Below, piece after piece: positions 1 through 64,000 of a stretch of DNA of 64,000 nt; position 1 is the first letter of the stretch; every line of letters begins with the position of its first letter. The stretch is taken from contig NZ_RKMH01000011.1 in assembly GCF_003797185.1 (NCBI RefSeq), forward strand, positions 1-64,000. Reading direction: 5' to 3'. The notes beneath the pieces were generated by a model that saw nothing but the letters and a program-made list of their open reading frames with translations, was not told the origin of the DNA and searched no databases. Origin of the DNA: Gordonia oryzae (GTDB taxonomy: Bacteria > Actinomycetota > Actinomycetes > Mycobacteriales > Mycobacteriaceae). A program made the position numbers and the translations under genes.

Positions 1-119
1 CCCGACGGACCCAGCAGGGCCGACACCTCGCCCTCCGGCAAAGTCAGCGACACATCACGCCAAATATTCTGCGAACCAAACGATTTGGTGAGGTTGGCGA
101 CGCTCACTTCGACACCCAT
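1..119 (-). CDS. mceG: Mce transporter ATPase MceG/Mkl, N-terminal 39 residues (cut by window edge)
   Basis: The minus-strand reading starts MGVEVSVANLTKSFGSQNIW and reaches the first part of a Walker A motif (LLGPSG) at the edge. This N-terminus closely resembles my memory of M. tuberculosis Mkl/MceG (Rv0655). In that family the protein is the cytoplasmic ATPase that energises YrbE/Mce lipid importers. It lies downstream of the mce genes on the same strand, 27 bp after the Mam gene, so it is probably the last gene of the operon. The C-terminal MceG-specific region is outside the window, so the assignment rests on the N-terminus and on context. Confidence 0.85.
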   Translation of the reverse strand, partial: MGVEVSVANLTKSFGSQNIWRDVSLTLPEGEVSALLGPS

Positions 120-146
120 TGGTGTGTCCTCTCACTGATCCCGCGG

Positions 147-875
147 TTACTTGGGCGCGACCGCGCCGTCCAAACCACCGACATCGGTGATCAGCCAATT
201 CTTCGAGCTGTCCATCGTGACGGTGTAACTCGCTGTGGACTGTACGCCGTGGGGAGCCTGCGCATTCTTCGTCATCACGCTCACGAACGCCGTGACGACG
301 TAGGTGTTGCCGTCATGGGATTTCAGCTGGGCCGCAATGGGCGACGCTGTCGAATTCCACTGCAGCGGAACGATCACCTGCTGCATCGCCGTCGAGGCAT
401 TCGTCAGCTTCGAGGCCAGCTCGGGTGATGTACCCGCAGTGAGACGCTTGTTCCAGGCATCAAGGTCCTGATATCCCATTTGTGCAGCGCCAGTGGCGTA
501 GTCGAGCGCGATCTTCTCGGCGTGTGCGGTGTCTGCCGCCGACGACTGCACGGCATCGAACTGGTTGCTCTTGTCGTGATACAGGTAGGCGAAGATGCCG
601 GTTGCGATTGCCAGCGCCACGACGACCACCGCGACAGCCGACACAACGAGCGCCCGCCGACCCCGCAACACGCGCGTCCCTACCGGGGTCCAACCTTTCG
701 TGCTCCGTTGCGCGGTTGATGTTCCTTCGTTGGTATCCGTCTCGGCAGTGTCGTCGTTGGACTCCTCCGGTGTCGCGGCGGAGGCGTCCTCGGTGGCGGA
801 AGCGGTATCACGCGTATCGTCGGTCAATTCTCGGGTTTCGGGATGCGTATCGGTGTCGATGATCTTGGTGCTCAT
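147..875 (-). CDS. Mce-associated membrane (Mam) protein
   Basis: 242 aa. Residues 1-60 are Asp/Glu/Thr-rich and probably disordered and cytoplasmic. One membrane segment follows at about 75-99, then a roughly 140-residue extracytoplasmic domain ending in a pattern typical of Mam proteins (conserved Tyr/Val-rich beta strands near the C-terminus). Mam proteins are encoded beside mce operons and are thought to stabilise or assist the Mce complex in the envelope. It sits 57 bp after mceF and just ahead of mceG. Only one mam gene is present here, whereas mycobacterial mce operons often carry two or more. Confidence 0.85.
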   Translation of the reverse strand: MSTKIIDTDTHPETRELTDDTRDTASATEDASAATPEESNDDTAETDTNEGTSTAQRSTKGWTPVGTRVLRGRRALVVSAVAVVVVALAIATGIFAYLYHDKSNQFDAVQSSAADTAHAEKIALDYATGAAQMGYQDLDAWNKRLTAGTSPELASKLTNASTAMQQVIVPLQWNSTASPIAAQLKSHDGNTYVVTAFVSVMTKNAQAPHGVQSTASYTVTMDSSKNWLITDVGGLDGAVAPK

Positions 876-932
876 GTCGAGTCTCCTTGTCTCACAAATG
901 TTATGCCGGTCCGGTCGTCGCGGGGATGGATG

Positions 933-1943
933 TCACCGACCACCGACCCGGACCACGAGGCCGTCTCCGGCTCCCGCAGTCGCCAGCGCCGTGCGCATGA
1001 GATTGCTCAGGTCGGCGGTCCGCAAGGTCGCCGACGCCGAACTCACTGCCGGGAAGGCCGCATCACCGAGCACTTTCAGGTCCGGACCGCTCCGGTCGAG
1101 GAATCGCTGCACGCTTTCCAGCAACGGCTTTGCTTGGTTGTTCAACGAGTCCGGCGAGTGCGTCGAGACGATGAAACCGTCTTTCCCGTCCGGACTTCCG
1201 CTGCCTGCCTTCTTGCCGCCCTCGGTGAGGAACAGCGCGAGACCATCGGCGAACCGTGCGACCGGATCACCCGAGGCCGCCATCGAATCGCTCACCTCCG
1301 ACCCGCGTTGCAGGAGTGGCTGGAATCTGTTGAGCAGGTCGGTGAGTGAGCCGCGAGTGGTCAGGATCGTCGTCTCCAGCAGTGCACTGGCGTTCGCGAT
1401 GTTGTTCAGTACCTGCTGATCTGCAACCAATCCGGTGTTGATCTCGCCGATGATGCCTCGCACCTTCTTGGCGTTCACCTGCTCGAGTAGACGGGTGAAT
1501 CGTGCGGAGAGTTCATCGATGGTCGTCGGTACCTCGACCTTCGTCGCCGTGAGCGTCGCACCATCGCCGAGAGTCGGGCCGCTGCTGACGTTGGGAGTGA
1601 TACCGAGGTACGTCTCTCCCAGGGCCGACAGGTTATCCACCCGATAGGTGGAATTGACCGGAATCTCGTACTGGTCCTTGTAATTCCAGTCGACTGTGAC
1701 ACCCGACACCGAGGGCTGTACGGAGGTGATCTTTCCGATCGCGACCCCCCGGAACAGCACTCTCGATCCCACGACGAGACCGTTCGTCTCCGGAACGGTC
1801 ATCGACGCGGTACGGACGCCGCAATTGTCGGTCACGCTCAGACCCACCGAACCCAGGTAGATGAGTGAGGCAGCCACCAGTGCGAGCAGCGCCACTATCG
1901 ACGCCATGGTTCGGGCGCCGGCTGCAGTGAATCGTCGGATCAT
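933..1943 (-). CDS. mceF: MCE family protein, sixth of the operon (MceF)
   Basis: 336 aa. An N-terminal membrane anchor (about residues 12-35) is followed by an MlaD/MCE domain (about 38-115, with the typical VLFRGVAIGKI strand) and a helical C-terminal region. Mce A-F proteins form a hexameric lipid-conducting assembly on the outer face of the membrane, above the YrbE permeases. The start codon overlaps the mceE stop by 4 bp (ATGA), so translation is probably coupled. Assignment as F comes from order: it follows the lipoprotein gene, as in mycobacterial operons. Confidence 0.88.
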   Translation of the reverse strand: MIRRFTAAGARTMASIVALLALVAASLIYLGSVGLSVTDNCGVRTASMTVPETNGLVVGSRVLFRGVAIGKITSVQPSVSGVTVDWNYKDQYEIPVNSTYRVDNLSALGETYLGITPNVSSGPTLGDGATLTATKVEVPTTIDELSARFTRLLEQVNAKKVRGIIGEINTGLVADQQVLNNIANASALLETTILTTRGSLTDLLNRFQPLLQRGSEVSDSMAASGDPVARFADGLALFLTEGGKKAGSGSPDGKDGFIVSTHSPDSLNNQAKPLLESVQRFLDRSGPDLKVLGDAAFPAVSSASATLRTADLSNLMRTALATAGAGDGLVVRVGGR

Positions 1944-2947
1944 CGGATCGCTCCCATCATGCGCAGCAGCCGCGTCATGTCGCCGATCATCTCCTCGCCC
2001 TGCGGCGAGGTGGCCGAGACGATGTTCAGACTGGGTTTCTGCAGAAATGGGAAGAGATGGTCGGACAGGAACGAACGGATTGCCTGATCATTCTGGCCGA
2101 CAGCGTCGATCCCATCGCGAACGGTGTGGATCGATCCGTCCACCGACGTAAGCAAGGGCATCAGCCAGAACCCGCCGGCGAACACGCTACCGATACTGGG
2201 AAGCACGATGCCGATCCCGGAGAAGAGCGCCGAGAGTTGGCTCCAATAGTGCATCCCCGGCGCCGATAGCTCCTCGGTCAACAGCGGGAGGTGCGGGATC
2301 ACGGCCTCGCTCGTGGTGTTGAGACCGTCCAGCATCGTGTCGATCCGCCCCGTGTCGGTGGCCAGGCTCCGGAAGTCTCGCGCAGCGATGTTGGCGACCC
2401 GCTGGGTTTGGGCGTGTTGAGGCAGTGCACTGTTGACCGAGCGGATGACGTCCTGCATGTTCTGGATGCTCCCGCCGTTCACGAAGTTCGAGAGCACGGC
2501 CAACGTGTCCTCGAGCGGCGGCGGTGATGTCGTGCGGGACAACGGGATCACGTCGCCGGCGGCGAGCGTTTGTCCGCTGTCGTGGGATTCGATCGCGAGA
2601 TACGGATCGCCGAGGACCGTGTTCTGGCGGATCGACGCGGTGGCGTCGGCACTGACGTGCGAGTCGCTCTGCACCCGCGCCCCCACGTCGACGTGATCAC
2701 CCGTGAGTGCAACGGTGGTCACCGATCCGACTCGCAAACCGTTCAGTGTGACGTCGGCTCCTTCTGGGAGGTTCAGTGCGTTGTCGAATTGGACGGTGAT
2801 CGGCGTTCCCGATCCGGCCGACCGCACCGCCGACGCCATGTCACCCGGGTTCAACGAGCACCCGGCCACCACCATCATGAACACCACGAGCACCGCCGGT
2901 AACGTGATCCGACCAACAGTTCGCGCCGTGCGCGGATTCGCGATCAT
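1940..2947 (-). CDS. mceE: MCE family lipoprotein (MceE/LprN type)
   Basis: 335 aa from an ATG that overlaps the mceD stop by 4 bp. A longer reading from 3088 would run deep into mceD and adds only Arg/Pro-rich non-conserved sequence, so I reject it. The N-terminus is a signal peptide with a lipobox (VAGC, Cys30), which makes this a lipoprotein and identifies it as the E member; in M. tuberculosis mce operons the fifth gene encodes the Lpr lipoprotein. An MCE domain (VTLNGLRVGSV) follows at about residues 40-115, then a long helical region. Confidence 0.88.
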   Translation of the reverse strand: MIANPRTARTVGRITLPAVLVVFMMVVAGCSLNPGDMASAVRSAGSGTPITVQFDNALNLPEGADVTLNGLRVGSVTTVALTGDHVDVGARVQSDSHVSADATASIRQNTVLGDPYLAIESHDSGQTLAAGDVIPLSRTTSPPPLEDTLAVLSNFVNGGSIQNMQDVIRSVNSALPQHAQTQRVANIAARDFRSLATDTGRIDTMLDGLNTTSEAVIPHLPLLTEELSAPGMHYWSQLSALFSGIGIVLPSIGSVFAGGFWLMPLLTSVDGSIHTVRDGIDAVGQNDQAIRSFLSDHLFPFLQKPSLNIVSATSPQGEEMIGDMTRLLRMMGAIR

Positions 2948-4035
2948 CGCGCCACCCCCATGAGGAGATCGAGTGCCCCGATGCGGGCGGTACGAGCCTG
3001 GCCGTCGTCGACCACGCAGCTGCCCTTCTGTTGAGCGTTGAGGTTGCGGCAGAGCAGGTTTGCGTCCGCGCTGCGGACTCGCACCCACGGCGCGGCCACC
3101 TGCACTCCGGCGCCCTGGTCACGTCGGGAGACGAGTGTCGCGGTTGAGGCGAGGACCGGCAGCGCGGTCAACGCCTTCTGGATGCTGCCGACACTGGTTG
3201 CCGCGATGTGGATCGGACCGGGCAGGAAGTCGAGAAGTGCGAAGAACTCCGGGCCGTACTTCGGGACGAAGTCATAGATGGCTTGCAGCACCGGCGTCAT
3301 CCCGTAGATCATGTGGACCGCGCCGGGCCACAGCACTCGTGCACCGGTGTCGGTCGCCGCCGGCAACTTGTTGATGATGGAGGCGACGTCCGACCACCGC
3401 GCCAACGCATCACCGGTGAGTGGTGCGGTGGAGGTGATGATGGAGCCGATATCGGAGATCATCCGTTCCGGCGACTGCACGGCGGCCGCAGCCGTCGTCA
3501 TCAACGATGCGACGTCGGGTCCGGTGCCGGCGACCGCAGTGGACATCTGATCGATCGATCCCTCGACGGCTCGAGTGTTTCCGTTCGGTGCGATCTGGTC
3601 GATCAGGTCGGCCGCCGAACCGCTGATCTGCGAGATACTCTTCGGCGTATAGGCATTCGAGATCGAAATGCATTGTCCCGGCGACAGAGCGGGTCCGTTG
3701 CCGTCCCCGATCAGTTCGAGGGATCGATCGGCGAGAATCGACTTCGACCGGGTGACCGCCTTGGCGTCCGCGGGGACCGAATGGGACCCGTCGAGGGAGA
3801 ATTCCACGCGCACCCCACTGTCCGACGGTGTGATCGAGGTGATCTTGCCGATGGGATAGCCCATCGTCGTCACGAGATTCCCGGCATAGAGTCCGATTGT
3901 GTCGGGGAGGATCGCACAATAACCCGACTGAGCTGTGGAGCTCTTGGCGTCACCGCGGCCGATCGTCACGCCACCGACGACCACCAGAGCGACACATACC
4001 AGAACGATCAATGACCACAACACTTTTCGCTTCAT
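2944..4035 (-). CDS. mceD: MCE family protein (MceD position)
   Basis: 363 aa: membrane anchor at about residues 5-23, MCE domain at about 35-115 (YAGNLVTTMGYPIGKI), then a long C-terminal region. I chose the ATG at 4035 because a GGAAGG Shine-Dalgarno lies 8 nt upstream and the codon overlaps the mceC stop (TGATG). ATG codons at 4041 and 4065 are alternatives, and 4065 would overlap mceC by 31 bp. It forms part of the hexameric Mce tube with its neighbours. Confidence 0.86.
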   Translation of the reverse strand: MKRKVLWSLIVLVCVALVVVGGVTIGRGDAKSSTAQSGYCAILPDTIGLYAGNLVTTMGYPIGKITSITPSDSGVRVEFSLDGSHSVPADAKAVTRSKSILADRSLELIGDGNGPALSPGQCISISNAYTPKSISQISGSAADLIDQIAPNGNTRAVEGSIDQMSTAVAGTGPDVASLMTTAAAAVQSPERMISDIGSIITSTAPLTGDALARWSDVASIINKLPAATDTGARVLWPGAVHMIYGMTPVLQAIYDFVPKYGPEFFALLDFLPGPIHIAATSVGSIQKALTALPVLASTATLVSRRDQGAGVQVAAPWVRVRSADANLLCRNLNAQQKGSCVVDDGQARTARIGALDLLMGVAR

Positions 4036-5030
4036 CAGCATGCCCTTCCCGGAACCGGTAGACACATCGATGTGGCGTCGAGGACGAACCCGGCATTCTG
4101 GTCGGCCGCATTTGCAGGCCCGATCAGCCGCATCAACTGATCACGCAGCGGTACCAATTGATTGATGAACCCGGAAGTGGTGTCGTTGAGGCGTCTCAGC
4201 GTGTCACGGGCGGCCACGACCGCCGGATACACCTGATCGGTGTGATTGAGGTAGAACTGCGCCAGCACGCCGACACGTTCGAGTACGCCACCAAGCCCTT
4301 TGTACGCCTGGGAGAACCCGGCTCGATAGGTGTAGTACTGCGACAGAGCGATATTCACCTTCCGGACGAGCTCGAAGACGAAGTCGCGACTGTTGTCGAA
4401 GGTCGTCAGGTATTCGTTCGCCATGTCCAGGATGGACCTCACCTGGACCTTCTGATCGTCCATGACGGTCGACAAGGTCTGAAGTCCGTCGATCGCGTTG
4501 CGAATCGACGGGTTGGCCTGACTCAGACCGTCCGCCACCTGTTGCAGGGACTGATCGATCGGCTTTCCGTTCACGTTATCGGTGATGCGTGGCAGTTCCT
4601 GGAGGGTGTCGGCGATGGTGTACGGCACCGAGACCCGATCGGCCGCGATGGTGCTGGAGTCGTCGGTCACCTTTCCGCCGGGGACCAGACTGACGAAGTA
4701 GCCTCCGACTGCGGTCAGCAACTGCACCTTGACCCGCGTGGCGTCTCCGATGTGCACCTTGCTGTCGACGTCGAGGGTGACCTGGACGTTCGTGTCGCCG
4801 AGTGAGACTCGTTCGACCTTGCCCACCGACACGCCCGCGACGCGGACGTCTTCGCCGCCGGCGACCGACGACGCATCGCGGGTCGTGAAGCTGATCTCTT
4901 GTCGTCCGGGAGGCGACAGGTAGTAGTACGCCACACCGGCCACGACCGCTGCGATCACCAGCACCGCGATAAGGCCTGCCAGCAGGTCGTTCTCGGCCAG
5001 TCGTTCGCGGAACCTCCTCAGCTGCGACAT
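4035..5030 (-). CDS. mceC: MCE family protein (MceC position)
   Basis: 331 aa from MSQLRRFRER, with a 13-bp overlap with mceB. The open frame extends upstream to 5171, but that part is non-conserved and lies inside mceB. Membrane anchor at about residues 15-35; MCE domain at about 40-120 (VRVAGVSVGKVERVSLG); helical C-terminus rich in predicted coiled-coil segments (QVADGLSQANPSIRNAIDGL). It is a structural subunit of the importer, acting outside the membrane. Confidence 0.87.
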   Translation of the reverse strand: MSQLRRFRERLAENDLLAGLIAVLVIAAVVAGVAYYYLSPPGRQEISFTTRDASSVAGGEDVRVAGVSVGKVERVSLGDTNVQVTLDVDSKVHIGDATRVKVQLLTAVGGYFVSLVPGGKVTDDSSTIAADRVSVPYTIADTLQELPRITDNVNGKPIDQSLQQVADGLSQANPSIRNAIDGLQTLSTVMDDQKVQVRSILDMANEYLTTFDNSRDFVFELVRKVNIALSQYYTYRAGFSQAYKGLGGVLERVGVLAQFYLNHTDQVYPAVVAARDTLRRLNDTTSGFINQLVPLRDQLMRLIGPANAADQNAGFVLDATSMCLPVPGRAC

Positions 5031-6034
5031 ACGATCACCCCACTTCCGTTGATCAGGACCTTGCCGAGGGCGGGCAGCGGCAACTCGCCGTGCGAACAGG
5101 TGTTGGTCGGGCTCGACGCGGGCACCTGAAGGCCCTCGAAGACCGTGGGCAGCATCTGCAGGGACTGCCACAAGCTGTCCACCGTCGGAAAGGCCTTGGA
5201 CAGTTCACCGTCGATGTTGGTGGTCGGTTCTATTCCCAGCCCGGACAAGATCGAGTTCACAGTGCCGGTGAACGCCGGTCCGTACAGACTGGCCTTCCGG
5301 AACTCGTCGAGGACCGTCAAGGTGGAATCCACCGGCCGCTCGATGTCGTGGAGGAATTCGATGATCTGGGGCGCTTTTCCACCGAGCGTCTCCGAGATCC
5401 GCGACATATTGGTCACGAGCGAGGAGATGATCTTGCTGCGATCCGCCGTGTAGCGGCTCAAGGTGTTGATGCTCTCGAGCATCGGGCCCAACCCACTGCC
5501 ATCACCCTGCATCAACGTGACCGCGTTGTTGGAGAATTCGTTGATCTCCTGGGGACTCAGGGTCTGCAATACCGGCTGCAACCCGTTGAACAACTCGGTG
5601 ATGTCGAATGAGGGAATGGTGTTGTCCACCCGCAGGTCTCGCACCTGCGCGCCGGATTCATCGGCGCCGGAAACGTCGAGATAACGCACGCCGGAAAGGT
5701 TGGAGTACTTGACCGCGGCCTTGGACTTGTCGGTCAGGTGATGGTCAGCGGCCAGGGTGAAGCTCACCGTGGCCACCGCGACGTTGTCGCTGTTCTGTGA
5801 CAAGTCGATCGCCGTCACCTTGCCCACCTTGACACCCCGGATGCGTACATCGGCGTTGGGGCGCAAGCCGGAGGCGTCGGTGAACTCGGCGGTGTACGCA
5901 CTCGTCGGTGTCTCGACGGGACTCTTGATCCCGTTGATGATCACGACGAACAGGACCAGTGCCACCGCTGCCGCCGCAACCAATTTCCAGAGCGGCTTAA
6001 TGATTCGGGAGGCGCTCATCAGTCGATGTCTCAT
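5018..6034 (-). CDS. mceB: MCE family protein (MceB position)
   Basis: 338 aa. Anchor segment at about residues 15-36; MCE domain follows (NADVRIRGVKVGKVTAIDL, about 60-78); the C-terminus ends in a short region with two Cys (TNTCSHGEL and VIVCRS) that could form a disulfide. The start lies 3 bp after the mceA stop, with GGAGG about 13 nt upstream; MSASRII (6019) is a possible alternative start. It is part of the translationally coupled yrbE-mce series. Confidence 0.87.
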   Translation of the reverse strand: MRHRLMSASRIIKPLWKLVAAAAVALVLFVVIINGIKSPVETPTSAYTAEFTDASGLRPNADVRIRGVKVGKVTAIDLSQNSDNVAVATVSFTLAADHHLTDKSKAAVKYSNLSGVRYLDVSGADESGAQVRDLRVDNTIPSFDITELFNGLQPVLQTLSPQEINEFSNNAVTLMQGDGSGLGPMLESINTLSRYTADRSKIISSLVTNMSRISETLGGKAPQIIEFLHDIERPVDSTLTVLDEFRKASLYGPAFTGTVNSILSGLGIEPTTNIDGELSKAFPTVDSLWQSLQMLPTVFEGLQVPASSPTNTCSHGELPLPALGKVLINGSGVIVCRS

Positions 6035-6037
6035 CGC

Positions 6038-7087
6038 TCAACGCCCTCCTGTCGGCAGGCCGGCGATCGGGCCGGCCATGGCGGGCAGGCTCTGCAACGC
6101 GAGCTTGATCTTGAGTACCTGCTGCCCGTCTGCGCCCTGGGTGAAGGCACCGTCGAGCCGGGCGACCAGGTCACTGACCGTTACCGGAGTGACCACGCCC
6201 TCGCCCACTGCCGGAAGCAAACTCGCCGCCGAGGTGATCGTGTCGACCAGCGGGGTGAGGTTGCCCTGGTTGGACTTCAACAGCCGACCGACCATCGAGA
6301 AGAAGTTGTCGGAGATGGCCTTAAGCGTGATGGTGAAGTTGTTCTGTACCTCGTCGCCTGCGGGACGCAGCGCACTGTTGTAGAAGCTGTCGATCGCCGA
6401 CAAGGCACCGTCGGCGAAAGGTGGTAGCGCAGTCACGATGTCGTTGTAGCGGTCGAGGAGATATGCCGGAGTCTGTTGCTGGGTACGGGCGACCACATCG
6501 GCGAACACGACCCCCGTGTGGATCAGCGGTTGGAACGCAGCGGTGTAGACCAATACCCTCTTGATCGCATTCATGGTGTCGGGCATCAGGGTTCCGTTGG
6601 CGACGTCGGATCCCTGCTCGATCATCGTCGACATCGTGTAGTCACCGATGTCGCGTCGGGTAACATGGGCGCCGTCGGTCAGTTCACCGGAGGCCGGGTA
6701 ACCGGGATTCACCACACTGATACACGTGATGCCGAAGTAATTCTTCGGCCGGAAGTCAACGACGAAGTCCTGGCCCATACCCCGTGCAAGCGAGCGCTCG
6801 AGATCCACTGTGATCGAGGATGTTCCGTCGCTGTTCACGTGCAACCCAGTGACCTTGCCAATCGGGGCGCCCCGGAGCACGACCTCGGTGCCATCCTCGA
6901 CGCCCGGGCCCACCGCAGGAGCATCGATGGTGACACTCATGAGGCTGTGGTCACGCGGGGTCAGGGCAGGCACGATATATCCGAAAATCACCCCGACAAT
7001 CACCACGGCGATGACCACGAACAGACCCGTCTTGCGAAGCACGTGCTTCCGATGTTGCTCGGAGCCGATGAGAAATCCTGAGACCAT
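6038..7087 (-). CDS. mceA: MCE family protein (MceA position)
   Basis: 349 aa. Short cytoplasmic N-terminus, anchor at about residues 20-42, MCE domain (TEVVLRGAPIGKVTGLHV, about 66-84) and an extended helical C-terminus. It is the first mce gene after the two yrbE permease genes, with a 6-bp gap to yrbEB. In this family MceA is the first subunit of the six-member ring that passes hydrophobic molecules to the permease. Confidence 0.87.
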   Translation of the reverse strand: MVSGFLIGSEQHRKHVLRKTGLFVVIAVVIVGVIFGYIVPALTPRDHSLMSVTIDAPAVGPGVEDGTEVVLRGAPIGKVTGLHVNSDGTSSITVDLERSLARGMGQDFVVDFRPKNYFGITCISVVNPGYPASGELTDGAHVTRRDIGDYTMSTMIEQGSDVANGTLMPDTMNAIKRVLVYTAAFQPLIHTGVVFADVVARTQQQTPAYLLDRYNDIVTALPPFADGALSAIDSFYNSALRPAGDEVQNNFTITLKAISDNFFSMVGRLLKSNQGNLTPLVDTITSAASLLPAVGEGVVTPVTVSDLVARLDGAFTQGADGQQVLKIKLALQSLPAMAGPIAGLPTGGR

Positions 7088-7093
7088 CGATCA

Positions 7094-7960
7094 TCACCCC
7101 TTGAACACCAGGTCGGGATGAAGACCCCACAGCACGATCGTCATTACCAGATTCATCACGATGATCAACACCAGGCTGGCTCGGATCGCACGCCCGGACG
7201 CACGCCCGACCCCTTCCGGTCCACCGGAGGCGAAGAATCCGTAGTAGCAGTGGATGATCGTCACCACCGCACAGAACGTCACGGCCTTGACCAGTGAGTA
7301 AAACACCTCGACCGGATCGAGGAACTGGCTGAAGTAGTGGTCGTAGGTTCCAGCCGGCGCGCCCTGGACCACCTTGACGAACGTTCCCGCGGTGAGGAAT
7401 CCGATGGCAAGGCTGAGCAGGTATCCCGGGATCACGCAGAGCATGCCGCCGATCAGACGGGTGCCGACGACGAAGGGGATCGACCGGATGCCGAGTGTCT
7501 CGGTGGCGTCGATCTCCTCGGCAATACGCATCGACCCGATCTCGGCGGTCATGCGGCACCCCACCTGTGCGGCAAAACCGATACCGGTCATGATCGGGCC
7601 CATCTCGCGGATGTTGAGGAAGGCGCCGATCACGCCGGTCAACGGTCCGAAGCCGATGAGGTTCAGGGTGTTGTAGGCCTCGATGGCAACGGCGATCCCG
7701 ATGGCCACACCCAGGACGACGAGCAGGGAGATGACCCCGCCGTCGACGATGATCGATCCGCGTCCCCAGGCCATGCTGTTCATCGTGCGGACGGTTTGCT
7801 TGCGATAGTGCTTGAGGGTGAATGGGATCGAGATGATCGTCTGTACGGTGAACAGGGTCCACCGACCGATTCCCTCACCGACGTTGAAGACGCTCGTGCT
7901 CAGCAGGCGTCCACCGCGGGCGAGCAGGCGCTGAGTCGAATACGAACTCGGAGCGGTCAC
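7094..7960 (-). CDS. yrbEB: YrbE/MlaE-type permease of the mce operon (second copy)
   Basis: 288 aa, GTG start 6 bp after the yrbEA stop. It contains the MlaE permease domain with about five to six membrane helices and the conserved block GFAAQVGCRMTAEIGSMRIA followed by EEIDATETLGI. The E-E-I-D-A segment is the coupling region that contacts the ATPase in the MlaE family. It pairs with the adjacent yrbEA product to form the inner-membrane channel for the Mce proteins. Confidence 0.93.
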   Translation of the reverse strand: MTAPSSYSTQRLLARGGRLLSTSVFNVGEGIGRWTLFTVQTIISIPFTLKHYRKQTVRTMNSMAWGRGSIIVDGGVISLLVVLGVAIGIAVAIEAYNTLNLIGFGPLTGVIGAFLNIREMGPIMTGIGFAAQVGCRMTAEIGSMRIAEEIDATETLGIRSIPFVVGTRLIGGMLCVIPGYLLSLAIGFLTAGTFVKVVQGAPAGTYDHYFSQFLDPVEVFYSLVKAVTFCAVVTIIHCYYGFFASGGPEGVGRASGRAIRASLVLIIVMNLVMTIVLWGLHPDLVFKG

Positions 7961-7966
7961 CTCGCC

Positions 7967-8857
7967 TCACCCGACCTGACTCGGAAAGAACATGGACTGG
8001 ATCTGGGTGGTCATCAGGTTGGTGATGAACACCGCGACGAACCCCAGGACCACCGAGGCGTTCACACCGTCGGCGACGCCGCGCGGCCCGCCTTTCGCCT
8101 CGAGCCCGCGGAGACTGGCAATGATGACGACCTCCATCCCGAAGAGCATCGTCTTGATGATCGCGAAGAAGAAGTCGGTCTGTGTCGCGAAGGCGCCGAA
8201 CGATTGCCAGAAGCTGCCCGGGATCACCCCGTTGATCGTGATCGCCAGGGAGAAGCCCGCTGCCACAGCCGAGGCGACGATGATGACGCAGAGAATCGGG
8301 GAGATGATGAGAATTGCCAGGAAGCGCGGAAGAACAAGCCGCTGAACCGGATCGACGCCCATCACCCGCATCGCGTCGATCTCTTCCCGAATCGAACGCG
8401 CGCCGAGGTCGGCGGCGATTGCCGAGGCAGCAGCTCCGCCCATCAGGAGTCCGGCGGCGATGGGAGCACCCTGCGAGATCACGCCGATTCCGCTGGCCGC
8501 ACCGGCCAGGGACTTGGCGCCCACCTGGTTCACCACCGCGCCGACCTGGATCGAGATCTCGGTCCCGAACGGCAGCGCGATGAGTACTGCGGGCAGGGCG
8601 GTCACGGTGAGGAGGAACCACGCCTGTTCGAGTGTTTCCACCATCGGGATGCGTGCACGGAACACGCCGGTGATCGCGTACCACACCACTTCGACCGCCA
8701 GCCGAGCCGCGCGGCCGATGGTCGCCAACGACTTGGCCGGTACGGTCTTGACATAGCGGACAATGCTTCTGCCGGCGCGTGCCACCACGTCACCGGCACC
8801 CGTCAGCACCGGTGGCGGGGCCACCGCTTCTGACGCGCCCAAGCTGAGGCCTTGCAT
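7967..8857 (-). CDS. yrbEA: YrbE/MlaE-type permease of the mce operon (first copy)
   Basis: 296 aa from MQGLSLGASE, chosen because GAGG lies just upstream; an in-frame ATG at 8884 gives 305 aa but has no visible Shine-Dalgarno. MlaE-type permease with the coupling block SIREEIDAMRVMGVDPVQRL and several hydrophobic helices. It opens the transport operon. Directly upstream are an 8-3-8 palindrome (8903-8921) and the copied operator/promoter block (8955-8996), so the transporter half of the cluster has its own regulated promoter. Confidence 0.92.
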   Translation of the reverse strand: MQGLSLGASEAVAPPPVLTGAGDVVARAGRSIVRYVKTVPAKSLATIGRAARLAVEVVWYAITGVFRARIPMVETLEQAWFLLTVTALPAVLIALPFGTEISIQVGAVVNQVGAKSLAGAASGIGVISQGAPIAAGLLMGGAAASAIAADLGARSIREEIDAMRVMGVDPVQRLVLPRFLAILIISPILCVIIVASAVAAGFSLAITINGVIPGSFWQSFGAFATQTDFFFAIIKTMLFGMEVVIIASLRGLEAKGGPRGVADGVNASVVLGFVAVFITNLMTTQIQSMFFPSQVG

Positions 8858-8902
8858 CCTCACCTCTTCCCCTGAGCCGGCCATTCGTGGACGTCTGGCC
8901 GG

Positions 8903-8921
8903 TTAATTGACTTTCAATTAA
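8903..8921. promoter_or_regulatory. Perfect inverted repeat TTAATTGA-CTT-TCAATTAA
   Basis: An 8-bp perfect inverted repeat with a 3-bp spacer lies 45-65 bp ahead of the chosen yrbEA start. It is AT-rich in an otherwise GC-rich genome and overlaps the region where a -10 element for the transport operon would be expected. It could be a second regulator site or part of the core promoter. Its function is inferred only from symmetry and position. Confidence 0.55.
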
Positions 8922-8954
8922 ATTTCGTAGATATCAATCCCCTGTGTGTCCCGG

Positions 8955-8996
8955 GTCACATGGGACCTTAGCATAAGTCCACATATGGTCAACCCG
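8955..8996 (-). promoter_or_regulatory. Operator/promoter of the transport operon; near-copy of the 17.5-kb site
   Basis: Positions 8965-8992 match 17525-17552 at 25 of 28 bases, and both blocks are preceded by GTCACAT. The core CATAAGT-CC-ACATATG (8972-8987) is a slightly imperfect version of the perfect palindrome at 17532-17547. Both copies lie upstream of minus-strand operons in the same orientation. This suggests a shared promoter plus a TetR-type operator, most likely for the regulator encoded at 17587. The rest of 8997-9102 shows no further feature. Confidence 0.75.
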
Positions 8997-9102
8997 GTTC
9001 AACGACATCTCTTTCGCGACCATCACTCGGACCCGTTGGCGGACACACCAAGACGGCGGCGCCCACCTGGGGACACCACCGTCTCGGCACTTGCGTGTCT
9101 AC

Positions 9103-10788
9103 CTACTGGCTTGCGACAGAAGCCTTTTCATAACGCGCAGCGAGCGTGTTCTCGCGGAGCGCGGCCGACCGCACGCGGTCACCGAGGCTTCCGTTGTCTT
9201 CGTTACGGAAGTCCTTGAGCATCGTGTGCGCGGCATTCTGGCCGGGCATACCGGAGATTCCCGCCACCGGGTGTGTGCCTGCGCCCGTGAGGTAGAGCCC
9301 CGGAATCGGCGTGCGATACCCCGCGAACTTGTCTGCCGGCTTGAGCGGCCCGAATCGCGAGATCACCGGATCGACGTGATACACACTGCCGTCGATCGCC
9401 CAGAACCTCTCCTCGATGTCGGGGAGCGCGAGATCTCGGCGCGCCACCTCCAGCGATTCGATTCCCTGATAGTAGTGGGACGCATCGTTGATGACGCGTT
9501 CGGTGATCTGCTTCTTCGCCTCATCCCAGCCGATCCGCGGGTCCGTAGGGGTCAGTCCGGTCCAGAACCAGAAGATGTCACAGCCATCCGGGGCGAAGCC
9601 CTTGTCGAAAGCCGTTGTCGCGTGACCGAGCCCGGGAATGTGGTCCGGTACGTCGCCCCGCACGCACGCCTTGGCCGCATCGAGGCTCTCCTGATAGGTG
9701 TTGAATGAGTTGCATCCGAGTCGGAGATCGATCCCGTCACCGCGCCACTTCTCGTGCTTCTCCATCGAGATCGTGCCGCTCAGAGCGACATTGAGCTTGT
9801 AGTCGGCGATACCGCGCCTGCGGGTCGGGATCTTCTCGGCCTTGTTCTTGAGCACCCGGGGCAGCACACCGTCGGGCAGCAACCGGGTCAGCGTCGTCTT
9901 CGGGCTGCACGCGGTGAGGACGGCACGTCGTGCCAGGAGTTCTTCACCACCCCGGAGTCGCACCCCGGTCACCTTTCCGTTGTGCACGAGTAGCTGCTCG
10001 ACCGGCGCGTTGGTGCGGATGCGGCCTCCGTGGGACTTCACGCTCTTGGCCAGTGCCGCCGGGAATGCGCCGGTTCCGCCGTGGAACATCGAGACCCCGT
10101 ACTTGCTGAGCACCCCGAGGTAGATAAGTGACCATCCCGAAAGATCGGCGTCGAACGGCATGAACGGTAGGGCGATGGTCAACGGCGCCCGGATGGCGTC
10201 ACTTTCGAAGCTGTCCTCGATGGCCTCGACCTGCGAGGATGCCATCCACCGGCCGATCGCGGCGAGTTCCTTGCGGTTCTTCGCCATGCCCTTGGCCGCC
10301 TGCAACACCTTCTTGATGTCGGGCGTCACCGGGCTGGTCTGCATCAACGGCAGCCCGATCTCGACGGCCGCGTCGATCACGCGATAGAGGTCGATGAGCG
10401 CCTCAGCGTCCGACGGAGAAAAGTACCGCAACTCGTCGGCGGTACGGCGGGGATCACGCCACAACGCCAATGATGTTCCATCGTAATTGAGTTGGACGTG
10501 CGCGGGATCGATGACGGTCTGCCGCAGGCCGAACTTCGAAGAGAGACCCAGGTCCTTGTCGATGGTCGTCGTACGGAATAGCGACGCCTGCATCGACGCC
10601 TCGTTGATGGTGTATCCCGGAGCCTCCGGCTCGAAGGGGTTGGTCGAGGTCATGCCACCGATCGTCGGTGAGGCCTCCACCACGAGCACGTCGAGTCCCG
10701 CCTGAGCCAGGTATGCCGCGGACACCATGCCGTTGTGCCCGGCGCCGACGACGATGACGTCGGCCGTGTTCTTTACTGCTGTTGTCAC
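9103..10788 (-). CDS. FAD-dependent oxidoreductase, phytoene dehydrogenase/carotenoid oxidoreductase-like
   Basis: 561 aa from a GTG preceded by GAAGGAAGA; an ATG at 10815 gives nine more residues. The N-terminus has a Rossmann FAD motif (DVIVVGAGHNGMVSAAYLA, then E for the ribose). The C-terminus has the second FAD motif typical of this family (PIPGLYLTGAGTHPVAGISG). It belongs to the NAD(P)/FAD oxidoreductase group that includes phytoene desaturases and probably desaturates or oxidises a hydrophobic substrate; the substrate is unknown. It lies 30 bp after the Hsd4B-like SDR gene and before the transport operon, so it probably ends the enzyme operon. Confidence 0.85.
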   Translation of the reverse strand: MTTAVKNTADVIVVGAGHNGMVSAAYLAQAGLDVLVVEASPTIGGMTSTNPFEPEAPGYTINEASMQASLFRTTTIDKDLGLSSKFGLRQTVIDPAHVQLNYDGTSLALWRDPRRTADELRYFSPSDAEALIDLYRVIDAAVEIGLPLMQTSPVTPDIKKVLQAAKGMAKNRKELAAIGRWMASSQVEAIEDSFESDAIRAPLTIALPFMPFDADLSGWSLIYLGVLSKYGVSMFHGGTGAFPAALAKSVKSHGGRIRTNAPVEQLLVHNGKVTGVRLRGGEELLARRAVLTACSPKTTLTRLLPDGVLPRVLKNKAEKIPTRRRGIADYKLNVALSGTISMEKHEKWRGDGIDLRLGCNSFNTYQESLDAAKACVRGDVPDHIPGLGHATTAFDKGFAPDGCDIFWFWTGLTPTDPRIGWDEAKKQITERVINDASHYYQGIESLEVARRDLALPDIEERFWAIDGSVYHVDPVISRFGPLKPADKFAGYRTPIPGLYLTGAGTHPVAGISGMPGQNAAHTMLKDFRNEDNGSLGDRVRSAALRENTLAARYEKASVASQ

Positions 10789-10818
10789 TGATCTTCCTTC
10801 TCGATTGGCGGGCAAACC

Positions 10819-11682
10819 TCACCCGAGCGGATTGGTTCCCGGGACTGCTTCGGTCATGTCCGTAATCTCGTCCCACCTCGCGACGACCTCGTCGACGGTC
10901 GGGGGTTCGTCGAAGGTGACGCCCCTGTTCGCAAAGAGTTCCACTCGTTGAACCAGACCTCCCCCGACGACCAACACCTCTCCCGAGTCGGTGCACGCAT
11001 CTCCGAGCAGGTGCACCACCACCGGTGCGACGTGCGCCGGCGGGAGCTTGTCGAGCACCTCGGCAGGTGCGATGTCGGCCGTCATGCGGGTCGCGGCCAG
11101 CGGTGCCACGGCATTCGCGGTGATGCCAGACTTGGCACCCTCGATCGAGAGGGTGTTGACGAGCCCGAACAGCCCGGCTTTGGCTGCTCCGTAATTGGCC
11201 TGCCCGAAATTCCCGTACAGCCCGCTCGTCGACGTCGCGACCACGATCCGGCCGTGCTTCTGACTCCGGAAGTGCGGCCACGCCGCACTGATCACGTGAA
11301 AGCCGCCGTACAGGTGCACCTTGAGTACCGCGTCCCAGTTCTCCTCCGTCATCTTCGCGAAGCTGCTGTCACGCAGAATGCCGGCGTTGTGGACGAGGCC
11401 GTCGATGCTGCCGAAGGAATCGAGAGCGGTACCGATCAAGGCGAGGCCACCTTCATGGGTGGCGATGTTGTCGTAGTTGGCAACCGCCGTCCCGCCGCGG
11501 GAGCGGATCTCCTCGACCACGGTATCCGCCATCGACGAGCCGGAGCCGGATCCGTCCCGCGCGCCACCGAGGTCGTTCACCACCACGCGAGCACCATGCG
11601 CTGCCGCGGTCAGCGCATATTCCCGGCCCAGGCCGCCGCCGGCCCCGGTAATTGCGACGACGCGCCCATCAAGACTCAGCAT
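10819..11682 (-). CDS. Short-chain dehydrogenase, Hsd4B/peroxisomal multifunctional enzyme-like
   Basis: 287 aa. NAD-binding TGAGGGLGREYA is followed by the typical insertion VVNDLGGARDGSG, which marks the 17beta-HSD4/(3R)-hydroxyacyl-CoA dehydrogenase branch. The catalytic Ser (TSTSG) and YGAAK (Tyr-x3-Lys) are present. In M. tuberculosis an Hsd4B-type SDR and a ferredoxin gene sit directly upstream of yrbE4A. The same SDR-ferredoxin pair occurs here with one flavoprotein gene inserted between it and yrbEA. Likely role: 3-hydroxyacyl-CoA or hydroxysteroid oxidation. The ferredoxin stop is 3 bp upstream. Confidence 0.88.
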   Translation of the reverse strand: MLSLDGRVVAITGAGGGLGREYALTAAAHGARVVVNDLGGARDGSGSGSSMADTVVEEIRSRGGTAVANYDNIATHEGGLALIGTALDSFGSIDGLVHNAGILRDSSFAKMTEENWDAVLKVHLYGGFHVISAAWPHFRSQKHGRIVVATSTSGLYGNFGQANYGAAKAGLFGLVNTLSIEGAKSGITANAVAPLAATRMTADIAPAEVLDKLPPAHVAPVVVHLLGDACTDSGEVLVVGGGLVQRVELFANRGVTFDEPPTVDEVVARWDEITDMTEAVPGTNPLG

Positions 11683-11685
11683 CTC

Positions 11686-11880
11686 TCAGTCCTTGTCAAT
11701 CCGGAGGGCTTCGGTGGGGCAGCCGGCCACGGCTTCGTCGACTGCCTGTAGCTCGTCATCGGAGATCTCCTCCTTGAGTATCAACAGCGTTCCGTCATCA
11801 CCGATTTCGAAGAATTCGGGTGCCAAAGACTCACAGATTCCTAGGCCCGTGCACTTGGTTCTGTCGAGATGTACTTTCAT
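11686..11880 (-). CDS. [3Fe-4S] ferredoxin
   Basis: 64 aa. Cys10-x5-Cys16 (CTGLGIC) and Cys54 followed by Pro is the three-cysteine pattern of actinobacterial P450-partner ferredoxins, where the second Cys of the 4Fe motif is missing. It carries electrons to a cytochrome P450 in the cytoplasm, and the P450 gene of this operon (14149-15408) is the obvious partner. It corresponds in position to M. tuberculosis FdxD beside mce4. No ferredoxin reductase gene lies in the cluster. Confidence 0.93.
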   Translation of the reverse strand: MKVHLDRTKCTGLGICESLAPEFFEIGDDGTLLILKEEISDDELQAVDEAVAGCPTEALRIDKD

Positions 11881-11936
11881 TGATTCCTCCTTGGACGCAG
11901 GCTGAGTGGACGGCGTCTGAGCGGCCGGCGCTGGGT

Positions 11937-13334
11937 TCAGAACAGCTTGCGCATGAGCTTGAGGTCACGCGCCGAGTAGGGCGGATAGACCAGGCGCGGA
12001 TCGGGTTTGGCCGACTTCGAGAGCACCGCCTTGCGGTGGCTCAGTCGCTCGAATCCCCAACTGCCGTGATAGTCACCGATTCCCGAGGCACCGACCCCAC
12101 CGAACGGCAACGCTGGCACCAGACAGTGCATGGCGATGTGATTGATGACCGCACCGCCGGAGGAGATCGACTCCGTCAGTTGTGACGCAGTCCGCTTCGA
12201 CGACGTGAACGCGTACATCGCCAACGGTTTGGGCCTGGCGTTCACGAATTCAATTGCGGCATCCACGGAGTCGACGGTCAGAACGGGCAGGATCGGTCCG
12301 AAAATCTCGTCGGTCATCAGTGGTTCTTGCGGATCGGGATCGACGACCACCGTGGGTTGGAGTCGGCGTCGGGATTCGTCAGCGGCACCGCCGAGGATCC
12401 GACCGCTGGTCTGCGAGAGATAGCCAGCCAGACGCGCATACTGTCGCTCGTTGACGATAGGCAAAGTGTCATCCGATGCGTCCGAGCGGAATTCTGCGAT
12501 CGTTGCGGTGATCTTCGCGATCAGTTGCTCGGCGATCGACCGATGCGCAAGAACGTAGTCCGGTGCGATACAGGTCTGCCCGGAGTTGAGCAGTTTCACC
12601 CATGCGATGCGTCGTGCCGCGACGTCCAGATCGGCGTCCTCGGCCACGATCACCGGACTCTTCCCTCCGAGTTCGAGGGTTACCGGTGTCAATGTGGGCG
12701 CTGCCGCGGCCATGATCTTCTTGCCGATATCGGTACCACCGGTGAAGACGGCGTGGTCGAAGCCGAGTAAGAGCAGATCCTGGGTGACCTCGGCGTCACC
12801 CTCGATGACACTCACCGCGGACGAGTCGAGATACTGGGGAACCAGCGCAGTCAGCAAAGCCGATGTCGCCGGAGCCAGCTCCGACGGCTTCAGCACCGCG
12901 CAGTTGCCTGCCGCGACTGCCGCGATCAAGGGACCTAGGGTGAGATACACCGGGTAGTTCCACGGGCCGATCACCAGAACGACGCCTAGTGGTTCGTACT
13001 GCACCCATCCGCGCCCCGGCAACTGGTTGAGCGGCAAGCGCACTCGCCGCTTCCTCATCCACTTCTTGAGGTGCTTGCGTGCGTAGGACGCCTCTCCGGC
13101 CGTGGAGGCGATGTCGCCGAGCCATGCCTCCTCGGCGCTGCGTCCGAGGTCGGCGGCCAGCGCTGCGGCGATGTCGGACTCACGTTCGGCGAGCAACCGC
13201 TCGATGCTTTCGAGCTGCCGGATACGCCAAGCATAAGGACGGGTGGTGCCGGACGCGAACGTCGAACGCAAGGCGTCGACCTGTTCGACAACCGGGGATG
13301 CGGTGGACTGTCGGGCGGTGAGAGGAGTGGCCAT
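11937..13334 (-). CDS. Aldehyde dehydrogenase (class 3/fatty aldehyde type)
   Basis: 465 aa from MATPLTARQS. The ALDH fold is complete: GPWNYP (Asn126), the cofactor loop FTGGTDIGKKI, general base Glu221 (ELGGKSP) and nucleophile Cys255 (NSGQTC). Lengths near 460 and a basic, hydrophobic C-terminus (YSARDLKLMRKLF) fit the membrane-associated class 3/fatty aldehyde group. It probably oxidises the aldehyde produced from a P450- or SDR-derived alcohol to the acid that the ligase then activates. Gap of 8 bp to the upstream SDR gene. Confidence 0.92.
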   Translation of the reverse strand: MATPLTARQSTASPVVEQVDALRSTFASGTTRPYAWRIRQLESIERLLAERESDIAAALAADLGRSAEEAWLGDIASTAGEASYARKHLKKWMRKRRVRLPLNQLPGRGWVQYEPLGVVLVIGPWNYPVYLTLGPLIAAVAAGNCAVLKPSELAPATSALLTALVPQYLDSSAVSVIEGDAEVTQDLLLLGFDHAVFTGGTDIGKKIMAAAAPTLTPVTLELGGKSPVIVAEDADLDVAARRIAWVKLLNSGQTCIAPDYVLAHRSIAEQLIAKITATIAEFRSDASDDTLPIVNERQYARLAGYLSQTSGRILGGAADESRRRLQPTVVVDPDPQEPLMTDEIFGPILPVLTVDSVDAAIEFVNARPKPLAMYAFTSSKRTASQLTESISSGGAVINHIAMHCLVPALPFGGVGASGIGDYHGSWGFERLSHRKAVLSKSAKPDPRLVYPPYSARDLKLMRKLF

Positions 13335-13342
13335 GTCGCGTC

Positions 13343-14134
13343 TCAGATCTCGGGCGCCGGAACCACGCCGGAGAGCACGGCACCTGTCACACCGCCGTCG
13401 ACGGCGATCGCCTGTCCGTTGATCCATCGGGCATCGTCTGACGCCAGGAACACCAGTACGTCGGCGATGTCACCCGGTTCTGCGTGTCGTCCCAACAGGT
13501 TTCGCAAGCCGTCGAGGGTGTCCTTGCCCATCGACTCCTCGAAGTCGACGAGGATCGGTGTCTCCACGGGGCCGGGAAGCACGGCATTGATGCGGAATCC
13601 CATCTCCGCGAAGGCCAATCCCATCGACATGGTGTAGACGGTCGTGACCTCCTTCGAGAAGTTGTAGGTGTTGCCCTGCTGGGGGTGTTCCTTGAACCAG
13701 GCGACGCCGTCCTCGAAGGTGTCGGTGGCCAGCAGATCTCGGATCTGCTCGAGACGATCGGCCCAGCCGAAGCCGGCGGTGGAGCTCACGATGGTCACCG
13801 ATCCACCGGGGTTGAGGCGTTCGAAGAAGGCCTCACTCAGGTGGCGAACAGCGAGCGAGTTCACGGCGAGAACCAGATCCGACGGGGCGGTTCCCGGGAT
13901 ACCGGCGATGTTCAACAGACCGTCGAAGGAGCCGTCCAGCTTTTCCAGAGCGGCATCGATGCTGTTGGGATTGGCGAGATCCACCTCGGTGTGGCTGGTG
14001 ACCGCGACCGCCGGGGTGTTGCGATCGAGACTGTGCACTTCGGCGCCGGCACCCAGAAGTCGCTCGGCGGTGGCGGCACCGATTCCGGATGCCGCTCCGG
14101 TGACCACGATTCGTTTGTTGGAGAGATCGGTCAT
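13343..14134 (-). CDS. Short-chain dehydrogenase, 3alpha-hydroxysteroid dehydrogenase-like
   Basis: 263 aa. TGAASGIG at residues 12-19, LNIAG, catalytic Ser in VSSTAGF, and YNFSKE (Tyr-x3-Lys). The short N-terminal half with a small Asp-rich beta strand and the extended segment before the Tyr resemble bacterial 3alpha-HSD/carbonyl reductases. It likely interconverts a cyclic or isoprenoid alcohol and ketone, or oxidises the P450 product. It lies 14 bp after the P450 gene. Confidence 0.9.
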   Translation of the reverse strand: MTDLSNKRIVVTGAASGIGAATAERLLGAGAEVHSLDRNTPAVAVTSHTEVDLANPNSIDAALEKLDGSFDGLLNIAGIPGTAPSDLVLAVNSLAVRHLSEAFFERLNPGGSVTIVSSTAGFGWADRLEQIRDLLATDTFEDGVAWFKEHPQQGNTYNFSKEVTTVYTMSMGLAFAEMGFRINAVLPGPVETPILVDFEESMGKDTLDGLRNLLGRHAEPGDIADVLVFLASDDARWINGQAIAVDGGVTGAVLSGVVPAPEI

Positions 14135-14148
14135 GAGAGGAACTCCTG

Positions 14149-15408
14149 TCAGAGGGTGTAGGGCATGGACTTGACCGCGCGGACGAAGTTGCCGGTGAGG
14201 TACTCCGGCTCGCCGACGCGCAAGGTGGGCGCACGGTGCAGCAGTTGATCGAAGAGCTCGGTCAACTGCATCTTCGCGACGAAGCTGCCCATGCAGAAAT
14301 GTGGTCCTCCGCCACCGAACCCGACGTGCGGGTTGGGCCAGCGCGTGATGTCGAACCGGTTTGGGTTCTCGAATACCGCTTCGTCACGGTTGCCGGAGGA
14401 GTACACCATCGCCACCCACTCGCCCGCCTTGATCTCCTGACCGCCGAGCACCGTGTCTTCAGTGGCCGTGCGACGGAAGGTCATCACCGGCGAAGCCCAC
14501 CGCACGAACTCCTCGACCGCCGGCTTGATGCGTCCTGCGAAATCGTCGAGCAAGTACGTACGTTGATCGGGGAAGTCCTGGAAGGCCTTGGTGGTGAGGC
14601 TGATCGTGTTGCGTGTGGTGTCGTTGCCTGCCACCGACAACAGCACGAAGAACGAGGCGATCTCCTCGTCGGTGAGTGCTTCGCCGTCGACCTCGGCCTG
14701 CACGAGCCCGGTCATGAGGTCGGCCTTCGGATGCGTGCGGCGCTCTTCGGCGAATTCGAACCCCATCGACAGCAGCCCGACCAGGGATTCGTTGAGAACC
14801 TCTCCCGGTTCCCGTCCGGCGGCGACGTCCTCGTCGGCCCACGACACCATGCCATCGGCATGATGAGCGGCCTCTTCACGCTTGTCGAGGTCTTCCAGAC
14901 CCATCATTTCGTAGATGGTCCACATGGGTAGACGCTTGGACACGACGTCGACGAAGTCGCCCTCGCCCTTCTCGATCAACTGGTCCACGATGATTCGCGA
15001 CTGGTTCTTGATCTGCTCGTGAATCTTCTTGACCTGTTTGGGCGTGAACGCCGAGCTGACCAGCTTGCGCAGAGCCGCATGCCGCGGGTCGTCCATACCC
15101 AGGAACGAACCCGCAGCCGACAGCACGTCGTCGGGTATCTCCTCGAACTGGAAACCCTGTCCAGAACAATACAATTCCGGATGCTTGCTCACCTCGGAGA
15201 TGAGTTCGTGGGAAGTAACCACCCAGACGCCGTCGTTCTCCGGGGGCATGATGGCCCCCTCGAGCGGTGCATGCCAACTGATCGGGCGCTGCGCCCGCAA
15301 GAGGGCGAACGTCTTCTCTCGTTCCTCGGCGGTCTGCGCCCAGAAGTCGAGACCCGAGATACTCAGTTCGTCATAGGGCCGAGCCGGGCTGTGCAGAGTA
15401 CTGGTCAT
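14149..15408 (-). CDS. Cytochrome P450, CYP124/125/142-like
   Basis: 419 aa from MTSTLHSPAR, 1 bp after the ligase stop. I-helix AGNDTTRN, K-helix E-x-x-R (EEFVRWASP), meander, and heme loop FGGGGPHFCMG with the axial Cys. The opening segment (SISGLDFWAQTAEEREKTFA) and the I-helix resemble the mycobacterial CYP124 and CYP125 group, which omega-hydroxylate methyl-branched lipids and sterol side chains. With the ferredoxin, ligase and SCP2 gene this points to terminal oxidation of a branched chain. The exact substrate cannot be read from sequence. Confidence 0.93.
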   Translation of the reverse strand: MTSTLHSPARPYDELSISGLDFWAQTAEEREKTFALLRAQRPISWHAPLEGAIMPPENDGVWVVTSHELISEVSKHPELYCSGQGFQFEEIPDDVLSAAGSFLGMDDPRHAALRKLVSSAFTPKQVKKIHEQIKNQSRIIVDQLIEKGEGDFVDVVSKRLPMWTIYEMMGLEDLDKREEAAHHADGMVSWADEDVAAGREPGEVLNESLVGLLSMGFEFAEERRTHPKADLMTGLVQAEVDGEALTDEEIASFFVLLSVAGNDTTRNTISLTTKAFQDFPDQRTYLLDDFAGRIKPAVEEFVRWASPVMTFRRTATEDTVLGGQEIKAGEWVAMVYSSGNRDEAVFENPNRFDITRWPNPHVGFGGGGPHFCMGSFVAKMQLTELFDQLLHRAPTLRVGEPEYLTGNFVRAVKSMPYTL

Positions 15409-15409
15409 G

Positions 15410-16954
15410 TCACGCACCACTTTCCACGAGGTAGTTCTTTTCGATATCCCGCTTGATCAATTTTCCGGTGGCGGTTCGCGGCAGCTCGTCGACGAAATCG
15501 ACCGATCGGGGAGCCTTGAAATGTGCGATCCGTTCTCGCGTGTACTCGATGATCTCGGCGGCGAGATCGTCGGAAGGAACTTCACCGTCGCGCAGTGCGA
15601 CCACCGCCTTGACCTGTTGGCCCATCTCGGCGTCGGGCACACCGATCACTGCGACGTCGAAGACCTTCGGGTGCAGGGTCAGGACATTCTCGATCTCCTG
15701 CGGGTAGATGTTCACGCCGCCGGAGATGATCATGAACGCCTTGCGATCGGTCAGGAACAGATATCCGTCCTCGTCGACATATCCGAGATCGCCGACGGTG
15801 GTCCAGTTCTCGTGTTCCGGATGCTGCGCATCTCTGGTCTTCTCGGGATCATTGTGATACGTGAACGGCCGCGTCTCCCGTTCGAAATACACCTGGCCGA
15901 CTTCTCCGGTCGCCAGCTCGTTGCCGCCGTCGTCGCAGATGTGCACCGGGCCGAGCGCCGACTTGCCCACCGAACCCCGCTTGGTCAGCCACTCCTGAGT
16001 GGTGATGATCGTGGTGCCGTGTTGCTCTGTGGCGCTGTAGTACTCGACCAGGATGGGACCCCACCAGTCGATCATCGACTGCTTCACCTCGGGCGGACAC
16101 GGTGCAGCGGCGTGGACGGCGACCCGCATACTCGAGATGTCATAGGCATCACGCGTTCTCGCCGGTAGTTGTAGCATCCGAACGAACATCGTCGGCACCA
16201 TCTGGGTGATGGTGATCCGGTACTTCTCGATGGCCGCCAACGCCTTTTCCGCATCGAACTTCTCCATCACCACCACGGTTCCACCCAGCGCATGCACCGC
16301 TCCGCACCACTTCAGGGGGGCAGCGTGATACATCGGGGCCGGCGAGAGGTACACGTCGGCGTCGGTGACCTTGAAGACGTGTTGAACGAGGCCGGTGATC
16401 GGGTCGCCGGGTTGGTCAACCTGGATGGGAAGCAAGGTGGGCTTGATCCCCTTGGGTCGGCCGGTCGTTCCGGACGAATACAGCATCTCCGAGCCTCTGG
16501 GCTGATCGACCAACGGGTTCACGTCGGCGACGAGCAGGTCGTCGTACCGTCCGAAACCGTCGATCTGCCCACCGAAGGCGAACGTCGCCAGATCTGTCTC
16601 GCCGACCTCGGCCACAGCCTTGGTCGCCAGTTCACCCAGCCTCGCCGATGCGAACAGCACTTTCGCACCACTGTCGCTGATGATGTAGGCAACCTCGCCG
16701 GGTGCAAGGTGCCGATTCACCGCGGTGATATAGAGCCCTGACCTGATCGCTGCCCAGTAAAGCTCCAGTACCTCGGCGGTGTTCTCCGAGAGCACGGCGA
16801 TGACGTCGCCCTTGGCAAGTCCATTGTCGCGCAGTGCTGCCGCGAGTGCCGCCGACCGTTGTTCCAGCTCGCCGTAGGTGACGGTGTGTCCACTACCCGC
16901 CATGATGATCGCCGGCTTGTCGGGATTCACCGCAGCATGAGTGCCGGGATACAT
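15410..16954 (-). CDS. Acyl-CoA synthetase (FadD-like, AMP-forming)
   Basis: 514 aa. AMP-binding P-loop YSSGTTGRPKGI, the YYSATEQHG adenine motif, GDLGYVDEDGYLFLTDR with GGVNIYPQEIE, and the C-terminal PRTATGKLIKRD carrying the catalytic Lys. It activates a carboxylic acid (probably the product of the P450/SDR/ALDH steps) to its CoA thioester. It lies 60 bp after the SCP2 gene and directly before the P450 gene. Confidence 0.93.
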   Translation of the reverse strand: MYPGTHAAVNPDKPAIIMAGSGHTVTYGELEQRSAALAAALRDNGLAKGDVIAVLSENTAEVLELYWAAIRSGLYITAVNRHLAPGEVAYIISDSGAKVLFASARLGELATKAVAEVGETDLATFAFGGQIDGFGRYDDLLVADVNPLVDQPRGSEMLYSSGTTGRPKGIKPTLLPIQVDQPGDPITGLVQHVFKVTDADVYLSPAPMYHAAPLKWCGAVHALGGTVVVMEKFDAEKALAAIEKYRITITQMVPTMFVRMLQLPARTRDAYDISSMRVAVHAAAPCPPEVKQSMIDWWGPILVEYYSATEQHGTTIITTQEWLTKRGSVGKSALGPVHICDDGGNELATGEVGQVYFERETRPFTYHNDPEKTRDAQHPEHENWTTVGDLGYVDEDGYLFLTDRKAFMIISGGVNIYPQEIENVLTLHPKVFDVAVIGVPDAEMGQQVKAVVALRDGEVPSDDLAAEIIEYTRERIAHFKAPRSVDFVDELPRTATGKLIKRDIEKNYLVESGA

Positions 16955-17014
16955 TCAGATTCCTCCTTGTTGCAACTCGACCGTTTCGCCACCGATGACC
17001 TCGGGTGGGCGCTC

Positions 17015-17419
17015 TCAGACCAGAAGGTCTTTGCGGCCGTCGGTCGTGAGGTTGTCGATGTAGACCGGAAACAGCTTCTTGCCGAGCGGAGCCAGCTTGA
17101 GCAGACTCGCGACGTTGCCACTGACCGAGATCTTCTTCTTGGCCATGGCCAGCGGGAGATTCACCTTGCCCTGCCAGTAGGCGTTCCCCGTGTCAGCAGG
17201 CATCGCCATGGTGGCGTGTGGCTCAGGGCTTCCTTCGAAACCGTCATAGACCTTCTTGTTCACCGCGTCGACGACGACCACCGCCTCAGGTGCGGTGAAG
17301 TCGAAGGCGAAGACCAGCCCGCTGTCGACGAGCTTTGGCCCAATCTCCGCATCGTCGAATGCCGTCTCGAAGATCCCGCCGATGTACTTCCTGACCTCTG
17401 CCGCGTCTGCGAACGCCAT
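17015..17419 (-). CDS. SCP2 sterol-binding domain protein
   Basis: 134 aa from MAFADAAEVR, with AGGAGG 8 nt upstream. A single SCP2 domain: the NKKVYDGF-to-ATMAMPADTGNAYWQGK stretch and the Lys-rich segment SLLKLAPLGKKLFPVYIDNL are typical. SCP2 domains bind sterols or fatty acyl-CoAs in a hydrophobic tunnel, so this is probably a carrier or presenter for the enzymes encoded downstream. It is the first gene of the enzyme operon and lies just downstream of the 17.5-kb operator. Confidence 0.88.
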   Translation of the reverse strand: MAFADAAEVRKYIGGIFETAFDDAEIGPKLVDSGLVFAFDFTAPEAVVVVDAVNKKVYDGFEGSPEPHATMAMPADTGNAYWQGKVNLPLAMAKKKISVSGNVASLLKLAPLGKKLFPVYIDNLTTDGRKDLLV

Positions 17420-17515
17420 GACTCTGTCCTCCTGATTAAAATATAACTTTGATTCAAAACAGTCCACAGACGGTCCCTGTGCTGCGAAAATCGTCAGGAC
17501 TTGACTATGAGCTGA

Positions 17516-17556
17516 GTCACATAGACCTTAGCATAAGTTCACTTATGGACAAGCCC
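17516..17556 (-). promoter_or_regulatory. Divergent operator with perfect palindrome CATAAGT-TC-ACTTATG
   Basis: The perfect 7-2-7 inverted repeat spans 17532-17547 between the divergent SCP2 operon and the TetR gene. It lies within a block that recurs ahead of yrbEA (25 of 28 bases at 17525-17552). An AT-rich stretch at 17430-17458, including TTTGATTCAAA, probably holds the -10 region for the SCP2 side. It fits a TetR-family operator serving both directions and autoregulation. Confidence 0.8.
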
Positions 17557-17586
17557 CGATCTCGGCCGGACACACGAGGAGCCACG

Positions 17587-18141
17587 GTGTCGACACATCA
17601 CTCCCCCGACGCGTACTACGAAACTGGACTCGCGATCCTCTCCGACCGGGGCTTCGGCGGCCTGAAGCTCGCAGAAGTATGCCGGAGATCCGGCGTCACC
17701 TCCGGGTCGTTCTACCACCACTTTCCGAAGTGGTCGGCCTATACAACCGGCCTCATCGAGTATTGGCGGGAGGAGCGGACGGTGCGGTTGATCGCCAGCT
17801 TGGACAGCGAACCCGATCCGTGGGCGCGGCTGCGACACATCATCGAGATCGGGGTCTCACTTCCCCATGGCGCCGAGGCCGCCATTCGCACGTGGAGTCA
17901 CCTCGATACCGCCGTCCGCGGAGTACAGGCAGACGTGGACCGACAACGGTTTGACGCGGTGGCATCCGCGGTCGCCGAGATCACCGGCGATCGCGACGCC
18001 GGTGATCTGTTCGCACACTGGGCCGTCTATCTGCTCGTAGGCTTCGAGCAGATAGACCTCGGATCCGACACCACGGCGCTGGAGCAGGCAATTAATCGGC
18101 TTGCTGGAGAGATTGAATCACTGATTCCGGCCGCCGAGTAG
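17587..18141 (+). CDS. TetR-family regulator of the P450/mce locus
   Basis: 184 aa from a GTG with GAGGAG 5 nt upstream. The ATG at 17545 lies inside the operator palindrome and lacks a ribosome site, so I prefer the GTG. The N-terminal HTH (LAEVCRRSGVTSGSFYHHFPKW) is typical of TetR. A paralogous protein is encoded at 23709; both share the pattern DGFG-LKLA-VC, then GSFYH-F, then YWREE. It is divergent from the SCP2 operon. I infer that it controls the enzyme operon, itself and, through the repeated site, the transporter operon. Confidence 0.9.
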   Translation: MSTHHSPDAYYETGLAILSDRGFGGLKLAEVCRRSGVTSGSFYHHFPKWSAYTTGLIEYWREERTVRLIASLDSEPDPWARLRHIIEIGVSLPHGAEAAIRTWSHLDTAVRGVQADVDRQRFDAVASAVAEITGDRDAGDLFAHWAVYLLVGFEQIDLGSDTTALEQAINRLAGEIESLIPAAE

Positions 18142-18159
18142 GGGACGGTGTGCAGTCTC

Positions 18160-19026
18160 TCAGAGCTGATGCCGCGCCAGGAACTCCTCGATCGCCCCGG
18201 CGAACACCTGATTGTCGTCACCGGCCACCATGTGTCCGGCCGCACTGACGTCGGCGATCTCAGCTTGTGGGACAAGGGCTTTCATCGAAGCGATTCCGGA
18301 ATCACTGACCACGTCCGACTTTCCGCCGCGCACGATCAACGTAGGGATCGTGACCTGGCGTGCCGCCGCGGTCAGTCGAGCAGGATCGGTGTGCCGGCGC
18401 GGCTCATCGTCATCGGAGGCGATGAACGCCGGGTCCCAATGCCAGTACCAGCGGCCGTCCTCACGCAGCCGGACGTTCTTGCGCAGCCCGTCGAGATTCT
18501 TGGGGCGTCGACGTGTCGGGTTGTAGGCGGCGATAGCGTCGGCGACCTCCTCCAGCGACGCGAAGCCGTCGAAGTGGCCGGTCATGAACGTCTTGATCCG
18601 GTCGATCCCCTCGGGTTCGACATCGACGACCACATCCACCATCACCAGTGCCGAGGCGAGGTCGGGATGCTCGCCGGCGACGCACAGGCTGGTGATCCCG
18701 CCCAGCGACGCGCCGATCAGCACTGGCTTGGCCGGCAGAGTGGCGAGTATCGCGACAAGATCGTCGACAAAGCCGTCGAGCGCATAGTTGCCATCGGGCG
18801 CCCACGCACTGTCACCATGCCCCCGGGAATCGAAGGTGTACACCTCGCGCCCCTGCTCAGCCAGCGCTTTCGCGCTCCGATCCCACGAGTGTCTAGTCTG
18901 ACCACCACCATGGAGCATGACGATCGGTGCCGACTCGCCCGGCACACCCCAGCGGTCACCGATGATCGTCACGGGACATGTATTGACGGAGATCTGTACT
19001 GCTTCTGCATCATGCGCGGGAGTCAT
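18160..19026 (-). CDS. Alpha/beta hydrolase
   Basis: 288 aa. Oxyanion HGGGQTRHSW, nucleophile elbow GASLGG, acid within GGKSDVV, and AGHMVAGDDN carrying the catalytic His. It resembles lipase/epoxide-hydrolase-like and C-C-bond hydrolases of catabolic operons; the substrate is unknown. It converges on the TetR gene with an 18-bp gap. No clear promoter is visible in the decayed region upstream. Confidence 0.88.
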   Translation of the reverse strand: MTPAHDAEAVQISVNTCPVTIIGDRWGVPGESAPIVMLHGGGQTRHSWDRSAKALAEQGREVYTFDSRGHGDSAWAPDGNYALDGFVDDLVAILATLPAKPVLIGASLGGITSLCVAGEHPDLASALVMVDVVVDVEPEGIDRIKTFMTGHFDGFASLEEVADAIAAYNPTRRRPKNLDGLRKNVRLREDGRWYWHWDPAFIASDDDEPRRHTDPARLTAAARQVTIPTLIVRGGKSDVVSDSGIASMKALVPQAEIADVSAAGHMVAGDDNQVFAGAIEEFLARHQL

Positions 19027-19589
19027 AGCGAGTCCTTTCCTCTAGGTCATGTCGCATGCACATCCGCCATCGACATAACCAGACTCACGGCTGGAGATGC
19101 ACCTCGGCCACCGAAACCCGACTCGAAAACGTCCGGTCCCCCGGTAGTCGAGGTGCGAGGCGCACGTGCCGAAACTTGAGATCGGTTGCACTGATGACAT
19201 TTTCACGCCCGACGCTCCGTAATCCGATCAGCACCAGATTTTCGAACTTTCTCTCCCCCGGGCTCGTCGCAGCTCGACCATCGGGAGGTGGCCACTACCG
19301 TGCGGCGGTGAAGTACGGCCGGTACTTCCACTTGCTCACGACGATCTCGATCACCATCGGCAGAGCGACGCTCGCACTGTCGGTATCGATCGAGGCTGCG
19401 CGAGAGGGTAGGTCGCGGGCGGTGACGGCGATCGCGTCAACGTCGCAGAGTCGAGATCGCCGGCGGGTGATACCGATCTCGTCCGCGGTGCCGCGTTCAT
19501 GCGGTGGATCGATGTCGGGGCCGAACACCTTGGTCCCGGCGCCTGCCAGCGTGCACGCGGCGGACCCGCTGCACTGCGACACCCATGCC
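19027..19589. other. Long non-coding or decayed stretch
   Basis: About 560 bp without a gene I can defend. Open frames exist on both strands. One on the minus strand (19295-19591) has a fairly protein-like composition near its end (IEIVVSKWKYRPYF), but I do not recognise it and it has no start signals. Together with the fragments that follow, this looks like remains of older genes. Confidence 0.5.
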
Positions 19590-19874
19590 ACGGAATCGGG
19601 CGGTCGTGGGCACCACCAACACGTCCGGAAACCCGGCGTGTATCAGCATCATCGTGCTAGTGGCCGTCGCCGTGATCGCTACAGCGCTCCCACCGAACCC
19701 CTGGAGCAGATGGTCAACATCGGCACCCTATTCGCCTCCGTCCTGGTGTGCGCCGGCGTCCGCGTCCTGCGCAAGACCCGCGTCGATCTCAGGCCCGGAT
19801 TCCGGGTGCCCGGCAGCCCGTTCGTGCCGATCGTCGCGATCGTCTTGGGGGTTGCGCACACGCGCGGCGCGTGA
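19590..19874 (+). pseudogene. Fragment of an APC-type amino-acid permease
   Basis: In two frames the sequence gives pieces typical of the C-terminal part of APC amino-acid permeases: a membrane helix (CISIIVLVAVAVIATALP) and then, in another frame, LEQMVNIGTLFASVLVCAGV followed by VLRKTRVDLRPGFRVPG and PFVPIVAI. The switch of frame near 19680-19700 and the absence of the first three quarters of the protein show a dead fragment. Permeases of this family are normally about 480-500 aa. Confidence 0.75.
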
Positions 19875-20044
19875 TGCCGACGCCGGGCCATTGAAATTCG
19901 CCGTCGCGCAGACCGAGATCGTACAGACCGAGCCAGTGATCGATGAGGCGGCCGAGAACCGCGTTCCAGCCCGCGTCTGAGCTTCCGATACTGGGCGCTG
20001 TCGGCGACAAGGCGCGCGCTGTCGGCGTGATCAGCGGAACCCGA

Positions 20045-20362
20045 TCAGAGAGCGCCCTTGTCCGGATCCCCCGCGAGCACCGCGGTGAAGGTCTTGACCT
20101 CGAGCGGGCCTGCCAGCAATCCGCCGATCGCGCCTGCGAGTTCGGTCAATGCGGGGGCGCCGCCGTGGACCTTGAGGGCATCGGCAGATTCCCACTTCTC
20201 GATCATCACGAACTCGTTACCGGTCGCCGACTTGTGCAGTGCATAGAGTTCGCAGCCCGGCTCCTTGTGCACCTTGTCGATGGCGGTCAGGATGGCCGCG
20301 CGGACCTCCTCTTCCGTACCGGGCTGCGGGGCAATCGTTGCCACCACGATCACTGCGGACAT
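20045..20362 (-). CDS. Antibiotic biosynthesis monooxygenase (ABM)-fold quinol monooxygenase-like protein
   Basis: 105 aa from MSAVIVVAT; a GTG at 20371 is an alternative start. The dimeric ferredoxin-like ABM fold is recognisable from PGTEEEVRAAI, then EPGCELYALHKS and the conserved FVMIEKWES followed by a late His (VHGG). Such proteins are cofactor-free monooxygenases or related small enzymes. It appears intact and stands alone in a decayed region (19.0-21.1 kb). Confidence 0.85.
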   Translation of the reverse strand: MSAVIVVATIAPQPGTEEEVRAAILTAIDKVHKEPGCELYALHKSATGNEFVMIEKWESADALKVHGGAPALTELAGAIGGLLAGPLEVKTFTAVLAGDPDKGAL

Positions 20363-20469
20363 CGTCGTCACTCACCTTCTTCTCGTCGAACACCATCGAA
20401 CGATGACGCTACGCCGGATCGCGGCGTTGCGGAGCAAACTAGTGTGAAAGAGACTGCTGCAAAACGTGC

Positions 20470-20870
20470 TCAGGCGAACAGTCGCCACAGCCCGACCAAC
20501 CCGACCACGGCGATAAGAAGCCAAAGCGCAGTCGGCGGGAGCCGGCGCACGTATCGTGCGCCGAGCACGCCACCCCACCAGCGACCCGACCGCGATCAAC
20601 CGGGCCGCACTCCAGTCGATGCGATCGACGACTACGATCGTGTAGATCACCGCCGCAACCGCATTCACGATCAGCGGGAGCAGATTCCCTGGCAGCGTTG
20701 ATGAGCTGGAGGTCGTCGGCAGCGTTGAGGAGCGCGAGGTCGTCGGGGGCAATCATGCCGAGCGGCCCGATCAGCAAGATGCCCTGCGCGGCGGTGAAGT
20801 ACCCGCTCAAGATGCCGGCAAAGACTGTCGCCGTGGTCATCGCTGCGATCCTGGTGGGGCTCAGCCAAAA
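20470..20870 (-). pseudogene. C-terminal half of a TauE/SafE-family sulfite exporter, frameshifted
   Basis: Three frames read in sequence reproduce the C-terminal half of TauE/SafE permeases: FAGILSGYFTAAQGILLIG in the first, then LIVNAVAAVIYTIVVVDRI with DWSAARLIAVGSLVG in the second, then RRLPPTALWLLIAVVGLVG ending in LWRLFA and a stop at 20470 in the third. The N-terminal half is missing and at least two frameshifts are present. A partial internal repeat (AACGCTGCC) near 20687-20735 may mark one mutation. Confidence 0.8.
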
Positions 20871-20892
20871 AGCCTCAGGTCACGGCTCGAAC

Positions 20893-21125
20893 ATGGCTGA
20901 GGATCGCGCAGCCCGATTCACATTTCTCCACTACGCCAAGGGAAAGACCAGCGGGGTCGAGTTCAACTCCGACGACCCGCCGGCGTTTCGCGACGTCCTC
21001 TCCTTCAGCTACCACAACCTCGGTATGACCTATCAGGGGTCAAATACCTCGGTCTCCGATCGCGAGATCCGCTCAGTGGCCCTGCGACACTGCCTGCTGT
21101 TCTACGTCTTCGGAGCAATCTCTAC
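20893..21125 (+). pseudogene. Internal fragment of a DUF1345 membrane protein
   Basis: The reading contains FTFLHYAKGKTSGVEFNSDD, then PPAFRDVLSFSYHNLGMTYQ, then DREIRSVALRHCLLFYVFG. This pattern (Y-x-PPxxxDxxxxSxxxGMTxQ and a later ALRHxLLxYxFG) is that of DUF1345 membrane proteins. The upstream helices and the final C-terminal helix are missing; the frame runs into the antisense of the acyl-CoA dehydrogenase gene. It abuts the TauE fragment and is opposite in orientation. Confidence 0.75.
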
Positions 21126-22277
21126 CTACAGGCCCATATCCCGCCCGATGAGGTCCTTCATGATTTCGGTGGTGCCACCGAAGATCGTCTGGATGCGCGA
21201 GTCGGTGTAGGCGCGAGAGACCTTGTACTCGTTCATGTATCCGTACCCGCCGTGCAGCTGCACGCAGCGGTCAATGACCTTCTTGGCCAGTTCGGTGCAC
21301 CACCACTTGTTCTTGGCGGCGTCGACGGCGGTCAGGTCACCGTCGAGGACGGCGCGCAGGCAGCGGTCGATGTACTGCTCGGCGATGTCGAGTTCGGTCG
21401 ACATCTCGGCGAGGTAGAACCGATTCGCCTGGAACGCACCGATGGGTTGCCCGAAAGCCTTGCGGTCCTTGGTGTATTGCAGGGTCTCCTCGAAGACGGC
21501 GCGAGCGCCGGCGATGGCTCCGATACCGATCGACAGCCGCTCCGACGGCAGGTTCTGCATGAGGTGGTAGAAGCCCTTGTTCTCCTCGCCGAGGAGGTTT
21601 TCCCGGGGCACCCGGACGTCGGTGAAGTGCAGTTCGGCGGTGTCGGCCGCCTTGAGACCCATCTTGTCGAGCTTGCGACCCCGCTCGAAGCCCTCCATGT
21701 CGCGTTCGACGACGAGCAGCGAGAATGCCTTGTGCCCGGCGCCCGGGTCGGGATTGGTGCGGCACACGACCACCACCAGATCGGAGTTGATGCCGGCCGA
21801 GATGAAGGTCTTGGAGCCGTTGAGGATGTAGTGGTCGCCGTCGAGGCGGGCCGAGGTCTTGATCCCGGCGAGGTCGCTACCGGCGCCGGGCTCGGTCATG
21901 GCGACCGCGAGAATCGTTTCGCCCGTGGCCATCCCGGGCATCCAGCGAGCGCGCTGTTCCTCGTTCGCCAGATGCAGGAAGTAGGGGACGAGAACGTCGT
22001 TCTGCAGGCTCAAACCGGGTGCTGCGCTACCGAAGCGGGCGAATTCCTCGACGATGACCGCATTGAAGCGGAAGTCGTCGGTGACCCCGCCGCCGCCGTA
22101 CTCCTCGGGAATGTTGAAGCCGAGAAGTCCGGCGTCGCCGGCCTTCTTGTAGACCTCGCGATCGACCTGCCCTGCAGCCTCCCATTTCTCGACGTTGGGT
22201 GCGCATTCACGGGCGAGGAATTCGCGGGCGGATGCACGCAACTGCTCGTGCTCGGCCTCGAAGACTGTACGTTTCAT
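21126..22277 (-). CDS. Acyl-CoA dehydrogenase
   Basis: 383 aa from MKRTVFEAEH; in-frame codons further upstream lie in the thiolase gene. Complete ACAD fold: AVAMTEPGAGSDLAG (FAD/substrate motif), the LHGGYGYMNEY helix and the C-terminal RIQTIFGGTTEIMKDLIGR. It catalyses the first FAD-dependent step of beta-oxidation of a CoA ester. It lies 4 bp after the thiolase gene, so the two form an operon. Confidence 0.93.
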   Translation of the reverse strand: MKRTVFEAEHEQLRASAREFLARECAPNVEKWEAAGQVDREVYKKAGDAGLLGFNIPEEYGGGGVTDDFRFNAVIVEEFARFGSAAPGLSLQNDVLVPYFLHLANEEQRARWMPGMATGETILAVAMTEPGAGSDLAGIKTSARLDGDHYILNGSKTFISAGINSDLVVVVCRTNPDPGAGHKAFSLLVVERDMEGFERGRKLDKMGLKAADTAELHFTDVRVPRENLLGEENKGFYHLMQNLPSERLSIGIGAIAGARAVFEETLQYTKDRKAFGQPIGAFQANRFYLAEMSTELDIAEQYIDRCLRAVLDGDLTAVDAAKNKWWCTELAKKVIDRCVQLHGGYGYMNEYKVSRAYTDSRIQTIFGGTTEIMKDLIGRDMGL

Positions 22278-22281
22278 GGAT

Positions 22282-23475
22282 TCAGATCCGTTCGATGATG
22301 GTGGCGTTGGCCATGCCGGCGCCTTCGCACATGGTCTGCAGACCATAGCGTCCGCCGGTGGCCTCGAGGTGATTGACGAGGGTCGAGAGCAGTCGGGTTC
22401 CCGAGGACCCGAGTGCGTGGCCGAGGGCGATCGCCCCGCCGCGCGGGTTGAGCTTGGCGGGGTCGGCACCGAATTCGTGCGCCCACGCCATCGGCACCGG
22501 CGCGAAAGCCTCGTTGACCTCGTAGGCGTCGATGTCGCCGATCGACAACCCCGAGCGCTTGAGCACCTTGTGGGTTGCCGGAATCGGCGCGGTCAGCATG
22601 AAGATCGGGTCGTCGCCGGCCAGCGAGAAGGCATGGAATCGGGCACGCGGAGTCAGGCCGAGCTTGGCGGCCATGGTGTCGCTCATGATCAGCGCGCCGG
22701 AGGCACCGTCGGTCAGCGGCGAGGAGTTGCCGGGGGTGATGTGCCAGTTGATCTCGGGGAAGCGCTCGGCGTATTCGGGACTGTAGAACGACGACTTCAG
22801 CCCGGACAGACCTTCCTGGGTGGTCTGTGCGCGTACCGTCTCGTCGACGGTGTGGGTGACCGGGTTGCCGTCGGTATCGGCGACCTCGATCGGCAGGATC
22901 TCGTTGGCGAAGAAGCCATCTGCGGCAGCCTGAGCGGCACGTCGATGAGACTCGGCGGCGAAGGCATCCACCGCATCCCTGTCGAACTTCCACTTCGCCG
23001 CGACAAGTTCCGCCGAGATACCCTGGCCGACAAGACCTTCGGGGTAACGAGCGGCAATGCTCGGCCCGTACGGACTCTGGCCGACGGTGGTGAAGCCCAT
23101 CGGTACCCGGCTCATGGACTCGACGCCCGCGGCGATCACGATGTCGTACGCGCCCGCGATGACGCCCTGTGCGGCGAAGTGCGCCGCCTGCTGACTCGAC
23201 CCGCACTGCCGATCGACGGTGGTCGCAGGCACCGACTCGGGGAATCCGGCCGACAACAGCGCGGTGCGCGAGATGTTGAGCGCCTGTTCCCCGGCCTGGC
23301 CGACGCAGCCACCGATGACGTCGTCGACGAGCGCCGGGTCGAGGTCGTTGCGCTCAACCAGGGCACGCAGCACGTGCGCGAGCAGTTCGACGGGTTTGGT
23401 CTGCGAGAGCGCGCCACCGGGCTTGCCCTTGCCGGAGGCAAGGCGGACGACATCGACGATGACGGCTTCGGGCAT
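22282..23475 (-). CDS. Acetyl-CoA C-acyltransferase (3-ketoacyl-CoA thiolase)
   Basis: 397 aa from MPEAVIVDVV with GGAGG 11 nt upstream. All three active-site motifs are present: nucleophile Cys91 (VDRQCGSSQQ), the GGAIALGHALGSSG motif with the catalytic His, and CEGAGMANATI with the second Cys. It cleaves 3-ketoacyl-CoA to release acetyl- or propionyl-CoA. Its sequence style is close to the FadA5/steroid-thiolase group, but family level is as far as I would go. It is divergent from a TetR gene. Confidence 0.93.
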   Translation of the reverse strand: MPEAVIVDVVRLASGKGKPGGALSQTKPVELLAHVLRALVERNDLDPALVDDVIGGCVGQAGEQALNISRTALLSAGFPESVPATTVDRQCGSSQQAAHFAAQGVIAGAYDIVIAAGVESMSRVPMGFTTVGQSPYGPSIAARYPEGLVGQGISAELVAAKWKFDRDAVDAFAAESHRRAAQAAADGFFANEILPIEVADTDGNPVTHTVDETVRAQTTQEGLSGLKSSFYSPEYAERFPEINWHITPGNSSPLTDGASGALIMSDTMAAKLGLTPRARFHAFSLAGDDPIFMLTAPIPATHKVLKRSGLSIGDIDAYEVNEAFAPVPMAWAHEFGADPAKLNPRGGAIALGHALGSSGTRLLSTLVNHLEATGGRYGLQTMCEGAGMANATIIERI

Positions 23476-23708
23476 GGGGAGAACCTCCGGAGGATTCACG
23501 GCGCCCGGGTCGCGGCGGGACGAACGTCACCCACACAAGAACCCGAACTACCGACTGATCGTTCGCTAAGTTTGTAACACGGCCCTGTGATGCAGATCAA
23601 CCAGATCGCAGGTCGGGAACCCCGCGAGTTGGCCGACGCCGACCGCCCATCACCGACGTCTCTACGTTCGTGCGGCGTAGATGATCGGCGCTACTAGGAT
23701 CGGACCCT

Positions 23709-24326
23709 ATGGCTCGCGAGAGGAGATCGACGCCGTCGCGATATGCGCGCGTGCGGTTCCTCGAGGCGGGTCTCACCGTCCTGGCCGAGGACGGATTCGG
23801 CGCGCTCAAACTCGCAGCGGTCTGCGCCCGCGCCGACGCCACCACCGGTAGCTTCTATCACGCCTTCGACAACTGGGCCGAGTTCACCTCGGCGCTGATC
23901 GCCTATTGGCGCGAGGAGAAGAGCCAGCGGCCGATCGCGCAAGCGCGCAAGGTCACCGATCCTGCCGAACGTCTTACGGCACTGATGGACGTCGGGCTGA
24001 CCCTGCCCCACGATTCCGAACGGGCCATCCGTGTCTGGGCCGCCCAGGATCCGGAGGTCCGCAAGCATCAGGAGGAAGTCGACCTCGAACGGCGCGACTT
24101 CATCGCCGAGACCTACCGTGAGGCCCTCGGCGACGACTTTGCCGCCGAGGAGTACGCCACCATTTCGATGTATCTGCTCGTCGGATACGAAAGCGGGACA
24201 CTGCGCTCCTACGAGGCCCTCGATCTGGGATTTCGAATGTTCCTCCAGAGCGCGATCGGCCCGATCGGCAAGCCCGGCAAGCTCGGCGACGTTGTCGCGA
24301 GCCCGCCCACGGCCCCTGACCACTGA
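23709..24326 (+). CDS. TetR-family regulator, paralogue of the 17587 regulator
   Basis: 205 aa. HTH region LAAVCARADATTGSFYHAF. Beyond the HTH it shares YWREE, the L-PHDSE/GAE-AIR segment and the YLLVGYE/F pattern with the 17587 TetR. It is divergent from the thiolase-ACAD operon and 116 bp upstream of the MpaB-type gene. A palindrome resembling the 17.5-kb operator lies in that gap. It probably controls one or both neighbours. Confidence 0.9.
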   Translation: MARERRSTPSRYARVRFLEAGLTVLAEDGFGALKLAAVCARADATTGSFYHAFDNWAEFTSALIAYWREEKSQRPIAQARKVTDPAERLTALMDVGLTLPHDSERAIRVWAAQDPEVRKHQEEVDLERRDFIAETYREALGDDFAAEEYATISMYLLVGYESGTLRSYEALDLGFRMFLQSAIGPIGKPGKLGDVVASPPTAPDH

Positions 24327-24397
24327 CGCCTGTCCGTCCGGTCGAATAGCCCAGACTGCGCCACACCTCAATGCGAGTGTGACTCCTTGCACAAAAG

Positions 24398-24413
24398 TAT
24401 AAGTCGCCTTATA
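24398..24413. promoter_or_regulatory. Palindrome TATAAG-TCGC-CTTATA ahead of the MpaB-type oxygenase gene
   Basis: A perfect 6-4-6 inverted repeat, 30 bp ahead of the start at 24443. It has the same total length (16 bp) and nearly the same arms (ATAAGT/CTTAT) as the palindrome at 17532-17547. Because the two nearby TetR proteins are paralogues, this is probably the operator of the 23709 regulator. Confidence 0.65.
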
Positions 24414-24442
24414 GTCGCACTCACGACGCAGAGGAGGCAGCC

Positions 24443-25330
24443 ATGCTCAGGATCGACCGCAACCAGGGCCTCGACCCCGACGCCGACTTCGGCGAGATCT
24501 ACCGCAACATCGTGACCTACGAGTTTCCCTGGGACATGAACCAGGCACTGAGCTTTGCCCTCTTCCGCACCTACGCCGTGCCGAGCATCGGCCGGCTGCT
24601 CGACGAAACCGGCGAATTCACCACCCGTGTGCAGAAGCGCTACGACGACACCGGACTGCTTTTGGAAGTCCCCCTCGTAGAAGGGATCTCCAGCCCGGAA
24701 GGTAAAGCGGCCATCCGTCGCATCAATCAGATGCACAGGATGTACGACATCAGCAATGACGACATGCGCTACGTCCTGGCGACATTCGTCGTCGTCCCCA
24801 AGCGCTGGCTTGACGATTACGGCTGGCGGCGGATGACCTATGAGGAAGTGCGCGCGTCGGTGCTCTACTACAGATCACTCGGGAAGCACATGGGGATCAC
24901 CGGCATCCCGGAAACCTACGAGGATTTCGCGCGATTGCTCGACGACTACGAGGCAGCCCACTTCGCCTTCGATCCCGGCGCTCGTCGAGTCGCGGACTCG
25001 ACCATGCAGCTGATGACAACGTTCTACCCCAAGCCGGCGGCCCCCCTGATCGACCTCTTCAGCCGATCGGTGATGGACGACCCACTGTTGCAGGCGTTCC
25101 ACTACCGCAAGCCGAACAGATTGGCGCGCACCCTCTCCGCGGCCGGTCTGCGGATGCGAGCCCGTGTCGTTGCGCTGCTGCCCTCGCGGCGCAAGCCCCG
25201 CCTGGTACAGGACACGCCCCGGATCCGCAGCTATCCCAACGGCTTCGAGGTCGAGAAACTCGGAACCTTCACTCCCGGGTGTCCGGTCCATCGAACAGCC
25301 GACATCGCCGAGTCGGTGTCGACGGGCTGA
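24443..25330 (+). CDS. Oxygenase MpaB family protein (DUF2236, related to latex-clearing protein)
   Basis: 295 aa with GAGGAGG 8 nt upstream. It carries the family's conserved blocks: ADFGEIYRNIVTYEFPWDM, the ALFRTYAVPSIGRLLDETGE to KRYDDT region, NQMHRMYDISNDDMRYVLAT and the HFAFDPGARRVADST segment. MpaB and the rubber oxygenase Lcp are heme-b enzymes that cleave isoprenoid chains; invariant Arg/Lys and His residues are visible, but I cannot assign heme ligands with certainty. An isoprenoid-cleaving role would suit the neighbouring beta-oxidation genes. The C-terminus ends in a basic, non-conserved tail. Confidence 0.85.
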   Translation: MLRIDRNQGLDPDADFGEIYRNIVTYEFPWDMNQALSFALFRTYAVPSIGRLLDETGEFTTRVQKRYDDTGLLLEVPLVEGISSPEGKAAIRRINQMHRMYDISNDDMRYVLATFVVVPKRWLDDYGWRRMTYEEVRASVLYYRSLGKHMGITGIPETYEDFARLLDDYEAAHFAFDPGARRVADSTMQLMTTFYPKPAAPLIDLFSRSVMDDPLLQAFHYRKPNRLARTLSAAGLRMRARVVALLPSRRKPRLVQDTPRIRSYPNGFEVEKLGTFTPGCPVHRTADIAESVSTG

Positions 25331-25342
25331 TCCAAACGGATC

Positions 25343-26035
25343 TCAGCCGTCCCGGGTAAGAACACTCGCGTCGTATCCGACCTCGTCGAACTCCATCGCG
25401 GTGCATTCGACTGCGGCAAGCGCAATACGCACGTATTCGGCCGCGACCTCCGCGGGCGTCTTCGGGCCGTCCACGCGATACCAGCTCGCTATCCCCTGGC
25501 ACATGGACAAGATCGCGAGGCGTGCCGAATCGGGAACCGGCGTCGCAAAGACCCCGGCACTGCAACCGTCGTCGATGGCATCTCGCAGCTGGACGTCAAT
25601 GGCGTCCCGATGCTCGCGATACCAGGCACCGTTCTCGGGTGTCAGTGACCGTCGTTCTGAGTCGAGGAAGGCGAGGTCGGGGTGATTGGCCATGTACAAC
25701 GCGGTGGCCTCGACCACACCAGAGAGCCGACGGACCGGATCGTCACCGGCCTCGACGAGCGCGGCGTCGATGTGCGAGCTCACGGTCCTCATCGCATGAT
25801 CGAGCAGCGCAACCAGGATCGACTGCTTGTTGTCGTAGTGGTAATAGAGGGCTGGCACCGTGACCCCGACTTCGCCGGCAATCGTGCGCACGCTGGTGGC
25901 GTCGTAGCCGTGCTCGACGATCTGAGAGAGGGCTGCGTCGAGGATCCTCGGCAGTTCCAGGGGCGGATAGTGCCGCCAATCTCCGACAGGTGCGCTAGCA
26001 GCAGCGCGAGCTCGCACCGGTGGGGACTCAACCAT
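25343..26035 (-). CDS. TetR-family regulator
   Basis: 230 aa from MVESPPVRAR; an upstream TTG at 26071 would add 12 residues. HTH: SVRTIAGEVGVTVPALYYHY with DNKQSILVALL after it. The C-terminal domain (GVVEATALYMANHPDLAFLD to NGAWYREHRD) is of the TetR_C type seen in fatty-acid and sterol catabolism regulators such as KstR2-like proteins. It converges on the MpaB-type gene with a 12-bp gap. Confidence 0.9.
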   Translation of the reverse strand: MVESPPVRARAAASAPVGDWRHYPPLELPRILDAALSQIVEHGYDATSVRTIAGEVGVTVPALYYHYDNKQSILVALLDHAMRTVSSHIDAALVEAGDDPVRRLSGVVEATALYMANHPDLAFLDSERRSLTPENGAWYREHRDAIDVQLRDAIDDGCSAGVFATPVPDSARLAILSMCQGIASWYRVDGPKTPAEVAAEYVRIALAAVECTAMEFDEVGYDASVLTRDG

Positions 26036-26942
26036 TGCGGCTCCATCTACGAGGTCGGCGATCGGTGTCAATGCTAGGCGGCCATGCGCACGTCACCATC
26101 ACCGCGCTCGCCGAGTGGGCCACCTCGGATCCGGGCCAATGTGTCGGCTGCTACCGCGGCGCTACGCGCCCGCGTTCACCGCAATGGTGCGACACGACCG
26201 GTTACGCAGGCTCTCGCTGATGGCTGTCACCGGTAAACCTCAGTAGCAGTTCATGTGTCATACATTCATGTGCGAGCGCGGTCTGCCGCTTGTACGACAA
26301 TGGGCTATTGACACGCGCCTGAAAGTCGCGTTCGCCGTGGATGCGCGAACCCGACACGCGTGGACAACATCGACGAGGTCGCCCCAGAGAAGACCAGCGA
26401 ATTCACCAGTGATGTCGACACTGACAGTCAGGTCAGTCTCATACCCTCCGATTCGCCGAGGTGACTGCGCACGGCGTAACGGCGGCGCGCCACGCGCGCC
26501 GCGAGCGGAGACGACGGCCACAAGCGGCATGTCCGACAGATCGCCGAGTTCGGCGATCACACTCTCCGCCGGCGGACCTGCACGGTCGCACGGTAGGGGA
26601 TCGCAGCGCGCAAGGTAATGCTGTGCAATCGCGGCGGCCTCGGCGCGACCTCGCCAGACGGTGTGCGAGGATCGATCGTGCGGTTGGCGGTGATTCTGTC
26701 GCTCGCCGCGACGACGATCCCGATGGCCACGCCGCAGTGACACCTCCGAAACGTCACCCGCCACGTACCCGCCGCAAGACCCCATGGAGAGAGTCCGTTA
26801 CACAGACATCGTGGCGCTGGCATGAGGCCGGCGGGTGCGGGTTCGATCCCGTAGCCAGGCGAGCGCGCATTAGCCGCAGCGGAAGTCGATGCACGAGGGA
26901 GTTGCCGGTGCAACCCCTTGCGCCACCTCACGATCCGCCTTA
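26036..26942. other. Region without a supported gene
   Basis: About 900 bp between two regulators. A 175-codon minus-strand frame (26258-26785) contains a protein-like stretch (SVDITGEFAGLLWGDLVDVV), but its N-terminal third is Arg/His-rich and has no start signals; I cannot identify it and regard it as a possible remnant. Near 26842-26858 the sequence GCGGGTTCGATCCCG looks like a tRNA T-arm, but no complete cloverleaf can be folded around it. Confidence 0.45.
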
Positions 26943-26960
26943 TTGTTTTCTGTACAAACA
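26943..26960. promoter_or_regulatory. Inverted repeat TGTTT-N7-AAACA ahead of a TetR gene
   Basis: TGTTT and AAACA arms at 26944-26960 are separated by 7 bp, centred 20-25 bp before the GTG start of the TetR gene at 26973 and close to its AGGAGG ribosome site. This is a suitable place for an autoregulatory operator. Confidence 0.5.
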
Positions 26961-26972
26961 TCAGGAGGCTCC

Positions 26973-27617
26973 GTGACCGCCACCCGCCGAGCCAGCCGCG
27001 AAGCCGGCAAAGCCACTCGCCGCACCCTGCTACGGGCGGCCGGTGAGGTGTTCACCGAGTTCGGTGAGACCGCGTCGGTGGCGCAGATCTGCGCCCGTGC
27101 CAATGCCTTTCCCAATCAGGTCACCTATTACTTCGGTTCCAAGGAGCAATTGTTCGTCGAGGTGGCGTGTGCGGCGGTGCTGCGAGCCGGTTGGCATGCC
27201 GAGCAAGCAGCCGCGTCGGCGACAACGGTCCGCGGCTACACCCGAACACTCGTCGAGACGCTCCTCGGTCCACAGTCGCGCAACGTCGAGCTGTTCACCA
27301 CAGCCATGCTGTTGGTGTCACGACGCACCGATCTGCGCCCCCACATCACCGAGACGTTGTCCACCCTGCATGACCGCGGCGAGGCCGCGCTCCTCGACAC
27401 CCTGGTCCGCACCGGATGGCAACTGCGCGCCGAGAACGGCGTCGAGGCCCGGGCCTTCTGGTCGGCGATTTTCGGTCTGACCGTCCAACATGCGGCCACC
27501 GGAGACGAATTGGGGACATCTGTCGCCGAGGCCGTCACCATTCTGTTCACCAACATGGGTATCCCCGACAGCGTGCTCGACCGGCCGCTGACCCCCACCG
27601 GAAGGGCATCGCCGTGA
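26973..27617 (+). CDS. TetR-family regulator
   Basis: 214 aa from a GTG with AGGAGG 4 nt upstream; earlier in-frame codons give a non-conserved leader. HTH: SVAQICARANAFPNQVTYYF then GSKEQLFVEVA. The C-terminal ligand domain resembles TetR_C domains of the AcrR type. The stop overlaps the start of the acyl-CoA dehydrogenase gene (GTGA), so regulator and enzyme are co-transcribed and translationally coupled. Confidence 0.9.
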   Translation: MTATRRASREAGKATRRTLLRAAGEVFTEFGETASVAQICARANAFPNQVTYYFGSKEQLFVEVACAAVLRAGWHAEQAAASATTVRGYTRTLVETLLGPQSRNVELFTTAMLLVSRRTDLRPHITETLSTLHDRGEAALLDTLVRTGWQLRAENGVEARAFWSAIFGLTVQHAATGDELGTSVAEAVTILFTNMGIPDSVLDRPLTPTGRASP

Positions 27618-29329
27618 CCCCAACCCACCCGACCACCACCGACCCGAGCACCACCACCACCGAAACCGCGCACCCCCGGCCGCATCTGACCCACACGGTC
27701 TTCAATCAGTCCACCCCGCGCGTCGACGTCAACGAGTACGAGCTGAATACCGTTCTGCAAGAGGCTGTTGTGCGTCACGACGCAGAATGGGCCGAGGCAG
27801 AGCTGCGTGCGGTCGGCGCGCTGGTCGGCAGCGCGGAATTCCAGCACGACGCTCACTTGGCCAACACCATCACCCCTGAACTGCGCACCTTCGACCGGTG
27901 GGGACACCGCATCGACGAGGTCGAATACCATCCGTCGTATCACCGCATCATCTCCGCATCGATTTCCCATGGCGCCCATACCCGTTGCTGGTCCGACCCG
28001 CAACCGGGCTCACACGTCGCCCGGGCGGCGGTGTTCATGCTGTTCGGACAGATCGAGCCCGGCCATGCGTGTCCGGTGTCGATGACCCACGCCGCGATCC
28101 CGTCCCTGCAACTACAACCCGACATCGCTGCCGCCTGGGTACCGAAAGCACTGTCACGCAACTACTCTCCCCAATTATCCGCCGACAAGGCATCGGCGAT
28201 CTTCGGAATGTCGATGACCGAGAAGCAGGGCGGGTCTGATGTCCGCGCCAATACCACCGTCGCCCGCCCGGTCGGCGCGGGCGGCCCGGGCGCGGAATAC
28301 CTGCTGACCGGACACAAGTGGTTCTGCTCGGCGCCGATGTCGGATGCGTTCCTGGTGCTCGCGCAAGCGCAGGGCCCCGGCGGGGAGGGACTGTCATGCT
28401 TCCTGCTCCCCCGCGTTCTGCCCGACGGAACCCGCAACGTCTTCCGCATCCAGCGGCTGAAGAACAAGCTGGGCAACAAGTCCAACGCGTCCAGTGAGAT
28501 CGAACTCGACGGCACCGTTGCGCTGATGGTCGGCGAGCCGGGCCGCGGCGTGCGCACCATCATCGAGATGGTCGCCCAGACCCGACTGGACTGCGTGCTG
28601 GGCAGTGCCGCCGGGATGCGGCAATCCGTCGCCGAGGCGGTGTGGCATGCCCGCCATCGCTCGGCATTCGGTGCGACGCTGGCCGACCAGCCGGCCATGA
28701 AGGCTGTATTGGCCGATCTCGCACTGGAATCCGAGGCGGCCACCCTTACCGCGATGCGCCTGGCGCGCGCCCATGACGAGGACGCCTCGGATACCGAGCG
28801 CGCCTTCCGCCGCCTGGCGACCGCGGTGGCCAAGTACTGGATCTGTAAGCGGGGGCCGCATCACGCCTACGAGTCCCTGGAATGCCTGGGCGGCAACGGA
28901 TACACCGAAGACTTCCCGCTCGCCATGCGCTATCGCGAACAACCGGTGATGGCCGTGTGGGAGGGTTCGGGCAATGTCATCGCTCTGGACGTGTTACGCG
29001 CCATGACCCGTGAACCGGAATCGGTCAGCGCCTTCGACGCCGAGGTCAATCGTGCGCGTGGTGCGCATGCCGGCCTCGACGCCCACCTCTACCGGTTACG
29101 CAGGCAGCTCGGCGAACTCGCCGAACTCGATGCAGCAGCCGCTCAGCGCAACGCGCGACGGGTCGTCGAATCCATGGCGCTGGCGCTGGAAGCATCTCTG
29201 CTCGTGCGGTTCTCACCGACCGAAGTCGCCGAGGCCTTCATCGCCGCGCGACTCGGCAACGAGCGCGGACTCGAGTACGGCGCCCTACCCACCGGCACCG
29301 ACCTGGAGCTCATTCTGTCTCGTCACTGA
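27614..29329 (+). CDS. AidB-like acyl-CoA dehydrogenase
   Basis: 571 aa from the overlapping GTG. Length and motifs match AidB-type ACADs rather than the roughly 385-aa classical ones: FGMSMTEKQGGSDVRANTT, GHKWFCSAPMSDAFLVLAQA, FRIQRLKNKLGNKSNASSEIELDG, and YESLECLGGNGYTEDFPLAMRYRE with VWEGSGNV. AidB proteins bind FAD and DNA and protect against alkylation; paralogues may be true dehydrogenases. The first 30 residues are Thr/Pro-rich and poorly conserved. Its 3' end overlaps the convergent LysR gene by 20 bp. Confidence 0.9.
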   Translation: MTPTHPTTTDPSTTTTETAHPRPHLTHTVFNQSTPRVDVNEYELNTVLQEAVVRHDAEWAEAELRAVGALVGSAEFQHDAHLANTITPELRTFDRWGHRIDEVEYHPSYHRIISASISHGAHTRCWSDPQPGSHVARAAVFMLFGQIEPGHACPVSMTHAAIPSLQLQPDIAAAWVPKALSRNYSPQLSADKASAIFGMSMTEKQGGSDVRANTTVARPVGAGGPGAEYLLTGHKWFCSAPMSDAFLVLAQAQGPGGEGLSCFLLPRVLPDGTRNVFRIQRLKNKLGNKSNASSEIELDGTVALMVGEPGRGVRTIIEMVAQTRLDCVLGSAAGMRQSVAEAVWHARHRSAFGATLADQPAMKAVLADLALESEAATLTAMRLARAHDEDASDTERAFRRLATAVAKYWICKRGPHHAYESLECLGGNGYTEDFPLAMRYREQPVMAVWEGSGNVIALDVLRAMTREPESVSAFDAEVNRARGAHAGLDAHLYRLRRQLGELAELDAAAAQRNARRVVESMALALEASLLVRFSPTEVAEAFIAARLGNERGLEYGALPTGTDLELILSRH

Positions 29330-30200
29330 TCCCGACCGCGTCAAGAACGGCGTTACGGATCCTCGACGCTGTGTTCGGCAGCCACACGGCCATCACCGGG
29401 GTCATCGGCGGATCGTCGAACGACACGACGCGAATCTGGTTCTGGTACAACCATCCCGGCTGGTTGGTGACGAACGCACAGGCATCCGGATGGGTGATCA
29501 CCGACATGTGCGGCGGGGTGCCGCGCAGATTCGACACGACGATCTCCGGCTCGAAACCCGCTCGGCGACAATACGACACGATCATGTTCTTGTAGTCGTC
29601 CTCGAGTTCGGACACCACGATCGGATGGTCGGCGAGATCGCGCATCGCACACGTCGGATTTTCCGACAGCGGATTGTCGGCGTTGACCGCCAGCCGCAAC
29701 TCATGGCGAGTGGCAATGGCACCGGCGAGATCGGTCGGCGCGGTGTGCGAGCGGGCGAGCACCATGTCGACGTCGCCGGACATGATGGCGTCGCGGATGT
29801 CGCCCGGCCAGAGCGGCTTGACCGTGATCAGCAACGACGGATCGGCCAACACAGCACCCTCGATGACCTGGAACACCTCCGAAGGCGCCAACCCCGGCGT
29901 GTGCCCGATGGAGAACGGGTCGGGCTTGTCGTCGTCGATCATCTTGACCTCGGCCGCGAGATTCGCCCCGCCCGCCAGCAACGGGATCGCCCCTTCGTAA
30001 AGCGCAACCCCGGCCGGTGTGGGCGTCAGGGTTCGTCGCGATCTGGAGAACAACTCGACGTCGAGTTGCCGCTCGAGTTCGCGAATTGCAACAGACAGGG
30101 CCTGCTGTGAGATATAGAGCCGCTCGGCCGCCACACGCAACGACGGGGCATCGACCACCGCCATGAACATCCGCAGCCGCCGAAGATCGAGATCGCGCAT
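29310..30200 (-). CDS. LysR-family transcriptional regulator
   Basis: 296 aa. N-terminal winged HTH (LRMFMAVVDAPSLRVAAERL then YISQQALSVAIRELE) and a periplasmic-binding-like effector domain. It is divergent from the thiolase/crotonase fusion gene. Two symmetrical sequences in the 410-bp gap (30232-30244 and 30243-30266) are likely binding sites. By position the probable targets are the fusion gene and itself. Confidence 0.93.
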   Translation of the reverse strand: MRDLDLRRLRMFMAVVDAPSLRVAAERLYISQQALSVAIRELERQLDVELFSRSRRTLTPTPAGVALYEGAIPLLAGGANLAAEVKMIDDDKPDPFSIGHTPGLAPSEVFQVIEGAVLADPSLLITVKPLWPGDIRDAIMSGDVDMVLARSHTAPTDLAGAIATRHELRLAVNADNPLSENPTCAMRDLADHPIVVSELEDDYKNMIVSYCRRAGFEPEIVVSNLRGTPPHMSVITHPDACAFVTNQPGWLYQNQIRVVSFDDPPMTPVMAVWLPNTASRIRNAVLDAVGISDETE

Positions 30201-30610
30201 TTCCGGCCTACCGCCCTTCCCGCTCCACCCTTAAGGTCGCCTTATCGGAAAACAACATATCCGATATCTATTTGCGCCGTTTGTCATTCTATTGTTGTCA
30301 ATGTCTCGATGGTTGACCGCGTTGGGTGGACACTGAGACAGAGCACTCGGTTCTCGCGCGCGATCGACGTGGCATCGGGGTGTGTCATGTCGCCGGCCGG
30401 CAGCTCAAACAACAGCCGCACTCTGGCGTTTTACCGCGCGGCGATCCACATCGCGGCCCCACACACCGCGGCGCAGAGGGTCACCGTCGCCGACGGTCAC
30501 GTTCGTTTCCGCACTCGTCGATCGCGCATTCTCACAGGCGCATCGGAAGCGCTGCCTGGTCACATGAAACGATGGTGAGCACCTGTCTCATGTTGTCGGG
30601 AGGACACCGT
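30201..30610. promoter_or_regulatory. Divergent control region with two symmetrical sites
   Basis: No gene is supported here. Next to the LysR start are TAAGG-TCG-CCTTA (30232-30244, perfect) and TATCGGA-N10-TCCGATA (30243-30266, perfect 7-bp arms). The second has the spacing of a LysR-type interrupted dyad. Further on, TGTCTC (30302-30307) and GAGACA (30335-30340) form a wide inverted repeat, and TGTCTCA recurs at 30584-30590 near the downstream start. The start at 30611 has AGGA about 7 nt upstream. Confidence 0.6.
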
Positions 30611-33007
30611 ATGACCCACCACGCCCTGCGCGACGACCTCGATCCGCGCACCCCCGTCATCGTCGGCGTCGGACAGGCATCCGAACGCATCTCCGACCCC
30701 GACTACGAGGGTCTGGGTGAGGCCGATCTGGCTGCACGCGCGCTCCATGCGGCACTGACCGACACCGGCGTCGCATCCACCGACGTGGCACGGGCCGTCG
30801 ACACCGTCGTGGCGGTGCGATCCTTCGAGGTGTCGAGTCCGCTCTCATCGTCGCCACTGGGCCGTCCGGACAATATGCCGCGCGCGGTCGCCGGCCGGAT
30901 CGGGGTCACGCCGCGGCGCGCGGTCACCGAGGTGGTCGGCGGACAGAGCCCGCAGAAACTGGTCGACGAGTTCGCGCAGGTCATCTCCGACGGCGATGTA
31001 GACGCTGTGCTGATCTTCGGGTCGGAGGTGATGTCGACGGTTCGGCACGCGCTCAAGTCTCTCCCCGCCGAAGCGCGCCCTGACTTCTCCGAGACGGTGC
31101 CCGGCGATCACGAGGACCGCGGATTCGGCCTCAAGGGCCTCACCTCGGTGCAGGAGGCACGGCACGGACTCCTCAAGCCGATCACCCAGTACCCGCTGCT
31201 GGAGAACGCCCGGCGGCACCGTCAGGGACTGTCCCGCGCCGACTACGCGCGGGCGATGGCCGAACTGTTCGCCCCGATGTCGGCGATCGCGGCCGCCAAT
31301 CCGCATGCGGCGTCGCCGGAAGCGCGATCAGTCGAGGCGATAGCGACGGCCTCGGACTCCAATCGCGCGCTGGCCGAACCGTATACGCGCCTGCTGGTCG
31401 CGCGAGACCAGGTGAATCAGGCCGCCGGAGTGGTCGTGATGTCGGTGGCCAAGGCCACCGAACTCGGAATCGATCCCGCGAAATGGGTATTCGTGCACGG
31501 ACACAGTGATCTGCGGGAGCAGCCGTTGATGGAACGCGTCGACCTGTCGACGAGTCCCGCGTCGATCGCCGCGATGCACGCCGCCCTCGATATGGCCGGC
31601 CTGACCCTCGACGACATCGTCTTCCTCGACTTGTACAGCTGTTTCCCGATCGCGGTGTTCAACATCTGCGATGCCTTCGGTCTGCGCGCCGACGATCCGC
31701 GTGGGTTGACCGTCACCGGCGGACTGCCCTACTTCGGTGGGCCCGGCAACAACTATTCGATGCACGCCATCGCCGAGGTCGTCGATCGAGTGCGCGCGCG
31801 CCCTGGCACTTTCGGCCTCGTTGCCGCCAACGGCGGGCTGATGAGCAAGTATTCGGTCGGCATTTACGGCACCACACCGACTGCGTGGCAAGCCGGCAAA
31901 GATGACCTCATCCAGCGAGAGCTCGACAGCCGTCCGTCCGTCGCCGAACGACGCAATGCCGACGGCGCCGCGACCATCGAGAGTTTCACCGTATTGCCCG
32001 CCGACAAGAACGGGCGCGCTAAGTCCATCGTCATCGGCCGGCTCGGCGACGGCGCGCGCTTCGTTGCCAACGGCGCCGAAGGCGACGACGAACTCCTCGA
32101 ATTGCTCGCCCGGAGCGATGATCCCATCGGCTCAGCGATCTACGTCCGGTCCTTCGCCCGCGGCAACCGCGTAACCGTTTCCGAGGAGCGTATGTCCGAG
32201 TTGTTCCCGGTCAGACCGCCCGGCTTTCGGGAGCTGTACGAGAACGTCGTCATTCGTCGGGAAGGCCATGTCCTCGAGGTGACGATCAACCGGCCCGCGG
32301 CGCGTAATGCGCTCGACCCGGCGGCCAACGCTGAACTCGACGAGATCTTCGACGCCTACCTCGCCGACCCCGACCTCTGGGTCGCAATCCTCACCGGTGC
32401 GGGCGACAAAGCCTTCTCCGCCGGAAACGACCTGGCTCACATGGCCGGTCACGCGATGCTCGCGGTCCCGAAGAACGGCTTCGGCGGACTCACCTCGCGC
32501 CGGGAACTAACCAAGCCGGTGATCGCCGCCGTCAACGGCGTGGCCCTCGGCGGTGGTCTCGAGATCGCCCTGGCGTGCCACATCATCGTCGCCGACGAAA
32601 AGGCGAGTTTCGGTCTGCCCGAGGTGAAGGTGGGCCTGGCCGCCGCCGCGGGCGGACTCGTGCGGTTGCCGCGAGCGATCGGCCCGGCGCTGGCCCGCGA
32701 CATGATCCTCACCGGCCGCCGCATCGACACTGCCGAGGCCTACCGCATTGGCCTGGTCAGCCGCGTCGCCGCTCACGGCCAGGTACTCGTGGCCGCACGT
32801 CAAGTGGCACAGGAGATCCTGGCCGGTTCGCCGACATCAGTCCGGGCATCGTTACAGGCAATGACCGACGCTGAGGCCATCGACGATCCGGTCGAGGCGA
32901 TCGAGGCGACCTCGTCGGTCCTCGACTCGCTGCTGATCAGCCAGGACACCATCGAAGGGATCGGCGCGTTCGTCAGCAAACGTCCGCCGCGGTGGACAGG
33001 GCGGTAG
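30611..33007 (+). CDS. Fusion of a thiolase-like acetyl-CoA acetyltransferase and an enoyl-CoA hydratase
   Basis: 798 aa. Residues 1-440 are thiolase-like (PVIVGVGQASE, FLDLYSCFPIAVF, GGLPYFGGPGNNYSMHA, VAANGGLMSKYSVGIYG). The usual N-terminal nucleophile Cys motif is replaced by GGQSPQ, as in the Rv1867-like group. Residues 440-535 form the small domain that usually closes that family (SIVIGRLGDGARFVANG). Residues 540-798 are a full crotonase domain with the oxyanion region FSAGND and both catalytic Glu candidates (GGGLEIALA and FGLPEVKVG). A fusion of hydratase and thiolase-like units suggests channelled beta-oxidation of an unusual acyl-CoA. I chose this ATG because earlier sequence is non-conserved. 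Confidence 0.88.
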   Translation: MTHHALRDDLDPRTPVIVGVGQASERISDPDYEGLGEADLAARALHAALTDTGVASTDVARAVDTVVAVRSFEVSSPLSSSPLGRPDNMPRAVAGRIGVTPRRAVTEVVGGQSPQKLVDEFAQVISDGDVDAVLIFGSEVMSTVRHALKSLPAEARPDFSETVPGDHEDRGFGLKGLTSVQEARHGLLKPITQYPLLENARRHRQGLSRADYARAMAELFAPMSAIAAANPHAASPEARSVEAIATASDSNRALAEPYTRLLVARDQVNQAAGVVVMSVAKATELGIDPAKWVFVHGHSDLREQPLMERVDLSTSPASIAAMHAALDMAGLTLDDIVFLDLYSCFPIAVFNICDAFGLRADDPRGLTVTGGLPYFGGPGNNYSMHAIAEVVDRVRARPGTFGLVAANGGLMSKYSVGIYGTTPTAWQAGKDDLIQRELDSRPSVAERRNADGAATIESFTVLPADKNGRAKSIVIGRLGDGARFVANGAEGDDELLELLARSDDPIGSAIYVRSFARGNRVTVSEERMSELFPVRPPGFRELYENVVIRREGHVLEVTINRPAARNALDPAANAELDEIFDAYLADPDLWVAILTGAGDKAFSAGNDLAHMAGHAMLAVPKNGFGGLTSRRELTKPVIAAVNGVALGGGLEIALACHIIVADEKASFGLPEVKVGLAAAAGGLVRLPRAIGPALARDMILTGRRIDTAEAYRIGLVSRVAAHGQVLVAARQVAQEILAGSPTSVRASLQAMTDAEAIDDPVEAIEATSSVLDSLLISQDTIEGIGAFVSKRPPRWTGR

Positions 33008-33045
33008 GGTCGCCGGTGTGCGGTTGCGGCGCGGAAGACATTGTT

Positions 33046-33110
33046 CCTCACCGGGTCTCGAGGCTCGTCGCTAACGCTCCGCACTCCTCGACCAGCGGGA
33101 GAAGCGGTCG
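33046..33110. repeat. Palindrome-rich intergenic element
   Basis: The gap between two genes is filled by GC-rich sequence of the type GGTCTCGAGGCTCGTCGC followed by AACGCTCCGCACTCCTCGAC. From memory, similar short elements are scattered between genes in Gordonia and relatives. I see a single copy of this element in the window. It may fold and act as a weak bidirectional terminator. Confidence 0.4.
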
Positions 33111-33126
33111 CGACCGGGTCGGCGAG

Positions 33127-34521
33127 TCAGAGGATCACACCAGGATTGAGCAGGCCGTCGGGATCGAGGGTGGCCTTGATGGCGGCGGTCAGTTGCATGA
33201 CGTCGGGGCCGACCTGATCGGGTAGCCATCCCTTCTTCAGTCGGCCGACGCCGTGCTCACCGGTGATGGTGCCGCCCAACGAGATCGCCAGGTCCATCAC
33301 CTGGCCGAACGCTGTCTGGGCGCGGTCGTGCTCGTCGGCGTCATCGGGATCGAACACAATGAGCGGATGGGTGTTGCCGTCACCGGCATGGGCGATCACC
33401 GAGATCATCACCGCGTTGTCGTTCGCGATCTTGCCGACCCCGTCGATCAGTGCGGGCAGCGCCGGTAGCGGCACGCCGACGTCTTCGAGCAGAAGTGAAC
33501 CGAGTTTCTCGACCGCGGGAATGGCGGCGCGCCGGGCGGCGGTGAACGCCTCCCCTTCGGCGGCGTCGGCGGTGTCGAAGACCTCGGACGCACCGCAGGA
33601 CTCAAAGGCCGCGCGGATGATCTCGACCTCGGCCACTCCGGCCGGGCCCGGCGCGTCGGACTGCGCGACGAGCAGTGCTCCCGCATCCCGGTCGAGGCCC
33701 ATCCGCAGCATGTCCTCGACGGCGTTGATCGAGACCTTGTCCATGAACTCGAGCATCGCCGGCCGGATCCTGGCAGTGATCGCGAGAACCGCCTCACTCG
33801 CCGAATGTACCGACGCGAAGGAACCGACCACGGTGCACGCGGCCGCCTGCGGGGGCAATAGCCGCAGGGTGACCTCGGTGATGATCCCGAGCATTCCCTC
33901 GCTGCCGACGAACAGTTTGGTCAGCGATAACCCGGCCGAATCCTTGAGTTGCTTGCCGCCGAGGCGAATCGCGCGGCCGTCGGCGAGCACCACCTGCATA
34001 CCGAGCACGTAGTCGGTGGTGACGCCGTACTTCACGCAGCACAGTCCGCCGGCGTTGGTGGCCACGTTGCCGCCGATCGAGCAGATCTCGAATGATGACG
34101 GGTCCGGCGGATACCAGAGATCGTGTGCCGCGGCAGCGGCCTTCACCTCGGCGTTGAACAGCCCGGGCTGCACCACCGCGGTTCGGGTGGCGGTGTCGAT
34201 GCTCATCGCACGCATCTTCTCCGTCGAGAGCATCACCGCGCCGTCGACGGCCGTCGAACCTCCCGAGAGGCTGGTACCCGCGCCTCGCGTGATGATCGGG
34301 ACGCGATGAGCGGCACACCAGCGGACCACCGTCTGGACGTGCTCGGTGGTCGTTGGGCGGATGAGCGCGAGCGGTGTGCCGGCCGTCGGGTCAAACGCTC
34401 TGTCCTGCCGATACCCGGCAAGAATGTCGGGGTCGGTGACGATGATCTGGTCGGGGAGGTCGGCGCGCAGATCGGCGAGGTCCACGCCACCGATGTCGGT
34501 ACTCGTGTGCACACTGCTCAT
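33127..34521 (-). CDS. FAD-linked oxidase, glycolate oxidase GlcD/D-lactate dehydrogenase family
   Basis: 464 aa from MSSVHTSTDIG. The FAD_binding_4 (PCMH) domain shows TRGAGTSLSGGSTAVDGAVML and WYPPDPSSFEICSIGGNVAT then NAGGLCCVKYG. The C-terminal FAD-oxidase domain ends in ISVIAHAGDGNTHPLIVFDP, with SLGGTITGEHGVGRLKKGWL carrying the typical His residues. It oxidises a 2-hydroxy acid such as D-lactate or glycolate in the cytoplasm. A flavohemoglobin of the type reported to use D-lactate is encoded 3 kb away, but the two are not in one operon. Confidence 0.9.
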   Translation of the reverse strand: MSSVHTSTDIGGVDLADLRADLPDQIIVTDPDILAGYRQDRAFDPTAGTPLALIRPTTTEHVQTVVRWCAAHRVPIITRGAGTSLSGGSTAVDGAVMLSTEKMRAMSIDTATRTAVVQPGLFNAEVKAAAAAHDLWYPPDPSSFEICSIGGNVATNAGGLCCVKYGVTTDYVLGMQVVLADGRAIRLGGKQLKDSAGLSLTKLFVGSEGMLGIITEVTLRLLPPQAAACTVVGSFASVHSASEAVLAITARIRPAMLEFMDKVSINAVEDMLRMGLDRDAGALLVAQSDAPGPAGVAEVEIIRAAFESCGASEVFDTADAAEGEAFTAARRAAIPAVEKLGSLLLEDVGVPLPALPALIDGVGKIANDNAVMISVIAHAGDGNTHPLIVFDPDDADEHDRAQTAFGQVMDLAISLGGTITGEHGVGRLKKGWLPDQVGPDVMQLTAAIKATLDPDGLLNPGVIL

Positions 34522-34646
34522 GGGTTCAGCGTAGGCGTGACCGCCGGGTGCCTGTGTCCCTTCCTGAGACCCGCACCGGCACGCCCCTGCGGTGAACGTT
34601 TGGCCAACGTCCACACTCCACCGCCGACCTCACGCATTATGGGGTG

Positions 34647-35075
34647 ATGACAGACTTCAACAAGACCATCATCGACGAGTTCCACGCCAACGACGGCACC
34701 GTCACCACTATGGGCTTCGGCCGTAACCTCGTAATCGTCCACAGCATCGGAGCCACATCGGGAGCCCAGCGGGTGACGCCGCTGATGTCGCTGCCCGATG
34801 GCGCCGGAGGCCGCTTCATCATCGGCAGCGCGGGCGGCTCTCCGAAGGATCCCGCGTGGGTGCACAATCTGCGCAAGAATCCGGAGATCACCATCGAATA
34901 CGCTGGCGAGAAATCGGGGATCGAACAGCATCCGGCGACGGCCACCGAACTCGATCCGGCGCAGCGTGAGCAAGCGTGGCAGGGTTTCGTCTCGGCGTCC
35001 GAGCAATTCCTGAGATATACCGAAACCGCCGAGGGCCGTGTCTTCCCGATCTTCCGTCTGACGCCCAAGAAGTGA
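34647..35075 (+). CDS. Deazaflavin (F420)-dependent nitroreductase-family protein
   Basis: 142 aa. It matches the small Ddn-like split-barrel fold: LVIVHSIGATSGAQRVTPLM, then FIIGSAGGSPKDPAWVHNLR with NPEITIEY. The K/R-N-P-E-I motif marks F420-binding family members. It may reduce quinones or nitro compounds. The ATG at 34647 directly follows a GTG; there is almost no leader, so the mRNA may be leaderless. It is divergent from the FAD oxidase gene. Confidence 0.88.
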   Translation: MTDFNKTIIDEFHANDGTVTTMGFGRNLVIVHSIGATSGAQRVTPLMSLPDGAGGRFIIGSAGGSPKDPAWVHNLRKNPEITIEYAGEKSGIEQHPATATELDPAQREQAWQGFVSASEQFLRYTETAEGRVFPIFRLTPKK

Positions 35076-35103
35076 TTTCGGCACAAGCCGATATCCTGAC
35101 GAG

Positions 35104-36015
35104 ATGTTCGGGGTTGGCGAGACGATCGCAGGCTTTGTGGTCGACGCCGTCGTGGGTCACGGCAGCAGCGCCGACGTCTACCGGGTGCACCGCAGCGGCG
35201 AATCGACGTCGCTCGCGCTGAAGGTTCTCCACGCCGACGACGGCGATACCGGCCGGGCACGAGAACGCTTGGAGCGAGAGTTCGCGATCGCGTCGCTCCT
35301 GGACCATCCGCGCATCGTGGGCATGGTCTCGCGTGGTGAGATTCTCGTCGATTCGCCGCCGCGGACGCAGCTCTGGCTGGCGATGCACTACGTCGCCGGG
35401 CCGTCGGCGATGTCGCTGATCCCGCGTGAGGATCAACAGCCGCGGGTGTCCGCGGTACTACGCGTGGCAGAGCAGATCGGCGACGCCCTGGACTACGCAC
35501 ACTCCCGCGAGATCCTGCATCGGGACGTCAAACCCGCGAACATCCTGCTGACGTCCACCTCCGACGACACCGATGCCGTGCTCAGCGACTTCGGTATCGC
35601 GCGACTCCTCGACGACACGCGACCCCTGGCCCGCAACGGACGGGTCCAGGGGTCCATCGCCTACGCCGCCCCCGAACTACTTCAAGCACAACAACTCTCC
35701 CCCGCCACCGACGTGTATTCGTTCGCGTGCTCGCTGGTGGAGTTGTTCACCGGGCTGCCGCCGTTCCCACGGTCCACGCCGTTCGCCATCACCTATGCCC
35801 ACCTGCGTGACGAGCCGCCGAAGCTTACCCAGCGCCGCGGTTGGCTTCCGTCGGCGCTAAATTCGGTGTTCGCCAAGGCGCTCGCCAAAAAGCCCGAGGA
35901 GCGCTACCAGACGTGTACCGAGTTCGTCGAGATCATCACGCGCGCCCTGCGCGACGTACCGGTACCGGCGCACACTTCGCGACGGCGGCGCAGGGTGCGC
36001 GGATATCCGGGCTGA
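35104..36015 (+). CDS. Serine/threonine protein kinase without a membrane anchor
   Basis: 303 aa. Hanks-type kinase domain: Gly-rich loop VVGHGSSADVYRV, Lys near residue 40 (LALKVLH), the catalytic loop HRDVKPANILL (Asp about 141) and DFGIARLL (Asp about 162), then APE as AAPELL. It ends about 20 residues after the kinase core in a basic tail (TSRRRRRVRGYPG) with no transmembrane helix or sensor domain, unlike PknA/B/D. It is therefore a soluble kinase whose signal must come from a partner. It lies 28 bp after the reductase gene. Confidence 0.92.
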   Translation: MFGVGETIAGFVVDAVVGHGSSADVYRVHRSGESTSLALKVLHADDGDTGRARERLEREFAIASLLDHPRIVGMVSRGEILVDSPPRTQLWLAMHYVAGPSAMSLIPREDQQPRVSAVLRVAEQIGDALDYAHSREILHRDVKPANILLTSTSDDTDAVLSDFGIARLLDDTRPLARNGRVQGSIAYAAPELLQAQQLSPATDVYSFACSLVELFTGLPPFPRSTPFAITYAHLRDEPPKLTQRRGWLPSALNSVFAKALAKKPEERYQTCTEFVEIITRALRDVPVPAHTSRRRRRVRGYPG

Positions 36016-36374
36016 TCGACGATCCTCGGTCCTGTGACGCCAACCACACCCAGCCGTACTGTTGAGTCGGACATCGCGCCCACATCCATTTCGGAGCAGT
36101 TCCTTTCCTACTCTGTTCCTCGCTGCCGCCGTGGTGTTGATGTGCTGGGACAACTACTGCAATCTCGTCGCCATCATCGTCGGCATCCCCTTGCTGCGGC
36201 ATCACCGGGTACTCGCCGGTGTAGCCCTGGCATTGCCGGGAGATCGCCAACACCGTACCGCGGCAGGCGAACCAACCGACGGTCGCAACCGCCGATACCT
36301 TAGGGCCCCGACGAGACCACGGCGAAGGATCGGGACTGACCGCCGCGGGGTGAGACGTACCGGAGCAGCACACC
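36016..36374. other. Gap with a terminator-like hairpin
   Basis: No supported gene. One plus-strand frame includes a hydrophobic stretch (LFLAAAVVLMCWDNYCNLVA) that could be the remains of a membrane protein. At 36344-36354 and 36374-36384 the arms CGCGGGGTGAG and CTCACCCCGCG form a perfect 11-bp stem with a 19-nt loop, ending at the stop codon of the amidohydrolase gene. It could terminate either convergent transcript. Confidence 0.5.
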
Positions 36375-37517
36375 TCACCCCGCGCGCGCGTGTTCCGGCG
36401 CGGTGATGCCGTACACGCGGCGCGCGGTGTTACGAAAAACATTGCCCAGCATGTTCTCTCCCCAGGGTTCGAGAATCTCGGCCAGGCTCGCGACGACGGT
36501 GTCGATCGATGTATTCGGTTTGTCGATCGGGAAGTTGGAGCCGAACATGACCCGGCTCGCACCGAAGTGACCGACGACGTGCTGGACCAGCGGACCGATC
36601 ATCTGTGTCAGCGTCTCGCGGGCACCGATGTTGCCCCACGGCTCACGGCCATAGCCGAGGACCGGCATGGCCAGCCCGGAAAGTTTGACCACCACATTCT
36701 CTTCGGCGGCAATCGAGGTCATGCGCTCACGCCACAGGCGCAGGATGTCGGCGCGGGCTGCCGCGGTCGTCCCGGTGCGCAGTCCTACGGGCCCGAAAGC
36801 ACCCACCGGACAACCGAAATGGTCGACGATGACGGTGGTGTCGGGGAACTCGCGGGCGAGGGTGATCACGTCGTAGAGCTGATGGGAGTAGACGAAGACC
36901 TCCACGGCGAGCCCGCGGGCGGCGACCTTCTCGACGCCGGAGAGGAACTCGGCCGATGCGAGCATACCGTCGACCGGCCCGGCCGATCGGACCTTCGGGT
37001 CTGGATGGCGGGTCGCTGTGACCTGAATGCCGCGCACCCGATCGCTGAGCGTGCGTTGCACATCTAGACGCGTCTCGAAGCCCTCGGCCCGCGGGTCGGC
37101 ACGCATCATCACCGCACCGAGCGTCGGGGCCACACCGACTCCGAACGGCAGTCCCTGAAGGTAGTTGATCTCGCCGACGGCCAGCCGACTCGCGTCGGGC
37201 TCCTCGACATCGCCGAGGCGCCAGTAGGATTCGGACACCACCACCGACTCGATACCCACGCCGACCACTTGCGCCACCGGCGCGATGTCGGCGCCGTAGT
37301 GCCGCGGCTCGTAGGCACGGCCGATGATGTGCGGGGTCAACACATAATCGCGCTCGGCTTGGGGAACGGCAACAGAAAATAGCCGGTCCCCCACTTTGGG
37401 GACAAATCGGTAGCCACGCGCGACGGGATTGCGCGACCGCGGTATCCGGCGCGGATTCCATTGTTGGACGTGGGCGTCGACGATCCCCGATATCGTTCCG
37501 GCCAGCATTGTCACCAT
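36375..37517 (-). CDS. Amidohydrolase family protein (TIM-barrel, amidohydrolase-2 type)
   Basis: 380 aa from MVTMLAGTIS; ATG 37508 is an alternative. The N-terminal metal motif appears as IVDAHVQQWNP, with Gln in place of the second His of the usual H-x-H. VIVDHFGCP, VVKLSGLAMP and RVMFGSNFPIDKP supply the later His and Asp ligands. This is the AMDHD2/uronate-lactonase-like layout. Codons further upstream belong to sequence antisense to the flavohemoglobin gene. The missing His may change metal use. It is divergent from the flavohemoglobin gene. Confidence 0.85.
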   Translation of the reverse strand: MVTMLAGTISGIVDAHVQQWNPRRIPRSRNPVARGYRFVPKVGDRLFSVAVPQAERDYVLTPHIIGRAYEPRHYGADIAPVAQVVGVGIESVVVSESYWRLGDVEEPDASRLAVGEINYLQGLPFGVGVAPTLGAVMMRADPRAEGFETRLDVQRTLSDRVRGIQVTATRHPDPKVRSAGPVDGMLASAEFLSGVEKVAARGLAVEVFVYSHQLYDVITLAREFPDTTVIVDHFGCPVGAFGPVGLRTGTTAAARADILRLWRERMTSIAAEENVVVKLSGLAMPVLGYGREPWGNIGARETLTQMIGPLVQHVVGHFGASRVMFGSNFPIDKPNTSIDTVVASLAEILEPWGENMLGNVFRNTARRVYGITAPEHARAG

Positions 37518-37706
37518 TCGAGATTGCCATAGTTGTTGACGCGTTTCATGCGTTCGACGGACGAAACGAATTGCCGGTCGTCGCCATCGGTGGGTCGGCT
37601 GCGCCACGGCGACGGCCGGCGGATGAACCGAACTGTCGGTGACGCAGGGCAGAATGGAGATGTTGTCGGTTGACCGGTGATCGGTGATCTGTGGGAGGTG
37701 TGCGCA

Positions 37707-38858
37707 ATGGCGAGTCATTCCCGCCATGTGCTGCATCAACTCCGCGACCTGATCGCCCGCGATCCCGACCGCTTCGCCCGCGACCTCTACACGCGACTGT
37801 TCGCCATTGATCCCGACCTGCGCGAACTGTTCGGCGCGATGATGTCGCAGCAGCGCGAGGCGTTTTACCACGTCATCGACCACGTCCTCGACGTCATTCC
37901 GAACCCCGACGGCCAGGCCGAACTCGTGGAGTTCCTGGCGCAACTCGGGCGCGACCACCGCAAGTACGGGGTACAGCCCGAGCACTATCAGGCGATCTTC
38001 CGGGCGTTGATGGGTGAGTTCGCGGTCACGCTCGCCGATCAGTGGGACGACGAGGCCCAGCGAACCGTCGGGCAGGCGATGATGCTCGTCACCGGTGTGA
38101 TGCGCGGAGCGGCGCAGACCGCGTCGGGGCCGGCCACCTGGACCGCCCGCGTGGTGGAGAAATTCCGCATCAGCCGCGGCCTGGCGGTGGTACGACTCGT
38201 CACCGACACACCACTGCGATTCAACACGGGGCAATATCTGGAGGCCCAGATCCCCCAATGGCCGAAGCTGTGGCGCAACCTCTCCCCGGCGATTCCGCCC
38301 AACCCGCACGGCGAGTTGGAGTTCCACGTGCGCGCGGTACCCGGTGGCACGGTCAGTCCGGCGATCGTCGGTCAGACCCAGCCCGGCGACGTGTGGACGT
38401 TCGGTCAGTCACACGGCACACTGCACATCGACGGCGACCGGGAGGTACTCATGGTCGCCGGCGGCACCGGCCTGGCGCCCCTGCGCGCCCTGCTCATTCA
38501 GATGTCGGCGCTGGCGACCTCCCCGCCGACTCACGTCTACTACGGGGCACGGTATCCCGGTGAGCTATACGACCTACCGGTATTGCGTCGGATCGCGGCG
38601 ACCAATCCGTGGCTCACGATCACCGCGGTGTCGGAGGAACAGACCAATCCGTGGTGGCTCGACAACCCGGTCCGACCCGCCGAACTCGGCATCGAGCATC
38701 GCTTCGGTCGACTGGTCGACGTCGTCGGCGCCGCGGACGGCCGGGACGACCGGCAAACCCTCATCACCGGCTCACCGATGATGGTGGAGAACACCCGCCG
38801 CGGGCTGATCATCGCCGGGGTGCGGGCCAGCCTCATCCAGCACGACCCGATGTTCTAG
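37707..38858 (+). CDS. Flavohemoglobin-like protein (globin + FAD/NAD reductase), type II-like
   Basis: 383 aa from an ATG with GGGAGG 8 nt upstream. Residues 1-135 are a globin domain with proximal His84 (GRDHRKYGVQPEHYQ). Residues 140-383 form a ferredoxin-reductase module: FNTGQYLEAQIP, MVAGGTGLAPLRALLIQM for NAD, and a C-terminal DPMF. The FAD motif R-x-Y-S of E. coli Hmp reads WRNLSPA here, so the Tyr is lost. Such altered FAD sites define the mycobacterial type II flavohemoglobins, which are reported to couple to D-lactate rather than NO dioxygenation. Role by inference: redox or stress protection. Confidence 0.88.
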   Translation: MASHSRHVLHQLRDLIARDPDRFARDLYTRLFAIDPDLRELFGAMMSQQREAFYHVIDHVLDVIPNPDGQAELVEFLAQLGRDHRKYGVQPEHYQAIFRALMGEFAVTLADQWDDEAQRTVGQAMMLVTGVMRGAAQTASGPATWTARVVEKFRISRGLAVVRLVTDTPLRFNTGQYLEAQIPQWPKLWRNLSPAIPPNPHGELEFHVRAVPGGTVSPAIVGQTQPGDVWTFGQSHGTLHIDGDREVLMVAGGTGLAPLRALLIQMSALATSPPTHVYYGARYPGELYDLPVLRRIAATNPWLTITAVSEEQTNPWWLDNPVRPAELGIEHRFGRLVDVVGAADGRDDRQTLITGSPMMVENTRRGLIIAGVRASLIQHDPMF

Positions 38859-38884
38859 GGCGTGCCTCGGCGCTGCCGCGGCAG

Positions 38885-40066
38885 TTATCCGCCCGCACCC
38901 GGGTTGCCGGGGCCCAGTTGTGGCGCGGACACGGTCGTCGTCACCACCGAGGTGACGGTCTCCTGCTCGGTTACCGTGGCCGTCGCTGTCGCCGTTGCCG
39001 TCGAGGTGACGGTTAGGGTGGCCGTACTGGTGACCGGTGGCTGGGTGACGGTACTGGTGACGGTCTGCTGGTCGACGACTGTCTGGGTGTCGTCGGGCTG
39101 ACCACTGCGGGTGACGGTGGCCACGCTGTTCGGTCCGGGCACCGTGACGGTCGAGGTGACCGCGGCGGGCGTGTCCGCGCCATCCTTGCCGCTGAACAGC
39201 GCCACGAGCGCAACCACACACAGCAACGCGGCAAGCCCGGCGGCGCCGCCGATGATCCACCAGCGCAAGCCCACCCCGCCCGTCGCCGCCGTGGTCGGTG
39301 CCGCGGCGGCTGTCCCGACCGATGCCGTTGCAGCCGGTCCGACGGCGGCCGCGGCGACCGGGATGGCGCGAGTGTCGGCGGCGATCACCTCGGTGACGCT
39401 CTGGGCCACTGCGAACACGGGGGCGGCGGCCACGGCCACCGATGCGCCGGTCGCCGTCTCGATGACACGGACGGCGTCGGGCAGTTGTGCACCGGAACCG
39501 GCCGCGACCACGCGAGTCGCACCCGCCCCGCGCGTCAGAGAGTTCAGATGTGCCACGAGGCCGCCGGCGCCTTGCGGATCGGTCAGCGGCACCGACTGGG
39601 GCGCGGCGACGGCGGCGGAGGCGAGGACCGACGAATGCTCGGCGTTGACGAGGGCGATCGAGGCGCCGGAGGCCAGAGCACCGGATCTGTCGAGGACGAC
39701 CGCGGCGACATCGCCGGTGGCGTCGCGGTGCGCAACCTGAGCCAGGGCGTGCGGGAGGTCGACGAAGCTCACCGCCGATGCCCACTCGGGTGCGCCGGGT
39801 GCGTTCATCGAGAACTCGAGGTGTGCTCGTACGTCGGGGCGTGCGCAGGTCAGCGCGATGTGGTCGATCGCGAACGGAGCGGAGTCCACGAGTTCACGCA
39901 GCGCGTCGAGCGCCGCATTCGGTGACTCGTCGGCGAGCTCGACGTAATTGCTGGCGACAATCTCACCGGTGGCGTCGCGAACGACGGTCGCGATGTCGTC
40001 GCCCACCACCGAGACCCCGAGCACTGCGGGTTCGGCAATCGAGATCTCGGGTGCCTCGCTCACCAT
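38885..40066 (-). CDS. Membrane protein: actin-like ATPase-type N-domain, one helix, Thr/Val-rich exported tail
   Basis: 393 aa. Residues 1-200 alternate beta strands and helices (VLGVSVVGDDIATVVRDATG, DHIALTCARPDVRAHL), like the degenerate Hsp70/actin-type DUF7159 domain. A membrane helix follows at about 280-302. The rest is a repetitive TVT/TAT-rich tail ending in a Gly/Pro segment, presumably outside the cell. It lies between the flavohemoglobin gene and the dnaK operon. I do not know its function; the chaperone neighbourhood may be chance. Confidence 0.75.
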   Translation of the reverse strand: MVSEAPEISIAEPAVLGVSVVGDDIATVVRDATGEIVASNYVELADESPNAALDALRELVDSAPFAIDHIALTCARPDVRAHLEFSMNAPGAPEWASAVSFVDLPHALAQVAHRDATGDVAAVVLDRSGALASGASIALVNAEHSSVLASAAVAAPQSVPLTDPQGAGGLVAHLNSLTRGAGATRVVAAGSGAQLPDAVRVIETATGASVAVAAAPVFAVAQSVTEVIAADTRAIPVAAAAVGPAATASVGTAAAAPTTAATGGVGLRWWIIGGAAGLAALLCVVALVALFSGKDGADTPAAVTSTVTVPGPNSVATVTRSGQPDDTQTVVDQQTVTSTVTQPPVTSTATLTVTSTATATATATVTEQETVTSVVTTTVSAPQLGPGNPGAGG

Positions 40067-40121
40067 TCGCCTCCCTTGTCAGTTCACCGAACTCGGATGA
40101 CGCGCCGCGACAAACCGGAGC

Positions 40122-40159
40122 CCGATCGGTGCGCGGCCCGCAGGCCGCCTACCGATCGG
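40122..40159. terminator. Nested hairpin downstream of hspR
   Basis: CCGATCGGT (40122-40130) pairs with ACCGATCGG (40151-40159). Inside it GGCC (40135-40138) pairs with GGCC (40143-40146). The structure lies about 80-115 bp after the hspR stop, where the dnaK-grpE-dnaJ-hspR transcript should end. No U-run follows, as is common in actinobacteria. Confidence 0.6.
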
Positions 40160-40201
40160 TGTCGTCGGCGATCGGTAAATCGTTACTCGGTGGTCACTAC
40201 C

Positions 40202-40231
40202 GCGGGTCACACTGCAGCGGGTCACACTGCA
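40202..40231. repeat. Tandem 15-bp direct repeat
   Basis: GCGGGTCACACTGCA occurs twice in a row (40202-40216 and 40217-40231), followed by GCGGG, just after the hspR stop. It may be a slippage product with no role, or a length-variable site between hspR and the terminator hairpin. Confidence 0.85.
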
Positions 40232-40237
40232 GCGGGA

Positions 40238-40687
40238 TCACTCTTCGGTGCGTCGGCGCCGGGGCTGCCAAACGACAAGCGCACTTGTCCGCGGGACGGG
40301 GACCAGTTCGCCGCCGCGGCGGGCGCGATGTGCGTCGACCTCGCGTTGGAGCTCATGCACCCGCTGTTGGAGCGCGTCGACCTGGTTGGTGAGTTCGATG
40401 ATGCGTTTGATGCCCGCGAGGTTCACGCCCTCGTCGTGCGACAGCCGCTGGATCTCACGCAGTACCTCGACGTCGTGCGAGGAGTAACGGCGCCCACCAC
40501 CGCTGGTGCGTTGTGGGGTCACCAGCCCGAGGCGGTCGTAGGTACGCAAGGTCTGCGCGTGCATCCCGGCGAGTTCGGCGGCCACCGAGATCATGAAGGT
40601 AGCGGTTGCACTCACGTCGCCCTCGAACCCGCCACCAAGCCCGGTGCCCTCAGCGCCGGTCCGCCCACGATTCTTGCGTTCTGCCAT
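40238..40687 (-). CDS. hspR: Heat-shock repressor HspR (MerR family)
   Basis: 149 aa. MerR-type winged HTH: MISVAAELAGMHAQTLRTYD with RLGLVTPQRTSGGGRRYSSH, then the coiled coil VDALQQRVHELQREVD. HspR represses the dnaK operon (and clpB, lon) by binding HAIR sites with DnaK as co-repressor. Two HAIR sites lie ahead of dnaK and one ahead of lon in this window. The gene is last in the operon, 3 bp after dnaJ. The C-terminus (SALVVWQPRRRRTEE) resembles the hydrophobic tail that in HspR contacts DnaK. Confidence 0.95.
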   Translation of the reverse strand: MAERKNRGRTGAEGTGLGGGFEGDVSATATFMISVAAELAGMHAQTLRTYDRLGLVTPQRTSGGGRRYSSHDVEVLREIQRLSHDEGVNLAGIKRIIELTNQVDALQQRVHELQREVDAHRARRGGELVPVPRTSALVVWQPRRRRTEE

Positions 40688-40690
40688 GAC

Positions 40691-41902
40691 TCATCGCCCC
40701 CAACCCGCCCGAGCATCGAACCCGCTGGACTTCTCGGCCTCGGCGTAGGCACGCATTGCCTCCACCGCGGCGTCGTCGAGTTTCCGGGGCACCTCGACCT
40801 TGACCGTGACGAGCAGGTCGCCGGCACCACCGGCGCGCTTGGGCACGCCGCGACCACGGACCCGCAGGGTACGGCCATCGCTGGTGTTCGGCGGGATCTT
40901 CACCCCGACCGAACCATCGAGGGTCGGCACCGACACCGTCGACCCGAGTACCAATTCGGAGATACTCACCGGAAGTTGGACGCGCAGGTCGTGGCCGCTG
41001 CGGGTGAACACCTTGTCGGGCGTCACATGGACCACCACGTACAGGTCACCCGACGGCGCGCCCCGACGTCCGGCCTCGCCTTGCCCCGCCAGCCGGATGC
41101 GCTGGCCGTCCTCGACGCCGGAGGGGATGCGGACATTAATGGTGCGCGAGCGCACCTTGACGCCGCTTCCGTCGCAGTCGGAGCATGGGTCGTCGATACG
41201 GGAACCGGTGCCCTGGCAGTCCTGGCAGGGCTCACTGAATCCGAACGCGCCCTGGTTGCGGCTGACGAAGCCGGAACCGTTGCAGTTCGGGCAGACTCGC
41301 GGACTGGTGCCCGGTTTGGCGCCACTGCCGTGGCAGGTGGTGCACGGCGCCGGGCTGGTTACCCGAAGTGGGACGGTCGTACCCAACGCCGCGTCCTTGA
41401 ACGACAACGTGGTCTCGGTCTCGAGGTCGTTGCCACGACGCGGCCGGGTCGCGGTCGAGGTACGCGCACCGCCCGAACCGCCGCGGTTGAACAGGCCGTC
41501 GAAGAGGTCGCCGAAACCGCCGGCTCCCTCGCCCGCGCCGCCACCGCCGAACAAGTCGCCGATGGTGAAATCGGCACCGGTCTCCGTGGAGTAGCGAGTG
41601 CCGCCGGCGGCGCCGGGGAAGCCGCCGGGAAAACCGTTGCCGCCGCCACGGAATCGTCCGCCGGCGAACATCGCCCGCGTCTCGTCGTACTCTTTGCGCT
41701 TGTCCGGGTCGGCGAGCACGCTGTGGGCTTCGGACACCCGCTTGAAGCGTTCTTCGGCTTGCGTGTCACCCGGATTGGCATCGGGGTGCAGCTCACGGGC
41801 GAGCTTGCGGTAAGCCTTCTTGACCTCTTCAGACGAAGCATCAGAAGCAACGCCCAGATCCTTGTAGAAGTCACGCTCGAGCCATTCTCGTTGCGGAGCC
41901 AC
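40691..41902 (-). CDS. dnaJ: Co-chaperone DnaJ
   Basis: 403 aa. J domain with HPD ([11 protein letters not shown], about residues 35-46), a long Gly/Phe-rich linker, then four CxxCxGxG zinc motifs ([32 protein letters not shown]) and the two C-terminal substrate-binding beta domains. It stimulates DnaK ATPase and delivers unfolded clients. It is the third gene of the operon, 111 bp after grpE across a large hairpin. Confidence 0.97.
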
Positions 41903-41952
41903 CAGACGTCACCTCCTTCTCAATGAACATGTCTGGATGAAGTATGTTCCGA

Positions 41953-42000
41953 CATCCGGCGATGCGCGAAGCCGCGTGGCTGTCCGCGCATCGCCGGATG
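41953..42000 (-). promoter_or_regulatory. 16-bp perfect hairpin between grpE and dnaJ
   Basis: CATCCGGCGATGCGCG (41953-41968) is fully complementary to 41985-42000, with a 16-nt loop. Next to it the arms GAACAT (41922-41927) and ATGTTC (41944-41949) form a second, smaller hairpin ahead of dnaJ. An intercistronic structure of this size could act as a partial terminator or an mRNA stabiliser and set the DnaK:DnaJ ratio. Confidence 0.75.
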
Positions 42001-42013
42001 GTTGTGCAGGTGA

Positions 42014-42757
42014 TTATTGTGCACCGGTAGGAGCGTCCTGCGGGCCGCTCTCCTGCGCTGCGGGCGCCGGATCGGTAACGATCACCATCGCGGTGCGGAT
42101 CACCTTTTCGCCCAGGCGGTAACCGCTGCGGTACACCGCGCCGAGGACCGGCTCGGCACCACTGCCGTCGTTCTGGACGGCCTCGTGCAGTTCCGGGTCG
42201 AACACGTCGCCGGGTTCACCGAACTTGACGACACCCTCGCCGGTCAACGTGGCGGCAAGCTTATCGGCGACCGCACGCAGCGGACCGGACTCGAGATCGC
42301 CGTGCTCGCGGGCACGGTCGAGGTCGTCGAGGACCGGCAGCAGCTTCTCGATGAGAACCTGCTTGCCGTAGGCCACCCGGCCCTGCTTCTCCTCCTCGGT
42401 ACGCCGCTTGTAGTTGGCGAACTGTGCGCGTTCTCGCTGCAGTGCCGCCGTGAGGTCGGCGACCTCGTCGGAGTGCGGGGTGCTCGGCTCGGGATCGGGG
42501 ATGGCCGCGGCGGGCTCGGCCTCAGCCAGACCCGGCCCGGCGGCCGAATCCTCGCGCACCTCACCCGTTTCCGGGTCGATGCGACGACGATCGGTCACCG
42601 TCACCGGCTCCTCGGAACCAGCTCCGCTCCCGGCGCCCGGAGCATTTGGCCCGCTCGCTCCGCTCCCGGCGCCCGCGACATTTGGCCCGCTCGCTCCGCT
42701 CCCGGCGCCCGCGACATTTGGCCCGCTCGCTCCGCTCCCGGCGCCCGGAGCGGTCAC
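42014..42757 (-). CDS. grpE: Nucleotide exchange factor GrpE with repeat-bearing N-terminus
   Basis: 247 aa, overlapping dnaK by 4 bp (ATGA). The GrpE core is the long coiled coil ([20 protein letters not shown]) and the beta domain ([40 protein letters not shown]). The first 40 residues are unusual: three tandem copies of a 12-residue unit AGSGASGPN(V/A)(A/P)G. They come from a 36-bp DNA repeat that recurs once in lon. GrpE drives ADP release from DnaK. The repeat-bearing tail is probably disordered. Confidence 0.95.
42643..42745 (-). repeat. Three tandem copies (36-bp period) of a dispersed 31-bp element inside grpE
   Basis: Copies begin at 42643, 42679 and 42715, and a partial copy lies at about 42621-42640. 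Each starts CATTTGGCCCGCTCGCTCCG on the plus strand and encodes [10 protein letters not shown] on the minus strand. A single copy with two base differences lies at 53507-53537 in lon, in the same coding frame and orientation. This is what an in-frame mobile palindromic element followed by local duplication would leave. Confidence 0.85.
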
Positions 42758-44604
42758 TTCTTCTCCTCAGGCTCGTCCACGACCTCGGCATCGACGACAT
42801 CGCTGTCGCCTGCGCTCGCGCTGCCACCGTCGGCGGCGTCAGCGGCCTGGCCCTCGGCGGCCGATGCCGCGTAGATGGCCTGACCCATCTCCTGCGACTC
42901 GGTCGAGAGCTTCTCGATCGCACTCTTGATCGAGGCGATGTCGTTGCCCTTGAGCGCCTCGTTGGCCTCGGCGATCGACGCGTTGACCTTGTCCTTGACG
43001 TCGGCGGGCACCTTGTCCTCGTTGTCCTTGAGGAACTTCTCGGTGTGGTTCACCAACGACTCGGCCTGGTTGCGCGTCTCGGCCTCTTCACGACGCTTGC
43101 GATCCTCGTCGGCGTGGGCCTCGGCGTCCTTGATCATCCGGTCGATCTCGTCCTTGCTCAGGCCCGAGCCCTCCTGGATGCGGATGGAGTTCTCCTTGCC
43201 GGTGCCCTTGTCCTTCGCGGTGACGTGCACGATGCCGTTGGCGTCGATGTCGAAGGTCACCTCGATCTGCGGAACACCTTGCGGCGCAGGAGCGATGCCA
43301 CCGAGCTCGAAGGAGCCGAGCAGCTTGTTGTGCGAGGCGATCTCACGCTCACCCTGATACACCTGGATCTGCACCGACGGCTGGTTGTCCTCGGCGGTGG
43401 TGTAGGTCTCCGACCGCTTGGTCGGGATGGTGGTGTTGCGCTCGATCAGCTTGTGCATCACGCCGCCCTTGGTCTCGATGCCCAGGCTCAGCGGGGTCAC
43501 GTCGAGCAGCAGCACGTCCTTGACCTCGCCGCGCAGCACACCGGCCTGCAGGGCAGCGCCGACCGCGACAACCTCGTCGGGGTTCACGCCCTTGTTGGGC
43601 TCACGGCCGCCGGTCAGTTCCTTCACCAGATCGGTGACGGCGGGCATACGGGTCGAACCACCAACGAGCACAACGTGATCGATGTCGCCGACGGAGATGC
43701 CCGCGTCGGCGATGACCGCCTGGAACGGAGCACGAGTGCGCTCGAGCAGGTCCGAGGTGATCTTCTGGAACTCGCTGCGCGAGAGCTGCTCGTCGAGGAA
43801 CAACGGGTTCTTGTCGGCGTCGACGGTGATGTAGGGCAGGTTGATCGAGGTCGACTGCGACGCCGACAGTTCGATCTTGGCCTTCTCGGCAGCCTCACGC
43901 AGACGCTGCATGGCCATCTTGTCCTTGGTCAGGTCGATACCCGAGGAGCTCTTGAACTTCTCCACGAGCCAGTCGACGATGCGCTGATCCCAGTCGTCAC
44001 CGCCGAGATTGTTGTCGCCGGAGGTCGCCCGGACCTCGACCACTCCGTCGCCGATCTCGAGCAGCGAGACGTCGAAGGTGCCACCACCGAGGTCGAAGAC
44101 CAGGATGGTTTGTTCCTTCTCACCCTTGTCCAGGCCATAGGCCAGAGCCGCGGCGGTCGGCTCGTTGACGATGCGCAGCACGTTGAGGCCGGCGATCTGG
44201 CCGGCCTCCTTGGTGGCCTGCCGCTGAGAGTCGTTGAAGTAGGCGGGCACGGTGATGACCGCTTCAGTAACGTCCTCACCGAGGTAGGACTCCGCGTCGC
44301 GCTTGAGCTTCATCAGCGTGCGGGCGCTGATCTCTTGAGGGGTGTACTTTTTGTCGTCGATCGCGACATTCCAGTCACCCTCGCCCATGTGGCGCTTGAC
44401 CGAGCGGATGGTGCGGTCGACGTTGGTGACCGCCTGGTTCTTGGCGGGCTGCCCGACGAGCACCTCGCCGTTGCGCGCGAACGCGACAACGGACGGTGTG
44501 GTGCGGGCGCCCTCGGCGTTGGCGATGACGGTCGGTTCGCCGCCTTCGAGTACCGACACCACGGAGTTGGTGGTGCCGAGGTCGATTCCGACAGCACGAG
44601 ACAT
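42754..44604 (-). CDS. dnaK: Chaperone DnaK (Hsp70)
   Basis: 616 aa from [15 protein letters not shown]; in-frame codons upstream to 44697 lie in the leader. ATPase domain motifs: [48 protein letters not shown] and [12 protein letters not shown]. The substrate-binding domain is followed by a lid with the acidic tail [10 protein letters not shown]. It folds nascent and stress-damaged proteins and, with HspR, senses heat stress. First gene of dnaK-grpE-dnaJ-hspR. Confidence 0.98.
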
Positions 44605-45012
44605 CTTTGCTAATCCTCCTGGTTTCTGGGTGTGCACCCAAGTCCTGCTCCCCCGCAGCGGGCTTGGCGCCCACCACGAGAGTGTGGTGTGTGGCAAACC
44701 TGCGCTAGGGGTCAGACTTCAGTGCCTTGGACTCATGTCTTACCGGGTTGAGCCGGTCCAGGTCAACTTAAGTTGAGCCAGCATCGCTCAGGTTTCTCGA
44801 TCGGTCCAACGGGTGGGGTGCCACAGATGTTCCCGATTCGACCAAAAAAGTTGAGCGAAGTTCGCTCAGTTTTGGCGCACGTGACCGCAGATCACACGTT
44901 TCGTTCGTGAGATCCGCTCACGACCAGGCGTGATTGGGCCGATAATCCCCTCGGGGGTCGCGCTGCGTGGGTCCACCAAAAAGGTGGCCGCCGAGTTCGA
45001 GGAGTAGAGATC
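44605..45012. promoter_or_regulatory. Control region ahead of dnaK with two HAIR-like HspR sites
   Basis: TTGAGC-CAGCATC-GCTCAG (44773-44791) and TTGAGC-GAAGTTC-GCTCAG (44851-44869) both have the 7-bp spacing of the HspR inverted repeat (consensus CTTGAGT-N7-ACTCAAG). A perfect palindrome CAACTTAAGTTG (44764-44775) overlaps the first. The distance to dnaK (170-265 bp) suggests a long leader. At 44973-44987 CCACC-AAAAA-GGTGG forms a small hairpin ahead of the 45013 gene. Confidence 0.85.
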
Positions 45013-45183
45013 ATGAATCGTCGTGTCCTGTCCTTCGTGGCCCTGGCCATCACGATGCTCTACGGCGTCGGCTTCGCGGTCATCGACACGAACACGCCAT
45101 ATACCGTCGTCGGTGGCGTGGTGGTGGCGCTGAGTTGGGTCGCGGTCGGGATGCTCGGGCGTGAGGAAAACGACGCCGAGTGA
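45013..45183 (+). CDS. Small two-helix membrane protein
   Basis: 56 aa. Two hydrophobic segments: VLSFVALAITMLYGVGFAVI (about 5-24) and YTVVGGVVVALSWVAVGMLG (about 30-49), then the acidic tail REENDAE. GGAG lies 8 nt upstream. Small membrane proteins of this layout are common in mycobacteria, but I know of no function. It is divergent from dnaK and close to the second HAIR-like site, so it could share heat-shock control. Confidence 0.7.
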   Translation: MNRRVLSFVALAITMLYGVGFAVIDTNTPYTVVGGVVVALSWVAVGMLGREENDAE

Positions 45184-45206
45184 GCCGGGCCGGCCCCTCA
45201 CGCCGG

Positions 45207-46610
45207 TCACCACCGCAAGGGCGCAGTCCCCAGGAGTGTCGGCGCGCGGTGTGTCGGGGTCGACAGACCCTCGAACACCATCGGCACCGAAGGTTCGACG
45301 AGGCGCCCGAGCGGACCGTCGCAGCCGTCGACGGACGCGACCGGCGGCCCGATCGGTAGTCCCGGGAGGGCGTCGACGATTCCCAATGAGCGAACCCAGG
45401 TGCACACCCGCGCCAATTCGACTCGCACGCGCCATGTCCCGCCCTCGGTGGACCGTCGGCGCAATGCCGCCACGGCCCCGGCGGCCCCCACATAGGCGGC
45501 GAGATAGTCGTTGAGCAGTTGCGTCGGCGGCAGGGCAGGCACCCCTCCACCCTCCTCGAGAGCAAAACCCGTTGCCGCGCAAGCGAGCTGATCGAAGCCG
45601 CCGCGGTCGCGCCAGGCCGACCCAGATCCCCAGCAGTGGTAGTCGACGACGACGGTGCCCGGATGTTCGAGCGCGAGATCGTCGGCCGCGAGGCCCCGGT
45701 TGCCCAGTCCCAGATAGGAGTTGACGAAGACGTCGCCGGCGTCGATCAGCGTGTGCAACGCCGCGGCCTGATCCGGCTGTCGCACATCGCAGTACGCGTT
45801 GCGCTTACCACCGCCGGTGAGGGCGACCATCGCCAGGGGATCGGGAAGGTCCGGGCGGCTGACGTGACACACATCGGCACCGAAGGTCGCGAGCAGCTTG
45901 GTCGACACCGGCCCGGCGATCACGTGGGTCATGTCGACCACCCGTATCCCGTGGAGCGGCGGCCACATCGACGTGTGGGGAAGGGGCCGGGGCGGGGCGT
46001 CACCGATGCGCTCGAGTCGGATCACCGGATGCGTGGCGCTCTCCCGGCCCACGGGGTGCTCGGCCCATTCGTCGGCCGTGCGCACCGCGGCCGCCACGCC
46101 CCCCGCGGCGTACACGGCGTCCTCGAGATCGACCGCGCCCCATTCTGCGGCCGCGGCCGCGATCTTCGACTTGACCGGCGGACAGTTCAGGACCACACAC
46201 ACCGCGTCGCGTTGATGAGGATAGGTGGTGATCAGAAAGATCCCCCGGCCGTCACTCGTACGGTAGAAGTCGTTGTTACCCAAAGCCGAGGGGTCCTCGA
46301 CGACGGTGTGGACATGCCGACCGTTGAGGGTGGTGAGAAATGCCGCCCGGAGTTGATCGAGCGCCGTGGCGAGGTCGACGGTCACGCGCGGACCGCCGGC
46401 GAGTGCGGCGAGTTGGACCCCGAGGGCTCCGATCCCTGCGGCAGACGCCTCCGCGATCCGATGTGGCGACGAAGTCGTCGGCGCTTCTCCGCTGATCACG
46501 CATTCCCCGGTGTCGGTACCGAGCAGGGCGGTGAGGTCGGAGACCGTCGCGGGTACCGAGGTGAACGAGTCCGGGGTGGACGAGTCAGGGGACGAAGGTG
46601 TCGGGGCCAT
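45207..46610 (-). CDS. Family III CoA-transferase-like protein with permuted domain order
   Basis: 467 aa. The usual N-terminal signature of CaiB/BaiF CoA-transferases (PLHGIRVVDMTHVIAGPVST then KRNAYCDVR) begins only near residue 220. The first 200 residues resemble the part that normally follows it (NDFYRTSDGRGIFLITTYPH, then EWGAVDLEDAVYAAGGVAAA). It may transfer CoA between carboxylates or be a non-catalytic relative. I did not find a certain catalytic Asp. It is divergent from an IclR gene that probably regulates it. Confidence 0.8.
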   Translation of the reverse strand: MAPTPSSPDSSTPDSFTSVPATVSDLTALLGTDTGECVISGEAPTTSSPHRIAEASAAGIGALGVQLAALAGGPRVTVDLATALDQLRAAFLTTLNGRHVHTVVEDPSALGNNDFYRTSDGRGIFLITTYPHQRDAVCVVLNCPPVKSKIAAAAAEWGAVDLEDAVYAAGGVAAAVRTADEWAEHPVGRESATHPVIRLERIGDAPPRPLPHTSMWPPLHGIRVVDMTHVIAGPVSTKLLATFGADVCHVSRPDLPDPLAMVALTGGGKRNAYCDVRQPDQAAALHTLIDAGDVFVNSYLGLGNRGLAADDLALEHPGTVVVDYHCWGSGSAWRDRGGFDQLACAATGFALEEGGGVPALPPTQLLNDYLAAYVGAAGAVAALRRRSTEGGTWRVRVELARVCTWVRSLGIVDALPGLPIGPPVASVDGCDGPLGRLVEPSVPMVFEGLSTPTHRAPTLLGTAPLRW

Positions 46611-46658
46611 GTCCCTACTGTGGCCATCGCCGACAGCGCACCGACCAGGCTTTCGTAT

Positions 46659-46666
46659 TTACGTAA
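46659..46666. promoter_or_regulatory. Short palindrome TTACGTAA in the divergent promoter
   Basis: An 8-bp perfect palindrome lies 10 bp before the IclR start and about 50 bp before the CoA-transferase start, inside a 66-bp divergent gap. A plausible IclR operator, but short enough to arise by chance. Confidence 0.4.
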
Positions 46667-46676
46667 GGTGGTGGAC

Positions 46677-47393
46677 ATGCGCCGACATCGCGCCATTCCG
46701 CGCGCGGACCACATCCTCGAGTGTGTCGCCCGCGCCGGAAAACCCTTGTCGCTGAGCGATATCGCGCGCGAGATCGAAGCGCCGGTCTCCTCGACCCACG
46801 ACCTCGTCGACGACCTTCGGGCATGCGGTTATCTGACCCGCGTCGGCGCGGGCTATCGACTCGGCCAACGCCTACGCACGCTGCGGCTCATTGCCGGCCA
46901 CGCCGATCAGCCACCTTTGACGCCAGACGAACTCACCGAGTTGAACGCCGTCATCGAGGCCCCGGTGGCGCTGGCGGTGTTGGTGGGATCCGACCTGGTG
47001 TACCTGCATGGGGTGGGCGAGGTTCCCGCGGAGATCGGCGCCGTGGTGCGCGATCACGTGCCTCGACCGTTGCTCGCCACGGCCGGTGGTCGGGCCATGC
47101 TGGCGTTCCTACCGGCGAACGAGCGCGCAGCGCTGCTCGCCGAGCACGCCTCGCCCGGGGATGCCGTCGCCTTCGGCCGCGAGATCGATGAGATTCACGC
47201 TTGCGGGTATGCCCTCAGCGATGGTTCGGTGCAGTCGGCGCTGCGGGTGGCCGGGGTACCGGTATTCGACGGCAGGCGATTACTGGCCGTGGTGGTCGTC
47301 GCCGCGCCGAGGATCTCGGATCGGCCCTCCCCGGCGCTCGAACACGCCGCGCGACGTACGGCTACCTGGTTGGCGTCCCGCGCCCGGCCATGA
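46677..47393 (+). CDS. IclR-family transcriptional regulator
   Basis: 238 aa from the ATG at 46677. N-terminal HTH (HILECVARAGKPLSLSDIAR then EIEAPVSSTHDLVDDLRACG) and an IclR effector domain (RPLLATAGGRAMLAFLPANE, then DEIHACGYALSDGSVQSALR). It is divergent from the CoA-transferase-like gene with 66 bp between starts. Typical IclR proteins control adjacent catabolic genes in response to a small acid. Confidence 0.92.
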   Translation: MRRHRAIPRADHILECVARAGKPLSLSDIAREIEAPVSSTHDLVDDLRACGYLTRVGAGYRLGQRLRTLRLIAGHADQPPLTPDELTELNAVIEAPVALAVLVGSDLVYLHGVGEVPAEIGAVVRDHVPRPLLATAGGRAMLAFLPANERAALLAEHASPGDAVAFGREIDEIHACGYALSDGSVQSALRVAGVPVFDGRRLLAVVVVAAPRISDRPSPALEHAARRTATWLASRARP

Positions 47394-47427
47394 GTGGTGC
47401 TGCTGCGCGACGCCTCACCGCCACTGC

Positions 47428-47955
47428 TCAGAGGGACTCGATGATCCGCTCGAAGAAGAGTTCCTGGGCACCGAACCGCCGACCGGGAAAGTACCGGGAC
47501 ACGACCGCTTCCAGCGCCTCTTGTGTGCTGAGCGACAGGAGATGGCACAGCGCCACTGCGTCATCGATGTCCCCCTGCGACTTGCGCGTCACCATCGCCT
47601 TCATTGCGAGGACGTACTCCGGTGACGCGATACTGATGACCAGCGCCGGACCGATCTGCTCGCTTCGGGGATGGTCATCGGGTAGCGGGGGCATGAGCTG
47701 GGCGACTCCGTCGCTCAGCCAATTAGGGTCGAGATCACCCTCGCGCGCAGCGACCGATGCGGCCGCTTGAAGCACGACGTCGCGCGGCTCGAATGTTCCG
47801 TCCACATCCTCGGTCGCCCGATCGGCGTTGTACGCCAAGGCCATTGCCGCCCCGCCGACGATGAAGAGAATGCCGGCCTTTCCTCTCGCCTGCAACTCCG
47901 AGTCGAGAGCACGCAACAGCTCCCGGATCTCGGACGCCGTCAACGTTCGCGCCAC
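47428..47955 (-). CDS. Nucleotidyltransferase-fold protein (DUF6036/AbiEii-like)
   Basis: 175 aa, GTG start with GGGAG 8 nt upstream. The pattern FIVGGAAMALAYNADRATEDVD (GG, then Asp-x-Asp in TEDVDG) is the MNT/DUF6036 nucleotidyltransferase signature. A helical C-terminus follows (EYVLAMKAMVTRKSQGDIDD to ALCHLL). Such proteins are toxins or antitoxin-like partners in AbiE/MenAT-type systems. It lies 2 bp after the upstream gene, forming a tight two-gene unit on an otherwise plain stretch. Confidence 0.75.
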   Translation of the reverse strand: MARTLTASEIRELLRALDSELQARGKAGILFIVGGAAMALAYNADRATEDVDGTFEPRDVVLQAAASVAAREGDLDPNWLSDGVAQLMPPLPDDHPRSEQIGPALVISIASPEYVLAMKAMVTRKSQGDIDDAVALCHLLSLSTQEALEAVVSRYFPGRRFGAQELFFERIIESL

Positions 47956-47957
47956 GC

Positions 47958-48389
47958 TCAGACTCCCTCGAGATTGCCGACCGGCAACACCACGTTGCGC
48001 GTCTGCAGCTCCACCGGGGTCCGCAGGTAGTCAGTCCAGAAATACTTGGGCGGCACGCCAAACGGGTCGAACATCGCATCCGTGCAGAACCGGTCCGGTT
48101 CAAAGCACCATGCCAAGATCTCCGGATCGCTGACACGATCGCGCCCGGTGATATGCGCGACCCCGCCCAGTATGGCGTCCCATCCGCGCGTGCCGGTGGG
48201 TGGCGGACGCCGATGGACCTCATCGATGTCGACGACGTCGGTCAACCGCTGCGTCCGGAGAACCAGTTCACGGAGTAGCCGGACCGCCAGATGCCAGCCG
48301 TACTCGCCGGCGGCCAGGGATTCCGCGAGCTCCGCATAGGTGAACAACGTCCCGCGTCTGCGGGTGGGTCGACGGACGTCAGCGGTCAC
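47958..48389 (-). CDS. Partner of the nucleotidyltransferase gene, unknown family
   Basis: 143 aa from GTG; a TTG at 48413 would give 151. I do not recognise a family. The N-terminus is basic (RRPTRRRGTLFTYAELAESL) and could be a DNA-binding helix-turn-helix. A segment FVD/VVDIDEVHRRPPPTGTRG follows, and the C-terminus contains LAWCFEPDRFCTDAMFDPFG and VPPKYFWTDYLR. It is transcribed with, and 2 bp from, the nucleotidyltransferase gene. By analogy it may be the antitoxin of a two-gene module; this is inference only. Confidence 0.6.
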   Translation of the reverse strand: MTADVRRPTRRRGTLFTYAELAESLAAGEYGWHLAVRLLRELVLRTQRLTDVVDIDEVHRRPPPTGTRGWDAILGGVAHITGRDRVSDPEILAWCFEPDRFCTDAMFDPFGVPPKYFWTDYLRTPVELQTRNVVLPVGNLEGV

Positions 48390-48441
48390 AGGGTCGATGG
48401 TATCGGCGCGCAACGAGTTCGCCGCGCCCCCGATGCCACCG

Positions 48442-48799
48442 TCAGTCCGGCTTGAGCGCCAACGCGTCGCCCGGGAATACGCGGACCGGGTGGACGTCGA
48501 ACTCGAAGACGCCCGGCCTGTACACCTGGGTCGTCGTTCATCATCTTCGCGGTCGTCTCGACGTCCTTGTCGAAGATCCCGAAGCCGCGGATGTCGGAGT
48601 CGTCCTCGGTGAGACCGAGGATGACGGCGAGATCGCCCTTGGCGCGCAGCCAGAAGTTGCGTCGACTGTGCTCCCAGATCAAGTCCGTCGACTCGGGCTT
48701 GCCGAACTCGGGCCCGCGCGCAGCACCACCACCGAATACGGCTGAGTACTGGCTGATCGTCCGCATCTCTTGGTCGGTGATCTTGGGCAGGTCGGACAT
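48442..48799 (-). pseudogene. YCII-like small protein gene with a one-base frameshift near its 3' end
   Basis: The reading MSDLPKITDQEMRTISQYSA runs about 97 codons (ICAL-type segment: FWLRAKGDLAVILGLTEDDS, DIRGFGIFDKDVETTAKMM). After DPGVQAG the natural continuation FEFDVHPVRVFPGDALALKP followed by a stop at 48442 is in the next frame. Removing one G of a GGG run (plus strand 48512-48514) joins them into a 118-aa protein. Either a real mutation or a sequencing/assembly slip in a homopolymer. Likely a dimeric ferredoxin-like YCII protein. Confidence 0.75.
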
Positions 48800-48937
48800 G
48801 GAAAGCTCCTTTGCTGACACATATACGAGACTTCGTCTTTCACCGTAGTCCTCGCGTTCGGCGCAGATGCGGACCGCTTGATTCAGGGTGATCGCAAGGC
48901 TTCCGGAGGCCCGGTACCCCGCTGTTAGCGTGGCGGC

Positions 48938-50341
48938 GTGCGCTTTCAAGTTCTCGACATCGTTCCGCACACACCCCATCCGGTCACCGGTGAACTCCTC
49001 TCCTCGCACACGCGCCTCACTCGCGTCGTCGAGAACGCGGTACTCGCCGAGCAGCTCGGGATCGACTCGTATGCCGTCGGTGAGCGTCATGCCGGGGAGT
49101 TCTTGTCGTCGTCGCCGACGGTGCTGCTCGGTGCGCTCGCCGCGGCCACCGACCGGATCCTGCTGTCGACCGGGGTGACCGTGCTCAGCCTGCTCGACCC
49201 CGTGCGCGTCGCCGAGGACTACGCCACGATCGACCAGCTCTCGGGCGGGCGCCTGGAGATCGTGATCGGCAAGGGCAACGAGGACAAGCACTTCCCGATG
49301 TTCGGCCGTCGGCTCGAGCATCAGTACGACTACCTCAGCGAGAACTACGCACTGCTCCGGCGGCTCCTGCGCGAGGAGAATGTCACCTGGCGGGGCGAGC
49401 ATCATGCGCCGCTCGACGGGGTGAGCACCGTGCCGCGGCCGTTTTCCGGGCCGTTCCGGATCTGGCACGGGTCGGCGACTTCCACCGTCGCCGTCGACCT
49501 CGCCGCCCGATACGGCGACCCGATCGTCACCGCCAACGCCCTGCAACCGCGCGAGAACTATCAGGTGCTCATCGATCGGTATCGGGAGAAGTACGCCGAG
49601 TACGGCCACGATCCGGCCCGGGCATATGTGGGGTCCGGATCGGGCGGTCTGTTCCTGGCCGCCACCACCGACGACGCGATCTCCGAGTATCGACCGGTCT
49701 ACGAGGGCTTCGCCGCCCGAAATCGCGAGAAGTTCGCGGGCGAGACCCGGATCGGCAAGGTCAACATGTTCGCCACCATCACCGACGCCGTCGAACGCGG
49801 GCCCGCGCTGGTCGGGTCGTCGCAGCGGGTCGCGGAGAAGATCATCGACTATCACCGTTCGTATCATCATGATCTGCAGTCGATTTCGATCAATCCGGTG
49901 CTGCCGTACGAGCGTCAGCGTGAGGTGCTCACCCAATTCGCCGAAGAGGTGATCCCAATGGTGCGCCGCGAGCTGTCGACGACGCTGTGGAGTACCGACG
50001 ACCCCGGACGCGCCGGCGGGTTCACTGCCTGGCGACTTTGCTTGCGGCGGAACAAACTTCGGAATTCCGGCATATTCGTCCGATGGGGGCGCAACTGCAC
50101 ACCGATGAGTACTGTGGCGTTGTTGCGTCACCGGCGTCATGAGGAGTGCACATGGACGAGAACCAGGTCGATCAGGCCTATCAGCAGTTGCAGCAGCAAG
50201 GACAGCAGACGGCGACGGCGCTGTCGGCGCTGGCCCAAAAGCTGCAGGCGGCAGCCGCATCCGGCAATTCCGACGCCCGTGAGTGGGCGCTGGACCTCAA
50301 GGAGGTCGCGCTCGCGATCCGCGACGAGGAGGGTCAGATGA
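48938..50341 (+). CDS. LLM-class flavin-dependent oxidoreductase with an anomalous C-terminal extension
   Basis: 467 aa, GTG start with no ribosome site (possibly leaderless). Luciferase-like TIM barrel: GIDSYAVGERHAGEFLSSSP, ILLSTGVTVLSLLDPVRVAE, DQLSGGRLEIVIGKGNEDKH, and a C-terminal SSQRVAEKIIDYHRS. Homologous sequence ends near residue 350 (RRELSTTLW). The rest is Arg/Ser-rich with no family likeness and overlaps the next gene (50152) by 190 bp in another frame. The original stop was probably lost near 50010-50035. FMN or F420 use cannot be told. Confidence 0.8.
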   Translation: MRFQVLDIVPHTPHPVTGELLSSHTRLTRVVENAVLAEQLGIDSYAVGERHAGEFLSSSPTVLLGALAAATDRILLSTGVTVLSLLDPVRVAEDYATIDQLSGGRLEIVIGKGNEDKHFPMFGRRLEHQYDYLSENYALLRRLLREENVTWRGEHHAPLDGVSTVPRPFSGPFRIWHGSATSTVAVDLAARYGDPIVTANALQPRENYQVLIDRYREKYAEYGHDPARAYVGSGSGGLFLAATTDDAISEYRPVYEGFAARNREKFAGETRIGKVNMFATITDAVERGPALVGSSQRVAEKIIDYHRSYHHDLQSISINPVLPYERQREVLTQFAEEVIPMVRRELSTTLWSTDDPGRAGGFTAWRLCLRRNKLRNSGIFVRWGRNCTPMSTVALLRHRRHEECTWTRTRSIRPISSCSSKDSRRRRRCRRWPKSCRRQPHPAIPTPVSGRWTSRRSRSRSATRRVR

Positions 50342-50604
50342 CCAACCTGCTCCAGTCGATGCACGCGATGATCGATTCACACGTGCAGCAGGTGGCGCCG
50401 ACGACCCCACAACCTCAGTATCAGCAGCCGCAGTATCAGCAACCCCAGTACCAGCAGCCGGCCCAGTATGCGCAGCCCGCTTACGGAGCCCCACAGGGCG
50501 GCGGAATGCTGCAGCGATTCCTCGGCAGCGGTTTCGGGCGGTCGATCGCCATGGGCGCCGGATTCGGCATCGGCGACGACATCGTCAACGACATCTTCCG
50601 CTGA
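50152..50604 (+). CDS. Gln/Tyr/Pro-rich coiled-coil protein of unknown function
   Basis: 150 aa with GAGGAG 5 nt upstream. An N-terminal Gln-rich helix (QAYQQLQQQGQQTATALSAL) is followed by a coiled coil, then three to four YQQP repeats, and a Gly-rich hydrophobic C-terminus (RFLGSGFGRSIAMGAGFGIG). The 12-bp DNA repeat behind YQQP is visible at 50419-50460. Overall layout suggests a self-associating or envelope-stress-type protein. I do not recognise it further. Confidence 0.7.
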   Translation: MDENQVDQAYQQLQQQGQQTATALSALAQKLQAAAASGNSDAREWALDLKEVALAIRDEEGQMTNLLQSMHAMIDSHVQQVAPTTPQPQYQQPQYQQPQYQQPAQYAQPAYGAPQGGGMLQRFLGSGFGRSIAMGAGFGIGDDIVNDIFR

Positions 50605-50654
50605 GCGAACGCCCTCGTGGTTCGAGTACGGACCAACCACGCCCGGAATCCGAG

Positions 50655-50686
50655 CCACGTCATACCACCGGCGGTACCATACGTGG
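50655..50686. promoter_or_regulatory. Inverted repeats over the vapBC start
   Basis: TACC-ACCGGC-GGTA (50663-50676) lies within wider arms CCACGT (50655-50660) and ACGTGG (50681-50686) that end at the vapB start codon. This is where a VapB-type ribbon-helix-helix antitoxin would bind to repress its own operon. Confidence 0.6.
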
Positions 50687-50687
50687 C

Positions 50688-50900
50688 ATGGCGAAGACGA
50701 CCCTGTACCTACCCGACGATCTGAAACGCGCCATTGAGCTCGAAGCCCGCCGTCGTTCGATTTCGGAGGCAGAGGTGGTGCGCGAAGCCCTCCGTGCTGC
50801 GCTCGACGGGCAGAAGCCCCGGCCGCGGGGCGGTCTGTTCGTAGGCGACGAGCCGATCGCCGAACGCGCTGAGGAACTACTCAACGGGTTCGGAGAGTGA
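50688..50900 (+). CDS. vapB: Ribbon-helix-helix antitoxin (VapB-like)
   Basis: 70 aa. TTLYLPDDLKRAIELEARRR with SISEAEVVREALRAAL is the CopG/RHH DNA-binding fold. The C-terminal GLFVGDEPIAERAEELLNGF is the toxin-binding tail. It overlaps the toxin gene by 4 bp (GTGA). It represses its own operon and neutralises VapC. Confidence 0.92.
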   Translation: MAKTTLYLPDDLKRAIELEARRRSISEAEVVREALRAALDGQKPRPRGGLFVGDEPIAERAEELLNGFGE

Positions 50901-51304
50901 TCCTCGACACCAGCGCCCTTCTCGCTTACTTCGACTCCGCGGAACCGCAGCACAGTGCCGCTGCCGAGATCATCGAATCCCACCCCGGTCCACTGGTCAT
51001 TTCGCCGTTCGTCATCGCCGAACTCGACTATCTCCTACTGACCAGACACGGCACTCGAGCCGAACAGGTGGTCCTATCGGAATTGACTTCCGGCGCATGG
51101 GAACTGGCATCAATGACGAGGAGTCGAATCGTCACGGCGACAGCCATCGTCGAGCGATATTCCGACATACCGATCGGCGTCACCGATGCCTCCAACATCG
51201 TCCTCGCGGACGCGTATCAGACTTCGTTGATTGCAACCCTCGATCATCGGCACTTCAGCATTCTTCGACTCATGGATGGATCGCCGCCGACCATCGTTCC
51301 CTGA
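50897..51304 (+). CDS. vapC: PIN-domain toxin (VapC-like)
   Basis: 135 aa, GTG start. PIN nuclease acidic residues: Asp4 (ILDTSALLAYFD), Glu42 (VIAELDYLL), Asp97 (VTDASNIVLAD) and Asp116 (IATLDHRHF). It is a Mg-dependent RNase that cuts tRNA or rRNA when not bound by VapB. The gene is followed by a strong bidirectional terminator. Confidence 0.95.
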   Translation: MILDTSALLAYFDSAEPQHSAAAEIIESHPGPLVISPFVIAELDYLLLTRHGTRAEQVVLSELTSGAWELASMTRSRIVTATAIVERYSDIPIGVTDASNIVLADAYQTSLIATLDHRHFSILRLMDGSPPTIVP

Positions 51305-51330
51305 CTGCACCGGGATACCCACGTCACCAC

Positions 51331-51362
51331 CGAGCCCGGGGAGACATACCTCCCCGGGCTCG
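51331..51362. terminator. 13-bp perfect hairpin between vapC and lon
   Basis: CGAGCCCGGGGAG (51331-51343) pairs with CTCCCCGGGCTCG (51350-51362) around the loop ACATAC. It lies between two convergent genes with 26 and 24 bp to their stops, so it ends both transcripts. It lacks a T-run on either side, in keeping with actinobacterial terminators. Confidence 0.85.
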
Positions 51363-51386
51363 ATCCTGTCGTGAACCGTCGGCAGA

Positions 51387-53762
<2,376 letters not shown>

Positions 53763-53775
53763 CTAACCTCCAAAG

Positions 53776-53794
53776 TTCAGTCTGACGGACTCAA
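53776..53794 (-). promoter_or_regulatory. HAIR-like HspR site ahead of lon
   Basis: On the coding (minus) strand: TTGAGT-CCGTCAG-ACTGAA, with 7-bp spacing and one mismatch in the second arm relative to ACTCAA. The site lies 14-32 bp before the lon start. HspR control of lon is known in Streptomyces, which makes this match credible. Confidence 0.8.
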
Positions 53795-53795
53795 C

Positions 53796-54448
53796 TCTGC
53801 TGGCAGGAAGTTTGTTCCCAAGGTGGTTTCCGCCGTGGGCGAACGGACGCGGTGATGTGCCGACCTGACGGATGCGTGTCCTACAGGACACCAAAACCCG
53901 AGGTCGGTCCAGATTTGGCACGCCCGGCCGGGATCTGACGACGATGATCGGCAACCAGCCTCCAGCCCCTCGGGCCGTGACTTCGCACCAACGAGCGATC
54001 GGCGGAGGGGAGACCAACAGGCCCACCCTCGCCATCTCCCAACCGATCCAGCAGTACATCACGCCGCAGACAAGGTCGAGTTCGGCGACCGTCGGCGCGT
54101 CCCGTCGCGACCCCGCGGATTAGGTAAAAGCCACCCCGACAAAAGGTTCCGCTGGCACGCTGCGCACGAACCGCCGGTGACCACTGCACGGCGCCGTGTT
54201 CGGTCGTTGTGCGGATGCGGCGGGTCACGTCGGGCACCCGGCAGATCGGCGGCGTGCATCCGGATGAGTGTCATGCCGTCTCGGGCGACGATGACCCGCT
54301 CGTGCCGTCGCAGATGAAAGCGGGAGCCGAACCGTTAGCCGGTGAACCGCTGCACGACGGCGCGGACCTGCTCGGCAGGCTGCGCATACCTGGGACCAGG
54401 TTGGATGCGCGTGAGGCTCAACGGCCTCGGCTCGCTGGCTGAACCGGC
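53796..54448. other. Stretch without a supported gene
   Basis: About 650 bp. Several overlapping frames of 70-120 codons are open on both strands, as expected at high GC, but none shows a start signal or family motif that I recognise. The GC3 pattern is irregular, and the neighbouring 56-kb region contains true pseudogenes, so an old decayed gene is possible. Confidence 0.5.
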
Positions 54449-55306
54449 TCAGAATCGACGCGATATCGCCGTCACAATCTCGTCAGGCGCTTCCTCGGGG
54501 ACGAAGTGGCCGGCGCGCGGCACCGCGACAACCTCGGTGTCGGCGAAGTCGCGCTTGATGCGGGGCAAACACCCCCTGGGGCGAAACACCACGTCGCGCA
54601 TGCCCCACACCGCGATGACAGGTTTGCCTCCCAGCGCACCAGGGATCTCACGCTCAAGTCGGCACAACCATTCGCGTGCCGCACGAATCTCCCGGGGCAT
54701 CACGCCAAGTGCCACGCGCGCATCGTGATTCGGTTGTACCTGCCGATAGTGATCTGCCTCGAGCGGACTGAGGACATCGCCGAGGCCGGCGATCAGGAAC
54801 TTCTCAACCAGGAGATTGTTGTCGAGTATCCGCCTCTGACACGGTCGACTACTCATCACAGCGCTGAACGCGCGGTTGGGCATCGCGTCGATGGGCCACA
54901 AAGCGGTGTTACACAGTACAAGTCCCCGCACTCGCTCGGCACGCGGAATAGCTGCACCGACTCCGATCGGACCACCCCAGTCGTGGCCCACCACCACGAA
55001 CCCGTCGAGATCGAGGTGATCGACCAACTCGCCGAGCACCTCGGTCAACTCGACAATGGTGAAACCGAAATCACTCGGACGCTCAGACAGGCCGAAGCCC
55101 ATGTGGTCCAGAGCAATACACCGGTATCGGTCACGCAGTCCGGTGATCACGCGCCGATAGAGGAAGCTCCACGTAGGCGATCCATGGCAGAACAGCATCG
55201 GCGTCCCCTCGCCTTCATCGACGTAATGCACGCGTCCCGATGACGATGCGAACCATCTCGATCGAAATGGGTACACCTCACGGTCTGGTATGAAACCAAT
55301 CCGCAC
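54449..55306 (-). CDS. Alpha/beta hydrolase, haloalkane dehalogenase-like
   Basis: 285 aa, GTG start. Oxyanion HGSPTWSFLYR, nucleophile Asp in GHDWGGPIGV followed by the halide-binding Trp of dehalogenases, acid in WGMRDVVFRP, and His in AGHFVPEEAP. The nucleophile Asp-Trp pair favours haloalkane dehalogenase or fluoroacetate dehalogenase-like activity over esterase activity; the second halide-binding residue is uncertain (Ser in HGSPT). It is divergent from a TetR gene across a tripartite operator. Confidence 0.85.
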   Translation of the reverse strand: MRIGFIPDREVYPFRSRWFASSSGRVHYVDEGEGTPMLFCHGSPTWSFLYRRVITGLRDRYRCIALDHMGFGLSERPSDFGFTIVELTEVLGELVDHLDLDGFVVVGHDWGGPIGVGAAIPRAERVRGLVLCNTALWPIDAMPNRAFSAVMSSRPCQRRILDNNLLVEKFLIAGLGDVLSPLEADHYRQVQPNHDARVALGVMPREIRAAREWLCRLEREIPGALGGKPVIAVWGMRDVVFRPRGCLPRIKRDFADTEVVAVPRAGHFVPEEAPDEIVTAISRRF

Positions 55307-55338
55307 CTCAACCGCCTTCCTCTACGATCGCACAGCAA

Positions 55339-55368
55339 CTAGAGATATTCTCTAGAGAACTTCTCTAG
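55339..55368. promoter_or_regulatory. Two overlapping palindromes sharing a central half-site
   Basis: CTAGAGATATTCTCTAG (55339-55355) and CTAGAGAACTTCTCTAG (55352-55368) share CTAG, giving evenly spaced half-sites with 13-bp period. The second is a perfect palindrome. It lies in the 78-bp divergent gap between the hydrolase and the TetR gene, so two dimers of the regulator could bind side by side. Confidence 0.9.
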
Positions 55369-55384
55369 TGTCTACTATGGCCGC

Positions 55385-55984
55385 ATGCCCGCGCAAGCAC
55401 TCGACATCTCCCGCCGCGACGCGATCCTCGCTGCAGCACTGGCGTTGTTCGACGCGGACGGTTACGCCGTCACCACGATGTCAGCGGTGCAGCGCGCAGC
55501 GAGGGCGAGCACCGGCAGCTTGTATCACCACTTCCCCAGCAAGGCTCACCTTGCTGCCGAGTTACAGGTGAGAGCGCTCGCCGACTATCGAGATGGACTG
55601 CTCACCGCTTTGGGCAATGGCGATGTCGATGATGCAGAGGGCGGCGTACGAGCGGTTGTGCACTTTCACCTCCGGTGGGTCACCGACAATCTGGATCGCG
55701 CACGACTGCTGTACACGCTGCATGATCCACAGGTGTCCGTACTGGCGGCGGAGCGGATAGCGGCCGTCACCTCTGTGCTCTTCACCGACGTCGGCTCGTG
55801 GTACGAGCGTCAGCGATCGGGCGGCCGGGTACGCGATGTGCCGATCCACGTCCTGTCGAGTGTGTGGATCGGCCCCGCCCAGGAGATCGGACGTACGCAC
55901 CTGACCCGGCGATACGACCCCGGCGGCGTGCTCGAGTTCGCGGACGACCTCGCAACTGCGGCATGGCATGCTTTGCGCGCGTAG
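55385..55984 (+). CDS. TetR-family regulator of the dehalogenase-like gene
   Basis: 199 aa. HTH: VTTMSAVQRAARASTGSLYH then HFPSKAHLAAELQ. The ligand-binding domain has no recognisable specific signature. It is divergent from the hydrolase gene, and the triple half-site operator sits 17 bp before its start, so it surely regulates itself and the hydrolase. Confidence 0.92.
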   Translation: MPAQALDISRRDAILAAALALFDADGYAVTTMSAVQRAARASTGSLYHHFPSKAHLAAELQVRALADYRDGLLTALGNGDVDDAEGGVRAVVHFHLRWVTDNLDRARLLYTLHDPQVSVLAAERIAAVTSVLFTDVGSWYERQRSGGRVRDVPIHVLSSVWIGPAQEIGRTHLTRRYDPGGVLEFADDLATAAWHALRA

Positions 55985-56454
55985 CCGATTGGCGTGAATT
56001 CGCCCAATCTCACCAAGGCGATCGTTTCGGAACTCGACGGTGGCGGAGCCACTCTCCTCGACCCATCGTGGGAAGAAGATCGTTCCGTGGAATCTACGCT
56101 CTCCCGGCGGGACGTTGACAACGACGCTCGTTCCGGTTGACTCATTCCAGGACACCTGGCACCCGTCGTCGTCGAGCTGCACAAGGGCCACGCGTTGATC
56201 CTTCACCCGCCAACCGACGCCACGAGTTTGTAGACGATCTGCTTCTGGTTTTGCTGTACGCGGATTTCCACTGTGAGAGGTAGATCGACGACGCGGTCAC
56301 TGACGCCCTGACAGGTGTGGTCGTCGAGCCGACCGAGGGCGTCGTCACCCGACGCAGTACCCGCGCCGATCAGCATTCCCGCCGCAGCCGCGGCCGCGAG
56401 CGCTCCGGCTAGCAGCCGGCTTCTCACGCATGGCGGACGGGCAACGCTGGACAC
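55985..56454 (-). pseudogene. Small secreted protein gene, apparently split by a frameshift
   Basis: An 83-codon reading (56203-56454) starts with a signal peptide (LLAGALAAAAAAGMLIGAGT, cleavage near ASG-DD) and ends VYKLVASVGG. A second frame begins at 56206 with a GTGA overlap and continues as VKDQRVALVQLDDDGCQVSW then FFPRWVEESGSATVEFRNDR, which reads like the rest of a beta-rich secreted domain with a Cys pair. One added base would join them. Coupled separate genes are possible but less likely, since the second lacks any export signal and has no natural stop before the tetR gene. Confidence 0.6.
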
Positions 56455-56525
56455 GTATCGGCCCGAACCTCGCAGATGTGCGTGAACCCAACGGCCACCA
56501 GATCATCGAATAGTGGGCACCCCCG

Positions 56526-56937
56526 TCACATTGGACGATGACCCGCTTCCTCCCGCCTCCCCACGTCGAATCGGCGAGGGCGCCACACGGCGATTGCCAG
56601 CCATGCCACGATCACCGCCAGCACCAACGGCATCGCGTGAGCGGACTCCCCTTGATCTCGCCACACGACAGGTGGAATCCGCCGGCCAGCTGTTGCAGCA
56701 CCGCGAGTGCAATCGCCGCGATCAGCGACAGCACGGGCACGATCCCGGCCATCTCGGGAAGGACGAGACCGATCGCACCGGCCACCTCCGCCGCGCCGAT
56801 CGCCCGACATCGGGATCGTGGCGCCCGCCCAGGCCATCATGGGCGCCAACTGCTCTTGACTGTGTCAACTTCGTCCCGCCGACATACAGGTAGAACACTG
56901 CCAGCTACGCCGCGATGATCCAGTACGCGATCTCCAT
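56526..56937 (-). pseudogene. DoxX-family membrane protein, dead
   Basis: From ATG 56937 the reading is MEIAYWIIAA, a TAG stop, then LAVFYLYVGGTKLTQSR. It continues in other frames as QLAPMMAWAGATIPMS, then GAAEVAGAIGLVLPEMAGIV with SLIAAIALAVLQQLAGG, then AMPLVLAVIVAWLAIAVWRP to the stop at 56526. The order and content match a full-length DoxX-like protein of about 130 aa. One nonsense codon and at least three frameshifts show advanced decay. Confidence 0.88.
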
Positions 56938-57019
56938 GTCGCCTCCAGTGGTTACGATCGGATGTCACCATCCTGGTCGCGAGTGCGCGACCACACCAAC
57001 CGACGTCGCGGAGAACAGG

Positions 57020-58228
57020 ATGCCGAGATCACCAGAATCGGTCACCCCTGTCTCCACCGGGCTCGACCACATCTTCCCACCATGGCTACGCCTCGACGAC
57101 CTCGATCCCGTAGGCCCGCTATGGCGGGCCGCGCAGATCTTCCGGCTCGCATCCTTCGGCTACGCACTGGGCTTTCAGATCGTGGTGAACCACGACCTGG
57201 ATCGGCCGGGTCTGACGTGGGCGTTGTTCGGCTTGTTGACCGTCGCCAACATCTGGTGGGCGGCGGGCTATCTCGTGGGATTCGGCCGGCGCTGGTGGTT
57301 CGTGGCGTCGGAAGTCGCGGTTTCGGCGGTGATGATGCTGTCGACCTCCTACGTCGCCGACATGGCGTGGGTGGCGAACAACCAGACCTGGCCGACGACA
57401 CTCTGGATGACCAATTGCGTTCTCTCCAGCGCACTTCTGGGCGGGCCCTGGTGGGGACTGCTGGGCGGGGCCGCGGTGGGGTTGACCAACTTTTATGTCA
57501 AGGGCGAGATCGTGCTCAACTTCGGCCGCAACGCCACCGCGTTGCTGCTGTTGATGACCGGCATGGCGATCGGACTCGCCGCGTCGCGGGCGCGCGTCAC
57601 CCACGAACGGCTGACCACCGCGATCCGCGCGGCCGCGCAGGCCGCCGAACGCGAACGCCTTGCCCGCGAGGTCCACGACGGCGTGCTGCAGGTGCTGGCA
57701 CTGGTCTCCCGACGAGGCACCGAGATCGGTGGTGAGACAGCACAACTCGCAGGTCTGGCGGCCCAGCAGGAGCAACGCCTGCGCCGGCTGATCGCAGCAC
57801 GGCCGGCCGACGGCGGCTCCGACACGCAGACCGATCTCGGTGCAGCACTGCAAGCGTTGGCCGCCGACGGGGTGTCGGTCAGCGCACCGCCCGATCCGGT
57901 TCCACTGCCGGCAACGGTTCTTGCCGAAGTGATGTCGGCCATCGACAACATCCTCACCAATTCCGCACTACACGCCGGACCCGAGGCGCACAGTTATGTA
58001 CTTCTCGAGGACCTCGACGAGGAGGTGATCATCAGCGTCCGCGACACCGGGTTGGGGATCGCACCGGGTCGGCTAGCGCAAGCGAGAAGTGAAGGCCGGA
58101 TGGGTATCGATCGTTCGATCGTCGGACGCATCGAGCACCTCGGCGGCAGGGCACAACTACATTCGGCGCCGGGCATGGGAACCGAATGGGAGCTGACGAT
58201 CCCGGTGGAGAAAGGCAGACGGCGATGA
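57020..58228 (+). CDS. Membrane sensor histidine kinase
   Basis: 402 aa from ATG 57020, with GGAGAA 8 nt upstream. Four to five N-terminal membrane helices (about 40-190) are followed by the HisKA_3-type H-box EREHLAREVHDGVLQ (spelled RERLAREVHDGVLQ here; His219) and an ATPase domain (NILTNSALHAG, VRDTGLGIAPGRL). It resembles the MacS/NreB-like kinases with PspC-less sensor regions. It overlaps the response-regulator gene by 4 bp. Confidence 0.93.
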   Translation: MPRSPESVTPVSTGLDHIFPPWLRLDDLDPVGPLWRAAQIFRLASFGYALGFQIVVNHDLDRPGLTWALFGLLTVANIWWAAGYLVGFGRRWWFVASEVAVSAVMMLSTSYVADMAWVANNQTWPTTLWMTNCVLSSALLGGPWWGLLGGAAVGLTNFYVKGEIVLNFGRNATALLLLMTGMAIGLAASRARVTHERLTTAIRAAAQAAERERLAREVHDGVLQVLALVSRRGTEIGGETAQLAGLAAQQEQRLRRLIAARPADGGSDTQTDLGAALQALAADGVSVSAPPDPVPLPATVLAEVMSAIDNILTNSALHAGPEAHSYVLLEDLDEEVIISVRDTGLGIAPGRLAQARSEGRMGIDRSIVGRIEHLGGRAQLHSAPGMGTEWELTIPVEKGRRR

Positions 58229-58866
58229 CAGTACGTGTGATGGTGGTCGACGATCACCCGATGTGGCGCGACGGGGTCGCCCGCGACCTGACCGACGAAG
58301 GATTCGAGGTAGTCGCCACAGCCGACGGCGTCCGCGCGGCCACTGCCCGCGCCGCGGCGGTCCAGCCAGACGTGGTGCTGATGGACATGCAGATGCCCGA
58401 CGGCAGTGGCGCGCAAGCGACCAGCGAACTCCTCGCCGTCTGCCCGGGCGCCCGCGTGCTGGTGCTCTCGGCATCCGACGAGCGCGACGACGTCCTCGAC
58501 GCCGTCAAGGCAGGTGCCACCGGTTATCTCGTGAAGAGCGCGCACCGCGACGAACTGGTGGCCGCGGTCCGCGCCACTGCCGAGGGACAGGCTGTGTTCA
58601 CTCCCGGTCTGGCCGGATTGGTCCTCGGCGAGTATCGGCGGATCGCTCGCGACCCGGGCCCCGACACCCCCGTGCTGACCGACCGGGAGACCCAGGTGCT
58701 GCGTGAGGTCGCCAAGGGTCTGTCGTCCAAGCAGATCGCCGCCAGGCTGTCGATCAGCCCACGTACCGTCGAGAACCACGTCGGGGCGACCCTGCGGAAA
58801 CTACAGCTGGCCAACCGGGTCGAACTGGCACGGTACGCCATCGAACACGGCCTCGACGACGACTGA
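58225..58866 (+). CDS. NarL/LuxR-family response regulator
   Basis: 213 aa. Receiver domain with Asp9/Asp10 and phospho-acceptor Asp54 (VLMDMQMPDG). C-terminal LuxR HTH: TDRETQVLREVAKGLSSKQI then SISPRTVENHVGATLRKLQL. The ATG overlaps the kinase stop (ATGA), so this is the cognate regulator. Targets are unknown; the adjacent DUF2339 gene is a candidate. Confidence 0.95.
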   Translation: MTVRVMVVDDHPMWRDGVARDLTDEGFEVVATADGVRAATARAAAVQPDVVLMDMQMPDGSGAQATSELLAVCPGARVLVLSASDERDDVLDAVKAGATGYLVKSAHRDELVAAVRATAEGQAVFTPGLAGLVLGEYRRIARDPGPDTPVLTDRETQVLREVAKGLSSKQIAARLSISPRTVENHVGATLRKLQLANRVELARYAIEHGLDDD

Positions 58867-58982
58867 CACCATCCGCCCGAACGACGCCGGCCAGAGTTCT
58901 CAGCAGGTCATCGGGCTTCACTCACGGCATCCGGGTAGATCTACTCAAGATCGGCGGCCTCCGAGCCAGCACAGTGGTCCCC

Positions 58983-60980
58983 ATGAACCACGCACCTACC
59001 CCAGGCGGGCCCACGCCCGCCCCGAGTGACACGACGGTCACGGTCCTCGAGCGGATCAGCGGCCAGTTCGCCGACATCGCCCGCTCCATGACCTCCATCT
59101 CCGACGACATGACGACGTTGCAGAGCATCCTCGGTGCCGCGCCCGTTACGGCGCAGCCCTCGCCACAGCCGGTTGCGCCACAACCGGTTGCACCTCAGGC
59201 CGTCCCGTCCCCGCCTCATCACCACCAGTCGCCTGCACCCTATGCGATCCCCACCTATCAGCCGGTGCGGCCCGCACCGTACGCGATGCCGGTTGGGCCG
59301 ATGCCGTTCAACCCCATGCCGGTCGGGTCGATGCCACCCCGTCCGCCCTATCCTCCGGCCGGCCACCGTCCGCCGATGACACCAAGAAGGACTATGTCCG
59401 AGCGGATCTCGCAGGCCGCCGAGCGTGGACTCGTCGGCAAGCTCCTCGCCGCGGCCGGCGTCGGGATCACCTTGATCGGCGTGGTGCTGTTACTGGTTCT
59501 GGCCGCGCAGGCCGGTCTGCTCCGGCCGGAGCTACGGGTGGCCGGCGGCGCACTATTGGCTGTCGCACTCGTCGGCGTCGGCACCGTTCTCGGCCGAGAT
59601 GCCAGAAGGCGTTCGGGTGCTGCGGCCCTCGTCGCCACCGGCGTGGCCGCCGCGCTGTTCGACGTCCTGGCGATCACCGCGATCTATCACTGGGTGCCCG
59701 ACTACGTCGCGCTGATTGTGGCGGCGGTCATTGCCGCAGGTGGCCTCGGGGTCGCGCACTGGTGGAACAGTCAGGCACTGGCGTTGATGGTCGGCATCCC
59801 ACTCGTGGCGTTAGCGCCGTTCATCACTGGCGAGATCGATGACCTACTCGTCGGCTTCTTGCTCGTTTACACCACCGCCACCCTGTGGATTCAACTGGGC
59901 CGCAACTGGATTGCGATGTTTGCGACCAATACAACCGTCGCCACGCTCCCCCTGTGCTACGCAGTGGTCGAGGGTATGCTCACCTACCAGGATGACGTGG
60001 AGTGGTTCGTCATCGTCGCCCTGAGCCTCAACATGCTCCTTGCGACAAGCTCGGCGCTTGTCCTGCTTCGCAGTTCGACGCAGCCACTGATCCTGACGCT
60101 GGTCGCGTGCGCCACTCTGGTCCCGATGCTCGGGGCAGCTGCAGTCGCAGGCCCGGCGGTCTCCTCGATCATGCTGGCGCTGACAGCCGTTGCCTTGGCG
60201 ACTCTGGCGTTGGGCGCCGGTCGGCTGCGCGGTGTCACATCCGCGGTGCAGACGGTGTGGCTGTCGGCGAGTGCCGTTGCCACCTGTGGTGCGCTGATAG
60301 CCGGTCTCGGCGGCCCCGGTCTCGTCATCGGGCTTGCCGGTGTCGGTCTCGTCGTCGCTGTTGGCGCCTGCGTCACAAACCAATTGGCGTTACAGTTGCG
60401 GATCGTCGGCACCGTCTTCACCGGCCTCTCGCTTTTCGGGTCGCTAACCCTCGGAGCCATCGATCGCATGGTGCTCAGGAACTCGTTGTCGGCAACCACG
60501 CAGGCTCAGCTGGTGATCGTCGCGGCTGTATCGCTTGCCGCGGTCGCCACTCTCACCTGGTCGTGGGCCCGCGTTCGTCGCAGCGACGTGCCCGCCATCG
60601 GAACCATCGGCAGCCTGATCTCTCTGGGACTGGTCACCGAGGTCTGCGTCGGTCTCGGAGGCGCTATCAGCGGAGGCGCTGACAGCGGGTTCCGCGCGGG
60701 TCATACCGTCGCGACCATCGCATGGGTGCTGACCGCCGCAGCCGGACTGATCTGGGCTCGTCGACTCCACGGCTCGTCCCGCACCCTCACGGTAACGGTG
60801 AGCTTGGTGATCGTCGCCGCCGCGGTCGCCAAGTTGTTCCTCTTCGACCTCGCCGCCCTCGACGGGCTGTTCCGGGTCATCGCCTTCATCGTCGTCGGAT
60901 TGCTCCTGTTGACACTCGGTGTGGTCTACGCACAGTCGTTGAACTCCGATGGCGGCCGGACACACCCGAGGACGCCATGA
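58983..60980 (+). CDS. Large polytopic membrane protein (DUF2339-like)
   Basis: 665 aa. About 140 N-terminal residues form a cytoplasmic part: a coiled coil (ERISGQFADIARSMTSISDD) and a Pro/Gln-rich linker with repeated QPVAPQPVAPQ and MPVG units. They are followed by about 16 hydrophobic helices to the end (for example FLFDLAALDGLFRVIAFIVV near the C-terminus). DUF2339 proteins are of unknown function. The gene follows the two-component system by 116 bp, in the same direction. Confidence 0.85.
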   Translation: MNHAPTPGGPTPAPSDTTVTVLERISGQFADIARSMTSISDDMTTLQSILGAAPVTAQPSPQPVAPQPVAPQAVPSPPHHHQSPAPYAIPTYQPVRPAPYAMPVGPMPFNPMPVGSMPPRPPYPPAGHRPPMTPRRTMSERISQAAERGLVGKLLAAAGVGITLIGVVLLLVLAAQAGLLRPELRVAGGALLAVALVGVGTVLGRDARRRSGAAALVATGVAAALFDVLAITAIYHWVPDYVALIVAAVIAAGGLGVAHWWNSQALALMVGIPLVALAPFITGEIDDLLVGFLLVYTTATLWIQLGRNWIAMFATNTTVATLPLCYAVVEGMLTYQDDVEWFVIVALSLNMLLATSSALVLLRSSTQPLILTLVACATLVPMLGAAAVAGPAVSSIMLALTAVALATLALGAGRLRGVTSAVQTVWLSASAVATCGALIAGLGGPGLVIGLAGVGLVVAVGACVTNQLALQLRIVGTVFTGLSLFGSLTLGAIDRMVLRNSLSATTQAQLVIVAAVSLAAVATLTWSWARVRRSDVPAIGTIGSLISLGLVTEVCVGLGGAISGGADSGFRAGHTVATIAWVLTAAAGLIWARRLHGSSRTLTVTVSLVIVAAAVAKLFLFDLAALDGLFRVIAFIVVGLLLLTLGVVYAQSLNSDGGRTHPRTP

Positions 60981-61477
60981 CCGTCGTGGCCGCGCGCCCA
61001 GTTGTCAGCGGCAACGATCTGCGCTGCCAGACCATCGAATGGGTTGTCCAGCCGAGGGATAGTCATGGATACGACCCGACGGCGGCAACGACGCATTCAG
61101 GGCAGTGGGCCGCCGACGCCGACATCATCCGCAGCGCCTACGTCGATCATCCCGAGGACGACGACCGGGGTCAGGCCGGCATGATGGTGCACGAGGTCCT
61201 CGACGCCGCCCACGGGACGCTTGGTGGACAGGCGTTGTCGCGAGACCTGATCGACAGCGTAGCGAGCCCACGCTGGAGAAGGCCTTCGAGTACCGGTTCC
61301 GGGTCGACTCCGATCTGCCACGCCACGATCTACAAGGGCGGCACCGACAAGGCCATCGAACCCACCCCGAAAAAAGGGGGGACGAGCGGGGGCAATCCGG
61401 CGCGCTCGGCGATGCAGCAGAAGGTCTGGCTCGGCAGCCGGATACAGATGCCGCGTTGGTGGTGGGAGGATCGAGGC
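60981..61477. other. Stretch without a supported gene
   Basis: About 500 bp. The frame of the nitroreductase gene is open through much of it but has no start signals and an irregular composition, and homopolymer runs (AAAAAAGGGG near 61370) occur. The short plus-strand stretch EPTLEKAFEYRFRVDSDLPR (near 61271) looks protein-like. I could not name it; possibly remains of a gene. Confidence 0.45.
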
Positions 61478-62143
61478 ATGGAATTCGACGACGTCATCCG
61501 CACGACCTTCGCTGCACGCGAGTTCACCGACGACCCGATATCCGACGAGGTGCTGTGGGAAATCCTCGATACCGCGCGCTTTGCGCCCAGCGGCGGCAAC
61601 CGGCAGGGTGCGCATGTGACCGTGGTGCGCGACCCGGACACCAAGCAGGCGATTGCCGAATTGAGCAAGACCGGTGCGCGCCGCTATCTGGCCCAGCGTG
61701 CGGCGCGTGAAATGCCGTGGAATGTCGTGCATCCCAGCGCGGTCACCGACGCCGACCTCGCCGCTACCGAAGGCGTCGACGAGTTCGTCGCCCCGCTCGC
61801 CGCCGCGCCGGTGCTGCTGGTGGTGACGGTGAATCTGGAGGTCGTGGCGTCGATGGACAAGGAGCTCGACCGCATCGGCGTGGTGCCGGGTGGTTCGATC
61901 TATCCGCTGGTATGGAACATCCTCACCACCGCACGTTCTCGGGGATACGGCGGCACGATCACCACGATGGCCGTCACCGAGGAACCCGGCGTCCGCGAAC
62001 TCCTGGCGATCCCCGACACCCACGCGTTGGCGGCGGTGCTACCGCTGGGCAAGCCGGTCAGACAACTCACCCGGCTGCGGCGGGAACCGGTCGAGGACTT
62101 TGTGACGCGAGAACGCTTCGACGGCAACGCGTTCACGCGATAG
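61478..62143 (+). CDS. Nitroreductase-family FMN protein
   Basis: 221 aa from ATG 61478, with GGGAGG 11 nt upstream. Nitroreductase fold: VIRTTFAAREFTDDPISDEV, RFAPSGGNRQGAHVTVVRDP (FMN phosphate contact) and SIYPLVWNILTTARSRGYGG. It reduces nitro or quinone compounds with NAD(P)H. Resembles mycobacterial Acg-independent NfnB-like reductases; no operon partner. Confidence 0.92.
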   Translation: MEFDDVIRTTFAAREFTDDPISDEVLWEILDTARFAPSGGNRQGAHVTVVRDPDTKQAIAELSKTGARRYLAQRAAREMPWNVVHPSAVTDADLAATEGVDEFVAPLAAAPVLLVVTVNLEVVASMDKELDRIGVVPGGSIYPLVWNILTTARSRGYGGTITTMAVTEEPGVRELLAIPDTHALAAVLPLGKPVRQLTRLRREPVEDFVTRERFDGNAFTR

Positions 62144-62801
62144 CCCGGCACCCCATGCTAGTTCACCGATTCCGTCAGTCGACAGATTCGGCATGGCGGT
62201 CGTCGAACACCCGCCCGCGGGACGCGCGAGTATGTCAAACACCCTCGGCCCGGCCGTGATTGGACGATAATGTCTCGACCGGCACCGATCATTCCGGCAC
62301 CAATCATTCCGGCCTCGATCAGTCCCGCACCGATCAGTCCAGTAGCGACTCGAAGGGCGAGTGGCAACGCCAGTTGAGAATCTCGAAGGCATGTACGCGC
62401 TGATGCGGTAGGCGAACATGATCATGCACTTCTTCTCCTCGAGGACATCCCGACTCTCGCGAAAACAGTTGGTGTGGTGATCGATCTGGTCCTTGTCGAC
62501 GTCCGTCTCCCACCCCCGTCCATGTGCAGGCCGGCATCGTCATTGCCGATGGCTCTCCCCCGACGCGCGTCGAGGAGCGGGTGCCCGAACACGTCGAGGT
62601 GATGGAGAACGCCACGGGTGTCGATGATGCGGTGCCGGCGGCAGAACGGGCCATGTTTGGAGAGCATCGCTGCACCAGGCGCTCAAAGTCCTCGCGAGCG
62701 TCGGGATGTTGGTGACCGACCATCAGTTCGTTCGTCGGCTCGACCTCGCCGGAGGTTGTGCCGCAGTAATGATCACCGCCCGCGGCAGTCCGGTTGGGCG
62801 T
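62144..62801. other. Stretch without a supported gene, possible remnant
   Basis: About 660 bp. A minus-strand frame (62422-62667) contains RRHRIIDTRGVLHHLDVFGH then GRAIGNDDAGLHMDGGG, and a second frame continues upstream (HQHPDAREDFERLVQRCSPN). They read like pieces of one broken gene, but I cannot name it. Short repeats of CCGGCACCGATC/CCGGCACCAATC occur at 62279-62340 (ATCATTCCGGC, ATCAGTCCCGC). Confidence 0.45.
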
Positions 62802-64000
62802 TCAGTTGACGGCATCCGCCAAGGCGTCGGCGGCGCGCACAAAGGCCAGATGCGACAAGGCCTGAGGGACGTTGCCCACCTGCCGCAGGTTGCGCGGGTC
62901 GTATTCCTCGGAGAACAACCCGAGGTCGCTGGCGGTGCCGCAGGCCCGGGTCATCAATGTCTCGGCGTCCTCGACCCGCCCACTGCGAGCGTACTGTTCG
63001 ACGAGCCAGAACGTGCATGCCAAGAATGGGTGTTCGGTGCCCGCGACGCCGTCGACACCCGATTCGCAGCGGTAGCGGGCAACCAGTCCGTCGGGCATGA
63101 GGTCGCGTTCGATGCGCTCGACGCAGGCCAGCATCCGCGGATCGTCCGGCGCGCAGAAACCCACCTGCGGCAGTTGCAGTAACGCCGCGTCGACCTCATC
63201 GGTTCCCTCGTACTGGACGAAGTACCCGCCGTCAGGATCGACCATCCGTCTGTCGATCTCCGCGCGGAGTTCGTCACGGTGACGTTTCCACTTTTCGAGC
63301 GGGCCGGACAGTCCGAAGTCCTCGATCGCCTTGACCCCGCGGTCGAATGCGGCCCACCCCATCACCCGGGAATGGGTGAAGAATCTCGGCTGCCCACGCA
63401 TTTCCCAGATGCCCTGGTCGGGCTGGTCGAGGTAGGCCTCGACGCGTTTGAGCAGTTGCCGTTGCAGCGGCCACGAGTAGTCGGTCTCCGGGAGACCCGC
63501 GTCGCGCGCGGCATGCAGAGCGCACATCACCTCGCCGAGCGTGTCGGCCTGAAACTGATCGACTGCGGCATTGCCGATCCGGACCGGGGCGGAGTCCTCA
63601 TAACCGGGCAGCGAGAGTTCACGCTCGGGGAGATCACGCTCTCCGGCAATGCCGTAGAGGATCTGGACCCGCGCGGGGTCGCCGGCGATCGCGCGCATCA
63701 ACCAGGTGCGCCAATGGTCGGCGACGTGGACGAAGCCGTGGCGGATCAGTACGTCGAGAGTCAGTGCGGCATCTCGCAGCCAGACATAGCGGTAGTCCCA
63801 GTTACGCTCTCCGCCAACCATTTCTGGTAGTGAGGTGGTCGCGGCTGCGACGATGCCCCCGGTATCGAGATTCGACAGGGCCCGCAGGGTGATCAACGAT
63901 CGGACGACCCGATCATGATGTGGACCATTATGCTCGATGTGTCCGGCCCACTGTGTCCACCATTGTCTGGTCTCCAACAGAGCCGCGTCGACGTCGAGAG
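62802..64000 (-). CDS. Glycoside hydrolase family 15 (trehalase/glucoamylase-like), C-terminal part
   Basis: The last 399 codons; the gene continues beyond the right edge, since the frame stays open to 64000 and GH15 trehalases have about 600-670 aa. Catalytic region: the GGERNWDYRYVWLRDAALTL motif (GERNWDYR-W-RD), HSRVMGWAAFDRG, and the later ERIERDLMPDGLVARY with TEHPFLACTFWLVEQYA carrying the second acidic residue. In actinomycetes these enzymes hydrolyse trehalose, linking to mycolate carrier metabolism. Confidence 0.92.
   Translation of the reverse strand, partial: LDVDAALLETRQWWTQWAGHIEHNGPHHDRVVRSLITLRALSNLDTGGIVAAATTSLPEMVGGERNWDYRYVWLRDAALTLDVLIRHGFVHVADHWRTWLMRAIAGDPARVQILYGIAGERDLPERELSLPGYEDSAPVRIGNAAVDQFQADTLGEVMCALHAARDAGLPETDYSWPLQRQLLKRVEAYLDQPDQGIWEMRGQPRFFTHSRVMGWAAFDRGVKAIEDFGLSGPLEKWKRHRDELRAEIDRRMVDPDGGYFVQYEGTDEVDAALLQLPQVGFCAPDDPRMLACVERIERDLMPDGLVARYRCESGVDGVAGTEHPFLACTFWLVEQYARSGRVEDAETLMTRACGTASDLGLFSEEYDPRNLRQVGNVPQALSHLAFVRAADALADAVN

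Follow-up and report, generated by a model that had tools for sequence, protein, structure and literature searches.

Two minus-strand operons of Gordonia oryzae, one for cytochrome P450-type oxidation and one for an Mce importer, carry the palindrome CATAAGT-NN-ACTTATG in their promoters. Judging from the DNA and its relatives, we consider it probable (about 75%) that one TetR switch represses both operons through this palindrome and is released by an inducer. Since the sites are rare, placed in promoters, and kept in relatives, the uptake and oxidation genes are most likely switched on together. The window analyzed here is the first 64,000 nucleotides of contig NZ_RKMH01000011.1. The oxidation operon in it consists of the following genes:

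17015-17416, minus strand: SCP2-like lipid carrier, first gene of the operon (PF02036, E 3.6e-5, on ORF 17015-17467)
15410-16954, minus strand: acyl-CoA ligase, FadD4-like (below the cut-off of the FadD4 model)
14149-15420, minus strand: cytochrome P450 (216 of 416 aligned positions, 52%, identical to CYP268A2)
13343-14134, minus strand: SDR, coniferyl-alcohol-dehydrogenase-like (NF009092, 291 bits; cut-off 242)
11937-13427, minus strand: aldehyde dehydrogenase (real start probably within the ORF)
11686-11880, minus strand: ferredoxin, 64 aa (from its translation; homologous small ORF in some relatives)
10819-11682, minus strand: SDR (profile matches)
9103-10815, minus strand: FAD-dependent oxidoreductase, CrtO-like, last gene ahead of the mce promoter

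The SCP2-like carrier has no match in NCBIfam and no sequence match in the PDB. In the M. avium cluster a ferredoxin is annotated at the position matching the 11686 gene. The importer operon follows on the same strand:

7967-8884, minus strand: yrbEA permease (PF02405)
7094-7960, minus strand: yrbEB permease (PF02405)
933-7087, minus strand: mceA to mceF, six MlaD/MCE proteins (Pfam; mceA is below the Pfam cut-off and its TIGR00996 match below the cut-off of that model)
147-875, minus strand: Mce-associated protein-like ORF (from its position and a similar ORF at the matching place in the sister species G021)
1-122, minus strand: N-terminus of mceG, truncated by the contig start (its translation is almost the same as the beginning of a full-length ABC ATPase in the corresponding position of G021)

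The order seen here, two MlaE permeases and then six MCE proteins, is that of an MCE locus. The sequence-only reading described a complete yrbE-mce-mceG importer; its permeases and six MCE genes are all present, but mceG is just an N-terminal stub. Neither this stub alone nor the ORF at 147-875 has a Pfam match. mceG is intact at the matching place in G021, and the operon of G072, which belongs to another genus and has a different gene order, starts with an ABC ATPase gene.

The promoter regions of the two operons contain these elements:

8965-8992, minus strand: mce promoter, -35-like TTGACC (8992-8987), 16-nt spacer, -10-like TAAGGT (8970-8965), from sequence and promoter alignment
17525-17552, minus strand: SCP2-P450 operon promoter, TTGTCC (17552-17547), 16-nt spacer, TAAGGT (17530-17525), from sequence and promoter alignment
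8972-8987, no strand: predicted TetR operator of the mce operon, CATAAGTCCACATATG, pairing at 6 of 7 positions
17532-17547, no strand: predicted TetR operator of the SCP2-P450 operon, CATAAGTTCACTTATG, a perfect 7-2-7 palindrome
8945-8960, minus strand: Crp/GlxR-like box of the mce promoter, TGTGACCCGGGACACA
17506-17521, minus strand: Crp/GlxR-like box of the SCP2-P450 promoter, TGTGACTCAGCTCATA
8903-8921, no strand: AT-rich inverted repeat in the mce leader, TTAATTGA-CTT-TCAATTAA

Some related leaders hold AT-rich stretches resembling this inverted repeat.

The blocks 8965-8992 and 17525-17552 are identical at 25 of 28 positions. That this exceeds chance, as the sequence-only reading held, is borne out by a recount and by comparison with every 28-mer of the window on both strands. 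Each block finds its best other match in its partner (25/28); the second-best match reaches 18/28 for the mce block and 17/28 for the P450 block, and the next match of the mce block (24391) overlaps a third, related site. Among all 28-mers compared with each other, 130 register-wise pairs reach 25/28. Two of them are the two-promoter pair, 127 trace to a short repeat at 42.6 kb that has matches at 53.5 kb, and the remaining one joins 44515 and 49513 on opposite strands. In the whole genome (4,519,536 bases, 30 contigs) CATAAGT-NN-ACTTATG with two mismatches or fewer is found at two sites, both at these promoters and none scattered at unrelated loci, which rules out chance likeness or many genomic copies. 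Exactly three mismatches are found at 12 further sites; a reversed control pattern gives 25 sites at up to three mismatches, so this class is mostly background. A position weight matrix (PWM) trained solely on SCP2-side sites from other genomes (omitting G026 and G193, a near-duplicate of G231) ranks the window sites at 17532 (27.9), 8972 (21.9), and 24398 (16.4), and the next one scores 11.9.

Each block spans exactly the -35-like to -10-like hexamers of a minus-strand promoter, TTGNCC-16-TAAGGT, and the palindrome occupies the spacer. What had been taken as a 28-base operator block does hold a shared operator, but the block is this operator plus the core promoter. A strict sigma-70 scan calls no promoter at either block; the promoter reading comes from comparison across aligned promoters. 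TTGNNN and TANNNT at 16-18 nt spacing surround the palindrome in 11 of 22 of these (0.03 expected with shuffled flanks), and the joint hexamers are missing in the other 11. As described earlier, both blocks face minus-strand operons and a tetR gene adjoins one of them, its GTG start (17587) lying 40 bp past the palindrome. GTCACAT does stand ahead of both blocks (8955-8961 and 17516-17522). It forms half of a separate Crp/GlxR-like box. The consensus for Crp/GlxR is TGTGA-N6-TCACA, which both putative boxes match with one mismatch. The gap between GTCACAT and the block differs (3 nt and 2 nt), which fits two separate elements.

The site is conserved at both operons in other genomes. In seventeen relatives the P450 is at least about 57% identical (five genus labels, 8 of the 17 under one label). 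The palindrome is found at the SCP2- or P450-leading promoter in 16 of them with up to three mismatches, and in 15 with up to two. A perfect site and a similar box precede SCP2 on M. avium plasmid NZ_CP076857.1. The SCP2-P450 cluster of G309 has no site, and none is present in the P450 regions of the plasmids from Pseudonocardia and Rhodococcus opacus. On the importer side, G021 retains the mce-promoter site. In G072 sites precede both the ABC ATPase-yrbE-mce and the SCP2-ligase-P450 units, with a TetR alongside and a further 1-mismatch site nearer tetR. The mce operators of the present genome (G000), G021, and G072 have 1, 1, and 2 mismatches, and their SCP2 operators 0, 1, and 1. In G020 and G026 the site lies ahead of SCP2-ligase, and in G020 a same-strand run leads from SCP2-ligase via SDR and FAD genes into yrbE-mce. 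Out of 42 yrbEA loci (weaker yrbEA matches excluded), only those of G000, G021, and G072, all P450-linked, show a site when the upstream 1.5 kb is scanned. An operator common to all mce operons is ruled out by the other 39; in three of these (L092, L097, and L100) the contig ends before 1.5 kb of upstream DNA is reached. G028 has, beside P450 genes, an mce operon whose yrbEA is 75% identical and is not preceded by a site.

The candidate regulator and its neighbors are as follows:

17587-18141, plus strand: TetR-family regulator, 184 aa, divergent from the SCP2-P450 operon (TetR_N; scanned as the longer ORF 17449-18141)
23709-24326, plus strand: paralogous TetR of the same subfamily, 45% identical to the 17587 TetR
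24398-24413, no strand: related operator-like site, TATAAGTCGCCTTATA, between the 23709 TetR and an MPAB/Lcp-like oxygenase gene (24443-25330)

The 17587 protein has a TetR_N helix-turn-helix (HTH; PF00440, 32.4 bits; cut-off 24). Its AlphaFold2 model (pLDDT 92.4) is all helical with nine helices, and the N-terminal HTH together with a predicted C-terminal ligand-binding domain places it in the TetR family. In a PDB fold search the best rows are TetR-type regulators (TM about 0.75, 16-17% identity); these matches are generic and give no clue to the ligand. From its genomic neighborhoods, the palindrome is predicted to serve as operator code for a wider subfamily of TetR proteins, most often next to genes for MPAB/Lcp-like oxygenases. 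Among 29 TetR-homologue loci a site is found near the gene in 15 with up to three mismatches and in eight with at most one; shuffled palindromes give means of 0.38 and 0.0, respectively. The other 14 loci have no site near the gene, so the code does not extend to the whole subfamily. For the third subfamily paralogue of this genome, C10:61180, the surrounding 20 kb is free of sites, and a scan of genome contigs for named relatives of the TetR gives one locus, in Mycolicibacterium parafortuitum, without a site. Around the palindrome sites themselves, 31 loci were compared (the listed site G029:C7 is not among them); five (L136, L139, L144, L153, and L162) have no adjoining TetR, MPAB, SCP2, or yrbE match, and the L162 site adjoins an acyl-CoA dehydrogenase homologue. 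The TetR adjoining the P450 cluster in G028, G024, and G296 is only 37-41% identical by best match.

We propose that a dimer of the 17587 TetR binds CATAAGT-NN-ACTTATG at the two promoters as a repressor. The palindrome takes up the spacer that separates the -35 from the -10 hexamer, so bound TetR would exclude RNA polymerase from the P450 operon and from the yrbE-mce-mceG operon. The tetR gene is probably also repressed by its own product. The repressor would be freed by an inducer, for which the likeliest candidates are the hydrophobic acid that is imported, the CoA ester of this acid, and an oxidized intermediate. The importer would then be made together with the CYP268-like P450, ferredoxin, SDRs, aldehyde dehydrogenase, CoA ligase, and SCP2-like carrier. 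If occupied, the Crp/GlxR-like box over the start region may add control by carbon status.

The earlier claim of one TetR operator holds in that the palindrome is shared by the P450 operon and the mce importer; the code, however, is not private to the 17587 TetR. A second subfamily TetR with a related site sits 6 kb away, so the assignment of regulator to site is not unique: one regulator for both promoters is likely, and cross-talk between the two TetRs is possible. If the paralogues 17587 and 23709 read overlapping operators, the P450-mce and MPAB genes would form a cross-wired network. The identity between the two TetRs and the similar recognition-helix regions of related members speak for such sharing. 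CATAAGT-NN-ACTTATG also stands, exact in several relatives, beside 23709-type TetRs at MPAB genes, and 24398 ranks third in the window with the P450-side matrix. On the other hand, the outer bases of the MPAB site are shifted in this clade (TATAAG here, TGTAAG in G028 and G052), which looks like insulation, and it is the 17587 gene that adjoins the P450 operator. We regard the cross-wired network as unlikely. A recently copied promoter, or a mere conserved core promoter without TetR function at the mce operon, is far less probable still. While the -35 and -10 hexamers themselves supply part of the 25/28 matches, G021 keeps the palindrome and hexamers at both promoters amid differing surrounding bases, G072 has both in another gene order, and the 39 site-less yrbEA loci point the same way.

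The main co-regulator of both operons could instead be Crp/GlxR, with TetR only tuning them, a reading that is compatible with the single TetR switch and that we consider improbable as the main control. The genome does code for a Crp-type HTH protein (C9:63593, E 8.6e-18). Within 60 nt downstream of the palindrome, 17 of 21 promoters have a box with up to two mismatches, against a single one of the 21 when the 60 nt upstream are examined. The arrangement of box and site at 24398 recurs in related MPAB promoters, TGTGAYNNNTTGCACA being found upstream of the site in all 12 MPAB promoters examined, where the 11 relatives were chosen for having the site. However, only 10 of 21 MPAB loci have a box (up to two mismatches) within 60 nt, the distance from palindrome to box ranges between 3 and 19 nt in the 17 promoters having one, and the right half of the box is degenerate. 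The SCP2 promoter of G024 has no box, and in G028 the box lies upstream and overlaps the edge of the palindrome.

As for the origin of the code, we suggest tentatively, at slightly less than even odds, an undescribed TetR subfamily of mycolic-acid actinobacteria that used CATAAGT-NN-ACTTATG at MPAB/Lcp-like oxygenases first. Duplication would have recruited it to a CYP268-type pathway and its own Mce importer (mceG in the operon), giving one switch in the core promoter beside a Crp/GlxR box. The imperfect mce operators would then turn import on at a lower inducer level than oxidation, and the outer-base shift at MPAB sites would insulate the paralogues. To our knowledge, the substrates of most Mce importers are unknown. 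A regulon in which a single mce operon is linked with a defined pathway of oxidation would narrow the substrate to something that a CYP268-type P450 and a FadD-type ligase accept. A rare, predictable operator with one repressor and two short DNA fragments offers a direct handle for finding the inducer, and the code also labels a larger set of uncharacterized TetR-MPAB pairs. In a literature search (open-licence papers; titles and abstract starts), this operator or regulon is not described among the matches listed. CATAA, CTTAT, and TTATG are absent from the main text of a survey of mycobacterial TetR proteins, whose motif table is in its supplements (PMC4482099).

Known regulators show both likeness and difference. 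LcpR proteins are TetR proteins beside oxygenase genes, and Lcp and the MPAB gene share PF09995 by family name; the palindromes of LcpR-VH2 and LcpRBA3(2), as given in the published text, are unlike CATAAGT-NN-ACTTATG (PMC7413915). In the Mce3R/mce3 system of M. tuberculosis, too, a TetR-family repressor acts on an mce operon together with genes of lipid metabolism, and Mce3R is the best sequence match to the 17587 TetR among solved structures, in the HTH only (residues 15-80, E 2.4e-6). Mce3R is described as a 406-aa double TetR whose two 25-bp sites are asymmetric and lack palindromes (PMC11667970). The 17587 protein, in contrast, is a single TetR of 184 aa with one TetR_N and a perfect 7-2-7 palindrome, so that a Mce3R-type regulator, a fusion of about 400 aa with asymmetric operators, is rejected. 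As far as those two published texts go, the palindrome is neither the Mce3R nor the LcpR operator. In the KstR regulon with mce4, for cholesterol uptake and catabolism, a TetR repressor couples an Mce importer to P450/CoA catabolism, as proposed here. The KstR operator is TAGAAC-type and differs from CATAAGT-NN-ACTTATG, in agreement with the earlier statement that the operator is unlike KstR sites. No kinship of the 17587 TetR with KstR or KstR2 was found: in the PDB sequence search KstR2 appears only at E about 0.008 (HTH region), KstR is absent among the matches listed, and KstR is only a generic fold match. Given a CYP268-like P450, a ligase, an SCP2-like gene, and mce genes, it is reasonable to suppose another hydrophobic substrate for this system, as had been suggested. 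CYP268A2 acts on branched isoprenoid-like lipids, and P450 family membership means more than 40% identity to a member, which places the P450 here in the CYP268 family. CYP268A2 (PDB 6bld, presumably the M. marinum enzyme) is its closest solved P450, and CYP125 and CYP142 are further from it.

The two minus-strand operons under study are composed as follows.

mce operon, minus strand: yrbEA, yrbEB, mceA-F, a Mce-associated ORF, and the start of mceG
P450 operon, minus strand: genes for an SCP2-like protein, a FadD4-like ligase, a P450, an SDR, an aldehyde dehydrogenase, a ferredoxin, another SDR, and a CrtO-like FAD oxidoreductase

The mce importer had been read as complete from the sequence alone. 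While yrbEA, yrbEB, and mceA-F are all present, mceG is cut by the contig end and only its start remains. The P450 is identical to CYP268A2 at 216 of 416 positions.

The 28-nt blocks at the promoters of these operons (8965-8992 and 17525-17552) agree at 25 bases, as claimed, and the next best match of either block in the window, on both strands, reaches at most 18 of 28. The palindrome CATAAGT-NN-ACTTATG is indeed a perfect 7-2-7 at 17532; at 8972 one pair is broken. With up to two mismatches it exists only at these two places in the 4.52-Mb assembly. Twelve more sites have three mismatches, making 14 in all, fewer than the 25 found for a reversed control pattern. When all 28-mers in the window are compared register-wise, 130 pairs reach 25/28: two are the two blocks, 127 trace to a short repeat at 42.6 kb, which is also matched at 53.5 kb, and one is elsewhere, between 44515 and 49513 on opposite strands (at least 25 matches). 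The repeat (42621-42747) is a tandem array of a 36-bp unit in 3.5 copies, with similar 28-mers near 53506. It lies within a minus-strand ORF (42014-42757) that comes after an HSP70-family ORF (42754-44697).

The ends of the blocks coincide exactly with two promoter hexamers, and the palindrome occupies the spacer.

yrbEA promoter, minus strand: TTGACC-N16-TAAGGT
SCP2 promoter, minus strand: TTGTCC-N16-TAAGGT

A strict sigma-70 scan called no promoter at either place. TANNNT is an actinobacterial -10 element. Among 22 aligned promoters, all chosen because the site is present, TTG is found at the upstream edge of the palindrome in 14 and TANNNT directly past it in 17. The two occur jointly, 16-18 nt apart, in 11 of the 22 (0.03 expected from shuffled flanks). 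The predicted operator thus occupies a position from which a repressor, once bound, would keep RNA polymerase out.

GTCACAT, noted from the sequence alone as preceding both blocks, belongs to a separate element: on the operon strand, TGTGAC is the left half of a Crp/GlxR-like box, TGTGA-N6-TCACA, which has one mismatch at both window promoters. Allowing up to two mismatches, 17 of 21 promoters have the box within 60 nt after the palindrome, and one of 21 has it in the preceding 60 nt. The four lacking a downstream box are the SCP2 promoters of relatives G024 and G028, the P450 promoter of G020, and one of two mce-side sites in G072; in G028 a one-mismatch box is found upstream, overlapping the palindrome edge. 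A Crp-type HTH protein is encoded in the host genome.

In both operons an AT-rich stretch also directly precedes the ribosome-binding site: TTAATTGA-CTT-TCAATTAA for mce (8903-8921) and GATTAAAATATAACTTTGATTC for SCP2 (17434-17459). The leaders of G020, G021, G072, G296, and M. avium have similar stretches rich in AATC/GATT, which are absent from the examined leaders of genus label g18. They are possibly a third shared element. In the SCP2 leader (17465-17481, minus strand), a terminator-like stem-loop with a T-rich tail (one found, 0.1 expected) could be an attenuator.

In the proposed switch, the 17587 TetR probably represses both operons and probably its own gene as well. An inducer derived from the pathway would lift repression, and a Crp/GlxR-type protein would add carbon control. 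The sites, how rare they are, where they lie, and how they are conserved are observations; binding, the inducer, the part played by Crp/GlxR, and the substrate are inferences. The substrate may be a branched or isoprenoid-type hydrophobic acid, a tentative best guess from kinship with CYP268A2, which reportedly acts on such substrates. KstR-mce4 and Mce3R-mce3 work alike to the proposed switch. The 17587 TetR is not close to KstR or KstR2 in a PDB sequence search. Unlike the Mce3R type as excerpted from PMC11667970, the system here has a single TetR and a palindromic site. The LcpR operators in the excerpt of PMC7413915 also differ from CATAAGT-NN-ACTTATG, and no description of this operator was found among the matches listed in a search of open-licence papers.

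The P450 was searched in 59 genus genomes and an even draw of 301 family genomes (two partly shared sets, with the host in each). Every relative whose P450 reached about 57% identity was taken, giving 17 relatives (eight under g18) and 19 P450 loci. In 16 of the 17, the promoter of a unit led by SCP2 or the P450 has a site with up to three mismatches, and in 15 with up to two; G309 is the sole exception. In G026 the site precedes SCP2-ligase (L157), on a different contig from the P450. In G028 an mce operon and three P450 paralogues lie together in about 40 kb (L048-L050). The palindrome is exact at the main SCP2-ligase-P450 copy and has three mismatches at the SCP2-ligase unit adjoining the second P450, and no site is found at the third P450, next to the mce operon; such a set lends itself to comparing how a regulon is gained or lost. 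An exact site with a similar box is also found on M. avium plasmid pP7a (NZ_CP076857.1, L128), at a cluster of SCP2, ligase, P450, alcohol dehydrogenase (SDR), aldehyde dehydrogenase, ferredoxin, and FAD oxidoreductase. This cluster is located behind an ABC ATPase gene, and the plasmid is typed mobilizable. No site lies close to the P450 on a Pseudonocardia plasmid or on one of Rhodococcus opacus. A matrix made from SCP2-side sites (14 other genomes plus the M. avium site), excluding the window and all mce sites, ranks 17532 first (27.9), 8972 second (21.9), and 24398 third (16.4) in the window; the fourth scores 11.9.

On the mce side, a site within 1.5 kb upstream of yrbEA is found at three of 42 loci examined: the host, G021, and G072. 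G021 has a one-mismatch site there and another before SCP2. In G072, of a different genus label, the order is TetR, two sites, an mceG-like ABC ATPase, yrbEA, yrbEB, mceA-F, a site, and SCP2-ligase-P450. In G020 a three-mismatch site leads SCP2, ligase, SDR, FAD, and then mce genes on one strand, and a separate two-mismatch site is found at the P450. The G026 yrbEA has SCP2-ligase with a one-mismatch site 4.8 kb upstream. G028, G039, and G049 (yrbEA 75% identical each) have no site within 1.5 kb upstream; in G028, P450 genes also adjoin yrbEA. Thus mce sites occur only where the P450 pathway is linked, and linkage without a site also occurs.

The site at 24398 is found between an MPAB/Lcp-like oxygenase gene and a paralogous regulator.

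23709-24323: second TetR, 45% identical to the 17587 TetR

In this region (23709-25330), the TetR is upstream of the MPAB/Lcp-like gene, the two being separated by a TGTGACTCCTTGCACA box and by TATAAGTCGCCTTATA, and similar arrangements are repeated at related MPAB genes. With up to one mismatch, 28 of the 59 genus genomes have the site (31 sites; four for the control pattern), and the exact site is found in 12 of the 301 family genomes (control, none). Among 31 newly fetched site loci, 21 are at an MPAB gene, four at SCP2, one at yrbEA, and five at none of these; a TetR of the subfamily adjoins 20 of the 21 MPAB loci. The site is absent at 14 of 29 TetR-homologue loci. As the sites are mostly at MPAB genes with such a TetR, a TetR subfamily has this palindrome as its code, though not at every locus. 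The sequence-only reading of one operator shared by the P450 and mce promoters stands, but the operator is not private to them, and the predicted P450-mce regulon is one branch of the code. At the MPAB site near 23709 the outer bases are shifted in this clade (TATAAG in the host, TGTAAG in G028 and G052), which may keep the paralogous regulators apart. At L136, L144, and L153 (position 1501; G001, G013, and G017), CATAAGTGGACTTATG or GATAAGTGGACTTATG occurs away from all of the tested genes, and the flanks of these sites are alike among the three.
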